64,000 nucleotides of DNA from Carposina sasakii (lineage: Eukaryota > Arthropoda > Insecta > Lepidoptera > Carposinidae). The position numbers and the translations under genes were made by a program. Positions 1 through 64,000 of the stretch are shown here, piece by piece. The notes below the pieces were generated by a model. The model saw only the letters and a program-made list of their open reading frames with translations, was not told the DNA's origin and ran no database searches. The DNA lies in assembly GCA_014607495.2 (NCBI GenBank), contig CP053153.1, forward strand, positions 62,001 to 126,000, read 5' to 3'. How positions within the stretch are numbered: position 1 is the first letter of the stretch; every line of letters begins with the position of its first letter.

Positions 1-110
1 TTCATTTTAACCGTCCTAACTAAACAGTAAAGAAATGGAAAAAATTCACCCGGGTTAACAACCCCTGATTCCGCGTGTCAGCTCTAACCACTAACCGTAT
101 TATCTTTTCA
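1..110 (-). repeat. Degraded tRNA-derived SINE fragment
   Basis: Read on the minus strand this has an A-box-like TTAGTGGTTAGAGC, a decayed B-box region, and the tail AATTTTTTCCATTTC. The same tail follows the tRNA-like head at 27975-28115, so these are members of one SINE family. It is truncated by the window edge. The B box is too degenerate for a functional tRNA. Confidence 0.5.
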
Positions 111-390
111 TCTCTTTTTAACTGCGTAGTCCTAGCCAAACTCGGCAAACAAAGCTGAATCCCTCAGCACAATGTTTAAAGATGAAACGACAATATCCTC
201 GGATTATATTAATGGAGAAGTGTTTTTTATATCTTACAAGATATTATATATTATAAAATTATTAATAAAGAAATGGAAAAAACAATAATAGAATATACTT
301 ACAACAATTACAACAATAGAACTTAATTTATACTTAGGTGCTTAGTTAATTTATATTCTCTTGTTTTAACTTTATCTTATTTTAAACTAT
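111..390. other. AT-rich DNA without recognised gene
   Basis: No coding signal is visible. Near 240-280 the string 'ttattaataaagaaatgg' recurs, matching the SINE tail at 28000, so part of this stretch is probably SINE-derived. Confidence 0.5.
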
Positions 391-781
391 ACAGGGTGTA
401 AAAAGACAACAGTGTTTTTTAATACCTCGTATTCTTTGTAAGGTTACGATCATTTTCTTATATGGAACCAACCCTGGGAAACGACAAAAAATTGTGAAAA
501 AATACTGTATTTTTTTTTGCAAGCAATGTATTCGTTTGATGCGCAAAATACAAATGTATCTAGAAAACTAACATTATAACATTTTGACATGGTATCTTTT
601 AAAAAAATGTTTGTTAACTGATTTCAGATGGATTTATGTAAAAAAAATGATAATGTAACTTTGGACCTCAATATCTTGGAAACCCGTGGTTTCCCAGGGG
701 TGCTTCCATAGAAAAAAAATATCGTGATGTTACAAAGAATACGAGGTATTAAAAGAACAAAGTTGTCTTTTTACACCCAAT
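391..781. mobile_element. Non-autonomous DNA transposon (MITE) with about 60 bp inverted ends
   Basis: The left end starts ACAGGGTGTAAAAAGACAAC and continues through 'aatacctcgtattctttgtaa'. The right end is the imperfect inverse ('ttacaaagaatacgaggtatt' ... 'gttgtctttttacaccc'). The inside is AT-rich with no ORF. The ACAGGGTGT terminus is shared with several other short elements in this window, but the interior differs. Confidence 0.75.
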
Positions 782-1303
782 ATAAATGTGTATCAGATAA
801 AATTCTTGTTATTTTACAAGAAAACATAATCTATAGCCGAATCGATGAGAAAACAAATCCACTTCAAAAATAAATAACATCACCACTTGTTGAAAAGTTC
901 CAATAGCTCAGAAGCTATAAAACATCGTTTAAAGGAAATAGAAAATGAAAGGGCCTCACGGGCATATTCATGATGATTCAGTTAAGTCAACCCCTGCCAT
1001 TTGCATACAACTCACATCAATCGTATTGCCGGCCCAAAAAACTGCCTCTCCCTTTAATAAATCATCTTATCTCCTCTAAAGAATGACTAATGAAGATGAA
1101 AAATCCCTAAGAATGGAAATAAAAGATTAAAGTAACAATCTGCTTGAAGGGAATTTATTACTGGAAGAGATTTTCTATCGCTCTATAGAGGTTTTATTAT
1201 GTAATTATCTTGGTTGGATTCCGATATAGTTAATCAATTTGAAATTAACTTTATCGTGTGCTTAAAAAATCTGTAATGTATTTTTAGTAGTTTATTAAAT
1301 AGA
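782..1303. other. AT-rich DNA without recognised gene
   Basis: No ORF, RNA gene or clear repeat was recognised. Confidence 0.5.
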
Positions 1304-1475
1304 CCTATTTTTATTGATAGTTAGCTTTCTGTAATATATTTGCCCACCACCGGGCCCTACACCCTATGACCCTCGGAGTTGATGCAGAGTGAGAAACCAG
1401 ACCCGAGCACCTAGCATGCAAGACGATACATTGCACTATCCGAAATAAATAGATCTCTATTTTTATTGATAGTTA
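1304..1475. repeat. Insert flanked by a 21 bp direct repeat; shared with 10690-10830
   Basis: The string 'ctatttttattgatagttag' occurs at about 1304-1324 and again at about 1455-1475. Between them is 'gcccaccaccgggccctac', whose reverse complement is at about 10810-10830. The similarity continues through 'cagacccgagcacc' and 'catgcaa', so this is a dispersed repeat in opposite orientation at the two places. Element class is not identified. Confidence 0.55.
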
Positions 1476-1555
1476 GGAATCTAATTATTATGAAATAATA
1501 ATATTGAAATATAATTTTTTAAAATAAAAATGGAATTAAAAAGTGAACTCCGGAG

Positions 1556-1780
1556 AAATCCTACTTAATATTATAAACACGAAAGTTTGTAAGATGGAAG
1601 TGGATGGATGTATGGAGTATGTTTGTTACTCTTTCACGTAAAATACGACTGGATGATTTTAGTAAAATTTGGTGGATAGATGGATTAACACATGGCTAAT
1701 TTTTATCCCGGGATTTGTCCCGGATTGTTTTTTTTTTGCATCCCACGCGGGATCACGGGGACCATGTTTGCTATATTCGA
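1556..1780 (+). mobile_element. Mini-Helitron (Lep1-like) remnant
   Basis: It has the shared core 'cgaaagtttgtaag', 'tgtttgttactctttcacgt', 'ttagtaaaatttgg', 'taacacatggctaatttttatcccggg' also present at 8244-8475. The 3' hallmark 'gcggacgaagtcgcggg...ctag' is degraded. It has no coding capacity. Confidence 0.5.
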
Positions 1781-1848
1781 GCCTATTTCTAGGGTAGGGT
1801 AGGTAGGTTCGTCACATAAATAAATTAGGTACAACATGCTTTCATCAA

Positions 1849-2535
1849 TCTATATCTATTATTATATTATTATAAAGAGGTAAACTTTGATTGTTTGTTT
1901 GTTTATTTGCAGCGAATGGCTCCGTAACTACTGGACCGATTTCAAAAATTCTTTCACCGTTAGAATCCTTATTGGACCTGGATGGATGACGGATTTCCTG
2001 AAATCCCACGGGAAGGGGACAAACAGGAATTCCAAATTTTTAAGAACACCGCATTGTATGAGCTGACGAATTAGACTACGAGGAAGCACTAAGAATGGAT
2101 TTCCCAAAATTTCCACGGGAAGGGGACCAACGGGAATTCAATTTTTTTACAAAAACCGCTGTACATGTGAACCTAAAATCGGGTATATGTATATGTTCAT
2201 TAGGGACTGCGAGGAAGCATTTGAACGGATTTTGCGAAATTTCCACGGGAAGGGGACTTACGGGAATTTAAAATTTTTACGAAAACCGCTATTTTTACGA
2301 AGCTGAAATCGGATTAGGGACTACGAGGAACTCACATACTCGTAGACAACGCATAGCTAAGAGTACGGTCGTAGGAAGCATGCACACTAAGAAGAAATTG
2401 CCCGAATTCTCCTGAGAAGAGTCGGAAATCAAAATTTAAAAAAACGCGAGCAAATCGTGGGCGTCCCTTTAGTGAAATTACATGGATAATACGCGATGTC
2501 CCTGGCCAGTGATAAATCACATTGTCTAATAGACG
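1849..2535 (+). mobile_element. Helitron-like element with four internal ~110-130 bp direct repeats
   Basis: The left part has the module 'attataaagaggtaaac...tttgtttgtttatttg...actactggaccgatttcaaaaattctttcac', also seen near 10190 and 30190 in mini-Helitrons. It then runs through four imperfect tandem units beginning near 1985, 2093, 2222 and 2345. Each carries a version of 'gaaatttccacgggaagg' followed by 'acgggaatt' and 'ctacgaggaagca'. The fourth is most diverged. The right boundary is uncertain. Confidence 0.5.
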
Positions 2536-3179
2536 GAAGCGGCTCGCTATAGTAATGAGTAAAGTTGAGCGAAACTCGTTTTAGAACCTCCTGATTTATT
2601 ACTAGCAATCTAAGTTATATTCTGATATTTTTAGTTTGGATTATAAGTTATTTCATAATTTTTGACTCACAACCTCCACGAACAATAGCAAATAACGATC
2701 CCAACTAGCCCGTACATTATAGCAGGTGTATACCTAATTTTATTTAGAAATAGAAAGAATTCGAAAGAACGAAATCAGGTTTTTTATTAGGCACAGTTTA
2801 GTGTATTATTGTCATCAATAGTTCCTAAAGAGTTTTCTACTCAATTCAATAGTACCTACTTTGTATAAAGTTTGTACTATAAAAAACCTAAAGGAGCTAA
2901 TTTCGCAAACACAAAACTAAACTTTTTAGAAAGACACATCAATACGGAAAAACGTCAAACTTCACTCATATCTTACAAGTATGAGTGTTCTAATGTTTAC
3001 AAACAATGCTTCTTCGGAAGTAAGATTTCTATCTTCAAATAAAACGGGGTATAGTTAAACTCCATAGGTATAGATTAGTCCTTCACGCACAGCTGACGTG
3101 AACGTTACGCAAAATCCACGAAGAAAGGACTAAATGGAGGTGGCTTCACAACGTCACATAATTTATTACATTACGATAT
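2536..3179. other. Non-coding stretch, nothing recognised
   Basis: AT-rich, with no ORF with protein-like composition and no clear repeat. Confidence 0.5.
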
Positions 3180-3535
3180 ATCATCAGTATCATCAGCCTA
3201 TTGCAGTCCACTGCTGGACGTAGGCCTCCTCCGGGGCACGCCACTAGACTGCCGTGGGGGGTATTTGCCCATAGTCACCACGCTGGGCAGGCGGGTTGGT
3301 GACCGCAGTTTGTATTTTGGACTACGAGTATGTTGTCAACACGGGAGGTGCTGCTGCGGAACCTACCCTTGATCGCCTCGTACGATACCCACGGGCAGAC
3401 ATGGGTTGGTACGAATTCTACTCTGCCGGCACCACGCGGCCAAAACTTGCTACGCCCGTAGCATACTTTGACCACCGAACGATTGGCGTAGTTGGTAGTG
3501 CGCCATAGGATCATTGTTTGTTTCCAAGTCATGGA
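3180..3535 (+). repeat. Dispersed lepidopteran repeat ('gcagtccactgctggacgtagg' family)
   Basis: It starts with 'catcagcctattgcagtcc', then 'actagactgccgtgggggg', 'cacgctgggcaggcgggttgg', and 'gtttgtattttggactacg'. An inverted copy lies at 26960-27320. Shorter copies are at 13855-13978, 17560-17622 and 26600-26680. Open frames on both strands here are by-products of the repeat and do not resemble proteins. Confidence 0.7.
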
Positions 3536-4170
3536 TATTTCTATAAAATTTTATTTATGTAAGTTGTTGTTGTTGCTTAGTATCTACAAGTAGCACCTTA
3601 GCAGGATACAAGACCTTAGGAATCTTAGTGTGTGGCACTAAGTTAATGCGTTGTAAAGTACCTACATTTATGTGAATTTCTATTTATTAATTTATTATTA
3701 GCGGTTGCATATTACTTGTCGCATCTCCTCTTAGTGTTTACTCCATGGCTAAACTAGTGTCTCGGGTGAGGCACGTCTGGAGTATTAATCCGGCGACAGA
3801 TGTAAATGCTTCAGCTGTGAGGCTGAATAGACCTCAATAACTTCGCTGTATGAATGTAGGGTCGGCTTTAGGTACGTCAAACTTTTGATAGTAAATTGTG
3901 GGTAGAATAATATAGAACTACAGTTAGTAGAATGGATGTAGCCATGTTTAATAGTTTTGATTGATAGTTTATAATCAGTCACGTTTCTAGTTCTAGACTA
4001 GACTAAAGGACAATTTCCCTTTACCACGAAACCAAATAATAAATGGATGTTTCAAAGTATGTCACATAAGCTTTAATTTAGTGTATAAATTATTATTTAT
4101 ACATAAATTATTCACTATTGTGAATAAGCAGTATTTTTAGTGAATGATTTTAGGAACTACCTACCTATCG
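3536..4170. other. Non-coding stretch, nothing recognised
   Basis: No gene or RNA was recognised. There is a short (gtt)n run near 3560. Confidence 0.5.
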
Positions 4171-4800
4171 CCACTAATACTATAAATATGAAAATAATTT
4201 GGGCTGTTTGTAATCTCTTCACGCTATTCAACCAATCTTTATAAAATTTTTCGTACTCTATTTATAGTAGGGAGGAGGATATAAGCTACATTCAGTAGTC
4301 CACGCGTATTCACTAAAAGTTTTATCTGTTCTGGCCTCCTACTGAAATAATAACACAACGGGGTAATAAAATTAAATCATTCCGAACCAGGCAGAAGTAG
4401 TAGATAATATTTTTAAAATAAATATAATAATTAAACATAAAACTCATTTTATGTTCGCCCCTAAGATTGAAGACAATAAAAATCTCGTCAAAATCTAAGA
4501 AGCTTTAACGACCGTCATTTACGAGGAGTAGCCGGAGCCAGGGCCGGCGATATAACGTGCCCTACGGACCGGCGGACGCACGGAAATAACTTCACATCTT
4601 TTTTCCTTGACATTTTATTTTTTCTAGTAATATGATACATAATGAAAGTAACTCTGTCTGTCTCACTTTCACTATTTTTGTTTCTCTAGACTAGAGAGCC
4701 TGAAAAAGGACTTAGGCTATATCTTATACCGGGTAAATATAAGTCACTTTTTCTGCAGTCCACGCCGATGAAGTCGCGGGCGTCCACAAGTAATATACCA
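4171..4800 (+). repeat. Degraded mini-Helitron pieces
   Basis: The left piece (4171-4320) has 'ctaatactataaatatgaaa' and 'agtccacgcg'. The right piece (4720-4795) has 'ctgcagtccacgccgatgaa' and 'tcgcgggcgtccac', the typical 3' segment of the mini-Helitrons in this window. The DNA between them shows nothing recognisable. Confidence 0.45.
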
Positions 4801-5400
4801 TTGCTATACAAGCAAATTTTCTTAGAATTTTATACTAGCACGGACCAACGACTCGTAAATATAAAGAACACTCGATAATAAACTGTACTAATACTTGTAA
4901 TAAAGACGCCTGTCGACCTGCCAGCCAGTGTCGTCGTGCATCTCTTCCGCACTCCAATAAATCATTTCTCTCCATAAAAGTAGAATATTAAATCGAAAGA
5001 GGATGCTCGCGAAAATGAAGGAAAGGGCAATGTGAAAAATTGGGTCATAAAATGGCAATCCCAAAGCTCGGAAACGATGAAAATCGCGCTCTTTCAATTA
5101 CTCCCCTTCGCGGCGTGATACTAGTTAATTCTATGCATATTAACTGAACGAATATTTATGTACTATAAATATGGTCATAAATATTATAACAAAAGGGTCT
5201 AAACTCTAAACTAATATTGACGTACAGAATAATGAGGGCTTGGTGACCTTTTCTTCCTACGAGTAAGTCTTCTAAATATTATGATTTGGGTACAAAATTA
5301 AATGAAACCGGCCGATTTTAGGCATGAATAGGTTGTAACGATATCACTCAAGCAGTAATAATATTTTAGAATAATATATCCTGAGCTGATATTTTACTAC
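4801..5400. other. Non-coding stretch, nothing recognised
   Basis: A short open frame on the minus strand near 4890-5095 has no recognisable motif and is not called as a gene. Confidence 0.45.
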
Positions 5401-5404
5401 AATC

Positions 5405-5592
5405 CATCAGCTGCAACTCTTTCCTTGCATTTTGTAAGAGTCACCTAAAGAACTTGGGCATTCTCTCAGACAGTAACCTGGCAATTTACAAGTAACCATT
5501 TGCATCTGTCCCCGCTATGTTAAACGTGGCTGTGGGGTCTCCTTTACCTTTGTTCTGGCTACCCGTGTGTATACGTATGTATGTATGTATGT
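5405..5592 (+). repeat. SINE-body repeat plus (ATGT)n microsatellite
   Basis: 'gcaactctttccttgca', 'gtaagagtcacctaaag', 'catctgtccccgctatgtta' and 'gtggctgtggggtctc' match the repeat body also found at 8077-8230, 8745-8830 and 27420-27600. The tail runs into (tatg)n at 5568-5590. Confidence 0.55.
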
Positions 5593-7660
5593 GCTATCCT
5601 ATTAAACCAAGTTTTAATTAACAAATACGTTTCTATTCCACACAAAGCTCAAACCTTCTTAATACCTTTGTACTATTTCTTTTGCAACTTACTGTCTATG
5701 ATAAAAAATTATGTGTACAATAAAGAATACTAAATACTTTCACAGAACATAATCTAATTTTATTTCGTACTTGAAATCTGAAAACACCTGGCAGATATAA
5801 AAATATTCAACGTTCAGAAGTTAGCTGAGCAAATGTTCGCAAGTTGAATGCAAAGGCTGGCGAGGACGTGGCAAACACTCACGCCGTCTTAGCCAAACTT
5901 TAATCGGCTCAAACAGATGTACTCGTATTTACATGTAACAAACTGTAAAATGTTGCAATTCATCGCAACTTTGTTATTAGCCAAAATGGAATAGAAAAAT
6001 TGAAAGGATCACATTCACAATACGAAAAATGAAGTAGTAAATATTGATTTTTACTACAGAAAAGTTAACACCGTAATCCGAAATATCGTTCAAACGATGT
6101 TCACTCTGCACAATTTATTGTTGGGGCACCTTATATCCTTATTTATTGGTGCAGAGCGTGAAAGGGTAGCGATATCACCATTTATTTATAAAAAGGTTGT
6201 TGTCTTTAAAAAGGAGGTTTTACTTGTATCTTACGCTTCCGTAATATATTGAATGATTGAATGGTTCCTTGAAGGGTATACCAGATTAAGATAATGGGTG
6301 CGGAATCTAGTATCTGAAAGCATTATATGATAAACAATGGTAATCCATACTCTTGAGACTCTTTACTGCAGCAGTAGAGAGCAGATCTACCTTAAATATA
6401 AGTACCAGAATATTCGAAAAAAATACAGAATTTTTTAAGACATTTTTATACACATGGAGAATGCCAGAAAGTATATTTGCTACATTTAATTTCAAAACCA
6501 TAAAATCTTACATTTTGTAGTCTCATAGAAGTATAGTTATAGAATCAGTCTTCTCAAAAGACGAAGTAATAATGGCGGTCCCAAATATCCTTTAACAAAA
6601 TTACTTAAGTACCCTATAAAATAATCTCTAAATATGATTTGAAACGAAAAAAACTATTTCTATATGTACCTAAATTAATTTGTATATTCTTCATAAAACT
6701 ATTCAATATTTTTTTGTAAATTTCCCCATAAATGCATTAAAGAAATAACATTTTGCACATAGAACACTTGAGAGCACTTGATCAAATGAATCCGTATTTT
6801 TTTATAAGTTCCATCGAATCTACTCGGTTGCAAAAAGCTTGTAAAAAGCTGTCTTTTTACCAGAGGAAGTTCGCAAATAGTAGTTGAATGGGGATTTTCT
6901 CGTCTAGTACTTTTCAAAGAGCCCCGTCCACATTGAAACTATGGACTTTCTTGGTCAGAATACTACATGTACTAACTTTATAGTTGTAGATGCGCTATAT
7001 GTAATAAAATGACTTTCTTTGTATTTTAGAAATTACTGACACACGTTCATTGATAAGATAAGAAACAAACCGACAGAGACAACGAAAGTAAGCATATTTA
7101 GTATAGACATAGTTTTGGTTAAATTGTTTATATAATTTCATATCGCAGTATGATTGAGGATCACACTGAAATTTAAACTAAATACAAAAACGTGAAAAAA
7201 AGCTATATCAAACTCACTACACTAGCCACTGTTATCCGCCTGAAAACATGGTTACTGGTGACAGATGAAGGTCTAGCAATTTACGAGTATACCAGCCGAA
7301 GGCGACATACATATCCCCCATTTTGGCTAGTTGACCTCACAACTGATCAAAGCTAAGCCTTAAAAATGTAATGTCCGAATGTACCCTAAGCGGTTTCACA
7401 GAGAATGTTAATGTAATTCAAACGGAATTCATTTAAAGTTGCCACTCGGGCTGCCACTATTTTCATTTGGTTTTTACGTCTGCTCTACCGAGTAACATCC
7501 GGTAATGAAAAACGTGTAATAAGACTTGTAATTAGATGGCAGTAGACGGATCCGTTTCTTAGTTCGTTTCTTTTATATCACGAGTAATATATTTTACCAT
7601 TATGATGCTAGGCTTCACTGAAATACATCAGCTCGGCTAGCACGGCCAATGATACAAGTC
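5593..7660. other. About 2 kb of AT-rich DNA without recognised gene
   Basis: Short minus-strand open frames near 6310-6500 and 6700-6915 have no motif, no neighbours and ordinary AT-rich composition, so I do not call them genes. No mobile element was identified with confidence. Confidence 0.5.
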
Positions 7661-7663
7661 AAG

Positions 7664-7850
7664 TTATCGATAACTAGCTGTCAAAATCTCCAAATAGCTC
7701 CAAACTTAATATTTTTAATTTAGTGTTTTAGTTTACTCGTTTTTATTTTACATAGGTAGGTCAAAGGTAAAATTAAATGATTAGTAATTAGTATCGATAA
7801 CATTCAACATTGCGGCTAATATCTATCGTATTTTGACAGCTAGTCGATAA
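7664..7850. repeat. Imperfect inverted repeat (MITE-like)
   Basis: 'ttatcgataactagctgtca' on the left pairs with 'tgacagctagtcgataa' on the right, about 150 bp apart. The inside is AT-rich and non-coding. No target-site duplication was recognised. Confidence 0.4.
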
Positions 7851-8076
7851 ATAGGTTTATCATATCGTGTTTAGCTGGTCATTTAGAGCAGTTAACATGA
7901 CATCTGATGTCAAAAAGGAAAAAATGAAAAAAAAAAGAATGAACGACAATTGAAAAAAAGAAAAAAGATTTTTTGACTCTAGAAACATTTGTTTAACTTA
8001 TCTCGCGCCTCATCGCATCATAAACGGGATAAATCTTAACGTAACGTATCTCTACTTATCGTGGTCGTGCTACTCG

Positions 8077-8230
8077 TAGCCCGGCAACTGCATACTTTCC
8101 GTGCATGTCGTAAAAGTCGACTAAAGGACATCTGACTGCGCTATGCTAAAGATGGTTGTTGTAGGATCTCATCTAAGATCTTGCAGTACTAGCTACCCCA
8201 TTTTTGGGAACATTGTTCATACACTACCTA
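8077..8230 (+). repeat. SINE-body repeat copy
   Basis: 'gcaactgcatactttccgtg', 'gtcgtaaaagtcgactaaag' and 'gctatgctaaagatggttg' match the repeat at 5405-5592 and 27420-27600. Confidence 0.5.
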
Positions 8231-8243
8231 CGAGTATATACTA

Positions 8244-8475
8244 GATATAATATTATAAATGCGAAAGTTTGTAAGTAGGGATGGATGAATGTTTGTTACT
8301 CTTTCACGTAAAAACAGCTGGAGCGATTTTAATAAAATTTGGTATGGAGTTAGCTGACAACCTGGATTAACACATAGGCTATTTTATCCCGGGAAAATAT
8401 TTTTATCCCGGATAATTTCGACATTTTCGTTTTGTCTGCAGTCTACGCGGACGAAGTCGCGGACGTCCACTAGTC
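8244..8475 (+). mobile_element. Mini-Helitron (Lep1-like), non-autonomous
   Basis: It carries 'ataatattataaatgcgaaa', 'gtttgttactctttcacgta', 'ttttaataaaatttggtatg', 'ttatcccggataatttcgac', and ends 'gcggacgaagtcgcggacg' then 'tccactag' at about 8464-8471. A CTAG 3' end and lack of inverted repeats fit Helitrons. No Rep/helicase coding is present. Confidence 0.7.
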
Positions 8476-9460
8476 AGATAATAATTTTAGTAAATCAAGA
8501 TAAAAATAGAAGTTTAATAGAGATATTACTATTAGAGATATTAAATTAATATTTAAATATTGTACGATTATTTTATAAACTGAGCTTGAGAGGAATCATA
8601 GTCGTGAGAGTGACACTATATAATATAGCTACGAGTAGGTATATACATCAAAGTTTTCACGCAGTCTTTTTATTTATGTAAATGAAGTTATATTTTTATT
8701 ATACGTGCAATTTTGACTTAATACTATAATAGTTTACTATCGTAGGGGTATTCTTTCAGATGATGAGCTAGCAACTTAACACTGATCCTGTACATCTGAT
8801 CCCGCACGTTATATTTACCATCGCTAGAAAATCAATTTATACTGACTACGAGTAGACTGTTTAATATATCCACTAAACCTTTTTATGAACCCATCAGCGT
8901 AATGTACCGATATTTTTATTTGTGATAGATTAGCTGTCGGATAAGTCCAGGCTGTCGGCATCCGACAACTCGAAGCTTGATTTATAACGAGGGAATTAAA
9001 AAAGTTTGTAAAGTACTACCAAAAGCTCTACCTATAGATATCTATTGTAGACAAACGGATGGTAATGATAAAACCAAATTGGGGTAAACTGATAACATTA
9101 AAGTTTCTAGTGCTTTTATATTTTCAGTTTGCTTTTATATTTGGCAATTGAAAAACTTTTTTTTTTGTTCTCAGACCTAAAACTCCATCAAAATAAACTG
9201 TAGTAGGGATGTTAAATAAACAAGGGACCAAGTATCTAAATTTTCTAAGGACCTTCTGATTTCAAATCGGCGAATAATAATACTTTATTATAAAACTTTT
9301 GTGACCTGAATAGATACGATTAAATTACCCTTCTATTCGAAATTAGTTACTAAAGTTGGACAAGCTCATATGTAAGTAGGTACATTCGAAACTTTTTGCA
9401 CTTACTTTTCATCTTCCTGTCCTTGTCGTATTATTTATGGGGTCTTCCGAAACTCATATT
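8476..9460. other. Non-coding; small SINE-body fragment at 8745-8830
   Basis: Apart from a fragment reading 'gatgagctagcaacttaaca' and 'catctgatcccgcacgtta', which matches the SINE body, nothing was recognised. Confidence 0.45.
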
Positions 9461-9464
9461 TCCA

Positions 9465-9605
9465 AAGATTTGGCATTTGTTTTACGGCCGGCTGCCTGCC
9501 TGACGCCAATCCTTCTCGGGTAAAGGTTCAGGGCCCATGACTGGGATCGAACCCACGCCTTTCGACTGAAAGACGCACATCTTAACCACTAGGCTATCAC
9601 CTCAT
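9465..9605 (-). repeat. tRNA-derived SINE
   Basis: On the minus strand: 'gatagcctagtggttaagat' (A box) and 'gtgggttcgatcccag' (near-consensus B box), about 35 nt apart. The body continues with 'gccctgaacctttacccg'. The spacing and head resemble a tRNA, but the 5' and 3' acceptor halves do not pair and there is a SINE body, so this is a SINE. Part of the body ('ggcaggcagccggc') recurs near 21145. Confidence 0.65.
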
Positions 9606-9806
9606 CTTTTGCACTTTTATTAATAATAAACCTTGTTTAATCATAGCTGAAAAAATTAACTGGCGCTTGATATTATTCAGGCTTTTAATTATAGGGGAAG
9701 TACGGACAAAATGACATACCGTCATACCGTTTTTTCACCATGAACTATTATTTAAAATCTTCAGAAACGAAATTTATGCAACAGTCTTTAAATATTAAAT
9801 ACATTT

Positions 9807-10575
9807 ATTTTGACGTGAAACGTCTTTAAAATCGCGCCGAAACATACGGGTACCAGGTTTAAAAACTGGACCGTAACGAAAAGGTCTATATCATCGTACC
9901 TTAATAATTAAAAAACTATTAGTCTTAGAAACAAAAATGTGGTGTAAATATTTCACTTATATAGTCAGCTCGCTGTTATGACATTGAGTTCGTGTCGGGG
10001 TCAAGCGATAACTGTGCGAAACCGGCGTTCACGCTTGTTTCTATTCAGTGTAACTCGTGACTCCGACTTTATAGCGTGGTGATTCTTTCGTGTGTTTGTC
10101 AAGTTTATTTGAACCGATTGATTTATACAAAAATAAGTGTAATTTGGACAGTATTTATATCTATAATAATATTATAAAGCTGAAGAGTTTGTTTGTTTGT
10201 TTGTTTGAACGCGCTAATCTCAGGAACTACTGGTCTGATTTGAAAAATTCTTTCAGTGTTAGATAGCCCATTTACCAAGGAAGGCTACAGTCTATACAAC
10301 AACCTGCCCGGCTTCGCACGGGTACAACGCCCCCTCACGCGGACGAAGTCGTGGGCGGCTGCTATTTAAAATAACCAGAAAGTGACAATAAATATATAAA
10401 CATTTGCTATGTATTTTATGTTTCTATTACGTACCTGTTCTTTTTTTATTAAAATACTTAAAACAGCGTCCATCTTGTTTTCATTTCAATCTTTTACTTT
10501 AAAAGCGATTCGCTAACATAGACGTTTCACGTTAAAACCAACGGCCGTGTGCCCCGACACAGCCCCACCCGCTTT
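9807..10575. mobile_element. Composite repeat, copy 1 (second copy at 29784-30570)
   Basis: It begins 'tttgacgtgaaacgtcttta' and ends near 'gacgtttcacgttaaaacca' and 'acagccccacccgctttt'. 'acgtgaaacgtct' and 'agacgtttcacgt' form an inverted pair near the ends. The second copy is nearly identical over its whole length. An embedded mini-Helitron at about 10160-10370 is in both copies, so it inserted before the composite spread. No protein is encoded. Confidence 0.7.
10160..10370 (+). mobile_element. Mini-Helitron nested in composite repeat copy 1
   Basis: It has 'aatattataaagctgaagag', (tttg)n, 'ggaactactggtctgatttg', 'cacgcggacgaagtcgtggg'. The same block is at about 30165-30360 in the second composite copy. 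Confidence 0.6.
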
Positions 10576-11440
10576 TTTAGTTTGGTTTTAGTTGTTATTT
10601 AGTTGGTTCGGTAGTTAGAACTAACGTGAAAAACTAATCCTGATGATGCCACGGGTGTTGGCGAAGCATATGTTGATTAACAATTTAAATCGGTTTTCGG
10701 ATTAGCAGCTATGGTTGCATGTTGGGTGCTTGGATCTGACTTCTCATTACGACTGTAGTGTCTTGTGTTCGTGTCCATGAGTCGGCAGTTCCGAGGGTCA
10801 GCGGAGGGTGTAGGGCCCGGTGGTGGGCGAACCCTCGATGGAAAAGTAACTTCTTTGATCAACTAGTGCCGTTACACTTTACTCTTATATAAAGAAAAAT
10901 ATCTTCTTTTAAAATTAGATCACCGAAAATTCATTTTCTACATTTGTATGGACTAACTGACATACCTATTAAATAAAGTGCAATTATAACTATGCATAAT
11001 TCACAAACTTCGTTTTCTTTCTGCACAGGCAGCATGTACCCAAGGGAAGCACAGCATACATCTAAGCCAACCTTCTCCGGGTTTCGATCAGGAGTGTAAA
11101 TCGTTGCAATATCAAGTTTTCAGAGCTTAAAACAAACTTAAAGCTGGTGAAAACAAAAATCAGTTGTGTCGAAACGACGCGCGCCCAGATTGGTTTAATA
11201 TTTCCTATGGCGACACAAAGACTGCGATTTGCTGATTTTTCGTGTTCCAAGCCCCGCCAATTTTCAAATAAGTCCACTATGTCAATAGGAACATTCCAAT
11301 TGGAAGCGGCTAGAAAAAAAAGTGAAGTTTCTCCAGAACAGAAGTTAGATGTGGCTTAACACGTTTCTGATAATTCTCAAGAATGCAACTCCCAAAATAA
11401 ATCGTCGCTATTTCACACATATATCTCCGTCTGACTTTAA
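10576..11440. repeat. Mostly unrecognised; minus-strand dispersed repeat at 10690-10830
   Basis: 10690-10830 is the inverse of the repeat at 1340-1440. The rest has short open frames on both strands near 11060-11360 with no recognisable family. They overlap each other antisense and have no supporting context. Confidence 0.45.
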
Positions 11441-11578
11441 TTTTAAAAGTATCAAAGCAGCTGCAAGCCGCGTACTAATAATTTCGAATCGGAACACTTA
11501 AAGTTCCCGACTATGTAATGGGCCCTCAGGCGGGGCAAATGATTGAATCTCTTGAACGCCTCGGTGAGCTTCCGCGGG

Positions 11579-11640
11579 ATGCCCATTTCTATAGCATTCT
11601 CACTCCCATTAGGGAGTGAGAATGCTATAGAAATGGGCAT
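11579..11640. repeat. Perfect 29 bp palindrome with 4 nt loop
   Basis: The left arm (11579-11607) reads 'atgcccatttctatagcatt' then 'ctcactccc'. The right arm (11612-11640) is its exact reverse complement. The loop is 'atta'. It could form a 29 bp hairpin in RNA or a cruciform in DNA. Function is unknown. Confidence 0.9.
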
Positions 11641-11764
11641 AGAAATTTCATTTCATTTTGTTAATAGTCTTTTGCAACAGGACATAATTAAAATCTCCGA
11701 CAGTATTTCCGTCAAAGCGGCCAATATCTACGAAGATTAGCCAACTGCACAGAAGATATCATAG

Positions 11765-11935
11765 AGCACAAGTGTGCACGAAATGCACTCTTTATTCCGT
11801 CACTCTCATAGTCCAATGGGACGGAAAGCCAATACGACCGGAGAGAGATCAGGCGCAGGACCAACGATGTTTTACGTGCTTTCTGAGGCACGAGCTAAGT
11901 GGTAATTTTACTGTATTAAAATCCGTAAATCATTT
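11765..11935 (-). repeat. SINE body, inverse of part of 18843-19195
   Basis: 'gtccaatgggacggaaagcc', 'accggagagagatcaggcgc' and 'acgtgctttctgaggcacga' are the reverse complement of the SINE body downstream of the tRNA-like head at 18843. No head is visible here. Confidence 0.65.
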
Positions 11936-11952
11936 GGCACAGGTATATACGT

Positions 11953-12215
11953 GTTCTTGATGAAGAATATACATCACGTATATACAATATACATCACGAC
12001 ATATTAATACGCATCACGACACATTGTTGCACAATATATTGCCACATCGTGATATATCAATACCCATCACGATATATTATTGATACCTACCTATCACTAC
12101 CAATTGACACGTATCACAACACATTTGATACGCATCACGGCATAACAATACACATCACGATCCATTGATATACATCACATCACGTGATGTGTTTGATACA
12201 TCACGTAGAAGACAT
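11953..12215. repeat. Degenerate tandem array of 'atacatcacgacata' units
   Basis: About a dozen irregular 15-25 bp units contain 'catcacg' preceded by 'ata' or 'acg' and followed by 'atat' or 'acat' ('aatatacatcacgacatatt', 'aatacgcatcacgacacatt', 'gatacgcatcacggcataac'). It ends in the palindrome 'catcacatcacgtgatgtg'. Confidence 0.7.
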
Positions 12216-12284
12216 CAGCAAATATAGCAGCGAAGCCAGCTGACGATGAGTTAAACATATTTACTATCAATACTGTTATAAATA

Positions 12285-12390
12285 TTATTAAGAAAATTAA
12301 AAAATTCTTCACCTGAGTGAGATATGAACTCACGACCTCTCGCATACCGTGCTTTTTGCTCTAACCAACTGAGCTATCGGGTCACTTTAC
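12285..12390 (-). repeat. tRNA-derived SINE
   Basis: On the minus strand: 'gacccgatagctcagttggt' (A box), 'gaggtcgtgagttcatatct' (B-box position with ATATC instead of the usual consensus), then 'gaagaattttttaattttc'. The head is tRNA-like, but the tail matches the SINE at 27975. I call it a SINE, not a tRNA gene. Confidence 0.6.
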
Positions 12391-12814
12391 TCGGATGACG
12401 AATTTGACCATCTCTTTTACATTACGTTTTTGGGAACGTTATTTTTTCATCCCGGTAGCTATACACTATACTGTGTATACTCTAAACCAAACGTGGTTAA
12501 GTTTCAAAGCAATCAGAATACGTATTTGACTACAACATGGGACTATTTAACTAGTTTAGATGACAATCCTCAGTGAGCTCACGCCAATTACCAAGTTTGT
12601 AGAACTTGAAACTCCATAAGTAGTACTATTATAATCATTAAGTGGGAATAGTGGAATACCTACATTTATGTATCTCTCAATAATATATTTGTATATTAAG
12701 GGAAACTGATTGATTCATCAACTAATATGTGTATAATAAATAATTATGTGGAGGGGATAATAATTGAGAGGTAGTCGCAGGCGACCGCAAGTGAAAACAT
12801 AATTTACATAGAAA
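12391..12814. other. Non-coding stretch, nothing recognised
   Basis: AT-rich, with no gene or repeat recognised. Confidence 0.45.
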
Positions 12815-12960
12815 CTAGCTGTTGCCCGCGGCTCCGTCCGCGTGGATGTCGCTTATTGCGTGGAAGAGGTATAAAAATAGATAGTAGCCGATTCTTAGAC
12901 CTACTGAAAATGCATATATGATTTGATAAAAACGATCAAGCGGTTTCAGAAAAGTATGTT
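12815..12960 (-). mobile_element. Mini-Helitron remnant
   Basis: 'actagctgttgcccgcggct' and 'ccgtccgcgtggatg' are the inverse of the typical CTAG-ended 3' segment. 'acgatcaagcggtttcagaa' is the inverse of the 5' body. It is short and degraded. Confidence 0.5.
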
Positions 12961-13079
12961 AACTAACACTGTGAAATCAGAATTTTATATTTACAATTAT
13001 CTTCTATACTTGTGTCGCGTGCTACGAATGAACTGCTACTACGCATAGCACTTCGTAGTAGTTGACTACGCGGAATCGT

Positions 13080-13307
13080 GCTTGTAAGCCTCGAGCACAC
13101 CGGATGCGTGTGCACACATGTAACCGCTGGCGTACACGTACCTCTGAGTTGTAATCTATGGAACTGTATAGGTACGGGCAGACCGGATGCGTATGCGTAG
13201 ACGTAAGCATAGACGTCAAGCGGTGACAGTTCCATCTCAGAGGTATGTGTACCTCTACGCTTACGTGCACGCATACGCATCCGGTGTGCTCGAGGCTGTA
13301 AGCTTAC
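13080..13307. mobile_element. Fold-back MITE of about 230 bp
   Basis: The left arm 'cttgtaagcctcgagcacac' + 'cggatgcgtgtgc' pairs imperfectly with the right arm 'cgcatacgcatccggtgtgc' + 'tcgaggctgtaagc'. The internal pair 'cgtacacgtacctctgag' / 'ctcagaggtatgtgtac' extends the arms. 'accggatgcgtatgcgtaga' is an internal sub-repeat. Open frames on the minus strand come from this repeat. Confidence 0.7.
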
Positions 13308-13853
13308 GATATAGTTGACGATTTCACAAGTTTTCTAAACATTACCACGTATTAGGTGTTATTAATTTATTTTAGAAGAGCCTTTTCAAATACACAAAAC
13401 TGAATACAGTGGTGTAAGCATATTAAAGATTCTTAAGAGTCATATGTAGATATTTAGATCTATTTCTTTAAATAATTCATGTGAATAAATAAATTACTGA
13501 ATATTAAAATATCTCTCACATCAACGCAATAAAGAGAAAACGCTTGAACTAATAAGTATCTTAAATCCTTTGAAACATATGCAAATAACGTAAGTTGTAA
13601 TTTAAATTTTGCTTTAAAAGATACAATATTATCTCGTATTTACATAACCCAGACTTAGGTACTAATAATATTGTATTTCGCTATTTTCAAATAACTTAAA
13701 CAGGGTGTAAATACCTAAGAAAGCAAGAGATTTTTGTTATCTTAGATCTTATCTTCAATTACTTTCATACTAAAATTTAATTTTGGAAAAAAAAAACTGA
13801 GCTTCTTTTAGTTCCCCTGTATTACAATTGGCTATAAGTACTCAATACATGTC
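13308..13853. other. AT-rich DNA without recognised gene
   Basis: It contains only a stray 'cagggtgtaaatacctaa' near 13702 that resembles a MITE end without a partner. Confidence 0.45.
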
Positions 13854-13854
13854 A

Positions 13855-13978
13855 TCATCATCATCATCATCAGCCTATAGAAGTCCACTGTTGGACGTAG
13901 GCCTCCCCTAGGGCACGCCACAAGACTGCCGTGGGGGGTATTTGCCAATAGTCACCACGCTGGGCAGGCGGGTTGGTG
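13855..13978 (+). repeat. Short copy of the 'tccactgttggacgtaggcc' repeat, with (ATC)n
   Basis: (atc)n at 13855-13872 leads into 'agcctatagaagtccactg', 'ccacaagactgccgtggggg' and 'acgctgggcaggcgggttgg'. It matches 3180-3300. Confidence 0.7.
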
Positions 13979-15116
13979 CATGTAATGAGATATAAAATAA
14001 AGCAAGTCATCATTTCAACGTTGATCCAACCATAGAGTAAAATATTAGTAGTAAGCTTCCAACCATAACCTTAATATATCTACAATCACTATCCGAATTT
14101 AAATCGCCAATTATTGCGCCAGAACATCAATAAATTCCTTATAAAATGGTTCAAATTGCAATGAAAACGTCTGAAAGAGACACCGAGAACATTACATATG
14201 TCATGGCTTTACGTACACAAAGATAGTGTCCTGTCGGATGCAAAGTTGATAAACATGCCGTACCGCAGTTAAATTGATGTATGGTCGACCACAAACCATA
14301 ATAACTACACTATTATACCATACACGGGTGCTTAAAACAGCACTCTAAAGTAATAACCTGAAGTTCGAAGGTTTTTCAAGCAAGTGCAAAGATAAATTTG
14401 CACTGGACGATACAAGAAACCTCGCCTGAGGCGAGGACATTGCCGTCACTCAATTTTTATGCTATCCTTCGAAAACTGTTTACTTTTGTTATGAAGACAC
14501 AAAACTCATTTTAGAGCTGAAAAAATATGTCATAACATTTTACTTTGTGTGCAGCTTTCAAAAGATTTCAGCTAGACATCTTTTATAAATCTAATAATAT
14601 GGAGATTGTATCAAAACTTAACTCTTATGTTTGCTTAGTAGATTGATCTAATTATTTTATCTATTGACAGAACAGGTACTTCAGTAATTTTTCTCTCAGA
14701 TGAAGATAGATTTATTGTATTGAAATAAAGTTTAGTTTCGATTATTTACAAAAAAGTAGAACACATCGTTGTTTAGTCTATTTACCATCTACGTAGATCT
14801 TCCCCTGTAGTCATATGAATACTAAAGTTTTCCTCGGTCCGTTTGTAATTAAAAGTCGTCCAGAGCCGGCAAATAGAGGGGACTGCATCTGAATCTCAAT
14901 GACTACTCTCCACTACTTCATGCTGTGCTGGTACTTGTAGCTACTACTAACTTAATAAAAGATCTGCAGATGACGGAAAATGCAACGTTTCTTTCCGTCT
15001 TATCGCATTTTCTGTTTATTCGAAGTTTAATGTTTCGTGGATGTGTGGAAAGAAAATAACGAATAGTACAATATTTTCAAAAAAAAATAGACATACGAGT
15101 ACGAAGCTACAAAGAA
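13979..15116. other. Non-coding stretch, nothing recognised
   Basis: No gene was recognised. A small perfect hairpin 'cctcgcctgaggcgagg' lies near 14411-14427. Confidence 0.45.
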
Positions 15117-15410
15117 ATACAATACAATACGATACAATAACCTTTATTTGCTCAAAATATGGGTATTACATTGAAGATAATTATGCAAAAATTGATCCAA
15201 CATATTTTGCCAAAAGTCTGGCATGCAAATCTTTAAACCTATAAAAGTGAACTAGCACAAAAGAAAAGCACAAATAAAATCAAATAGAATTAGTATACCA
15301 TTTCAGTGTCCACTAGCAGGTTATTTTAGCTTTAAGAAATTCCTCAATAGAGTAGAAAACACTACTTATTGATATTTTTAGTCATTATTTTCATCATTAG
15401 ATATTTTTCC
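15117..15410 (-). mobile_element. LINE 3' end (CR1/Jockey-like), minus strand
   Basis: (aatac)n at 15117-15140, then 'aacctttatttgctcaaaat' and 'gcatgcaaatctttaaac', then 'aagaaattcctcaatagagt'. The same order of motifs is in the LINE 3' UTR at 28440-28790. Only the 3' UTR is preserved. Confidence 0.5.
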
Positions 15411-15845
15411 CAAGAGATGTCCATTACTGAATATCCCCCAATAATAATAGTTATGAGATATTCCTATATAAAGTAAAAAATGTATGTAAAATTATTTTTG
15501 TGTTACAAAGCACGTGTATTTGTTATAGTTTTAACCTTTCTCATTCATGTTTTGCAAGTCGGCGATTACGTGACCGGACCCCCAGTTTTCTCCCCGCTTG
15601 TAATATTACAACGAACACCGTTGTATTTTTGTTCGACTTTGAAGAAGAAAAGTAGATAGTACAATAGTACATGTAGTTACTAAGAAGACAGGAAGAAAGC
15701 CCTTATGTGCATAGAATCTAATTATGTAACTATCGTAGTAAAATAAATAAAGTGACTGACAAATTATTAGGTATGAGCTCAAGAAGGAAAATCAATTACT
15801 ACTATCAATTTTTCTTTATTAAAACGAGAATATGTCAAAGATCCT
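15411..15845. other. Non-coding stretch, nothing recognised
   Basis: AT-rich. No gene or repeat was recognised. Confidence 0.4.
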
Positions 15846-16171
15846 GGGGGTCTACTCTGAAATGCCGCTTTCGAATCTTTCGGTGCGACCGAAGCCCGAC
15901 CGAATCGAAGTCTTTAATAGCCTTTTACCCTACTACGAAATTGCTTCGGATTCATTCATCTGAGTTCACAACTCATTCGGAACCATAGAGAATAATTCAC
16001 AGTGACTAATATTATAAGCTTTCTATTATCTAGCCTTATATCAGTCAAATAGAGTTCGATCGGACCGAATGAAAAAACGGCGCGACTGATCCGATCGAAG
16101 GAAATTCGTAGTAGGAAACACCTCGATATTCGACCGATACTTCGTTTATCGTCACTTCAGAGTAGACCTCC
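15846..16171. mobile_element. Non-autonomous DNA transposon with 16 bp inverted ends
   Basis: The left end is GGGGGTCTACTCTGAA and the right end TTCAGAGTAGACCTCC (imperfect inverse). Subterminal 'cgaatctttcggtgcgaccg' and 'attcgaccgatacttcg' keep part of the symmetry. No transposase is present. Superfamily is not determined. Confidence 0.6.
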
Positions 16172-16790
16172 TGTTAAACCTAGTGCTAAAATAATCAAAC
16201 TCACCATTAGTTCTCAATCATAACTCGTCAGCTATTCAGAAATTTACTGAATAACAAACAATATTAAAGCATAATGCAGAAAATCTAAAAGATATAATAA
16301 AAAATACAGCCCAGACTCTACCGGGGCCGATCGACTAGTTAGAAATATAAATGGATTCCTGCTCACTCTCGAGGTTTTTATGGTCATCGTAAAAAAGGTA
16401 GTGACAGCGGCCCACTGACGTTAAATGTATTTTATGAAGGTTGTTGCTAGTTGTAATTTTTTAACATCAATATCGATAGATTTTGAACTAGATGGTTCCA
16501 TGAGTTTGTTTGCATTGTGTAGGTTCAAATTATATCTCGGGTTCAAAAGTTTGGCGCTCTAGTATTGTTTCTTCTAAAAGTTTCTTGTTGGCCACCTTTC
16601 CTTGAGAATAGCTAAGTTATATAACATTCCTATCTATACATGACATAAATTAGAGAGGTATAGATAGATAACCCTAATAACTGACTCGATCTTCGAACCA
16701 TGCCTAATATTCACAAGAGGCCATCGGGTCGAACCTTTAAATAACTGTTGAACTGTATTCTACACTTGTGAAAATAATATACTTATTATC
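16172..16790. other. Non-coding stretch, nothing recognised
   Basis: No gene or repeat was recognised. Confidence 0.4.
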
Positions 16791-17095
16791 TACTAGTGGA
16801 CGCCCGCGACTCCGTCCGCGTGGACTACAGAAAAAACAAAATGTCGAAATTATCCGGGATAAAAAGTAGCCTATATGTTAAGTGGGACCTATCACAATAT
16901 ATTCCTGAAAACTGCATCGAAATCGGTTGAGCCGTTTCTGAGATTAGCGTGCACAAACGCACAAACACACAGACAAACCGACAAACAGACAAAAATTCCA
17001 AAAATCATTGTTTTGGGTACTATTGCGTTGATAAAGGTCTTCTATAATATTTTTTCTCATTTATCTTCTATGTACAGACAGCGATCCGTTACATT
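16791..17095 (-). mobile_element. Mini-Helitron (Lep1-like), minus orientation
   Basis: It begins 'ctagtggacgcccgcgactc' + 'cgtccgcgtgg' (inverse of the 3' end), then 'atgttaagtgggacctatca', 'catcgaaatcggttgagccg', (acaaacag)n, and ends 'gacagcgatccgttacattt', the inverse of a Lep1 5' end. It is the same family as 61570-61916 and nearly full length. Confidence 0.75.
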
Positions 17096-17525
17096 TTTAA
17101 CCGACTTCAAAAAGAGAGGTTATCAATTCGTCTGTATGTTTTTTTTATTTTATTTTTTATGTGTGTTACCTCAGAACTTCGTCATTTATGAACCGATTTC
17201 AATTTTTTTTATAGTTGGTCATGGTATACTTCCAGGTTGGTCCCATATTCACCACATCAGGATCTGATGATGGGATCTTGGAGAAATCGAGGGCAATCCT
17301 CGAATATTGTAGGCACATGTAGTCTGTTTTTACACTTTTACTGAGCGTTTTAGTCACCTACATATAAAACATAACATCTGATGATGGAATCTCTAAGGAA
17401 TCTAGGGATATCCTCAAATATAATAGTCACGAGTAGTCCGTTTTATTGTGACTTTTATAGAGAATTTTGGTCAGCTACACATAATATAAAGGAAACGAGG
17501 GTCTGATGATGGAGCCGCCGAAAAA
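17096..17525 (+). repeat. Dispersed repeat with ~110 bp internal periodicity
   Basis: It starts 'aaccgacttcaaaaagagag', a common lepidopteran repeat start, and then contains three units beginning 'tctgatgatgg' (near 17265, 17378, 17501) with 'tcctc(a/g)aata' and 'agtc(t/c)g' at fixed spacing. No protein is recognised. Confidence 0.55.
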
Positions 17526-17554
17526 CAGATAGTGGAACTTTTTAGTAATTTGTC

Positions 17555-17790
17555 AAAATCCCCCTATGGCAGGGGGAAGCCTACGTCCAGTAGTGGACTG
17601 CAATAGGCTTATGAAGATGAAGATAATTTTGTGTTAAGTAGTGTCCGAAGTAAGACGGTTATAGAGGAAGAGGTAGACATGAGAATAACGAGATGACGGA
17701 TAATATGTCGGATGACTGAAAGAAGAGTACCTACATATTGCACCGACCCCAAATGATTGGGAACAGGGCAGGAAGAAGGAGTGTAATTAT
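17555..17790 (-). repeat. Two SINE-tail fragments
   Basis: 17560-17622 is the inverse of the 'gcagtccactgctggacgta' repeat. 17735-17785 reads 'caccgaccccaaatgattgg' + 'gaacagggcaggaagaagg', a dispersed motif also found near 21605 and 22500. Confidence 0.5.
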
Positions 17791-18001
17791 ATGTTGCTTA
17801 TATTGTCAGACGTAAAATTTCGAAGCATAGTCATTTATCTCAGTGCCAGTTGCTTTTGTTTTGTTTTATTTTTCATGGCACCACCACAGTGGCCTATTTA
17901 ATCATTTGCTGCGGGCCGGCGGCATATAAATCTGACAATATTATCTTTTGCCGTGCCTTCTAAACTTCGTAAAATTTTTCATACACGGCTTAATGCAATA
18001 T

Positions 18002-18476
18002 ACAGGGTGTGGTTGACAGCCAGGCAAATACTGAAATGCTGAACAAGTACCATTGTGTGGAGTTATACGACAGTGTTATTACTCGCAGGAAATGTATTTT
18101 TGATTTGATTATAAGTAATCTTTGCTCTCTGCGCCAGTTGTATTGGGCGATCCTGTGACTAATTAAATGGGCTTATTAGTTATTGTGTGACACATTGCTG
18201 TTTTTTGGATCACTTGTGACTCTCCATTGGGCCTGATCAGTTATTTGAACTTTTTTGAGTGCAACTTTTTTTAAATATTTTTTTGGTTAAAATTTTATTT
18301 TTAGGTCATCATATAAGGCCTTATTAAACGAATAAAACTATTTTTTTCCTGAAAATACGAAAAAAATGTCAAATTTTTTTGGAATTTTCCTGAGAAAATT
18401 TTCAGTGTTTTCCGCCTCAGAATCATGGTCTGAAGTCATGGTATAAATATTTGCCTGGCTGTCACAAACACCTTGT
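18002..18476. mobile_element. MITE, ACAGGGTGT ends, copy 1 (second at 25464-25941)
   Basis: The left end is 'acagggtgtggttgacagcc' and the right end 'ggctgtcacaaacaccttgt'. The interior 'tactgaaatgctgaacaagt', 'aattttcagtgttttccgcc' and 'tcagaatcatggtctgaagt' matches the second copy almost throughout. A third, inverted fragment is at about 53039-53125. Non-coding. Confidence 0.75.
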
Positions 18477-18840
18477 ATATTTGCCCTTTAGTAAAATTTT
18501 ACTTTAGTAAGCTCGAGTTTTGGCTCATAGGGGAGGAAGTCGGTTTTTCGTTTTAAAAAAAAATATTAATATATGTATAGATTTATAGACATTTATATAA
18601 CAACATATAAACGCCTCTAAGCTTCCATTACCGAGATAAGGAAGTTATATAACTTGCTGGGAGTATTAATATCGAGTTCGTGAGCTTAACTTTGAAAACT
18701 TGGTCGATTCTAATCACCTTCTACCTTGTTAGGGCGACAGTAGATTAGTTACCATATGACCTATCAATTATTAAGGCTGTCATGGGCCACATTATCCGTT
18801 TTGGGTCATAGGTTTAATATACTATTAAATATTATTATTA
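18477..18840. other. Non-coding stretch, nothing recognised
   Basis: AT-rich. No gene or repeat was recognised. Confidence 0.4.
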
Positions 18841-18842
18841 TA

Positions 18843-19195
18843 AGCGGCGATAGCCCAGTGGTTAAGACGTGCACCTTCCAAGCGGGAGGCGTAAGTTTGA
18901 TCCCAGTTACGGGCCTGTACCAATGAATTTATTTCATGTACAGATTTTAATGTTGTGAAAATTGTCACTTAGCTTGTGCCTCAGAAAGCACGTAAAACCG
19001 TTGGTCCTGCGCCTGATCTCTCTCCGGTCGTGTCGATTTTCCGTCCCATCGGACTATGAGAGTGACGGAATAGAGAGTGCATCTGTGTTTGCGCACACAC
19101 TTGTACACTATAACATCTCCTGCGTACCTGGCCAATCTCCGTAGAGATTGGTCGCCTTGGCCGAAATACGGTCGGTGATCATCATCAACGTCATA
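18843..19195 (+). repeat. tRNA-derived SINE with long body
   Basis: The head has 'gcgatagcccagtggttaag' (A box) and 'gtaagtttgatcccagttac' (B box). The body includes 'cagaaagcacgtaaaaccgt', 'ggtcctgcgcctgatctctc' and 'cctggccaatctccgtagag', and ends near 'gatcatcatcaac'. This is the most complete member of its family here. Confidence 0.7.
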
Positions 19196-19531
19196 CTATT
19201 AATATAGAGGTATATATAATATACTGGAATGGAGAAACGATTCTACGATTAACATGTATGTCAGTATATAGGGGTGGTTTGGGCATGTGGAGTGGATGGC
19301 TGAAAGCAGATTGACAAAGAAATAGTACAACAGAAGCGTTTAAATTTGTGAAATTCTAGAGAAAGGTCAGTTCAAGAGTACTCTAAACCGACGAGCGTGC
19401 ATAAAGAATATCATGAAAGTAGATGAAGCGAAAGAGGTGTGTCAGGATCGTAGTAAATGCCTACCCCATTACAACATCACATGTCCACCTGATCTAACAG
19501 CAACTTTTGTTTTGTGCCTACAATATTTAAT
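19196..19531. other. Non-coding stretch, nothing recognised
   Basis: No gene was recognised. 'aaaccgacgagcgtgcataa' recurs near 20550 as 'agccgacgagcatgtataaa', a possible decayed retroelement trace. Confidence 0.4.
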
Positions 19532-19822
19532 ACAGGGTGTTTTTTTGTGGCCATTACAACATCACATGAAAAAATGTGCCAAAAAAACCTGGGAAAAAAA
19601 AAAAATTTTTGAATTTTTTTTTTAAACCTGCGGCGAAATTTATAGTGCTAGTGTTTATCATTAACGTGAAAAAAGCACGCGCGTCTACTTTTGCAGAAAA
19701 ACGCAGTCTATTTACTTTTGTGACCATATTTACAAACAGGTATGCTTCCATGGAGAAAAATGATCGTGATATGAGGAGATTCCGTAGTTTTCGGGAACGT
19801 TGACGACCAAAAATCACCCTAT
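19532..19822. mobile_element. MITE, 'tgtggcca...cgttgacgaccaaaaatca' family
   Basis: The left end is 'acagggtgtttttttgtggc' and the right end 'gacgaccaaaaatcacccta'. The interior has 'gcagaaaaacgcagtctatt', 'gcttccatggagaaaaatga' and 'ttccgtagttttcgggaacg'. Other members are at 21214-21603, 23619-23990 (inverted), 28209-28438 (truncated) and 55798-56173. Non-coding. Confidence 0.75.
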
Positions 19823-21213
19823 ATAGCTCTAGAACAAAAGTTCTTTTACGCGCATACAAGTTACTGAAAGAGTGACGTCATACTGTGGTAGCCGTTTATA
19901 TGGAGCGTTTTTTGGCAAGTCTAAAATTGTGATTTTAAAATCGTTATATCTCGAAAAGTTTTCACACTAGGGAAGTTTTTCTTTCGCAAATGTTTCTCTT
20001 ATATCTTTCGATATAAATACAAATAAAAAACTATAAACGACCCTATTGGCTACTAGAGATTCCAAGAAATCGATTCAAAGAATCGTTTATTTATGAATCT
20101 TGTGAAGTGAAATAGATACTGAAAAATCTCAATTATTTCACTAATAAAGGACACGCTGAAAAAGTCATAATTTTCGGGACTGAAATATTGACCTAATACA
20201 TAAAATAAATTACGATACACCAAGACAAGCAACATGTCACATAACACAATAAAGATATGACTTGTATTGTAACACCCTATTCAAAGGCGAGTGATACACA
20301 CTCAATATAACTGCATCTCGACGCGCACAAAGGATCTCGATTTAAATTGAAAACTGAGAATAGGAGCGTGGGGAGATCATGAAGATAAAACAAGGAGGAG
20401 ATGTTACAAAATAATGTAGAAAAACGATTGACGGTTGATGACGGTAGTAGTGACCATTCAGTATTTCTATTATTTTCTTTGGTAAACTCATCCCATCTTT
20501 ACAACATACATATAAGCATAGCTGTGTTGTTCAAATTGCCAAAATAATAAGCCGACGAGCATGTATAAAGAATTTAATGAATGTAGACAAGGTAAAATAG
20601 ATTTGGATTGTGCTCATTGGAAAGCTGTACTCTCTGCCTATTCTATGGGACATATACGTGATGTATGTAAACAGTAATGACATTATGCGTGATATACTCG
20701 TTTGTAAACATAATAAGACCACCTCCTCTCTGTCCTTTCTTAGCGGAGGAGATACATTGAGGCACTTCTGATCCCGAACAGAAAGTGTCGGAACAAGACT
20801 AATTTAAGCAAAGTGCTTTCGAAAGCATTCTATTCAACCTGGAAGGTTTTGTTTTATAGGTATGCTAAATATATTGCTTTATATTATTCGATACAGTAAC
20901 TATGGCAAAACATACTATAGTCATATATACATAATATAGTCATACCCAAAAGAATTACACAGAAGTGTGCAAAATACCCACTTAACTTTATAGCCTACAT
21001 ACCGCCACATTTCGGGGCCAATTATATGAATTTAGAAGCCGGTAACGAATCTAATGGTCAAAGCCAAAGAAAAATGTTTCTGAGTTTGGCTTCCTTTCCA
21101 TCAGAGATATGGTATGCTACGTTGTCACTTAGCTTAGGAAGGTAGGTGTCAGGCAGGCAGCCTGCCGTACAACAAATGCCAAATCTTCGGCAATGTGAGT
21201 TTCCAATGAAACT
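19823..21213. other. About 1.4 kb without recognised gene
   Basis: AT-rich, with short minus-strand open frames near 20053-20247 and 20531-20722 that have no motif and no context. No RNA gene was recognised. Confidence 0.45.
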
Positions 21214-21603
21214 ACAGAGTGTTTTTTCGTTGCCACCATTAACGAAGGGTACTCTCTCTCTATACATCAAATAAAGTAAGTATATGCCAAAAAAAATGCT
21301 GTGGAAACGATGTAAATTTTTTTTCAATTTTTTTTTTTAATTGCTCGATCGGGTGAAATTTAAAGTGTCCAATGTTTATGCTAGCTTTATCATGGACTGA
21401 TATTAATTATTTCTCATGAAAAAATCTTGCTACATGCGTCAATATACATTTATGCAGAAAAACGCAGTCCATTTACTCAACTTTGGACCTTAATATTTTG
21501 GAAACCAGACACTTCCCAAATATGCTTCGATGGAGAAAACTTATCGTAATGATAAGGAGATTCCGTAGTTTTCGGGAACGTTGATGACCAAAAATCACTC
21601 TGT
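21214..21603. mobile_element. MITE, same family as 19532-19822
   Basis: It runs from 'acagagtgttttttcgttgc' to 'gatgaccaaaaatcactctgt' (terminus changed from ACAGGGTG to ACAGAGTG). The interior has 'tgcagaaaaacgcagtccat', 'ccaaatatgcttcgatggag' and 'agattccgtagttttcggga'. A dispersed 'attacgccgaccccataa' motif follows. Confidence 0.7.
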
Positions 21604-21765
21604 ACATTACGCCGACCCCATAAACAATGGGATAAAGGCAGGAGGATGATGATGATAAGCCATACTATGTTACAATGGATGCTTTTGATCCACAAATCAA
21701 CTTGATTGGTATCATGGACCAATGAATATGATTAGCGGATATCACACGCACAGAAGCTTTATTGT

Positions 21766-21960
21766 AAACTAGCGGCCGCCCACGGCTTCGCCCGCGTGAG
21801 AGTGTATTACGCCCGTGTGAAGCCGGGACGGGTCCCTAGTTATACATTATAAACCTTTCTCGTGAATCACTCTATCTATTTTAAAAAATCCGCATCAAAA
21901 TCCGTTCCCTAGTTTGAAAGATCTAAACATAGGGACGGACAGATAGCGGCAAGCAACTTT
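21766..21960 (-). mobile_element. Mini-Helitron remnant
   Basis: 'actagcggccgcccacggct' + 'tcgcccgcgtgagag' is the inverse CTAG-type 3' end. 'ctctatctattttaaaaaat' + 'ccgcatcaaaatccgttccc' is the inverse body. Confidence 0.55.
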
Positions 21961-22094
21961 GTTTTATACTCGTAATATGTAGTGGATGTACCTACCTGTA
22001 AGCTTCTTTACGAAAAAAGCTTTGTTCTCCTTTTTATACACCTCCAACTATAGGTATATATATTTTATATATAAATATATGTGTTTAAATATAA

Positions 22095-22105
<11 letters not shown>

Positions 22106-22132
<27 letters not shown>
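22106..22132. repeat. (GT)n microsatellite
   Basis: About 13 GT units preceded by a (TA)n stretch. Open frames reading through it are artefacts. Confidence 0.95.
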
Positions 22133-22391
22133 ACTCACAAATTATTAGGACTAGTATTAGGTCTAAGCTTTCTTATCGGAGTACACTTTTGTTACTACGA
22201 TATTTATTAGAGATGCGCCGAATACTGGTTTCACCGAATAGCCGAATACCGAATAGTAATATTCGGCCGAATTATTCGGTTTACCATTTGATTGTTTTGC
22301 TGCGCAAACGAGTTCTAATGTGTCGTTGCTGGCTAAATGGTGAGCGTGTCGTACCTCACCGCCCACCACCTGCGCACACCGCGATGTCTGT

Positions 22392-22788
22392 TAGGGATGG
22401 CTATTCTTTCAGGTCACGATTCGAATCGATTTTTTAATCGACAAAAAAATCGAGGTCTAAAAGATCGATTTCCAAAAAATTTCCATATAAATAAACCATA
22501 TTACGCCGACCGACCCCATAAGTAATAGGAGGGCAGGATGATGATGATTTTTCATCATAAGCACTTTCACCACTTCACAAAATGGGGCAATTTTCTATCG
22601 ACTCAATGGCCACCTTGTATTTTTGGATGTACCATAATTTTAAGTCCCTTTCACCGGCCACGCTCGCTATCGTTCTATACCATACAACTTGTTTTATGGA
22701 TTCAGTACTACATATCGATTTGAAAAATCGATTTTTTTGGCTCGAAAAATCGATTTTGCGATTAATCGATCTCTGATCGCCATCCCTA
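22392..22788. mobile_element. Second hAT-like MITE nested in the first
   Basis: The ends are TAGGGATGGC and GCCATCCCTA. Flanks are 'atgtctgt' (22384-22391) and 'ctgtctgt' (22789-22796), seven of eight bases the same, consistent with an 8 bp duplication. Subterminal runs of 'aaaaatcgatttt' occur on both sides. No ORF. Confidence 0.75.
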
Positions 22789-22939
22789 CTGTCTGTCACT
22801 TTGCTTCAAACATTGCACGATTACGTTGTAAATAAAAACAAAAACGGGTTTTATTGCAAAAACGTTGCTAGTAAATGGGATGGAATGGGATTTTGTTGAC
22901 TTACAATCTTTACTAATATATTATGTTATCTTTCAAATT

Positions 22940-23135
22940 TAATACATAAATAATATATTAAATGCGAAAGTTACTTTGTATGTCTGTCTGGCTTTCACGC
23001 CAAAACTACTGAACAGATTGAAATGAAATTTGGTACTACCTGTGTATTCTAGAATCTGAAAAAGTATAACTAGGGCTAGCTTCACACGGATGTAATAACT
23101 TTCACGCGGACGAAGTTGTGGGCGGTCGTTAGTAG
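22940..23135 (+). mobile_element. Mini-Helitron nested in the hAT element
   Basis: 'aatatattaaatgcgaaagt', 'ttcacgccaaaactactgaa', 'ttgaaatgaaatttggtact' and 'tttcacgcggacgaagttgt' + 'gggcggtcg' follow the Helitron order. The 3' CTAG is changed to GTTAG. Confidence 0.55.
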
Positions 23136-23618
23136 AACATAAATGTCACATAAGAAGTTTTGTTCTTAGCGCTGTACCGTACGTGTAGGCAAAAATATGA
23201 AAATACTCGAACCGAATATATTCGGCGCCAAAACCGAATGATTCGGCCGAATACAAATTGTGAAAAAGTTGCCGAATACGCCGAATACCGAATACGGTTC
23301 GAATATTCGGCGCATCTCTAATATTTATATTAGATACTTAAAAAACGTGCCTAGTACAATTTTCATGAGCTTATACTAAACAGGAAAGACCCATTAGTGA
23401 GTGCATATTTCAGAAACCGGCAGTTTTCTCCCCTGTTCTTTGGGAATAAGGTCGTGTTTACTGCGCCTCTCCAGGTAAATCTCATTTGCGCATCACGTTT
23501 CGCTCTTCTTCATTTGGACTTCAATTAACAGAATACTTTGCATTATTTAATTAATTAAACGGAGCTCTATTTGAATAGGAAAATGTTGTTTGTGATGTAT
23601 AATAAAGGTACTTATTAT

Positions 23619-23990
23619 ACAGGGTGATTTGTGGTCGTCAACGTTCCCGAAAACGACGGAATATCATCATCATCACGATCATTTTTCTTAATGGAAGCAT
23701 ACCTGGGAAGTGTCTAGTTTCCAAGACATTAGGGTCCAAAGATGAGTAAATAGACTGCGTTTTTCTGCATAAATACACATAGCCGTGCGTAGCAAGTTTT
23801 TTTCACGAGAAATAATAATTATCTGTCTATGAAAAAACTAGCATAAACACTGGATATTATAAATTTCGCCCGATCATGTAATTTTTTTTTTATCATCTTT
23901 TCCCAGCATTTTTTTTTTGCATAAACTTACTTAATTTGATGTATAGAGTACGTACTCTTTGTTGAGGGTGGCAACGAAAAAACACTCTGT
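23619..23990. mobile_element. MITE, inverted member of the 19532-19822 family
   Basis: It begins 'acagggtgatttgtggtcgt' + 'caacgttcccgaaaac' and ends 'gagggtggcaacgaaaaaac' + 'actctgt', i.e. the family read in reverse. Full length. Confidence 0.75.
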
Positions 23991-24137
23991 ATATCACCAA
24001 CAATTTTATTATATATCTATAAGTTAGATATCTTCTTTAGTACCTAGTATTTTATGCACTTGTCATAATATTGTAACTATAAACGGATAATACCGGTATT
24101 GGATCTAACGGACTCTATATAAAAATGTGTCATATAT

Positions 24138-24399
24138 ACAGGGTGTAACAAAAAGGGTATGTTAAGCGAAAAGATATGTAAATAGCCCACTATAGAGAAC
24201 CTATCCACAAAATTTGAGATCCGAAATCACATATTTATTTTTCCCGATAGTATGGAGAATTTTTAAATATCTCAGGAATTTTCATACAATCTTGAAAAAT
24301 AAAAATGTGATTTCGAGTCTCAAATTTTGGAAATAGGTTCTCTATAGTGGGCTATTTATACAGCTTTTCGCTTAACATACCCTTTCTGTGACACCCTGT
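24138..24399. mobile_element. Near-perfect fold-back MITE (~262 bp)
   Basis: The left arm begins ACAGGGTGTAACAAAAAGGG and runs through 'ccactatagagaacctatcc' and 'aaatcacatatttatttttc'. The right arm is its inverse, ending 'cataccctttctgtgacacc' + 'ctgt'. Arms are about 110 bp with few mismatches. The flanks are TATA on both sides. A truncated copy lies inside the Gypsy remnant at 56506-56686. Confidence 0.85.
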
Positions 24400-24403
24400 A
24401 TAT

Positions 24404-25463
24404 ATGTGTTTCTTTTAGGAGAGAATTTAGAAAATAAATATCTTGAAATTTTACGCATGGGCGACCGCTAGTATGAAGATTAAATACATAGGTATAAACT
24501 AGTCGAACCTATAAACTAACATATTTTATTAATGAAACAGTACTTTAACCACTTTTTAGTGTAGGTAATATAGTAGTAGTTTAATAGCTTTCGGTGGTCA
24601 CTCCAGGTTTCCTCGGCGGCCATGTTGAATGTAGTCGTAAAGTTGCGACATTCATTTAGTTTATTGGTCGCGAAATGTTCGAAATACTTTGTAGCGCTTA
24701 ATGGCGGAACTGCATTTCGTAGCAAAGTGTAATTAGAGCAGAAAATGTACCGTTAACGGGAATAAATTGCGATTGATAGACTTTGTTGGATGAAATTTAG
24801 CGTACCTACAACTTGTTTATGAATATTTTGAATAGAAGTTTCATATTTTAATTCGTAGGTGTCTCTATCTTTCTCGTCGATATAATTTGTTACACACAAA
24901 GGTAGAATGTAGAATGTAGAATAATATCCAAGACAGAACAAAAACTGTTTACTTTTCTCACTGATGCAGTTTTCAATGACCGCGACTTTGGAATCTCTTC
25001 ATTTATTTCGTAGGTTAGCGTCATGATTTAAGCTACGTATATTATTACATACTTATTTACCTTTTACGTTCATCACTACTCGTACCCTTTTTGAAACCGG
25101 ATATTACAGAAACAAAAAGGAAAGCTCTATGTAATTCTCCTTAAAATCTGTGCAAGTAGGTAATTACGTTCCCAATTATTGAGTCCATTCCAAGGCTATT
25201 GTTGTCAATTAAAACAACATTTTCCGTAGTATTTGTGCTTCTCCGTTATAATTATGTTTACTTTCCAATTCACTGCGAAACCCTGATACTTATTCAAACA
25301 AACACAAAACAATCGCCACGTTCAATGAAAGAATTGCTATTACGTAAAAAATCACTTTATGAAATTTATATAAGAACCTCATTTACATAAAGAAAAAACC
25401 GATTGGTTGTTGGGAGTCTTACGATAACAAACGTTAATGCGAAATCATGTTACATTTTTTTAT
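24404..25463. other. About 1 kb without recognised gene
   Basis: AT-rich. Short open frames near 24516-24725 and 25199-25390 lack motifs. No RNA gene was recognised. Confidence 0.45.
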
Positions 25464-25941
25464 ACAGGGTGTAGGTGACCGCCAAATACTGAAATTCTGA
25501 ACAAGTACCATTGTGTTAAGTTATACAACAGTGCTATTACTCGCAGTGCATTTTTTAATTTGATTATCAGTAATGTTTGTTTTTTATATCCCCGCGCCAA
25601 TTATATCGGGTAATCTGTGACTAGTTAATGGGCTCATTGGTACATTTTGTATAAAACATTGGTGTTTTTTTGGATCACTTTTGAGTCTCTTTTGGGTTGG
25701 TCAGTAAACTGAACTTTTTTGAGCGCAACTTTTTTTTGAAAATCATCTACAGGTAAAATTTTTATATTTAAGTCATTATCTAAAGCCTACTTAAACAAAC
25801 CACACATTTTTTTCTGAATAAAACATCGGAAAACGTCGGAATTTTTGGAATTTTCCTGCGAAAATTTTCAGTAGTTTCCGACTCAGAATCATGGTCTGAA
25901 GTCACCATACCAATATTTTCCTGCTGTCACAAACACCCTGT
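25464..25941. mobile_element. MITE, copy 2 of the 18002-18476 family
   Basis: It runs from 'acagggtgtaggtgaccgcc' to 'ctgctgtcacaaacaccctg' + 't'. The interior is collinear with copy 1. Confidence 0.75.
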
Positions 25942-26599
25942 ATATTTTATAAACTCACTTTTATTTCTGTGAAACCTACTGAGAGATAAGAAAAAGATGG
26001 AAGCTGGGTTGAGGTGGTAAATAAAAACGTAAATAGACGCGCTCGTTACATAATATTTATATAACTTGGTTGCTATTCTCTTCAGAAATCCATATACATA
26101 CCTCTGGCGATGACCGTAAGAGCTAGTCTGTACTCAGCTTTGAATACTAAAGCGGTATATTACCATATCTTGATTGCCCTGTGCAGAATAAACGGGTTAC
26201 TATGAATTGACCGATATAGAGTGGTTAGTAGCATTAGCCTACATTTCACAAAGGAATTTTGATGAAGAGCTACACGCAATGCATTCGTATTTTATTCATG
26301 AAAATCGGAGACCAAAATCGACATTGATAATATAATTAATATAGCCGTTTGGTGTCCAACTGCTGGGCACAACCCTACCGATATATTCATATTTAAAATT
26401 TAAAAATATAAAACAGGCGTTACTGTATACAAAGACAAATATAAGTAGCACCTGCTTCTCATAACTGGGATAGGTACAATATGTCCTTGCCGTCTTACTA
26501 TCAGTAGATATGTAGAGTTTATAATATAATACCTCCATGCGAATAAAATTTTATATTTCTGAATTGATGAGTAAATTCCTATGCCATATCATCAACATT
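25942..26599. other. Non-coding stretch, nothing recognised
   Basis: No gene or clear repeat was recognised. Confidence 0.4.
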
Positions 26600-26680
26600 C
26601 TCATCACATCAACCTATTTACAGTCAATTGCTGGACGTAGGCCTCCCCAGGGCATGCTAGAAAGCTACTGTCATTAAGGG
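26600..26680 (+). repeat. Fragment of the 'gctggacgtaggcctcccc' repeat
   Basis: 'acagtcaattgctggacgta' + 'ggcctccccagggcatgc' matches 3195-3245. Confidence 0.55.
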
Positions 26681-26959
26681 GTAATATGCCACATACCAGT
26701 ACAGTATTTCTAATCTATGCCCTATGTTAATTAGCAAAACATCCAGCATCTGGCATGTATGCCAAAAACGAAGCAGATGCAATATATCACAAAATTACAG
26801 TCAATTTAAATAATGTCGCCGGCATCGCGCCACAAATTCGGATACTAATATTTAGTCCAAACTCGAAACTATTTCATATGGGTCAGTATTGTTGGGAACA
26901 AACTGCAAACAACGTCGGGTAGCGTCGTGGCGCTTCGCCAAGCATGCTCCATTACATAA

Positions 26960-27320
26960 TGGAACTAACCTAATGGTGATAGCTTATAGCGCGATACTTT
27001 AACAAACTCTAAACGTGCATATGATATCTGGTGGAAACTTCGAGTGTTCGTGTTGTTGGTTTCAAGTAGATGATGGTGCTCGGGTGTAGATTGAATGGAT
27101 GCGGTAATGATTAAAATGGGCAAATAATTTTGCGGAATTTGAAGAGGTGGGCAGCAGCGCCTCCCGTGTTGACAACATAGTCCAAAATACAAACTGCGGT
27201 CACCAACCCGTCTGCCCAGCGTGGTGACTATGGGCAAATACCCCCCATGGCAGTCTTGTGACGTGTCCTGGGGGAGGCCTTCGTCCAGCAGTGGACTGCA
27301 ATAGGCTGATGATGATGTAT
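26960..27320 (-). repeat. Inverted copy of the 3180-3535 repeat
   Basis: It contains 'agtccaaaatacaaactgcg', 'ccagcgtggtgactatgggc' and 'cagcagtggactgcaatagg', the reverse complement of the 3180-3535 copy. The minus-strand open frame at 26965-27237 reads through this repeat and is not a gene. Confidence 0.7.
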
Positions 27321-27419
27321 ATATGTTGCAGTTATCGGCAGTCTATAGGTAGGCATCTCCCCATCCATTTTTTTGTCACTAAAACCTAACTCTTCATAGT
27401 TTAACCTGTGCTAATACGG

Positions 27420-27600
27420 GGCTTCACTAGAATATGACAGCTGAACGTTCTAAAAGTCGACTAAGGAAGTCAAGGGCTTATCTAAAACAATAGAGCTCGC
27501 AACTTGTCACTGATCTTTCACATCTGACCCAGCTATGCTGAATATGGCTGTGGATCTTTTTCATGCTCCTCTAGTTCTAGCTACCCGATTGTAATAACAC
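27420..27600 (+). repeat. SINE-body repeat copy
   Basis: 'ctaaaagtcgactaaggaag', 'gagctcgcaacttgtcactg' and 'catctgacccagctatgctg' + 'aatatggctgtggatc' match 5405-5592 and 8077-8230. Confidence 0.55.
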
Positions 27601-27974
27601 TGCCGTTAGCCGTTTGTATTTATGTTTTACCCATTCTGTTTTACAAATCTAAATCTACTACTACTCCATAGAATTCCAAGTCCGTCCTAAGCGCGTCACT
27701 AGTTAGCATTGCAAACAACAAGATGTAAGATTTCAATCTCTTGATTGCTGCAGCGCTGTGTCGGTTTTGTCGACGGATTTGGGTTATGATTACCGACCGG
27801 TAATGTACTGCAAACTTTGCTGATGACTGAAACTCTCACTGTTATCTTCGAGAACGATGGTGATATGATGTAATGACGTTGAATATTCATTCATGACAAA
27901 GTACATACTTATACATTCGGTTGTTTTCCCGAAAAAAGGTAGTCGGAACTGCAGGATTATCAAATTCTTACTTC
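27601..27974. other. Non-coding stretch, nothing recognised
   Basis: No gene was recognised. Confidence 0.4.
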
Positions 27975-28115
27975 CTTACTAATATTATGAACTATAAAAT
28001 TATTAATAAAGAAAATGGAAAAAATTCTTCACCCGAGTGGGAATCGAACCCACGACCACTGCAAACCGTGCCAGCCGCTATAACCACTAAGCCTTACCTT
28101 AGGGTGAGAATGTTT
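27975..28115 (-). repeat. tRNA-derived SINE, well-preserved head
   Basis: On the minus strand 'aaggcttagtggttatagcg' (A box) is followed by 'gtggtcgtgggttcgattcc' (consensus B box), then the shared tail 'gaattttttccattttcttt'. A pol III promoter is intact by eye. Confidence 0.65.
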
Positions 28116-28208
28116 TCCATTTTTTTATAATAATTTTATATATATAATATCTTGACTAGATAAATTTATAAACACTTTCCATTATTATGAATGTTAAAGT
28201 AATGCTAT

Positions 28209-28438
28209 ACAGATATTTTTTTGTGGCCACCATTACGAAGGGTACGTACTCTATACATCATAATAAGTTTATGCCAAAAAAAATGCTGAAAAAATATTTT
28301 TTTATTTTTTATTTTTATTCCTTGATCGTGCGAAATTTATAGTGTCTAGTATTTAGTCAGTTTTTTTATAGACAGATATTAATTATTTTTCGTGAAAATA
28401 TCCTGCTACGCGCGTCTATGTGCATTTATACAGAAAAA
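28209..28438. mobile_element. Truncated MITE of the 19532-19822 family
   Basis: It begins 'acagatatttttttgtggcc' and stops at 'tatacagaaaaaagcag', where the LINE tail (gattca)n begins. The right third is missing. Confidence 0.6.
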
Positions 28439-28439
28439 A

Positions 28440-31400
28440 GCAGATTCAGATTCAGATTCAGATCATTTATTTGCAAAAATGGGTACATAATGGTGATAGT
28501 TAATAGAAAAATTTGCTCCTGCATATTTGCCAGTCATTGGATGCAAATGTAGTTATGTTAGTTACACAAGATAAAGTTTAATAGATAAAGCTAAAAGTAT
28601 TAATTGGTTAATGTTATAATACAATACAGATACTCTAGCATATAGGGCTTTTTTTTTTAATTCTAGTAGTAATAAATGTCACATTAATATAAAATAGAAA
28701 TAGTAATAATAAATTAAATGTCAACAATTTTACAATATATAGTTTTTGCCAATTTAGCATTCAAAAATTCCTCAATCGAATAGTAGGCACCACCAACCAA
28801 AGCTTGTAAAGTTTATTTTTAATATATTATGTCATCAGTCCTGCATGTCACTTGGTAATTTATTATATACTCTAGGAGCCATGCCAAATACGCTTTTATT
28901 ATATAAAACTATGTTTTGCATAATCGCATACAAATTTTGCAATCGTTACGTTTTCCCCTCAGTTTTTCAAATTGATCAATATTAACTTTAACATATAGAG
29001 CATGTCATATATGTACATGCATGGAACAGTTAATATTTTCAATCTTTTAAAGTGTGGCTGACAACTCTCAGTTTGCTTAATATTGACAATAGCTCTAATG
29101 CATCTCTTCTGCGCTTTGAACGCCATATCTTTATCGGTCGAGTTACCCCAAAAGATTATACCATACCTCAGACAAGAGGCAGCATGTGCATGATAGGCCA
29201 TAAGTACAGTGGGTTGGTTTACCACTTTCGAAAGTAAGCGTAGCGGAGAATGAATTAACCCTAGAGGTAACCTTTTCCACATGTGCTTTCCAGTTTAAAT
29301 TATTGTCTATGTGTAGGCCTAAGAATTAGTCAATTTTATGTCATTGATTTTAGTACCGTTATATTTTATGTCAAGTTTATTACATAATGATTTTCTATTA
29401 TAAAATGTCATAATTTGTGTTTTGTCAATATTTGTTTTTAAATTATTTGCAGTCATCCAGTTTACTATGTCCTTGAGAGTACTATTTATATCATTTCAAA
29501 ATTTTATGTCATTACCTAAGAATATCACAGTACTGTCATCAGCAAATAAGGATGTCGGGTGACTCGTTATACCAGGGAAGTCGTTAATGTAAGTCAAAAA
29601 AAGTAGAGGCCCCAATACGCTTCCTAGTGGTACCCCATAGAGAACCCGTCTAAAATTAGAACGGTATTTTACCTCAGTTTTCGTTTCATACACAATCTTG
29701 TCACTTCTGTTAGTTGGAGTCTATTTACCAAGTAAGATTCAATAAGGTTAAGGACGCTACCGCGCACACCGTATGCATTCAGCTTTTTGACGTGAAACGT
29801 CTTTAAAATCGCGCCGAAACATACGGGTACCAGGTTTAAACTGGACCGTAACGAAAAGGTCTATATCATCGTACCTTAATATTAAAAAACTATTAGTCTT
29901 AGAAACAAAAATGTGGTGTAAATATTTCACTTATATAGTCAGCTCGCTGTTATGACATTGAGTTCGTGTCGGGGTCAAGCGGGCGGCGGGGGAGGGATAC
30001 TGCGATAACTGTGCGAAACCGCGCTCACGCTTGTTTCTATTCAGTGTAACTCGTGACTCCGACTTTATAGCGTGGTGATTCTTTCGTGTGTTTGTCAAGT
30101 TTATTTGAACCGATTGATTTATACAAAAATAAGTGTAATTTGGACAGTATTTATATCTATAATATAATATTATAAAGCTGAAGAGTTTGTTTGTTTGTTT
30201 GTTTGAACGCGCTAATCTCAGGAACTACTGGTCTGATTTGAAAAATTCTTTCAGTGTTAGATAGCCCATTTACCAGGAAGGCTACAGTCTATACAACAAC
30301 CTGCCCGGCTTCGCACGGGTACAACGCCCCCTCACGCGGACGAAGTCGTGGGCGGCTGCTATTTAAAATAACCAGAAAGTGACAATAAATATATAAACAT
30401 TTGCTATGTATTTTTGTTTCTATTACGTACCTGTTCTTTTTTTATTAAAATACTTAAAAAAGCGTCCCTCTTGTTTTCATTTCAATCTTTTACTTTAAAA
30501 GCGATTCGCTAACATAGACGTTTCACGTTAAACCAACGGCCGTGTGCCCGACACAGCCCCACCCGCTTTTAACTAATATGGAATGGTCACGTAATCAAAT
30601 GCTTAGTCAAGTCCATAAACAAAGCACATACAGGTATCCCACTGTCTATACCCTTCGTCACATAACCCAAGAATCTGTAGATTGCCATGTTTATATTTTT
30701 ATTCTTTCTAAATCCCATTTGTTCTTCAGCTAGTATATTATATTTCTCGAAAAAATTGTATAAAGAATTATATATTACTCTCTCGAATAACTTCGACATA
30801 ACAGAATTAAGGGCAACCGGTCTGTAGCAGCTCATATTCTCTTTGTCCTTTTTAAAGAGTGGCTTTATAATCGTAGTCTTTAGTTTGACAGGGAAAATGC
30901 CATGTTCTATACATAAATTATATAATATGACTCAGGATAGTAGAAATTTCTAGTGTAACATGTTTTATTATTTCGTGGATATGTCATCGTATCCTGTACT
31001 GTTTGTGTTTTTTAAATTAATTATAAGTTTATGTATGTCATGTGGTGTAGTTGGTTCTATAAACGCCGAATTAACCACGCTATAAGTCAATCGGTCACGC
31101 TCACCTAGTGTGTAGTTTTTTTTTTTGGGAATCTACTTGGTCTATGTAAAAGTTATTAAATGCATGTGCTATGCCCTTAGGATTTCAATTGTGCTATTGC
31201 CGATAATAATCCGCTTAATGTGTTCTTGTGGGCGATTTATTTTATTGTTATTAATATTTTCCAGGTAGCTTTTGTCTTGTTCGTGTTGTTTTTTATATAG
31301 AAGTCGTTTGAGCCTTTTGTGTAAGTTTTATAATTTTTCTTTAATTTGCTAGAATAAGTTTAAATTCTGCCTATTCTGATATTTGTTTTCTTTCTATAGT

Positions 31401-31978
31401 TCCACAGTAAATTTCTTTTTTAATTTACAGCACTTTTCTTATACCATTGATATCACCTAGGTTTAACAGTTGCCAGTATTTTAAATTCGGGGAGAACATA
31501 GTTCATAGAATAACTTAAAACGATTCAAGAATATAGTGTATGCTTCATTTGGGTCACGAATCAAAAGATTCCTGAAATGTCACGATCCAATGCACTTTCT
31601 AATTATCTAGATTTCCTACACTATAATCTCGCTTCATTTATAAACCAGTATGGCATCGAGATACTTTCTTTGACGGGCAAGTGAGGATTTGCGCAGTATG
31701 GTCCGATAGTGCTAGTTCACCTACTTTATTTTAGTGCCACGCAATTTGTGTATAAAGTTATCAATACATTTACCGCTAATAAGGCGTGTTGGTTGTTTCA
31801 AGAGAATTTTAAATCAACCTGGATAAGACATCATTACATTCACTGAGAGATTTACTACTTTTTAGGTATCTATATTAAGTCCCCAATAGTAACCTTCATT
31901 TTTTTTAAACATCTCTTATTTAGCAAACATTTTAACTTCCACGAACAATTCGTATTTAGAATAAAATGCACAGTCCAA
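28440..31978 (-). pseudogene. Decayed CR1/Jockey-like LINE ORF2, minus strand, cut by the gap
   Basis: Reading from high to low coordinates: endonuclease fragments near 31978-31640 ('NIDT' and 'CIDNF' motifs, then a decayed SDH region), reverse transcriptase from about 30930 ('SCYRPVALNSVMSKLFERV'), a palm segment 'GVPLGSVLGPLLF' and 'FADDS' at about 29640-29520, then a C-terminal domain near 29280-28960 ('CLRYGIIFWGNS'). The 3' end is the tail (tgaatc)n at 28440-28460. The frame is broken by stops and by the composite repeat at 29784-30570, inserted between 'LFMDLTK' and 'NAYGVRG'. Family is inferred from motif order. It is not active. The endonuclease is interrupted by the assembly gap, so the 5' end is unknown. 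Confidence 0.75.
29784..30570. mobile_element. Composite repeat, copy 2, inserted in LINE ORF2
   Basis: Nearly identical to 9807-10575, from 'tttgacgtgaaacgtcttta' to 'acagccccacccgctttt'. It has an extra GC-rich 22 bp ('gggcggcgggggagggatac') near 29980 that copy 1 lacks. It contains the same embedded mini-Helitron at about 30165-30360. Its position inside the RT-coding part shows it inserted after the LINE. Confidence 0.75.
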
Positions 31979-32478
31979 NNNNNNNNNNNNNNNNNNNNNN
32001 NNNNNNNNNNNNNNNNNNNNNNNNNNNNNNNNNNNNNNNNNNNNNNNNNNNNNNNNNNNNNNNNNNNNNNNNNNNNNNNNNNNNNNNNNNNNNNNNNNNN
32101 NNNNNNNNNNNNNNNNNNNNNNNNNNNNNNNNNNNNNNNNNNNNNNNNNNNNNNNNNNNNNNNNNNNNNNNNNNNNNNNNNNNNNNNNNNNNNNNNNNNN
32201 NNNNNNNNNNNNNNNNNNNNNNNNNNNNNNNNNNNNNNNNNNNNNNNNNNNNNNNNNNNNNNNNNNNNNNNNNNNNNNNNNNNNNNNNNNNNNNNNNNNN
32301 NNNNNNNNNNNNNNNNNNNNNNNNNNNNNNNNNNNNNNNNNNNNNNNNNNNNNNNNNNNNNNNNNNNNNNNNNNNNNNNNNNNNNNNNNNNNNNNNNNNN
32401 NNNNNNNNNNNNNNNNNNNNNNNNNNNNNNNNNNNNNNNNNNNNNNNNNNNNNNNNNNNNNNNNNNNNNNNNNNNNNN
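31979..32478. other. Assembly gap, exactly 500 N
   Basis: A run of precisely 500 N, typical of a scaffolder's default gap of unknown true size. The left side is a CR1/Jockey-like LINE endonuclease and the right side a SART-like reverse transcriptase, so the two sides belong to different elements. Any open frame drawn across it is meaningless. Confidence 0.98.
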
Positions 32479-34800
32479 GCAGTCCACCGAGCGCAAAAGC
32501 GGCCTTCTTCAACTTCGGGGCCGGCCTCGAAGTGGGCGTTGAACGTCCACCGGCGTCCAGTACCACCCCGGTACTTCATCGTACCCTTGACGCCGAGATG
32601 GATGGAGACCCCGCCCACGACGATGCGGCCCCCGCCGGAGGCCCCGAACCGAGGCCCGTGAAAACAGATGGCCTCGGATTTACTCAAGGCGACCTCCAGC
32701 CCGAGTCTGCGGATTCGTCCGACGACGTGCGCCACTCCCGCCGTGGCCAGTAGGGCTGCTTCTCTGAAATTGGCGCCGCGGGCGGTAACGAGGGTGTCGT
32801 CCGCGTAGCACGTGACCTCGACACCCCGCAAGTTTGCGCCGCGCAGCACCCAGTCATAGCCGATGTTCCACAGAAGGGGGCCGAGTACCGACCCCTGTGG
32901 AACACCGCATGACATAGCCCTCTGGCCCCATCCTCCCTGCGCCGGATAGCGGATCTCTCGGTCCGAGAGGTAGTCCGCGATGACCCGACGCAGGTACTGT
33001 GGCACGCCGTGGTGCCCGAGCGCATCCTTGATGCAGCCCCAGGGGAGCGAATTGAAGGCGTTGGCGATGTCGAGCGACACCGCCAGCAGCACCTCCCCCC
33101 GGTCGACTGCATCCTTTGCGAGGATTTTCACCCTCTGAAGGGCGTCAATGGTGGACCGACCCGCGCGAAAGCCGTACTGCGCCTCGCTAAGGTTCGGTCC
33201 TACTCTCTCCAGGTGCTCGACGAGACGACTGGCAATGATGCGCTCGAAGAGCTTGCCGGCCTCGTCGAGCAGCACGATCGGCCGATACGCAGACGGCGTA
33301 TCGGCCGGACGCCCCTCCTTGGCCAGCAGACCAGCATCCCCGACTTCCACACTTTCGGGAATCGGCCCCGCTCTAGGCAATCGGTGAAAATCCCCCGCAC
33401 TCTTGGCTCCATGAGCGTGGAGCTGAGAGCGTTGACCCAGGCCCGTCCGGGAGTTCCGTCGGGCCCGGGCGCGGTATTCTTCCTCCTGAGTCGCAATACC
33501 GCCGCTCCCAGCTCCGCTCGCCTGACTTCGGGCACCACGGCCTCCTCGTCGTCGGAGTCGCCACCCGGCGGTGGGGGGAGACTGTGATTCCTCCCCTCCG
33601 GGAAGAGCGTTTCGACCACCCTTCCCAGGAGCTCCGGCTGGAGACTCTCCGTCAGCGGGGGCGCCCAGGGGCGCAGTTTGCCCCTCACTGACTTGTAAGG
33701 GCGCCCCCATGGATCGCGGTCCAGCGTCTCCAGCATCTCCTTCACCGCCGCTTCCTTCGCCCTGGCGATCTCTACGCGCAGGGCTTTGGTGGCGACCCTG
33801 TACGCTTCGTACAGGCGGTCCTCTTCGTCGACGTCGCGTCGTCGCCTTCTGCGGCTTCGGCAGTACTGGCGGCGCGCCGTCCCGCAGGCTCGACGGAGCC
33901 GGGACAGCTCCTCCGACCACCAGTACACCTGCCGCCTGGGGGAGAAATTCCACGAGAGGCGGGGCATGGCGGCGTCGCACATGTGCGTCATGGACAACAC
34001 GAGCGCCTCCGCCTCTCTCTCCACGTCCGCCGGGCCATCGGGCGCCGAACGGTTCCAGGCTTCGACCTGGAGCGCTTCGTAGAAAAGGTCCCGGTCGAAC
34101 CGTTTTCAGCGCCAGCGGGGACAGTCCGAACGCGAGGAGCGGTTCGGAGGGCCGCTCGGGGCACCCGGGAGTGCGGAGACGTCGAACCGAATATATCGGT
34201 GATCCGAAAGGGTCTCCGCACTCTCCATGACCACCCAGTCGCGGACACGGCGCGCGAGTGCAGCTGTTGCGAACGAAACGTCCACAATTGAGCCGCCTCC
34301 ACGTCGCACGCACGTGTCGATCGCTCCCCGGTTCAGCAGACACAGCCCGGCGGAAATCGCAAACTCCCCCAGCACTCGGCCGCGCGCGGTAGTTCTCGCG
34401 GAACCCCAAGCGGTGGACCACGCATTGAGGTCCCCGGCGAGAAGAACGTGGCCGGGGCTCAGCCACCCGACCACAGCCTCCAACTCGTCCAAGTACTCTT
34501 CGAACTCTTCTTGGCTGCGGTTGGGGGAGAAATACACCCCGACCACTGCGATACCGCGCGCGGAGGCGACGACGTAACCCGACCCCCTCTCGACCCGCTC
34601 GAAGGTCGCGACCCGGCCGTCCGAACGACGGCCACGACGCCGTCCCGATCCCCGACCCACGTGTCGCGTTGGGGAATCGAGTACGGCTCGCTGACTACTG
34701 CGACGTCAATCGACCACTCCGCCATGCTCTGGACGAGCAGGTCCTGAGCTCGGGCGGCGTGGTTGACGTTCGCCTGCAGTATGCGTATCGTCGTGGCCAT
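32479..34800 (-). pseudogene. SART-like telomeric LINE element A: frameshifted ORF2, 3' part missing
   Basis: This is the endonuclease/reverse transcriptase ORF of element A. It starts at the ATG at 34800-34798 ('MATTIRILQANVNHAARAQD'), overlapping the ORF1 stop as TAATG. By comparison with intact element B, the frame is broken near 34600 (before 'VATFERVERG'), near 34110 (after 'SDCPRW'), near 33310 (after 'KVWKSGML') and near 32570 (before 'RRWTF'). Between the breaks it keeps 'LLAGDLNAWSTAW' and 'SDHRYIRF' (endonuclease), 'GVPQGSVLGPLLWN' and 'YADDTLVTA' (RT). It runs into the gap at 32478, so the thumb, C-terminal zinc knuckle, 3' UTR and tail are not visible. At the 33310 break A has one base fewer than B. 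It cannot make a full enzyme as assembled. Confidence 0.85.
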
Positions 34801-34802
34801 TA
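34798..34802 (-). promoter_or_regulatory. TAATG stop-start overlap, ORF1/ORF2 of element A
   Basis: The ORF1 stop TAA (34802-34800) and the ORF2 ATG (34800-34798) share one base. An overlapping UAAUG junction is the arrangement shown for SART1, where ORF2 is made by termination-reinitiation. The same junction is in element B. Confidence 0.8.
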
Positions 34803-37151
34803 ATCAACGGCCATTGGTGCAACCCCCTCGGCCCGTACCGCGGCGCTGGTGGCCGCGGCTGAGCGGATCGGCTGCTGCGAGGGGGCCCTGGGGCCTTCGG
34901 CAGCGATCCTCTTCTTGGTTGTTTTGCGGGCAGCGCAGAGCTTGCTGCCCGCGATATGGTCGGCCTTTTTGTTGGCGGCCGTGCACAGAGTGCAGTGCGG
35001 TGCCGCCTGACAAACGGCCGCCTTGTGGCCGGGCTCACCGCAGCGATAACACTCGTCGCTGCGGTCTACTGCCGACTTGCACGCCGCAACGACGTGCCCG
35101 ACCTCAAGACACCGGAAGCACCGCATGGGCCTCGGTTCTAAGAGGGTGATTTGGGCCGAGACCCAACCGACCAATACACGGCCGCCCTGCACCACCTTTT
35201 TTGCAGCTGCGATCGGGCATTTCAGCCATGCCGAGCGCAGGCCGGAGGGACCCTCGCGTATTTCTCCAACCTTTATTGCGTCAACGGCGCAACCTCCCAG
35301 CCGTGCGATCGCAGCTGCCACTTCTTCGCTGCGTACGGAGTCATCGAGGCCGGATATGCGCATATCGGTGCATTTCTCCGGCCTCGTAATCTTTACATTC
35401 TCGCTGTCGAGCTCCTCTCGAAGGCGAACGGCCAGGGCGTCCGCCAGAGTGCCACTGGTGGCGCCCGGGACTTCCAGTACCCGAGCACCAGTGGCCGACT
35501 TCCTAATACGGACGCCCTTTTCGAGTCCGAGGCCGGGCAGATCCACTTTAGTCCGGGCCTCGGACAACACCTTCTCGAAGGTAACACCCCTCTCCTCGGC
35601 GCCCGGCTGCAGTGAAATGACCACAGCCGCCGATCGAGGGGTGCGCAGTTTTTTCGCCTTGTCTGCCGCTTTCGGCGGCGGAGGAGCCCGACGCTGAGCA
35701 GACGGAGCCGCTGCCCCCTGTGGGACTCTGCCGCGCGAAGTCCTGCGTCTGCGCGATGCCACCACATTCCACGCCGCGTCCATCGACGCGGGCGCCGGCG
35801 GCAGCGGGCGAGGCTGGGGAGCGGCAGGAGTCCTACCTGACTCCCGCGCTGCCATGCTCTTTTTGCCGCGCTTCCGCTTCGGCTTGGAGGTGGCAAGGGC
35901 AGGGGCAGAGTTCGCCACTTGGGAAGTCGTTGCCTGCGGAGGGCGTGCATCCTGCGACTGGCTGGCCGCGACGGGCGGTGCTTTTCGCGCCCGTGTGGGC
36001 AGTGAGGGCACAGCCGGAGGTGGCTGTGTTGGACGCCTTGGGGAGGGGAGGGCGGGGTAAGCCTCTCTGGACAGCTCTGCCTGCCTCCACCTGTCGGAGG
36101 CCAGAGGAGGACGCAGATGGATTCGGTCCATCACCTCTAGCCGCCTGAGGAGAGAGGCATTCAACTCGTCCGCCGCCTTCTTTTCGGCCTCCTTCTCCTT
36201 CTGGAGTCGAGCCAGCTCCTGCTGCAGTCGACGAACGTCCTCCTGCAGCTTTACAGTCACGTCCGTGACTGTTCGCTGGCCCAACCCCGCGCAGGCCTTC
36301 TGCACCAGGGAGATCCCGTCCCTGAGGGCTTTTATAAAAGGCCCCTGGAGGTTCGTGGATCTTGATGCTACCTTCTCGATCAGGGCCACACCCTGATCCA
36401 GGTCCTCCAAGGGATCTGCGTTGCCCCCGGCCACCGACTCATCGGCCGAGGACGTCTCAGACAGCCGGGAACTGCGAGTCCGCCTCGCCTCTGTCAGTTC
36501 CTCCTGCATCTCTTTTTCAGCCCTCAGACGGAGCTCCTCCCTCTCTGCCCGTAACAGCCTCTCCTTTGCCTTTGCTAGGCCCACGTATTGTCCAGTCGAG
36601 GGCGGCCGACCTCGACCTTTACGCGACGGAGGCGAACGTTCCAGCTCATCCTCGCTGGAACTCAACCTCCGTCGCGTCAGCCTCCTTTTTCTAGGATTGG
36701 GTGTACCGGAGGGTGTCTCGGACCCAACCGACATTAGGTCAGCACCGTCCGACTCCTCCGAAGACAGATCCAGCCCTTTACTCTGCTCCACCTCGCTGGC
36801 AGTGTCGAAAACCGACGCCGCCCTACTACTTTTAGCAGAATCTAACCGCTGCAACCGCACTTCGGGCACACCTTGCCCGTGCGGTGCAGTGCTGATCTGC
36901 TTGGTACGGGTGTCCACGACATCCCTATCCTCCTCCGCGCCACGTCGGACTTCGGGCAAGCGCCCCTCCGACCCCGCGACGCTATGTCGCGCACTCCTCC
37001 GCAGTGACATGTTGCCGTATGTTCGGAGCGGTAACTCTCCGCTCATACGGCCCCACCCCCCTGCGGAAACCTCCTCTTCTGCGCCTTCTTTTGTGTTGAG
37101 CGACAAGTCAAAGGAGTGATCCCACTCCCCGGACCTCCCCCCGTCGCTCAT
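34800..37151 (-). CDS. SART-like LINE element A ORF1 (Gag-like), intact
   Basis: 783 codons from the first ATG at 37151; the open frame extends 7 codons further upstream without an ATG. This is a nucleic-acid binding Gag-like protein of an R1-clade telomeric LINE. The N-terminal half is Ser/Arg/Glu-rich and low complexity. A heptad-like stretch near residues 300-340 ('LQQELARLQKEKEAEKKA') suggests a coiled coil. A Pro/Ala-rich linker follows. The C-terminus (about 675-740) has three zinc knuckles: CFRCLEVGHVVAAC, CYRCGEPGHKAAVC and a longer CTLC...H...C. It ends 'APMAVD', and its TAA overlaps the ORF2 start. Codon use is very GC-rich, unlike the AT-rich left flank but like element B. It is longer than element B's ORF1 because B is 5' truncated. 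Confidence 0.9.
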   Translation of the reverse strand: MSDGGRSGEWDHSFDLSLNTKEGAEEEVSAGGWGRMSGELPLRTYGNMSLRRSARHSVAGSEGRLPEVRRGAEEDRDVVDTRTKQISTAPHGQGVPEVRLQRLDSAKSSRAASVFDTASEVEQSKGLDLSSEESDGADLMSVGSETPSGTPNPRKRRLTRRRLSSSEDELERSPPSRKGRGRPPSTGQYVGLAKAKERLLRAEREELRLRAEKEMQEELTEARRTRSSRLSETSSADESVAGGNADPLEDLDQGVALIEKVASRSTNLQGPFIKALRDGISLVQKACAGLGQRTVTDVTVKLQEDVRRLQQELARLQKEKEAEKKAADELNASLLRRLEVMDRIHLRPPLASDRWRQAELSREAYPALPSPRRPTQPPPAVPSLPTRARKAPPVAASQSQDARPPQATTSQVANSAPALATSKPKRKRGKKSMAARESGRTPAAPQPRPLPPAPASMDAAWNVVASRRRRTSRGRVPQGAAAPSAQRRAPPPPKAADKAKKLRTPRSAAVVISLQPGAEERGVTFEKVLSEARTKVDLPGLGLEKGVRIRKSATGARVLEVPGATSGTLADALAVRLREELDSENVKITRPEKCTDMRISGLDDSVRSEEVAAAIARLGGCAVDAIKVGEIREGPSGLRSAWLKCPIAAAKKVVQGGRVLVGWVSAQITLLEPRPMRCFRCLEVGHVVAACKSAVDRSDECYRCGEPGHKAAVCQAAPHCTLCTAANKKADHIAGSKLCAARKTTKKRIAAEGPRAPSQQPIRSAAATSAAVRAEGVAPMAVD

Positions 37152-37684
37152 GCGATCGGAATCGCAGCCCAAAAATAGGTTTTCGTTAGGGCGAAAAATC
37201 CCGAAAAATCCCCTCTTAAACCCCGATTATAAGGTGCAAGCGACCCTATATCCGGGGTTTAAGGATATGCGCGGATGCGCCGCACTCGCCTCGTCCTAAA
37301 AAGGACGGTTTCAAATCAGCACGTCGTGAATTCGATTTTTGCGCATGAAAAAACGAAAAAATCCTTAAATCCCGGATTAAAAACGGGATTTACGTCTAAT
37401 CCGGGATTTCGGTCTATCGAAAAATCCGGCGCAAAAAGACGAATCTAAGGACACCTCGATCGTATTTTTACGACGAACCTATGCGAAACTATAGGTTTTT
37501 TGCATCCTCAACTATAGGTTTTTTGCATCCTCAACTATAGGTTTTTTGCATCCTCAACTATAGGTTTTTTGCATCCTCAACTATAGGTTTTTTGCATCCT
37601 CAACTATAGGTTTTTTGCATCCTCCACTATAGGTTTTTTGCATCCTCCACTATAGGTTTTTTGCATCCTCCTTGCATCCTTCAA
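37152..37684 (-). repeat. Element A 5' UTR with eight 23 bp tandem repeats
   Basis: This is the leader of element A. Nearest ORF1 is 'cccgaaaaatcccc' repetitive sequence. Farther out, 37487-37670 holds eight copies of a 23 bp unit ('aactataggttttttgcatc' + 'ctc' on the plus strand). Two copies near 37625-37670 have the variant 'cactata'. It ends at the telomeric repeat at about 37685. The 5' end is presumably complete because it abuts telomeric repeats after a non-coding leader. Confidence 0.85.
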
Positions 37685-38231
<547 letters not shown>

Positions 38232-41200
38232 CTATGGGGGAAGGCGGTCGTATGCACGCCGCCTTCTGCGAGGCCTCTCGCGGCGGAGCGGGTCTGCTGC
38301 AGCATCTTGCTCTCGCGCGCGCTCCGCCGTCTCTTTGGCCATCATGACCTCTTCACAGAAGGCGACGGCCGCCCTCCAGGCCTCACTGCTGCCGATCATG
38401 GCGCTGACTAGCGCCGGCAGCGAGAGGTCCGCCCCCGCTACGGCCACCAGACGCGCTCGGGGCTCCGCCCACGCCGGGCACGCCGACAACGTGTGCTCGG
38501 CTGTATCGTCGACGGCGTCGCAGTGGTGACACGACGCTGTCGGCTCTCTTCTCACAACCCTGTGCAGGTAGTGCCCAAAACACCCATGGCCGGTGAGTAC
38601 CTGCACAAGGCGGTACGTGAGCGCACCCCGTCTGCGATCGACCCACTCTTTCAGAACGGGCCGGATCGCTCCGATCGTCCGGTGGCCGGCACTCGGCTCG
38701 TCGAGCCGTTCCGTCCATTTCCGGAGCAGAGCATCCCGCTGCGCGTTTCGGTAGCGTCGCGTCTCCTCCGGAAACGGAAGGTCTCCCCTCCGCCGCTGCT
38801 CTGCTACGCGCCGGTATATCGCCGCCGCGAGCTCTGCGTCTAGGTCCCAGGGAGGAGTTCCTGCGAGCACGCACGCCGCCTCGAAGGACACGGTGCGGTA
38901 CCCTCTCGCGATCCTGACCGCCGCAATCCGCTGCGCCTGGCGCAGCAGTTTCTTGCCGTTGGCAGTCAGGTTGTCGGTCCATACGGGTGCCCCGTATAGG
39001 GCCATGGACCGCACCACGCCCGCGTACAGACGGCGGCATCCTCCTCTGGGACTTCCCAAGTTCGGCAACAGTCCGCCGAGCGCACAAGCGACCCTTTTCA
39101 GCTTTGGGGCCAGCCCCTCGAAGTGGGCGTCGAACGTCCACCGAGCGTCGAGTACGAGGCCCAGATATTTCATGGTCCTCGCGACGCCGATGGAGACTCC
39201 ACCCACGACGATGCCGGCCCCCGCTGGGGGTCCCATCCGAGGCCCGTGAAAACAGATGGCCTCGGATTTATTTAAGGCGACCTCCAGCCCGAGACTTCTG
39301 ATCCGTCCGACGACGTGAGCCACACCTGCCGTGGCCAGTAGGGCAGCCTCTCGAAACGAGCTGCCGCGGGCGGTAACAAGGGTGTCGTCCGCATAGCAAG
39401 TGACATTGACACCCCGCAGGTTAGCGCCGCGCAGCACCCAGTCGTAGCCGATGTTCCACAGCAGGGGGCCTAAAACCGACCCCTGTGGAACACCGCACGA
39501 CATGGCCCTCTGGCCCCATCCTCCCTGCGCCGGATAGCGAATCGCGCGATCCGCGAGGTAATCCTCTACGATCCGGCGCAGGTACCGTGGCACGCCGTGG
39601 TGCCTGAGCGCATACCTGATGCAGCCCCACGGGAGCGAATTGAAGGCGTTTGCGATGTCGATCGACACCGCCAGCAACACCTCGCCCCGATGGACCGCAT
39701 CCTCCGCCAGGACCTTCACCCGCAGAAGGGCGTCAATGGTGGACCTACCCGTGCGAAAACCGTACTGGGTCTCGCTCAGGTTCGGTCCGACCGTCTCTAA
39801 GTGCTCGACGAGACGTCGAGCGATGATACGCTCGAAGATCTTACCCGCCTCGTCGAGCAATACGATCGGCCGATACGCCGAAGGCGCATCGGCCTGACGC
39901 CTCTCCTTGGCCAGCAAGACGAGTATTCCCGATTTCCAGATTTTCGGAAACCGGCCCCGCTCCAGGCAGTCGGTGAAGATCCTTCGCACTCTCGGCTCAA
40001 TGAGCACGGAGCTGAGGGCGTTAACCCAGGCCCGTCCGGGAGTTCCGTCCGGCCCGGGCGCGGTGTTCTTCTTCCTGATTCTCAGTACCGCCGCCCCAAG
40101 CTCCGCTCGCCTGACTTCAGGCACCACGGCATCCTCGTCGTCGGAGTCACCACCCGGCGGTGGGGGGAGACTGTGATCCCTCCCCTCCGGGAAGAGCGTT
40201 TCCACCACCCTTCCCAGGAGCTCCGGCTGGAGACTCTCCGTCAGCGGGGGCGCCCACGGGCGCAGTTTGCCCCTCACTGACTTGTAAGGGCGCCCCCACG
40301 GATCACGGTCCAACGTCTCCAGCATCTCCTTCACCGCCGCTTCCTTCGCCCTGGCGATCTCCACGCGCAGGGCTTTGGTGGCGACCCTGTACGCTTCGTA
40401 CAGGCGGTCCTCCTCATCGACGTTACGTCGTCGCCTCCTTCGGCTTCGGCAGTACTGGCGGCGCGCTGTCCCGCAGGCTCGACGGAGCCGCGACAGCTCC
40501 TCCGACCACCAGTACACCTGCCGCCTGGGGGAGTAGTTCCCTGAGAGGCGGGGCATGGCAGCGTCGCACATGTGCGTCATGGACAGCACCAACGACTCCG
40601 CCTCTCTCTCCACGTCCACCGGACTGTCGGGCGCCGAACGACTCCAGGCTTCGACCTGCAACGCCTCATAGAAGAGGTCCCGGTCGAAGCGCTTCAGCGC
40701 CCAGCGTGGATAATCCGAACGCAAGGAACGGCTCGGGCTGCTCGGGGCACCCGGGAGCGCGGAGACCTCGAATCGAATATATCGGTGATCCGACAGGGTC
40801 TCCACACTCGCCATCACTTCCCAGCCCCGGACACGGCGCGCCAGAGCGGCTGTGGCGAACGAAACGTCCACTATTGAACAGCCTCCCTGTCGCACGCACG
40901 TGTCGACCGTCCCTCGGTTCAGTAAACACAGCCCGGTGGAGATAGAAAACTCCTCCAGCAATCGGCCGCGCGCAGTTGTTCGCGAGGACCCCCAAGCGGT
41001 AGACCACGCATTGAGATCTCCGGCGAGCAGGACGTGGCCGGGGCTCAGCCACCCAACCACAGCCTCCAACTCGTCCAAAAACTCCTCGAACTCGTGCAGA
41101 CTGCGATTGGGGGAAAAATACACCCCAACCACCGCTATCCCGCGCGAGCAGGCGACGACGTAACCCGGTCCCATCTCAGTCCGATCGAAGGGTCGCGATC

Positions 41201-41387
41201 CGGCCCCTCGGACAATGGCCACGACGCCGTCACGGTCTCCGACCCAAGTATCGCGTCTGGGGACCGAGTACGGCTCGCAGACTACGGCTACGTCTATCGA
41301 CCACTCCGCCATACTCTGGACAAACAGGTCCTGAGCACGGGCGGCGTGGTTGACGTTCGCCTGTAGAATGCGTGTCGTCGTGGCCAT
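38232..41387 (-). CDS. SART-like LINE element B ORF2: endonuclease-reverse transcriptase, intact
   Basis: 1051 codons, from an ATG overlapping the ORF1 stop (TAATG). The order is an APE-type endonuclease at about residues 1-220 with 'ILQANVNH', catalytic-type Glu in 'CEPY' (38), 'GDLNAWSTAW' (about 120) and 'SDHRYIRF' (about 197); a linker; then reverse transcriptase with 'SAYRPIVLLDEAGKIFERII', 'SIDIANAFNSLPW', 'GVPQGSVLGPLLWN' and 'CYADDTLVTA' (about 662); and a C-terminal CHHC...H....C knuckle (about 950). It contains no stops. Known R1-clade enzymes with this architecture nick the target and prime cDNA synthesis from it; for SART/TRAS the target is the TTAGG repeat. Orientation and flanks here agree with a SART-type element. 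It could supply enzyme in trans to the plus-strand gag-only elements (inference). Confidence 0.92.
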   Translation of the reverse strand: MATTTRILQANVNHAARAQDLFVQSMAEWSIDVAVVCEPYSVPRRDTWVGDRDGVVAIVRGAGSRPFDRTEMGPGYVVACSRGIAVVGVYFSPNRSLHEFEEFLDELEAVVGWLSPGHVLLAGDLNAWSTAWGSSRTTARGRLLEEFSISTGLCLLNRGTVDTCVRQGGCSIVDVSFATAALARRVRGWEVMASVETLSDHRYIRFEVSALPGAPSSPSRSLRSDYPRWALKRFDRDLFYEALQVEAWSRSAPDSPVDVEREAESLVLSMTHMCDAAMPRLSGNYSPRRQVYWWSEELSRLRRACGTARRQYCRSRRRRRRNVDEEDRLYEAYRVATKALRVEIARAKEAAVKEMLETLDRDPWGRPYKSVRGKLRPWAPPLTESLQPELLGRVVETLFPEGRDHSLPPPPGGDSDDEDAVVPEVRRAELGAAVLRIRKKNTAPGPDGTPGRAWVNALSSVLIEPRVRRIFTDCLERGRFPKIWKSGILVLLAKERRQADAPSAYRPIVLLDEAGKIFERIIARRLVEHLETVGPNLSETQYGFRTGRSTIDALLRVKVLAEDAVHRGEVLLAVSIDIANAFNSLPWGCIRYALRHHGVPRYLRRIVEDYLADRAIRYPAQGGWGQRAMSCGVPQGSVLGPLLWNIGYDWVLRGANLRGVNVTCYADDTLVTARGSSFREAALLATAGVAHVVGRIRSLGLEVALNKSEAICFHGPRMGPPAGAGIVVGGVSIGVARTMKYLGLVLDARWTFDAHFEGLAPKLKRVACALGGLLPNLGSPRGGCRRLYAGVVRSMALYGAPVWTDNLTANGKKLLRQAQRIAAVRIARGYRTVSFEAACVLAGTPPWDLDAELAAAIYRRVAEQRRRGDLPFPEETRRYRNAQRDALLRKWTERLDEPSAGHRTIGAIRPVLKEWVDRRRGALTYRLVQVLTGHGCFGHYLHRVVRREPTASCHHCDAVDDTAEHTLSACPAWAEPRARLVAVAGADLSLPALVSAMIGSSEAWRAAVAFCEEVMMAKETAERAREQDAAADPLRRERPRRRRRAYDRLPP

Positions 41388-41389
41388 TA
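41385..41389 (-). promoter_or_regulatory. TAATG stop-start overlap, ORF1/ORF2 of element B
   Basis: ORF1 TAA at 41389-41387 and ORF2 ATG at 41387-41385 share a base, as in element A. Conservation of the junction in two diverged copies supports translational coupling. Confidence 0.8.
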
Positions 41390-42584
41390 ATTAACTGCCA
41401 TTGGAGCTTCCTCCGCAGGCTGTTCCGCAGCGCTGGCGGCCGCGGGTGAGCGAGTCGGCTGCTGCGAGGGGGCCCGGGGGCCTTCGGCAGCGACTCTTCT
41501 CCTCGGTGGTCTGCGGGCAGTGCAGGACTTGCCGCCCACAATGTGGTCGGCCTTCTTCTTGGCGGCCGTGCACAGGGAGCACTTTGGCGCCTCCCTGCAT
41601 GCCGCCGCCCTGTGGCCGGGCCGGCCGCAGCGATAACATTCATCGCTGCGATCCACCGCTGACTGGCACATCGCAGCGACGTGCCCGACTTCGAGGCAGC
41701 GGAAACACCGCATGGGTCTCGACTCTAGCAGTGATACTTGGGCCGAGACCCATCCGACCAACACTCGACCGCCCCCTACCACCTTCTTAGCAGCCGCGAT
41801 TGGGCACCGCAGCCACGCCGAACCTAGGCCGGAGGGTCCAACGCGGATCTCCCCGACCCTGATTGCGCTTGCGGCGCAGCTTCCAATTCGTGCCACAGCG
41901 GCTGCAATCTCCTCCTTCTTGACAGAATCGTCAAGGCCAGAGATGCGCAAATCTGCGCACCTCTCCGGCCTTGAGATCCTGACGTCCTCCACGGCAAGTT
42001 CCGCCTGGAGACGAGCGGCGAGGGCGTCCGCCAGCGGCCCGCTGGATGCTCCCGGCACCACCAGGACACGAGCACCAGTGACGGCTCTGCGAATGCGGAC
42101 ACCCTTCTCTAGGCCCAGGCCGGGCAGGTCCACCTTAGTCCGGGCCTCGGACAGCACCCTTTCGAAGGTGACGCCCCTCTCTTCCGCTCCCGGCTGTAGT
42201 GTTAAAACTACGGCCGCGGACCGAGGGGCGCGCATCTTTATCGCCTTCTTTTTAGGCGGAGCAGTCCGACGTTGCACCGGCGGCGCCACGACCTCCTCTT
42301 GGCCCCTACCATGCGCGTTCTTGCGCCTGCGTCCCGCCACCACATTCCACGCCGTATTTGTGTTCGCGGGTGCGGGTGGCAACGGGCGGGGACGGGGCTG
42401 CGGAGCGGCGGGAGCCGATCCCGACTCTCGCGCTGCCATGCTCTTACGGCCCCGTTTGCGCTTACGTTTCTTCGTGTTGGTAGCGGGGGCTGGGTTCGCC
42501 GATTTTGGTGGCGCTGCGGCAGGACGTCCAGCCTGCGCCTTCGGCCGCCCTGCCGCGGGCGTTCTCCTTTGTGCCCTTACGGGC
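41387..42584 (-). pseudogene. SART-like LINE element B ORF1, 5'-truncated
   Basis: About 399 codons remain. The 5' end is cut directly at the telomeric array, and no ATG or leader precedes it. TTAGG repeats upstream contain in-frame TAG. The preserved part aligns with the C-terminal half of element A ORF1: the Pro/Ala-rich linker, 'RSAAVVLTLQPGAEERGVTF', and three zinc knuckles (CFRCLEVGHVAAMC, CYRCGRPGHRAAAC, CSLC...H...C), ending 'APMAVN'. Truncation at the 5' end is the usual result of incomplete LINE reverse transcription. Without a leader, element B probably lacks its own promoter, so its intact ORF2 may be silent. Confidence 0.85.
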
Positions 42585-42864
42585 AACCTAACCTAACCTA
42601 ACCTAACCTAACCTAACCTAACCTAACCTAACCTAACCTAACCTAACCTAACCTAACCTAACCTAACCTAACCTAACCTAACCTAACCTAACCTAACCTA
42701 ACCTAACCTAACCTAACCTAACCTAACCTAACCTAACCTAACCTAACCTAACCTAACCTAACCTAACCTAACCTAACCTAACCTAACCTAACCTAACCTA
42801 ACCTAACCTAACCTAACCTAACCTAACCTAACCTAACCTAACCTAACCTAACCTAACCTAACCC
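42585..42864. repeat. Telomeric (CCTAA)n array, about 56 units
   Basis: Uninterrupted perfect CCTAA units separating the truncated 5' end of minus-strand element B from the 5' end of plus-strand gag-only element 1. The two elements diverge from this array. Confidence 0.98.
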
Positions 42865-44949
42865 AGTGGCGCTCGATCCGAGGTCGCGGTCGTACCTGGT
42901 TGAGAGCACGTGCGCACGAAATTAACCTAAAACTGCGTTTAAAATTACAAAAAATTGGGTTTTTTGCAAGCTACGAGGTCGCGAGTGGTATCAAAAGTTG
43001 CGTCTCGTTGAGGCGCACCTGCCTGCGAAAAAATTTTGAAGATCCGTTGAAGACTTCAGGATCTACAGTGAATTAAGTGACTTTGGTGAAAAACACAAAA
43101 CTTCAAGTGAGTGCGCTGCGTGATTAAGATCGATGACCCATTGTTTTTCTTTTGAAAAACGGTGCCCCCCGTGGATCCCCATCGATTTGCAGCATCAGAA
43201 GATTTTTTCAGTCAGGACCTGAAAAGCTATTAAGGTTTTAGTGAAAACCACGTGGCACGTGGTACCTGTTCCTGAAGGAATTTTGAAAAACTAAAAACGC
43301 CATTTTGACCGGGACAGCGAGACGAAGAAAACGACGTATTGCAAGTTATAATCGGCTGAAAATTGGATTTTTTACAGACTTTACAGTGTCAAAACTTTAC
43401 AGTGTAATAACTCTGAAACAAGATCTGTGAGGTATACTTTTTATTATATATTCTGATGCGCGCTGAGCGGCCGAGTAAAACGACACCAAATTTAGATTTT
43501 TAAATTTATGTTTTGACATTTTTCAGTCAAAATTACTGAAATTTCAGTTTTTATTGTTTTCATCGGCCGTTTCAGGAGATTGTCGCTACTTTAGTATATA
43601 AGATTATAGAGCTAGTTAATACGCGTCTTTTGACACCTTGTTTGGATTTTTCGGGCGAGTGGTTCTCCTGAAATTTAAATTTTACTGTTTTTGGCAATAT
43701 TCCTGGAAATTACTGAAAATTCAAAATTTTTGACACTTGGACCACTTTATAGTGACCCATTGGGACCCTCTTACCCCAAACCCCAAGTCCCTAGGCCGCC
43801 CGGGGGCGATTTCTCGCGAAACTCCGGGTCCGCCGCCATTTTGTGGTACTTGGGGAAAAACTTCGAGTGGGTATAATTCCGGAACCACTTGTCTGATCCA
43901 AACGGGGTTTTCTTTATTAGCATAGGGAAAGCTGTGGGAATCGATTCCCATAGCTTTCAGTCAATTTCAGCGCCTGAAAAATTTTCAGCCTGAAACCGTT
44001 TTCAGGTAATACTTTAGGTGGAGCCCACCACAGGATCCAAAACCCCGTGGCTCTACGAGCTCTGGGAGCGGAGCTGTAAGCGTCCGAATATCGAGTTTGA
44101 CAGCTCGGCGGCCATCTTGGAAAAATTCGGACGCTTATTGCTCAGGAACCAAGGGGCGTAGGAGACTGAGGTTTTTTCGGCTGAGTAGAGGAGCTTAACT
44201 CCTACCCCTTGCGCCACTTTTCAGGCGATTAGGCCTGAAAAAATTTTCAGGTTCAGGAAACGGTTTCACCTGAAAGAGTAGGTCGAGCTGAGCCGGGGGA
44301 GTCCAAACGCCGTTTTCCTGGGACGCCCGGTGCCTGAGTTAGCTTGACTTAAAGTTTGACTTTGACAGCTGGGCGGCCATCTTGGAAAAGTTTGGGCTCG
44401 TCTAGCTCCTCACCCAGTGGGCCGATTTCAACGGGGTTTTCTCTGACAGAGGTGCCGGCACCTCATCTATAGACCCAGGGCCCTTCCGGCCGTTTTCGGA
44501 CACTCCGAGTTTCCTGAAAAAATTTTTCAGGAAACCGGTAGACCTCGTTGAGATCGCCACGAGGGTAAAAACCGCGTCCCTCTGCGACTAAAACTCGCAG
44601 AGCTATCGCCACTCGGAGTTACGGAGGCTGCTGCTACGAGTTTTCTGCGAAAACTACGTGCCCCGTGGCTCCGGAACGGAGCGTCCGTTCGCAACGCGGT
44701 TTTTTCGACTGTGCCGGGCGCTGAAAGGGCTATCCAGCCCACCAGTTTAGGAGACTCTACAATAGAGTTTAGGTAGAGCCGAAAAAATTTATTTTGATTT
44801 TAAATATATCTATTTTTGTATATTGACTTGTGCCTATTGGCCACTAGGTTAGGCTCAAGACTACCACGGACAGTATTCTGACGTGGTAATTAGGCTAATT
44901 AGTATATAAGACTTTGCTGCTGAAACAAGTTGAAACTCCTGCGATCAAG
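42865..44949 (+). promoter_or_regulatory. Structured 2.1 kb leader of gag-only copy 1
   Basis: The leader is full of short inverted repeats made of CTGAAA/TTTCAG: 'cctgaaaaattttcag' near 43974, 'cctgaaaccgttttcagg' near 43991, 'cctgaaaaaattttcagg' near 44235, 'tcctgaaaaaatttttcagga' near 44513. Others are a 30 bp palindrome with one mismatch at 43928-43957 ('gggaatcgattccc' core) and the pair 'taagcgtccgaat' (44077) / 'attcggacgctta' (44125). 'gacagct(c/g)ggcggccatcttgg' is repeated at about 44098 and 44366. TATATAAG occurs at 43595 and again at 44903, 47 nt before the ATG. Short open frames are present, but none is protein-like. A role in transcription, translation or packaging is inference. 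Confidence 0.6.
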
Positions 44950-46416
44950 ATGATGCCAGGAGCAAGGACCCCGGTAAACAGGGCAATCCCCCCTAGAGCT
45001 CGTCAGCTCACCCGAACAATGGAGCGAGCAAAGAGCACTCCGCCATCACCAAAAATGGCTCATACTTCAGAAAAACAGGTACCACAGCCGGAGATGCTTT
45101 TCTTTTCTCCCGGACCGTCTGGGACGGCGGACAAGGCTCCGCAATGGTATGAGAAAGGGAAACCAGTTTACAAAGGCTTTCCCGATTTCGACTGGCACGA
45201 GGGGAAGGTCGACCCGGGTGAGTATTTCCCGGCCGATATAGTCCCTGTAGAGCGCGCACCGACAAGGTCGCGAATCCTGGAGGCTAAGAAACTAGCCACA
45301 AATGCAAACACTAAATTAGATACAGCCAGGAACCTTCGCACGGACATAAAAATAGCTGTGAAAAGTGCACTGGACGGACTTCTCAAATTAATCAAGGAGG
45401 CTGAAGAGGAACGCCGCTCGGAGGTGAGAAGACTATCAAAGACCTTTCCGAAACCCGTAGAGCCGGAACAAATCATCGACCCAATAAAAGAAACGCTAGA
45501 GGCCCACGGGAAAATGCTGCACGAAACGGCCCAGCAACTAAAAGACCTCAAGCTGGCAATTGTGGAGCAACAAAAAGGGTCAGAGGAGCGAACACACACA
45601 TATGCGAGCGTGACAGCCGGTAGTATACGGCGTCAGTCACCGCGAAAACTGGACCATAAATCGCTCCACTCCATAGTCGTCAGCTCGAGGGATGAAAGCG
45701 AGACAGCAGAAGAGGTTTTGAGCAAAATCAGGACCACAGTGGACGCGAAGAAGGGAGGGGTGAGAATTGATAGGGTCAGGAAGGCTAAAGGAAGGAAGGT
45801 GATAATGAGCTGTGAAACAAAAGAAGATAGAGATAGACTTAAGGATAGGTTAAGGAAAGATGTAAATCACCTCATCGTCGAGGAAATCAAAAACAAAGAT
45901 CCGCTGGTGGTTCTTAAGGGCGTGTTGCAGGGTAACAGCGATGATGACATCGCGAGCGCCCTTAGGAACCAAAACGGAGCTGTCTTTGAGGACCTCGAGG
46001 ATGGGGAGGACGAGATAGAGATAAGATATAGAAAGAAGACCAGGAATCCGCACATGGTGCATGTAGTGGCTCGCGTCTCTACCAAGGTCTGGCAGAGGAT
46101 GACGGCGGCGGGGTCCGTTTTCGTAGACATGCAGAGGGTCAGGGTGGAGGACCAGTCCCCCCTGGTCCAATGCTCAAAGTGTCTCGGATATGGGCACGGC
46201 CGCCGTTTCTGTAGCGAGACTGCGGAGAGATGTAGCCACTGCGGTGGTCCGCATATGCGTGCAAAATGTGCGGATTTCCTGGCGGGTGAGCCTCCCTCAT
46301 GTAGTAATTGTGTGCAGTCGGGGTTGACCGGTGTGGACCATAATGCCTTCAGCGGGTGTTGTCCGGTGAGGCAGAAGTGGGACGCACTGGCCAGATCCTC
46401 GATTGCATATAGTTGA
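44950..46416 (+). CDS. Gag-like ORF of gag-only telomeric LINE, copy 1
   Basis: 488 codons from the first ATG (44950; the second codon is also ATG). 12 upstream in-frame codons lack an ATG. Likely role: binds the element RNA and carries it to telomeres. The N-terminus is Pro/Arg/Ser-rich. Charged heptad-like segments at about 135-165 and 175-215 ('ETLEAHGKMLHETAQQLKDL') suggest coiled coils. A central LINE-Gag-type region (about 237-300) has 'VRIDRVRKAKGRKV'. Three C-terminal knuckles (about 408-475) are CSKCLGYGHGRRFC, CSHCGGPHMRAKC and CSNC with a distant 'HNAFSGCC'. The order and the third knuckle are those of R1/Jockey-type ORF1 proteins. No frameshift or stop. No overlapping ORF2 start follows the stop. 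Confidence 0.88.
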   Translation: MMPGARTPVNRAIPPRARQLTRTMERAKSTPPSPKMAHTSEKQVPQPEMLFFSPGPSGTADKAPQWYEKGKPVYKGFPDFDWHEGKVDPGEYFPADIVPVERAPTRSRILEAKKLATNANTKLDTARNLRTDIKIAVKSALDGLLKLIKEAEEERRSEVRRLSKTFPKPVEPEQIIDPIKETLEAHGKMLHETAQQLKDLKLAIVEQQKGSEERTHTYASVTAGSIRRQSPRKLDHKSLHSIVVSSRDESETAEEVLSKIRTTVDAKKGGVRIDRVRKAKGRKVIMSCETKEDRDRLKDRLRKDVNHLIVEEIKNKDPLVVLKGVLQGNSDDDIASALRNQNGAVFEDLEDGEDEIEIRYRKKTRNPHMVHVVARVSTKVWQRMTAAGSVFVDMQRVRVEDQSPLVQCSKCLGYGHGRRFCSETAERCSHCGGPHMRAKCADFLAGEPPSCSNCVQSGLTGVDHNAFSGCCPVRQKWDALARSSIAYS

Positions 46417-47673
46417 GGCCAGCCAAACGACAGCTGCGGAGGGAACCATTATCCTAGTAAGTGCGTAAGCTAATGGCCATGGTGGATTGTATGTTTAAGA
46501 ATGACAGTAAACAACTCAACTTGATAACAAGTAAGAGTAACATCCGCCTAGGTCAATAAGTAGCAAATAACGCGGTAATAAACAAAACGGGTAACTCCTT
46601 CCGCATCTGTCGGTAAAATAGTACTTATGAAATTCTAGATGTAAAATTACAGAAGCATATAATTAAAACTCGCATATATAGTGACTATATATAACGCAGT
46701 TTAGCTTATAATTATAAGGATATAAAAAGGTGGATATAAATAGTGCTAAAATAAGGCTGGAACGGCAAATAAGAATGTAAATAAAATGTTAAGTACGTCA
46801 ATAAATATGTATGGAGCACACGTATAACAGAGATACTGTATTGTCTGTCACACAATAGATATAAGATAAAACATAAAAAATAAATATAGATAAAGCTAAT
46901 AGATTAAGAGTAATAATGTAGAATAGGATTAAATAAAGCGTAAAATAAAGTAAATAGCCTGCATAAGATCAGCAGAAATATGAGGAAATCCCTCCACTGA
47001 AGAATAAAATGTAAACATGAGATGAGTAAAAATGTAAATTATGTATCAGACAATCAGTATCATCAGCTATAATAAATATAATGTATAGGTAGAAAATAAA
47101 GTAAATAGCCTGCATAAGAACAACAAAAATAAGAGAATATTCCTCCACTGGAAAAATAATGTAAAAGTTAGATGTAAAAATATGTAACTCATGTTAAATA
47201 GATACTTGTATCGTCTACAATAGATAAATGTATAGGTAGAATACGGATATGTAATAGAGTAAGATTAAATAAATTAAAGAAAAGAGCTGCAAAAAAAAAA
47301 AAAAAAAAAAGTAAAACAAGAGTAGGAAATAAGATAGTCAGTCTCAGACCCTCCCAATAAATCCCTTGATCCCAATTAACCTCAGATAGATAGTCAGAAC
47401 ACACGCTGGTAAAGAGAAGAGAAACACCGACTAAAGAATGCAGTTCAGTGCACTCACTCTAAGCCGCAATACACACACACGGTTAGATAAAAGAACAAGC
47501 TAGTACTAGAACATAATAGAATTGGCATTAAAAATTTTGCATTGGATCCATCAGATCCTGCCTGAAAGGCTAAAGCCTGTAACTAAAGATAAAATAGCAA
47601 ATAAGGACCCTGAACAAACATGTGAATCAGGGGAAGCAGCAATAAATAAAAAAAAAAAAAAAAAAAAAAAAAA
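46417..47673 (+). repeat. 3' UTR with degenerate ~150 bp repeats and poly(A), copy 1
   Basis: AT-rich, no long ORF. 'aaaataaagtaaatagcctg' + 'cataaga' occurs at about 46942 and 47093, each followed by 'tcctccactg(a/g)a' and 'taatgtaaa' or 'aaatgtaaac'. A looser third relative ('gatactgta...caatagata') precedes them. The end is 'gaagcagcaataaata' then A(26). HeT-A also has a long repetitive 3' UTR; the resemblance is in organisation only. Confidence 0.75.
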
Positions 47674-47860
47674 CCTAACCTAACCTAACCTAACCTAACC
47701 TAACCTAACCTAACCTAACCTAACCTAACCTAACCTAACCTAACCTAACCTAACCTAACCTAACCTAACCTAACCTAACCTAACCTAACCTAACCTAACC
47801 TAACCTAACCTAACCTAACCTAACCTAACCTAACCTAACCTAACCTAACCTAACCTAACC
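47674..47860. repeat. Telomeric (CCTAA)n array, about 37 units
   Basis: Perfect units between the poly(A) of gag-only copy 1 and the 5' end of copy 2. Confidence 0.98.
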
Positions 47861-49943
47861 AGTAGCGCTCGATCCGAGGTCGCGGTCGTACCTGGTTGAG
47901 AGCACGTGCGCACGAAATTAACCTAAAACTGCGTTTAAAATTACAAAAAATTGGGTTTTTTGCAAGCTACGAGGTCGCGAGTGGTATCAAAAGTTGCGTC
48001 TCGTTGAGGCGCACCTGCCTGCGAAAAAATCTTGAAGATCCGTTGAAGACTTCAGGATCTACAGTGAATTAAGTGACTTTGGTGAAAAACACAAAACTTC
48101 AAGTGAGTGCGCTGCGAGATTAAGATCGATGACCCATTGTTTTTCTTTTGAAAAACGGTGCCCCCCGTGGATCCCCATCGATTTGCAGCATCAGAAGATT
48201 TTTTCAGTCAGGGCCTGAAAAGCTATTAAGGTTTTAGTGAAAACCACGTGGCACGTGGTACCTGTTCCTGAAGGAATTTTGAAAAACTAAAACGCCATTT
48301 TGACCGGGACAGCGAGACGAAGAAAACGACGTATTGCAAGCTAATATCGGCTGAAAATTGGATTTTTTACAGACTTTACAGTGTCAAAACTTTACAGTGT
48401 AATAACTCTGAAACAAGATCTGTAAGGTATATTTTTTTATTATATATTCTGATGCGCGCTGAGCGGCCGAGTAAAACGACACCAAATTTAGATTTTTAAA
48501 TTTATGTTTTGACATTTTTCAGTCAAAATTACTGAAATTTCGGTTTTTATTGTTTTCATCGGCCGTTTCAGGAGATTGTCGCTACTTTAGTATATAAGAT
48601 TATAGAGCTAGTTAATACGCGTCTTTTGACACCTTGTTTGGATTTTTCGGGCGAGTGGTTCTCCTGAAATTTAAATTTTACTGTTTTCGGCAATATTCCT
48701 GGAAATTACTGAAAATTCAAAATTTTTGACACTTGGACCACCTTATAGTGACCCATTGGGACCCTCTTACCCCAAACCCCAAGTCCCTAGGCCGCCCGGG
48801 GGCGATTTCTCGCGAAACTCCGGGTCCGCCGCCATTTTGTGGTACTTGGGGAAAAACTTCGAGTGGGTATAATTCCGGAACCACTTGTCTGATCCAAACG
48901 GGGTTTTCTTTATTAGCATAGGGAAAGCTGTGGGAATCGATTCCCATAGCTTTCAGTCAATTTCAGCGCCTGAAAAATTTTCAGCCTGAAACCGTTTTCA
49001 GGTAATACTTTAGGTGGAGCCCACCACAGGATCCAAAACCCCGTGGCTCTACGAGCTCTGGGAGCGGAGCTGTAAGCGTCCGAATATCGAGTTTGACAGC
49101 TCGGCGGCCATCTTGGAAAAATTCGGACGCTTATTGCTCAGGAGCCAAGGGGCGTAGGAGACTGCGGTTTTTTCGGCTGAGTAGAGGAGCTTAACTCCTA
49201 CCCCTTGCGCCACTTTTCAGGCGATTAGGACTGAAAAAATTTTCAGGTTCAGGAAACGGTTTCACCTGAAAGAGTAGGTCGAGCTGAGCCGGGGGAGTCC
49301 AAACGCCGTTTTCCTGGGACGCCCGGTGCCTGAGTTAGCTTGACTTAAAGTTTGACTTTGACAGCTGGGCGGCCATCTTGGAAAAGTTTGGGCTCGTCTA
49401 GCTCCTCACCCAGTGGGCCGATTTAAACGGGGTTTTCTCTGACAGAGGTGCCGGCACCTCATCTATAGACCCAGGGCCCTTCCGGCCGTTTTCGGACACT
49501 CCGAGTTTCCTGAAAAAATTTTTCAGGAAACCGGTAGACCTCGTTGAGATCGCCACGAGGGTAAAAACCGCGTTCCTCTGCGACTAAAACTCGCAGAGCT
49601 ATCGCCACTCGGAGTTACGGAGGCTGCTGCTACGAGTTTTCTGCGAAAACTACGTGCCCCGTGGCTCCGGAACGGAGCGTCCGTTCGCAACGCGGTTTTT
49701 TCGACTGTGCCGGGCGCTGAAAGGGCTATCCAGCCCACTAGTTTAGGAGACTCTACAATAGAGTTTAGGTAGAGCGGAAAAATTTATTTTGATTTTAAAT
49801 ATATCTATTTTTGTATATTGACTTGTGCCTATTGGCCACTAGGTTAGGCTCAAGACTACCACGGACAGTATTCTGACGTGGTAATTAGGCTAATTAGTAT
49901 ATAAGACTTGCTGCTGAATCAAATTGAAACTCCTGCGATCAAG
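47861..49943 (+). promoter_or_regulatory. Structured leader of gag-only copy 2
   Basis: It has the same hairpin-forming CTGAAA/TTTCAG sites and the palindrome (48924-48953) as copy 1, and TATATAAG at 48591 and 49898. The substitutions relative to copy 1 that I could see lie mostly outside the palindromes, but I did not count them. Confidence 0.55.
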
Positions 49944-51410
49944 ATGATGCCAGGAGCAAGGACCCCGGTAAACAGGGCAATCCCCCCTAGAGCTCGTCAG
50001 CTCACCCGAACTATGGAGCGAGCAAAGAGCACTCCGCCATCACCAAAAATGGCTCATACTTCAGAAAAACAGGTACCACAGCCGGAGATGCTTTTCTTTT
50101 CTCCCGGACCGTCTGGGACGGCGGACAAGGCTCCGCAATGGTATGAGAAAGGGAAACCAGTTTACAAAGGCTTTCCCGATTTCGACTGGCACGAGGGGAA
50201 GGTCGACCCGGGTGAGTATTTCCCGGCCGATATAGTCCCTGTAGAGCGCGCACCGACAAGGTCGCGAATCCTGGAGGCTAAGAAACTAGCCACAAATGCA
50301 AACACTAAATTAGATACAGCCAGGAACCTTCGCACGGACATAAAAATAGCTGTGAAAAGTGCACTTGACGGACTTCTCAAATTAATCAAGGAGGCTGAAG
50401 AGGAACGCCGCTCGGAGGTGAGAAGACTATCAAAGACCTTTCCGAAACCCGTAGAGCCGGAACAAATCATCGACCCAATAAAAGAAACGCTAGAGGCCCA
50501 CGGGAAAATGCTGCACGAAACGGCCCAGCAACTAAAAGACCTCAAGCTGGCAATTGTGGAGCAACAAAAAGGGTCAGAGGAGCGAACACACACATATGCG
50601 AGCGTGACAGCCGGTAGTATACGGCGTCAGTCACCGCGAAAACTGGACCATAAATCGCTCCACTCCATAGTCGTCAGCTCGAGGGATGAAAGCGAGACAG
50701 CAGAAGAGGTTTTGAGCAAAATCAGGACCACAGTGGACGCGAAGAAGGGAGGGGTGAGAATTGATAGGGTCAGGAAGGCTAAAGGAAGGAAGGTGATAAT
50801 GAGCTGTGAAACAAAAGAAGATAGAGATAGACTTAAGGATAGGTTAAGGAAAGATGTAAATCACCTCATCGTCGAGGAAATCAAAAACAAAGATCCGCTG
50901 GTGGTTCTTAAGGGCGTGTTGCAGGGTAACAGCGATGATGACATCGCGAGCGCCCTTAGGAACCAAAACGGAGCTGTCTTTGAGGACCTCGAGGATGGGG
51001 AGGACGAGATAGAGATAAGATATAGAAAGAAGACCAGGAATCCGCACATGGTGCATGTAGTGGCTCGCGTCTCTACCAAGGTCTGGCAGAGGATGACGGC
51101 GGCGGGGTCCGTTTTCGTAGACATGCAGAGGGTCAGGGTGGAGGACCAGTCCCCCCTGGTCCAATGCTCAAAGTGTCTCGGATATGGGCACGGCCGCCGT
51201 TTCTGTAGCGAGACTGCGGAGAGATGTAGCCACTGCGGTGGTCCGCATATGCGTGCAAAATGTGCGGATTTCCTGGCGGGTGAGCCTCCCTCATGTAGTA
51301 ATTGTGTGCAGTCGGGGTTGACCGGTGTGGACCATAATGCCTTCAGCGGGTGTTGTCCGGTGAGGCAGAAGTGGGACGCACTGGCCAGATCCTCGATTGC
51401 ATATAGTTGA
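49944..51410 (+). CDS. Gag-like ORF of gag-only telomeric LINE, copy 2
   Basis: 488 codons from the ATG at 49944. The predicted protein appears identical to that of copy 1 over its full length. The few base changes I noticed within it (e.g. near 50010 and 50366) are silent. The codons just upstream of the ATG differ between copies (AAA CAA GTT vs AAT CAA ATT), which supports the ATG rather than an upstream start. Same coiled-coil and three-knuckle layout as copy 1. Confidence 0.88.
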   Translation: MMPGARTPVNRAIPPRARQLTRTMERAKSTPPSPKMAHTSEKQVPQPEMLFFSPGPSGTADKAPQWYEKGKPVYKGFPDFDWHEGKVDPGEYFPADIVPVERAPTRSRILEAKKLATNANTKLDTARNLRTDIKIAVKSALDGLLKLIKEAEEERRSEVRRLSKTFPKPVEPEQIIDPIKETLEAHGKMLHETAQQLKDLKLAIVEQQKGSEERTHTYASVTAGSIRRQSPRKLDHKSLHSIVVSSRDESETAEEVLSKIRTTVDAKKGGVRIDRVRKAKGRKVIMSCETKEDRDRLKDRLRKDVNHLIVEEIKNKDPLVVLKGVLQGNSDDDIASALRNQNGAVFEDLEDGEDEIEIRYRKKTRNPHMVHVVARVSTKVWQRMTAAGSVFVDMQRVRVEDQSPLVQCSKCLGYGHGRRFCSETAERCSHCGGPHMRAKCADFLAGEPPSCSNCVQSGLTGVDHNAFSGCCPVRQKWDALARSSIAYS

Positions 51411-52637
51411 GGCCAGCCAAACGACAGCTGTGGAGGGAACCATTATCCTAGTAAGTGCGTAAGCTAATGGCCATGGTGGATTGTATGTTTAAGAATGACA
51501 GTAAACAACTCAACTTGATAACAAGTAAGAGTAACATCCGCCTAGGTCAATAAGTAGCAAATAACGCGGTAATAAACAAAACGGGTAACTCCTTCCGCAT
51601 CTGTCGGTAAAATAGTACTTATGAAATTCTAGATGTAAAATTACAGAAGCATATAATTAAAACTCGCATATATAGTGACTATATATAACGCAGTTTAGCT
51701 TATAATTATAAGGATATAAAAAGGTGGATATAAATAGTGCTAAAATAAGGCTGGAACGGCAAATAAGAATGTAAATAAAATGTTAAGTACGTCAATAAAT
51801 ATGTATGGAGCACACGTATAACAGAGATACTGTATTGTCTGTCACACAATAGATATAAGATAAAACATAAAAAATAAATATAGATAAAGCTAATAGATTA
51901 AGAGTAATAATGTAGAATAGGATTAAATAAAGCGTAAAATAAAGTAAATAGCCTGCATAAGATCAGCAGAAATATGAGGAAATCCCTCCACTGAAGAATA
52001 AAATGTAAACATGAGATGAGTAAAAATGTAAATTATGTATCAGACAATCAGTATCATCAGCTATAATAAATATAATGTATAGGTAGAAAATAAAGTAAAT
52101 AGCCTGCATAAGAACAACAAAAATAAGAGGATATTCCTCCACTGGAAAAATAATGTAAAAATTAGATGTAAAAATATGTAACTCATGTTAAATAGATACT
52201 TGTATCGTCTACAATAGATAAATGTATAGGTAGAATACGGATATGTAATAGAGTAAGATTAAATAAATTAAAAAAAAGAGCTGCAAAAAAAAATAATAAT
52301 AATAATAGTAAAACAAGAGTAGGAAATAAGATAGTCAGTCTCAGACCCTCCCAATAAATCCCTTGATCCCAATTAACCTCAGATAGATAGTCAGAACACA
52401 CGCTGGTAAAGAGAAGAGAAACACCGACTAAAGAATGCAGTTCAGTGCACTCACTCTAAGCCGCAATACACACACACGGTTAGATAAAAGAACAAGCTAG
52501 TACTAGAACATAATAGAATTGGCATTAAAAATTTTGCATTGGATCCATCAGATCCTGCCTGAAAGGCTAAAGCCTGTAACTAAAGATAAAATAGCAAATA
52601 AGGACCCTGAACAAACATGTGAATCAGGGGAAGCAGC

Positions 52638-52701
<64 letters not shown>
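51411..52701 (+). repeat. 3' UTR and 61 nt poly(A), copy 2
   Basis: As in copy 1, with the ~150 bp degenerate repeats near 51936 and 52087. An A-rich run near 52285 has become (aat)n. No ORF. Confidence 0.75.
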
Positions 52702-52704
<3 letters not shown>

Positions 52705-52789
52705 AACCTAACCTAACCTAACCTAACCTAACCTAACCTAACCTAACCTAACCTAACCTAACCTAACCTAACCTAACCTAACCTAACCT
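52702..52789. repeat. Telomeric (CCTAA)n, about 17 units; inner edge of the island
   Basis: Perfect units end at 'cctaacctcagatcgggaaa'. To the right is ordinary AT-rich DNA, so this is the junction between telomeric and subtelomeric sequence if the array is terminal. Confidence 0.95.
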
Positions 52790-53109
52790 CAGATCGGGAA
52801 ACACATACATTATAGGAACACTGCAAGTAAACGACATCGCGTTCTACATTTACTGTCCATATTTCAGTACTGCCATCTAGTGAGCCAATGGGTAAACTCC
52901 CTGATCGTAGCAATATTTCTGGCTCTTATGGCCATCTTATGTACTTACGTCCTTATGGACTTATGTCCTTATTTACATAATTAGGTTCTAGGACGTAAGG
53001 ACGTTAATACATGAGGATGTAAGGATGTAAGTATATGAACCATGATTCTGAGGCGGAAAACACTGAAAATTTTCGCAGAAAAATTTCGAAATATTCCGAC
53101 TTTTTTTTT

Positions 53110-53175
<66 letters not shown>

Positions 53176-53325
53176 ATGCATAACACCTAGATTGCAAGCA
53201 CACCAAAATTGCATTATCTCACACCAAATTGCTTTCAGAGACACCAAAATTAGAAAATTAGTCGCTTCAACTGTTTTGTAAACCACTGAGAGTTCGAAAT
53301 TACACTAAAATTATATAAGCTGTCA

Positions 53326-53400
<75 letters not shown>

Positions 53401-53560
53401 GATATTTAATTAAAATGTCATGTCATTGTTTCCATAAATCATAGCTGTTCCATGAAAATCACAAATTTTGTTTCAGTTTAAGAAAGTTGAGAAAAATAGT
53501 AACTTAAAACAATATTATGCAGTCACATTATTTAGGTACTACAAATAATACAAGAGTAAA
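52790..53560. repeat. Subtelomere-like non-coding DNA with homopolymer tracts
   Basis: 52920-53035 has clustered 'cttatg(g/t)' motifs with inverse 'aaggacgtaa' motifs. 53039-53125 is an inverted fragment of the 18002-18476 MITE. 53118-53172 is nearly all A and 53329-53397 all T. Between them 'acaccaaaatt' recurs three times. No gene was recognised. Confidence 0.55.
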
Positions 53561-53587
53561 AAAAAAAAAAAAAAAAAAAAAAAGCAC

Positions 53588-55760
53588 TATGTTGAGAGCA
53601 GGAGCGCGGCGAACCGTGTTTAGGACTCCCTCGGGAGATTGGAAATGGCGACCAGATAAGAAGTCCAAACTTTCTAGCGAGACCTTGAAACTGATGCGAC
53701 TTAGATGGGAAACCCCTGAGGATTTTTTGCCAGATCCCCAATCGCTCAACAAAAAGATGCAGAGCATGGTGAGACGCGACCTCCAAAGCCGAAACACGCG
53801 CCTCGATCAAGAGGCGATTGAGAAAACTCGGGGTCGATAGTCTTTACTAGGGAAGCAGTCACCTGACAACGCTCTGAACCTCGAATGGCCAAAGAGTCAC
53901 ACCTATACTAGAGGTTCTCGCTGATATTGAGGATTTCTACGCCTGGCTTGCGCCAAAGCGTCCCCAGACGCCAGCGCTCCAGAGCTCCACTCTCCCGCTA
54001 CTTTACGGACGATGTCCCGGACGAAGATATAGACGTAATCGGTGTGGCTCTCAGACAGCTTGAGCATTAAGAAGCTCAGAGGCCACTCCGTCCTCTCCGT
54101 GAGCTGAGGGAAAACCGGTCCTCGAGGAGCACAAAAGGTTATTTAACTCCATAATGGCCAATGGGACTACTCCGAAGATGTGGAGCAGACTAGGTGTAGT
54201 TGCATTGGTTTTTAAGAAGATATACAAACCGCTCATCAAAAACTATAGGCTGATCACACTTCTGAGCCACGTCTATAATTCGTTCTTGAGAGTCGTTACG
54301 AATCATCTGGCATTAAGATTTGATGCTATCCAGTCACCGGAACAGGCCAGATTTCGCAAAGAACCGTGGATCATGTGATACTGTATGGCAGATTATGCAA
54401 AAGTCAGAGGATGTATACCTATTGCTTTTGTGGACTATGAATTAGTCTTCGACTCCTTGGAATGACTTCTTTGCAGCGATTCCAAATTGACTGGCGACAT
54501 GTGGAGGTACTGAGAAATATCTACCAAATAGCAACAATGTCCATTCAAATCTAAACCTACCAAACAGATCAATCCCACTACTCCGAGATGTAAGACAGGG
54601 TGATATCATAATTATCCCCGAAACTCTTCACCAACGCGGTGAAGAAAGTCTTCAAGCAGTAAGTATTTTCCTAAAATTTAATTTACTGACATTGCCTGCA
54701 ATATATATACACGACATATGTTTATTTACATTTAAAAATCGAAATATATTTCTCCAAATAAAAGATACCCATAATATCAACACACGTAATAAAGAAAATC
54801 TATACCAACCTCCATCTAAACTGAAAATGCTAAACTGAGAAAATGAAAAAAGTCCATTATTTTATGGCAATCAAAATATTTAATAAATTACCGAAAAAAA
54901 ATAAAAAATGAGAGTAAATTAACCACATTTAACCATACATTGAAAAAATACCTGATTGAAATATGTCCCTATGACTTAAATGAATATTTAACTGGTAATA
55001 AGTAGATAAAAAAAAAAAAACAATATATATAGTTTAGTTTACTTTAGTTTTAAGAGTGTTGCGGTGCCTCATAAGGGCTACTAAGTTATAAGTGCTTTGA
55101 TACTCAATTAAAACTGTTATGTGTACACTTAGTATGCAATAAAATGATTTGATTTGATAAGCAGTGTGAAGAACGATGTCAACATCAATGGTGAATATCT
55201 CACGCTTTTATTTGATAATATAATCTTAATGGCTGATTAGTTACAAGACCTGCCTGAAATACCATATTCAATAGGCACATCATTCCTGAGTCGGTTCCCG
55301 TCGAAGGTGTAGCCCTAGAAGTTGCCCAGAAGTATGTATGGAAAACATTGCATTTGGTTAAAGACAACTTCAAAGGGGAATTCTCCAGAAGAGTGCAACT
55401 TGGCTGGGCACCGTTTGGAAAGTTGCGTCATATCTTTGCGTCATCCATGCCACAATGCCTCAAGACTAAGGTGTTCGATCAGTACGTCCTACCAGTCATG
55501 AATTACGGAGATGAGACGTGAAACCTTACTGGCTGGCCCACCGATTGAATTTTACTCCGAAAGCTATGGAAAGGTCATGGAAAGGCTCGGAATCTCGCTA
55601 ATGGACAAAGACCGAAACAATTATCCAGCAGAAGGCTGTGTTCTGGCCACATCTGTCGTAGAACCGATGGACGGCGGAGATTTTACAATTTTGGTGACCA
55701 ACAGAAATTTCGGTGAATACAGTAATACCACCAATATAGCCACACCAATGCATAGCCAAT
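53588..55760 (+). pseudogene. Decayed RTE-type LINE, plus strand, with LINE insertion
   Basis: The order is a linker segment 'LSSETLKLMRLRW...SMVRRDLQSRNTRLDQEAIEKTRGR' (about 53680-53840), reverse transcriptase start 'MANGTTPKMWSRLGVVALVFK' and 'NYRLITLLSHVYNSFLRVV' (54154-54320), then, after the insertion, 'VQLGWAPFGKLRHIFASSMPQ' and 'KTKVFDQYVLPVMNYGDET' (about 55395-55525). These motifs and their order are those of RTE elements common in Lepidoptera. Multiple frameshifts and stops, a missing endonuclease and a missing catalytic region make it inactive. An A-run (53557-53583) sits at the left edge. Confidence 0.8.
54661..55158 (+). mobile_element. 5'-truncated CR1/Jockey-like LINE in the RTE element, 7 bp target duplication
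   Basis: AAGCAGT lies at 54654-54660 and again at 55159-55165. The insert encodes a decayed LINE C-terminus ('LPAIYIHDICLFTFKNRNIF', then 'NTRNKENL') and ends in 'aatgatttgatttgat', a (GATTT)n-type tail. The RTE frame resumes after the duplication. Confidence 0.75.
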
Positions 55761-55797
55761 TGCAATTTTGTAATTTTTCATAAATAAGTAATGACAT

Positions 55798-56173
55798 ACA
55801 GGGTGTTTTTTTGTGGCCACCTTTAACGAAGGGTACGTATTCTATACATGAAATAAAGTAAGTTTATGCCAAAAAAAAAAATGCTGGGAATTTTTTTTTA
55901 ATTTTTTTAATTACTTGATCTGGCGAAATTTATAGTGTCTAGTGTTTATGTTAGTTTTTTTATAGACAGATATTAATTATTTTTCGTGAAAAAATCCTGC
56001 TACGCGTGTCTATGTGCATTTATGCAGAAAAACGCAGTCTATTTACTCAACTTTGGACCCTAATATTTTGGAAACCAGACACTTCCCAGGTATGCTTCCA
56101 TGGAGAAAAATGATCGTGATGATGAGGAGATTCCGTAGTTTTCGGGAACGTTGATGACCAAAAATCATCCTGT
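55798..56173. mobile_element. MITE, full-length member of the 19532-19822 family
   Basis: It runs from 'acagggtgtttttttgtggc' to 'tgatgaccaaaaatcatcct' + 'gt'. The interior has 'tgcagaaaaacgcagtctat', 'ggtatgcttccatggagaaa' and 'gagattccgtagttttcggg'. Confidence 0.8.
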
Positions 56174-56345
56174 ATAGTACGCTTTACGATTCTCTTTTAA
56201 TTGAAATAATTTCCCATTACTTTTGCTGTCCTTTAAAGCTCATTCTGTTACAAGTTTTACCAATATTTAAAAATTCAGACACCAATATTGCAAAAAAAAA
56301 ACTGTCGCACTTGTCTGAAATAGATTTCATAAATAAATCTGAGAC

Positions 56346-57426
56346 ATGGCCGCGGGGTTCCACCAAATACCTATTGCTAAAAACTCTATTGAGAAGATCG
56401 CTTTTATGACCCCTGACGGCCAATACGAGTTCTTGCGAATGCCTTTCGGACTATGTAACGCGCCTTCAGTCTATCAGTATATAAAGACAAAATTGCTCTC
56501 GTTTATACAGGGTGTAACAAAAAGGGTATGTTAAGCGAAAAGCTACGTAAATAGCCCACTGTAGAGAACCTATCCACAAAATTTGAGACTCAAAATCACA
56601 TGTTTATTTTTCCCGATAGTATGGAGAATATTTAAATATCTTAGGAATTTTCATACAATCTTGAAAAATAAACATGTGATTTTGAGTATTAGATATTACT
56701 GGTCAAATGAATGGGAAACGAAATAACCTCTATTTCTATTTTTTTGGCACACTTTCCAGGCTTATAACCGATCAAGATAAAAGTATGACCTCACTAGATT
56801 TAAAAAAAAAAGTTTTGTCAAGACTTCGGTATAACATCATGTAGTAGCAAAAGGTGCTAGTAGGGCAAAAGGTCAGGTAGTGATGAAAGTCATCAAAGAT
56901 AATATTATGTCAGTGGCGGAGCTTGATAAGCCGTGGTATAATTCTATCCGAGATTTACAACTTGCTATAAATTGTACAATTTCTAAAAGTACTGGCAAAA
57001 GTCCAATGGAGTTACTTTTCGGAGAACAAGCTTCTCCAAGTGGATGATGATGAACCTGTCGATGATCTTATATCTGTTAGAAATGCTTGTAAAGAAAGGA
57101 TGGACGAGCGACCTATTCAGGACAAAATCAGGTTTGATAAAGGTAAAGCTCAAATTAAACATTTTCAAGTGGAAAATTTTGTTTTAATGCGTATTCATGA
57201 CCGTCACACTATAAAATTAGGACGAAAATTCGAGGGTCCGATGGAAATTTTAGAAATTCTACCCAACGATCGTTATAAATTAAAACATATTAATTTACGC
57301 GGATGTTCTGAAAAGATCGCTAGCCATGACAGTTTAAGACCTGCTCCTAATGGACAAGCAGATCCATTCAATGATTGTGATGAATCTACCGTATGGGCGG
57401 ATGATTCTCTAAATGTAGAAAATTAA
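56346..57426 (+). pseudogene. Ty3/Gypsy-type LTR retrotransposon pol remnant
   Basis: 56346-56490 encodes a reverse transcriptase fragment 'AAGFHQIPIAKNSIEKIAF' ... 'FLRMPFGLCNAPSVYQ', typical of Ty3/Gypsy RT before the catalytic YxDD. A MITE interrupts it at 56506. After a deletion, 56886-57047 encodes the end of integrase ('LAINCTISKSTGKSPMELLFG'). A one-base shift near 57042 leads into 57040-57426, with 'FKGPMEIL'-like sequence ('FEGPMEILEILPNDRYKL'), the GPY/F-type C-terminal module. RNase H and the integrase core are missing. No envelope gene is visible. Inactive. Confidence 0.8.
56506..56686. mobile_element. Truncated copy of the 24138-24399 fold-back MITE
   Basis: It begins ACAGGGTGTAACAAAAAGGG and follows the left arm and loop, but stops at 'aacatgtgattttgagt', losing nearly all of the right arm. 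It sits inside the Gypsy RT fragment. Confidence 0.75.
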
Positions 57427-58710
57427 AATAATAAATATGACTTGTGAAATTATTTTTATCCCATTCCACAATTCCTTTCCCAACGCTGGCTGGCCACCAT
57501 GCGTTTCCTTTCCTGGTCTTGGAGGCTAGATCTCGATGAGTGATGCCTATGAGGGTTATGTTAGTGTGGCTAGATCCCAGGATGAGTGATGCCAAATATG
57601 CGTTATTTTGTATTATTTCTTGTATCATCATTTTGTATTAATGCAGATTCAGCGCAGAGAGCGCGCTGGATCAGTATGGCCGTATGGGCGGCGTGCTATG
57701 TTTTTATTATTAAAATAATCAAATTGGCTAAATTATTTATAATTTACCTTTCTATTTTTATATAATTAATACTTTAATACAATTTAAAAAGTATTTTATA
57801 TGTTTGCTAGTCTGTGACTACTTCCGTTTGGTTTAATTTATGTTTATGTAAATCAACCAAATAATTAATGGTAAAATATTTATTAATTTTTATAAAGATT
57901 TATTTTATTAATGTAATAATTTATAAACTGTTATTTTGAATTATGTAAATGTATCGCTATTTATTTTATAACAAGCTGTTTCCGGTTCGGTTTTATTTAA
58001 AAATATGCAAGTTTATATTATTTAAATAAATTGTAAAATCCTCATTTATTTTACTATGAATTAAAAAATATTTTTAATTATAATAGTAATTATTTTAAAA
58101 ATTTAATTATTATAAGTTGGTCGTTTGACTGTCGATAAAGTGTGACAAATAGAGATGACGGTAGTGGGGTTGTTTATCAAATGTTAGTATTTAAGTTCGC
58201 GTGCATTTATTCAAAGACACAATTGTACTTCAATTATCATAGAAGTTACTCTGCCTGTTAATCTGTTACTCTGCAAGTTACTGTTACTCTGCTCAAATAA
58301 TAAATAATTGATTTGGATTTTTAATCGTTTCCTTCGTACCTTCAACTATGGACAATAATGAGCGTGACATGGGAACAACGCCGACAGGAACAACGCCGAC
58401 ATATACATAAAAATACAACAGGTTATATGTCTATAAGCCATTGACAAGTTTTCACATATAGCAACTATTACAAAAACACATTTAAGGAAAAGATTGGAGT
58501 TAAATTACAACTAAACTAAAAAATGGTTAGTTGTAGGTTGGGGAAAGGAATTTATTGTAAAAAAGCTTTTTAATAGTTATTGGCTTAGCATTAAAGAGAT
58601 CAATTTCCGATGAGTCTTCTAGTAACTTATTGAACTTGTTCGTTGTTCGACAGAAAAAGGAATTTTGGCGGTAATTTGTGTGGTGCTCCGGAACAACGAG
58701 CAATGCCATG
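57427..58710. other. AT-rich region after Gypsy pol; possible LTR remnant
   Basis: The region directly follows the integrase end, where a 3' LTR would be expected. Features consistent with that are 'ttactctgcctgttaatctg' repeats near 58250 and 'aataaataattg' near 58300. I could not find a matching 5' LTR or clear TG...CA ends, so this is tentative. No gene. Confidence 0.3.
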
Positions 58711-58723
58711 GGGTGCCAAGTTC

Positions 58724-59000
58724 GGCTCAATTTACACCGCCGCGGAATGGAACGGAAGCGACTTTTGGCTACGTAATCGTATATAGCATAATGAACTTTA
58801 TATCAATGGTGTAGCACACAAATTAAATACGAGCTAAAGAATTGTCCGCGGAATCCTCGCGCATTCTTGAGAATTCTCCTGCTGATTTGACGTATCGGAA
58901 TTTGGAAATTGACGTTGATGATATAAAGTTCATTATGCTATATACGATATTGTTGCAAAAAGTCGCTTCCGTTCCATTCCGCGGCGGTGTAAATTGAGCC
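58724..59000. mobile_element. Fold-back MITE in the left arm, 3 bp TTC flanks
   Basis: The left arm 'ggctcaatttacaccgccgc' + 'ggaatggaacggaagcgac' and the right arm 'cgcttccgttccattccgcg' + 'gcggtgtaaattgagcc' pair over about 85 bp with few mismatches. TTC flanks both sides (58721-58723, 59001-59003), and the uninterrupted site is preserved in the other arm of the outer element at 61250-61262. Confidence 0.8.
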
Positions 59001-59576
59001 TTCAATGGTCAGTCCTGAAATGTAGGTACATACCTACTACATAACAACATAAAATATAATTTCTTCTTATAACTTAGGATAATATATTGTAGCCTAAGGT
59101 CTGATTTGACTAGTTTTTATATACGAATTATATTATAGCCTTCGTAAGCTCTAAAACTTATTTCTATTAAATCCTGTCGGTTATTATTTTATTATTCCGC
59201 AAATTTTTCTCTTCCATGACTATTTAATAGTAAGTAAGTACTTAACCCTTATGTGAGTGACGAGGTACCCGGGTACCTTTAGCATTTTCAAATTTAACGA
59301 AAAGTATGTTTTACGCTTTGTAGGTAGCTGTGATTTCCTGAGAGCTCTTAACTATTTATAAATTATATATTTTTTAATGTTTTGACCCAGTCAACTATTT
59401 ACAATATTTTGTGGAAACTAAAACATATTTTAAACTCACAATAGAGTGACAAGGTACCCGGGTACCTCTCTGTGTTTTGTATGATAATGAAAAAAGTATT
59501 TACAATTTCATACAAAAATGAAATAATAAACATTTACTATGATGTTTTATTTCTATAAAAATTACAAATTCTTTGT

Positions 59577-60290
59577 TTATGCAGAATCAGTACAGCTCTC
59601 GAAGCAGGTGTTACATGTTGGACGAGTTACTGCATGTTCATCACAAACTGGTTTTCTACAGTTAGTGCAAGCTTTTCGGGTTTTTCTTTGCTTGCATTTA
59701 AGTTCTCTGCATATGTAGCAACTTCCGACGACTGCAACACGCCCTGTAGAATCTCGTCTAGTCTGACTTATAGAAGTTGTAGATCTAGAAGGAATCGAAA
59801 GCCTTAGTTTTTGGCCAAGCACGTCCTGCATTGTAGATCTAACATGTAATTTTGATGTCACAATGGAATTTTTTGATCTTTCTTCTATATTTTTACCACA
59901 CAGTTGTAGACTCAATGATTTCAAAAACTTTCGACGTCTGTCACTCGAGACAATTTGTGGGTTATGTTCCATGTAAATGATATATGCTGCCAAAGCTGCA
60001 ATGTCAATTATATTGTAAAAAAGTGCTAAAGGCCACCGATTCGTTCTGCGTTTTATGGTGTATTCTGCTAACAGCTTATCCATATTGTCCACTCCACTTT
60101 TGGTTTTATTATAATATAAAATTATTTCTGGCTTGGCAGTTTCCTTATTACTTTCAATAACTGGTGACATGTGCATTGATGACAACATCATTACTGCTTT
60201 ATTCTTTTTGGGTACATAGGAGCACAAAGTTGCTTCTTTGCTAAAGGCGAAGTTAGAAGAATAAATCACCCTCTCCTTGTATGCTTGCAT
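59577..60290 (-). pseudogene. piggyBac transposase, C-terminal part
   Basis: 237 codons. It contains 'YNKTKSGVDNMDKLLAEYTI', the piggyBac block that includes the last catalytic Asp region, then 'RRTNRWPLALFYNIIDIAAL'. The C-terminus is a cysteine-rich domain (CYIC, CKQ, CTNC, CDEH, CNTC) that in piggyBac proteins binds the element ends. It ends close to the left terminus of the element. It lacks the N-terminal and first catalytic parts, and is separated from 60358-60807 by a deletion and frame change, so no working transposase is made from this copy. Confidence 0.88.
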
Positions 60291-60357
60291 ATTTGGAGGA
60301 AGAAACCGTTTATTTTTTTCTTACCGTTCCAACTAGTATCATGCATGTTCCACGAAT

Positions 60358-60807
60358 TCAATGAATGAGCCAGTTGAAGAGACGTAAAAAAATTATTTCA
60401 TTGGACAATATATTTTTGAATATTTCCATTTCATTGTAAAGTTTACTGAAAGATGTAGCCCCGCCCCGTTGACGAATAATGTTACGACTACTAGTTTGTT
60501 TTCTGGGAAATGGATCAGACAGCCACCGCGTTCCATCTTTTGCTATAAAAATATTTTCAAACGATTCCTCTTCAAAACTCGCATCGGAATCGTAAGAATC
60601 GATCTCATTTTCGACTTCAGCTTCTGGCTCAACATCCGAAATTTCCAATCCACTCTCTTGAACCAAAGGATTATAATCGTGTTCACTATCAGAAGTAACA
60701 AACTCACCTTCGTCACTGGAAGATTTTGCTAATATTTCTTGTATTTCTGTTGAATTATATCTTCGAACACGTGATCTTTGTTTAGAAGTACTCACTCCAA
60801 TATTCAT
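60358..60807 (-). pseudogene. piggyBac transposase, N-terminal part
   Basis: 149 codons from an ATG at 60807. Acidic and Ser-rich ('SSSDEGEFVTSDSEHDYNPL'), then 'GTRWLSDPFPRKQTSSRNII', the usual start of the piggyBac core. It ends in unrelated residues at the deletion junction. The region that would contain the first catalytic Asp residues is missing between 60358 and 60290. Confidence 0.8.
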
Positions 60808-61268
60808 AATGAAATAATTATAGACTCACAAAATAGAAGTAAACTCGTACAATACGAACACAGTAAACAGTCAAGTGTCAATATCAAGCACGGTGCATTG
60901 AATGGATTCGTGTTTCTTGCGCGCCGATAACCATATCCCGCACTCCACCCCTCCCCCGCTTTAATCGCCACAGATCGTCAACTGTTTAGCTTAACTAAAA
61001 TAATAATATTCAAAATATGGGTAACGTTAAAACAGACCTTTATTGTTTACATTACGTCTAAACTGTATGAAGGTACCTGGGTACCTCGTCACTCTAATAA
61101 AGGTGTTTTATTTGTCACTCACATAAGGGTTAATAATAATTCGAATATAAGAACTAGCCAAATCAGACCTCAGGCTACAATATATTATCCAAAGTATGTA
61201 ATAAAAAGAAATTATATTTTATGTTGTTATAAATACATTTTCAGGACTGACTATTGAACTTGGCACCC

Positions 61269-61569
61269 ATTTAGATATCACTTCTTTTGTCTTTGGCTCT
61301 CATTTTCACATTTATGTTTTTGATGAGATACCTTCTTCATAAGTAAGTAGTAAGAAAGGTACTTTGGGTATTTTATTCGAACCCACCAACGTAAGAAAAA
61401 TATGCTATTTAAATAAACACAGAAAAAAACACAGTAACATTTAATTCAAACAATATTTTTTATTATTAGGATTAGCTCAGTAAGTAAACTTTGTTACAAC
61501 ATCAATAAAATATAATAATTTATGAGTAACCGAATAAGGCATGTACCTAAGTTATTTGTTAGTGGGGTA
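61269..61569. other. Non-coding stretch, nothing recognised
   Basis: AT-rich. No gene or repeat was recognised. Confidence 0.4.
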
Positions 61570-61916
61570 TAAAGATATCTATACATATAATAAAAATGTA
61601 ACGGATCGCTGTCTGTACATGGAAGACATATGAGAAAAAATATTATTGGAGTCCTTTATCAACACAATAGTACCCAAAACAATGATTTTTGCAATTTTTG
61701 TCTGTTTGTCGGTTTGTCTGTTTGTCTGTGCGTTTGTGCACTCTAATCTCAGAAACGGCTGAACCGATTTCGATGCAGTTTTCAGGAATATATTGTGACA
61801 GGTCCCACTTAACATATAGGCTACTTTTTATCCCAGGAAAATGTTTTTATCCCGGATAATTTCGACATTTTGTTTTTTCTGTAGTCCACGCGGACGGAGT
61901 CGCGGGCGTCCACTAG
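61570..61916 (+). mobile_element. Mini-Helitron (Lep1-like), full length
   Basis: It starts TCTATACATATAATAAAAAT after an A and ends 'gcggacggagtcgcgggcgt' + 'ccactag' before a T, the AT insertion-site preference of Helitrons. The body is the inverse of 16791-17095. The minus-strand open frame across it is not a gene. Confidence 0.8.
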
Positions 61917-63209
61917 TTTATAATAAAATTAAACAACAAATTAACATTGCAGGTAGACATGGATTTGTACCATAGGTAATTATTTTATCAAACAACTTTT
62001 GTGCATAATTTAAATAGGTAAGTGATGTAGTATGATTATCCGTCTATTTACTAGATTTACTTAATTTAATAGGTAGGTAGAACCGAACAGAAGTGTAACG
62101 GTTTATACATTAGTAATGGTACCTAGGTACCTAAGTGTATCACAATAAGAATAATCCAGTGTCTTATTCTAACCTTAATAAATAAACATAATGGCACACG
62201 TAGCTGGAGTATATCTATTTAGTTAGACCTAGGTAAATAAAATAAGCAAGTACATAACCCACTTTGTAGGTTTTATTCGGTTTAAGATCTGTTTAAAAAT
62301 AAATAATAAATATATAACCTAAAAATAGTATAATACCCCAGTTCCTCGAAGGTATGCCAATGCTTTTGTACCCCACAATGGCGTCCATAGAACAATTAAA
62401 AACCGCGATCAACAGTTGACTAGCGTTCGAGAAACCGGAGCGCGGTTAATATGTGGATTTAATATTTTTACATGGGATATAGTAAAAAAAAACTATGACT
62501 ATAGCAACACTGCTAAAAGTGCAAATTGTATATAAAATAAATTACTTACAAAAGCTAAAACTAAAAAACAAGACTTGAGATATTGGTAGACCCCATGACT
62601 TGATAATATATTTGTGACATTAGATTAGTATTATAAGTAGTTTAAAAACTTTGTTTAAAGTAAGTACATGATCCTTACACTTTCTCTACCTCAAAGAGTG
62701 CTAAGTACGTAGGTAGGTAGGTACAGGTAGGTACTTGGTCATTTAGCAAAGTCTTTAAGTCGTAGGTACTCATTTATTTCATTATTGACTAACTGATAAA
62801 GCTTTACTGAGATTAAACCTATGTTAAAAGATACCTACAATAAATGACAGTACTCGAGTTGAACCTACCTCTACGATCTATACATATATAGGTACTTATA
62901 TCTATATTATTATAGCCTCTGCATTGGAACTTTTAATACAATCTGAGATAAAGTAAAGTAGTAGGCAGCGGTTTACTTAATTCGCAGTAAATAGACTAGT
63001 CTAAGTCTCACTACCGCCATCTACCGGAACCGACTCGCGAGACTAGCACAGATGTCGAGTACCAAAGCGTTCGGCTACACGGCGCATTCCTCGTGTCCGT
63101 CAAATTAACAATGCAAAAATGTTGCACTTCTATTGGCGCTAAGATTATATAACATAATTTCCTATTTTATGAAAACGTCACGTTGACTGGAGCGGCCGAC
63201 TTGTCGTCG
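61917..63209. other. About 1.3 kb AT-rich intergenic DNA downstream of the debranching enzyme gene
   Basis: No gene or element was recognised. (GGTA)n-like microsatellite at about 62707-62737. GC content rises sharply near 63180. I found no clear AATAAA on the minus strand close to 63210. Confidence 0.5.
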
Positions 63210-63875
63210 TCAGGCCAAGCCCAGGAAGTAAAACGTGAGGAATGCGAGCGCGTAGCCGAGCGCCGAACATCCCGCCAACACGCGCAGCGTCGAGCGCACG
63301 TCCTCGCCCGCGGCAGCCAGGGCGCGCGGCCCGGGCGCCGCGTACACCGCCGAGTAGTGCGCAGACGCCGACTCCGAGTCCTCCGAGCCCGAGCCCGAGT
63401 CGCGCGCGAACCGCGGCACCGCACCCGCGCGAAGCGAGCGCAACGAACCGCGACGCCCGCCGCCCGCGCCGCGCCCCCCGGCCGCCACCGCGCCGCCGCC
63501 GCCGCCCGCGCCGCGCCCCCCGGCCGCCACCGCGCCGCCGCCGCCGCCCGCGCGCCGCCGGTCGAACTGCAGCGCGCGCAGCGGGTACTCGCGCGCCTCC
63601 GCCGCCTCCAGCCCGGCGTCCGCGTCGTCCGCGCACGCGAACACGCGCGGCGCGTCCCGCCGCAGCCGCCGAGCGCCAGAGCCGCGTGCCGCCAGCCCGG
63701 GCGCCGGCCGCGGCGCGCGCAGCGGCACGTGATGCGCCACGCGCGCGCCCGGCCGCGCCGCCCGCCAGCGCGCGCTCAGCGGTAGGCCGTAGCGGAAGTA
63801 GCGGTCGCTGTACACGACGGTCGCCAGCGGCGGCGCGCGCGGGCGCAGCAGGCGGCGCAGGCGGCGCGCGCGCGG
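63210..63875 (-). CDS. Possible 221-codon C-terminal extension (or last exon of another gene) with a terminal membrane segment
   Basis: The frame is open from the codon after the debranching-enzyme TGA (63876-63878) to a TGA at 63210-63212, in the same phase. It has no ATG, so it needs readthrough, splicing or another upstream exon. It contains 'VVYSDRYFRYGLPLSARW', 'EYPLRALQFDRR', two copies of a 14-residue Gly/Ala unit (GGGGGAVAAGGRGA), an acidic Ser patch 'SGSGSEDSESASAHYSAVY', and a C-terminal hydrophobic run 'VLAGCSALGYALAFLTFYFL'. Third codon positions in the final 36 codons are mostly G or C while second positions are mixed, as in coding DNA. Other frames here are also open because of high GC, so length alone is weak. 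I do not recognise the family. Confidence 0.35.
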   Translation of the reverse strand, partial: PRARRLRRLLRPRAPPLATVVYSDRYFRYGLPLSARWRAARPGARVAHHVPLRAPRPAPGLAARGSGARRLRRDAPRVFACADDADAGLEAAEAREYPLRALQFDRRRAGGGGGAVAAGGRGAGGGGGAVAAGGRGAGGGRRGSLRSLRAGAVPRFARDSGSGSEDSESASAHYSAVYAAPGPRALAAAGEDVRSTLRVLAGCSALGYALAFLTFYFLGLA

Positions 63876-64000
63876 TCAGTCGGAGAGCGGGCGCGCGCGC
63901 CGCGCCTCTGCCAGCGCATGCAGCGCCTCGAGTGCGCTGCCCGAGCTCCACGCCTGCGTGCCGCACGAGTCGCGGCACGGCGCGCCGCCCGCGTCCGTTA
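63876..64000 (-). CDS. AGL: Glycogen debranching enzyme, C-terminal end (partial)
   Basis: The last 40 codons and stop of a gene that continues beyond the right edge. The sequence 'CRDSCGTQAWSSGSALEALH' matches the family's conserved C-terminus (pattern LT-x-G-C-xx-SC-x-TQAWS...LE-x-LY). In this enzyme a transferase domain and an amylo-1,6-glucosidase domain remove glycogen branches in the cytosol; the visible end belongs to the glucosidase half. After the usual end it adds 'ALAEARRARPLSD' before TGA. All codons are GC-ending, unlike the AT-rich DNA to the left. The stop is followed by C, the leakiest context for TGA. Confidence 0.85.
   Translation of the reverse strand, partial: TDAGGAPCRDSCGTQAWSSGSALEALHALAEARRARPLSD

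Follow-up and report, generated by a model that had tools for sequence, protein, structure and literature searches.

HeT-A of Drosophila is the textbook oddity among telomeric retrotransposons, a LINE without an enzyme. It encodes Gag and no Pol, has long UTRs with a sense promoter in the 3'UTR that acts for the next copy downstream, is arranged head to tail with its 3' end towards the chromosome body, and is attached to the bare chromosome end of telomerase-less Drosophila. It coexists with a two-ORF relative sharing UTR sequence, and TAHRE and TART are possible sources of its enzyme. The source of its reverse transcriptase (RT) is described as still unsettled, and its Gag as guiding the RNPs of TART and TAHRE to the telomere (PMC5537684).

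Two other telomere-repeat-specific LINE groups, TRAS (R1 clade; TRAS1 of Bombyx) and SART, can be told apart by orientation and published cut sites (PMC7265360; PMC2868851). Acting in trans, SART1 proteins have been reported to move a reporter RNA that bears the 3'UTR of SART1 (PMC7265360). For SINE/LINE pairs, a common 3' stem-loop has been presented as the likely handle for the LINE RT (PMC5135761).

The window analysed here is the whole 64,000 nt stretch at positions 62,001-126,000 (forward strand) of Carposina sasakii contig CP053153.1. Like HeT-A, its two units are gag-only telomeric LINEs without Pol, arranged head to tail with long UTRs, and by repeat polarity their 3' ends point towards the chromosome body. 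Unlike HeT-A, which is added to a bare chromosome end, they are inserted into telomeric repeats where an endonuclease cuts, and they have a Gag probably of TRAS type and a 3'-end hairpin. Their junctions are fixed, with telomeric repeats on either side, and hence they are HeT-A-like in working and not HeT-A. A limited literature search found no description of a gag-only TRAS-type family, and the C. sasakii family is apparently a case independent of HeT-A, in a genome that keeps its telomeric repeats.

Anatomy and insertion site of the two units

The initial annotation described two collinear 4.8 kb gag-only units, and this description stands: units a and b lie within (CCTAA)n, are 99.3% identical, and each have a leader of 2.1 kb, a Gag of 488 aa and a 3'UTR of 1.2 kb that is followed by poly(A) (Table 1). 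There is a single long ORF in each; counted from a TTG it has 500 aa, and the ATG typical of the family gives 488 aa. Both begin right after CCTAACC, as had been noted, but not at quite the same base, unit a having one extra C; in both the poly(A) runs directly into CCTAACC. Tail lengths and 5' junctions differ between them. The window contains eight matches to SGCCATYTTG, all inside the two leaders (mean in shuffled sequence 0.56). An Rfam search gave no match.

Table 1. Positions of the two gag-only units and their parts in the window.
Feature	Position	Strand	Remarks
(CCTAA)n array 5' of unit a	42587..42861	+	
Gag-only unit a, 5' end through poly(A)	42864..47673	+	
Unit a 5' leader, type 1	42864..44949	+	homologous leaders on gag-only and ORF2-bearing copies
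Unit a SGCCATYTTG motifs (four)	43298, 43834, 44110, 44375 (span 43298..44384)	+	YY1/Pho-like by sequence
Unit a Gag ORF	44950..46416, stop included	+	488 aa, C-terminus AYS
Unit a 3'UTR	46417..47647	+	A-rich; imperfect internal repeats of ~151 bp; internal A-tract 47290-47310
Unit a 3'-terminal hairpin CCCTGA...TCAGGG, then GAAGCAGC tail	47608..47640	+	same hairpin in two-ORF TRAS
(CCTAA)n array separating units a and b	47674..47858	+	
Gag-only unit b, 5' end through poly(A)	47861..52701	+	
Unit b 5' leader	47861..49943	+	SGCCATYTTG motifs at 48293, 48830, 49106, 49371
Unit b Gag ORF	49944..51410	+	protein as in unit a; 2 synonymous differences
Unit b 3'UTR	51411..52639	+	
Unit b 3'-terminal hairpin and GAAGCAGC tail	52605..52637	+	
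(CCTAA)n array 3' of unit b, bordering subtelomeric sequence	52702..52786	+	

Of the three zinc knuckles reported for the ORF, two are regular by eye (CX2CX4HX4C and CX2CX3HX4C) and the third is atypical (CX2CX9HX5C); no Pfam zinc knuckle was called, nor did Pfam give any other match to this Gag. The reported absence of endonuclease (EN) and RT was upheld. Ten ORF2 queries (nine TRAS-like, one SART-like) were run with tblastn at a cut-off of E=10; no match in the units was better than expected by chance (E>=0.5), and no relic of either enzyme was present.

The sense strand of the units is CCTAA, with a 5' flank ending in CC and a poly(A)-AACC junction. Compared with the published sites, this places insertion at C|T on the CCTAA strand and T|A on the TTAGG strand, as in TRAS, and the orientation is also that of TRAS. 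SART has the opposite orientation and cut, with TTAGG as sense strand and an A(n)-AGGTTAGG junction. An assignment of the units to SART and of their minus-strand neighbours to TRAS was overturned by these published cut sites. The neighbours, two two-ORF elements adjoining the units on the minus strand of the window, show the SART orientation and junction; their SART nature had gone unnoticed earlier.

Genome survey and the Gag clade

The reading of the units as a telomeric family depended on most copies lacking ORF2 and on units lying at telomeres elsewhere. Among the best-scored genome matches, 30 distinct Gag ORFs were read in sequence (31 rows, one unit being present twice, as L014/L015; L001-L008 are short copies of already listed places and were unused). 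ORF2 is absent from 27 of the 30, and 16 complete units run from telomere repeat to telomere repeat, embedded in TTAGG/CCTAA. Of the listed matches, 74 extend to the C-terminus of Gag, and by coordinates 63 of these are without an attached ORF2; this is a coordinate count of 62 plus one whose ORF2 lies beyond a poly(A)-telomere junction, and the 17 of 91 listed matches without the C-terminus were set aside for this question. In 31 cases two neighbouring Gag ends on the same strand lie within less than 12 kb of each other, and in 22 of these the spacing is 3.7-5.5 kb; the units measure 4.6-5 kb. Several unit-bearing telomeric arrays are assembled megabases away from contig ends. Viral and bacterial/archaeal contig collections contained no relatives.

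The window Gag shows homology to ORF1s whose elements carry a TRAS1-like EN and to the ORF1 of a two-ORF TRAS of the same genome (L029), these forming the comparison set rather than the ORF1 of TRAS1 itself. Long proteins that include this Gag number 23; 19 have an EN match, in every case 48-67% identical to the TRAS1 EN, and four have none. By these linked ENs, the window Gag is probably of TRAS type. Neither this nor the genome-wide spread of the family had been noticed earlier.

Gags of gag-only units form one clade, with a UFBoot of 94 for 23 tips (one unit occurring twice) and of 83 with more taxa (26 tips). The 23-tip tree excluded Gag ORFs shorter than 420 aa; three were added for the 26-tip tree, the second unit of L021 not being among them. 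An early tree without other copies from the same genome had nested the window Gag among ORF2-linked Gags (support 0.84) and was superseded by the fuller trees. The clade diverges by up to ~46% from the window Gag. Its members have usually lost the terminal Cys of Gag (a count that omits two of the 27 ORF2-less Gags, which end prematurely); the second unit of L023 belongs to the clade and still ends in AYC.

The conserved Gag proposed earlier is borne out by the clade and by purifying selection, dN/dS having a median of 0.15 and a maximum of 0.27 (84 pairs, 14 Gags); Gag has thus been kept although ORF2 is gone. Units a and b differ by 33 aligned substitutions, and leaving aside six in a microsatellite or the tail, 27 fall as 21/2086 in the 5' leader, 2/1464 in Gag and 4/1227 in the 3'UTR. 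The Gag rate differs from that of the leader (p=0.001) and not from that of the 3'UTR (p=0.42), and constraint is therefore not decisively indicated by this pair alone.

The window Gag departs from the consensus at three of 52 near-invariant columns, the most of 121 sequences (itself and 120 relatives). The other Gags of this set, unlike that of the window, have closer relatives in it, which bears on any reading as relaxed constraint.

Modules shared with two-ORF TRAS elements

Two-ORF TRAS elements coexist with the gag-only units in this genome; in L029 both frames are open and the 3' end is poly(A)-CCTAA. As to a longer relative with the same UTRs and an ORF2, two-ORF TRAS shares the 5' start, the leader types and the 3'-terminal hairpin with the units, but its Gag differs. 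UTRs of gag-only units are homologous to TRAS UTRs, and the pairing of leader with Gag has been reshuffled among elements. The 3'UTR of the window itself gave only three matches, and as blastn found none with that of L029 at E 1e-5, these two are linked by the hairpin alone.

Inspected by eye, 28 poly(A)-CCTAA ends, among them those of TRAS, have the hairpin before them in 27 cases. Its stem shows nine double-change cells against 2.7 by shuffling (a value reached in 0/500 shuffles), while two out of five covariation measures stay within the range of the shuffles (156/500 reach these) and folding is no better than in shuffles for two of five sequences. The situation resembles SINE/LINE pairs in that a 3' structure is common to the units and TRAS; unlike SINEs, the units are protein-coding, kilobases long and polyadenylated, with a conserved Gag.

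Proposed mobilisation in trans and its alternatives

The units very probably represent a long-lived, non-autonomous TRAS branch, HeT-A-like, that would be mobilised in trans by TRAS ORF2p and kept compatible through UTR swaps. They have no TRAS-type EN/RT ORF2 and cannot be autonomous, and are therefore TRAS-derived rather than autonomous TRAS. The gag-only elements retain leader, Gag and 3'UTR; their RNA would be packaged by their own Gag and would end in the hairpin, as TRAS RNAs do. The ORF2p of two-ORF TRAS, with its EN and RT, would bind this RNA in trans, nick the TTAGG strand and, beginning at the poly(A) tail, copy the RNA into telomeric repeat DNA. Gag-only and two-ORF elements would trade leaders and 3' ends with each other, with the Gag lineage persisting throughout, and through this exchange the branch would stay helper-compatible. 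The sequences themselves show the anatomy, the insertion site, the common hairpin, the Gag clade, purifying selection, the presence of two-ORF TRAS with open frames and the shuffling of modules; transcription, packaging, mobilisation in trans and the route of the UTR swaps are what we infer.

Two-ORF TRAS is the most likely enzyme source. SART-type elements adjoin the units in the window, but their orientation and cut site are opposite and their Gag is only distantly similar (26%), so that SART was rejected as parent or helper; with a TRAS-linked Gag and the TRAS hairpin in the units, supply of the enzyme by SART is highly improbable. It is hardly credible that one internally deleted TRAS was copied by local duplication: the units are adjacent and nearly identical, but they differ in tail length and 5' junction, a third near-identical copy lies on C23 (L009, with 98.6% for Gag), and other contigs carry numerous gag-only units that are diverged. 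A simple local deletion was ruled out by this survey.

Gag-only copies might instead be dead-end offshoots, repeatedly born by ORF2 deletion, with selection acting on the Gag of a two-ORF master. The nearest ORF2-linked Gag among those read, that of TRAS-B (L031 on C12 and its frame-broken copy L032 on C5), is 49.5% identical to the window Gag over 406 aa, and both genome listings, for Gag and for ORF2, contain best-scored places only. Moreover, as the second unit at L021 (C26:9347211) has a TRAS-A-like Gag and no ORF2, ORF2 was lost more than once and sporadic loss is possible. TRAS-B, however, falls outside the gag-only clade, with other lepidopteran Gags, some ORF2-linked (UFBoot 97); none of the 26 tips of the clade has an ORF2 in the at least 0.4 kb read downstream, and all gag-only subfamilies read, 25-46% diverged from that of the window, lack it. 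This explanation is accordingly unlikely. Equally doubtful is selection of Gag for a telomeric role that serves the host or the community, such as targeting or capping, rather than for mobility of its own RNA. The low dN/dS without ORF2 and the targeting described for HeT-A Gag would fit, but the units resemble mobile elements, with discrete 5' ends, poly(A) and target-site junctions at many loci, and nothing analysed here pointed to a host role.

A tentative extension of trans-mobilisation by TRAS is a stable two-component system, in which TRAS would give EN and RT and the ancient gag-only clade a dedicated Gag, perhaps with telomere targeting for both, both drawing on one pool of leaders and 3' hairpins that are interchangeable. 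Such a system would have arisen convergently with HeT-A/TART of flies, but in a genome keeping TTAGG.

The same assembly offers a likely helper with the same 3' hairpin, not noticed earlier, a concrete RNA handle and purifying selection on Gag. The implication would be that a transposable element lineage whose enzyme is gone can survive through an exchange of UTR modules with its helper. A baculovirus trans assay exists for SART1 (PMC7265360), so that enzyme sharing is directly testable. The two-ORF TRAS relatives in this genome also carry an RNase H domain; for TRAS3 of Bombyx, the domains given in a figure legend are EN, RT and a zinc finger only (PMC4686597).

Structure and insertion site of the units

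The two gag-only units of the window, a and b, share a single (CCTAA)n array, and their sequence identity is 99.3%. Each consists of a leader of about 2.08 kb, a Gag of 488 amino acids with an N-terminus that fits the family motif MMPG/MFG.RTP, and an A-rich 3'UTR of about 1.23 kb, the poly(A) tail of which abuts CCTAACC directly. The initial annotation described the units as lacking endonuclease (EN) and reverse transcriptase (RT), and this was borne out by a search across the unit, where no such similarity was found. When 42864-47640 is compared to 47861-52637, 21 of the 27 differences counted fall in the 5' leader, and one stretch of 1065 nt is free of differences (p 0.03), a clustering that may point to a mosaic or to gene conversion. 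About 330 nt upstream of the real 3' end, both units have an internal A-tract (47268-47310 and 52266-52306) with AATAAA just before it, which looks like the leftover of an earlier poly(A) site or of 3' transduction.

TRAS elements cut between C and T on the CCTAA strand and between T and A on the TTAGG strand, while SART elements insert in the reverse orientation (PMC7265360; PMC2868851). The junctions of the units read ...CCTAACC at the 5' side and A(n)-CCTAACC at the 3' side, which is the TRAS site, while those of the two-ORF neighbours on the minus strand read ...TTAGGTT and A(n)-AGGTTAGG, which is the SART site. By these junction types the units can be assigned to TRAS and the oppositely oriented neighbours to SART. 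A Gag of the window kind is also part of 23 longer predicted proteins. Of these, 18 have endonuclease, RT and RNase H domains, and 19 match the EN of Bombyx TRAS1 with 48-67% identity while four have no such match; the minus-strand neighbour is 34% identical to TRAS1 EN.

Features of the window and the two-ORF element L029
Feature	Position	Strand	Remarks
RT relics of other LINEs	28983-31324	-	weak
SART-type two-ORF LINE	32479-37682	-	frame-broken ORF2 running into assembly gap; leader with 23-bp repeat, 8 copies
SART-type two-ORF LINE	37727-42586	-	5'-truncated; ORF1 399 aa
Unit a	42864-47673	+	within (CCTAA)n array
Unit b	47861-52701	+	same array as unit a
piggyBac-like transposase (DDE_Tnp_1_7)	59577-60290	-	partial
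L029, two-ORF TRAS	C30:4181500-4189000		both frames open

From the repeat polarity, the window array is read as a left chromosome end, where the 5' ends of the units would be distal. Beside the array is a gap of 500 N (31979-32478), which may mark where scaffolds were joined at a chromosome end. The expectation that the units are telomeric elsewhere held in part: repeats flank 16 complete units, and some arrays are near contig ends, but several others are contig-interior. Arrays are found within kilobases of the ends of contigs C1, C3, C4, C12, C28 and C9 (right end), while interior ones are found on C23 (2.25 Mb), C21 (2.13 Mb), C30 (4.18 Mb), C13 (7.65 Mb), C9 (7.5 Mb) and C8 (12.66 Mb). The latter might be either scaffolding errors or true interstitial arrays. 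The C8 array abuts an N gap of the same length as that of the window (4492-4991 in stretch L035), while no gap was found within 4-5 kb of three other interior arrays. On the other side of the units, an A57 tract (53116-53172) and a T70 tract (53328-53397) form an inverted pair around a subtelomeric stretch of ~155 bp, and at 63001-64000 the AT-rich region changes abruptly to 74% GC, in a stretch that contains short tandem repeats and long ORFs that overlap.

A gag-only lineage and its protein

The assembly (399 Mb, 31 contigs), in which the window is C6:62001-126000, has at least 91 Gag matches among the best-scored places. Twenty ~10-kb stretches were read, along with eight that are shorter; they were picked from the top Gag matches and are thus biased towards the gag-only clade. 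As for whether most copies have an ORF2, 27 of the 30 distinct Gag ORFs (at least 323 aa; window and L009-L030) have none downstream and three do, while two further ORF2-linked copies (L031 and L032) lie beyond this set. The window and the stretches read together hold 16 complete units with telomeric repeat at both ends, their leaders being 2083-2263 nt and their 3'UTRs 775-1235 nt long. The 5' junctions lie within about 3 nt of a common AGTRRCGCT-like start after CCTAACC in 21 of 22 cases (one unit counted twice), the last being truncated. By coordinates, the C-terminus of Gag is covered by 74 of the 91 listed matches, 12 of which have a listed ORF2 match at most 1.5 kb away; both lists hold the best-scored places and are not a full census. 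In one of the 12 (on C15) the ORF2 lies past a poly(A)-telomere junction, leaving 11 linked Gags: two belong to the TRAS-B type, and the other nine are below 53% in identity. No description of a gag-only telomeric LINE of Lepidoptera was found in the literature searched; an older one is possible.

Placing the Gag in a tree, as had been proposed, gave a single gag-only clade (UFBoot 94 with 23 tips, 83 with 26) apart from the two-ORF TRAS Gags sampled in this genome (L010 second unit, L029 and L031). Sampled Gags of other Lepidoptera are likewise outside, and none of the other-species homologues in the trees (part of the best 120 of 423, and ORF2-linked ones) falls inside. Among 14 gag-only Gags, dN/dS has a median of 0.15 and a maximum of 0.27 (84 pairs); dS is saturated in many of these pairs, but the three at dS 0.27-0.38 yield 0.14-0.16. 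Judged from these sequences, the gag-only Gags are one lineage under selection.

The window Gag has no match in Pfam. Its AlphaFold model (mean pLDDT 74.6) has long helices in residues 105-213, followed by two RRM-like folds (~240-401). The top Foldseek hits are proteins with two RRMs, for instance UP1 (E 2.9e-5, with a low TM). The predicted architecture fits a known type of LINE ORF1 in which RRMs are combined with zinc knuckles (PMC4120745).

Homologues of the Gag (best 120 of 423 listed) are up to 54% identical, and 116 of these 120 end in AYC. The named ones among them belong to lepidopteran genera. Among 25 ORF2-less Gags with intact C-terminus, one has the AYC ending and the other 24 have AYS, AYG or AYE. 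In seven of the 11 linked pairs, the last 16-19 nt of the listed Gag match also lie in the open ORF2 frame; in the other four the Gag matches are partial. The terminal cysteine may thus have been lost through release from the Gag/ORF2 overlap. Exceptions are an Ostrinia protein, P0121, whose second Gag ends in AYS, and the distant, ORF2-linked second unit of L027, which ends in IDYG. This TRAS-like unit, at the right end of C9, has a short leader and a Gag with 24.5% identity.

Two-ORF relatives and probable exchange of modules

L029, the likely helper, encodes an ORF1 of 489 aa and an ORF2 of 1244 aa with EN (E 2.1e-75 to TRAS1 EN), RT and RNase H. Its 565-nt 3'UTR is followed by poly(A) and CCTAA, while the 5' end is beyond the stretch read. 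A second two-ORF type, TRAS-B (L031, C12:8300-15300; L032, C5:15925300-15932300), has one broken ORF per copy and a Gag that clusters with those of other Lepidoptera.

By eye, a common short hairpin, usually with GCAGC, precedes the poly(A)-CCTAA junction at 27 of 28 distinct ends from the window and the loci read, TRAS ends included; the exception is L012 at 589. Across 17 representative ends a seven-pair stem is formed in 91.6% of cells vs. 79.8% in shuffles, with 9 vs. 2.7 double-change cells, and none of 500 shuffles reaches either value. The numbers of pairs with double changes and of extra pair types are not above shuffles (156/500; 17 ends). The two outcomes were the same with a model-based set (28 distinct rows), though it leans to structure. 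Five ends were also folded singly: three, the window's included, exceed shuffles (z -2.4 to -3.0), while the other two do no better.

Two-ORF elements have leader types in common with gag-only units, and in part 3'UTR sequence. The window leader type occurs beside an ORF2-bearing copy on C20 (1942 of 2086 nt aligned, 70%) and near an ORF2 on C3 (most of its length, 73%). Part of the L029 3'UTR is 67-76% identical over about 270-340 nt to several gag-only 3'UTRs, but it does not align to that of the window at E 1e-5. Leaders and Gags do not go together: unit a and L010 have 92% of the Gag in common but leaders that do not align, two TRAS copies at 72% Gag identity have unalignable leaders as well, while gag-only L023 and L029 have leaders that are 85% identical over 1.03 kb (within the last 1430 nt before the L029 Gag) and Gags of only 39% identity. 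Because non-coding leaders are here more conserved than the coding Gag, simple descent is hard to fit, and leader and UTR modules have probably been swapped between elements, for which template switching or recombination in the arrays would be candidate routes.

The motif SGCCATYTTG occurs eight times in the window (0.56 expected), always on the sense strand of the two leaders. Its GCCAT core is a YY1 site, as is the mouse L1 site GTCGCCATCTTG (PMC11602158); the motif is only a lead towards a putative promoter element. In all 19 gag-only leaders (one unit counted twice) it is present one or more times on the sense strand and absent from the antisense strand; the leader of the L010 TRAS contains five copies.
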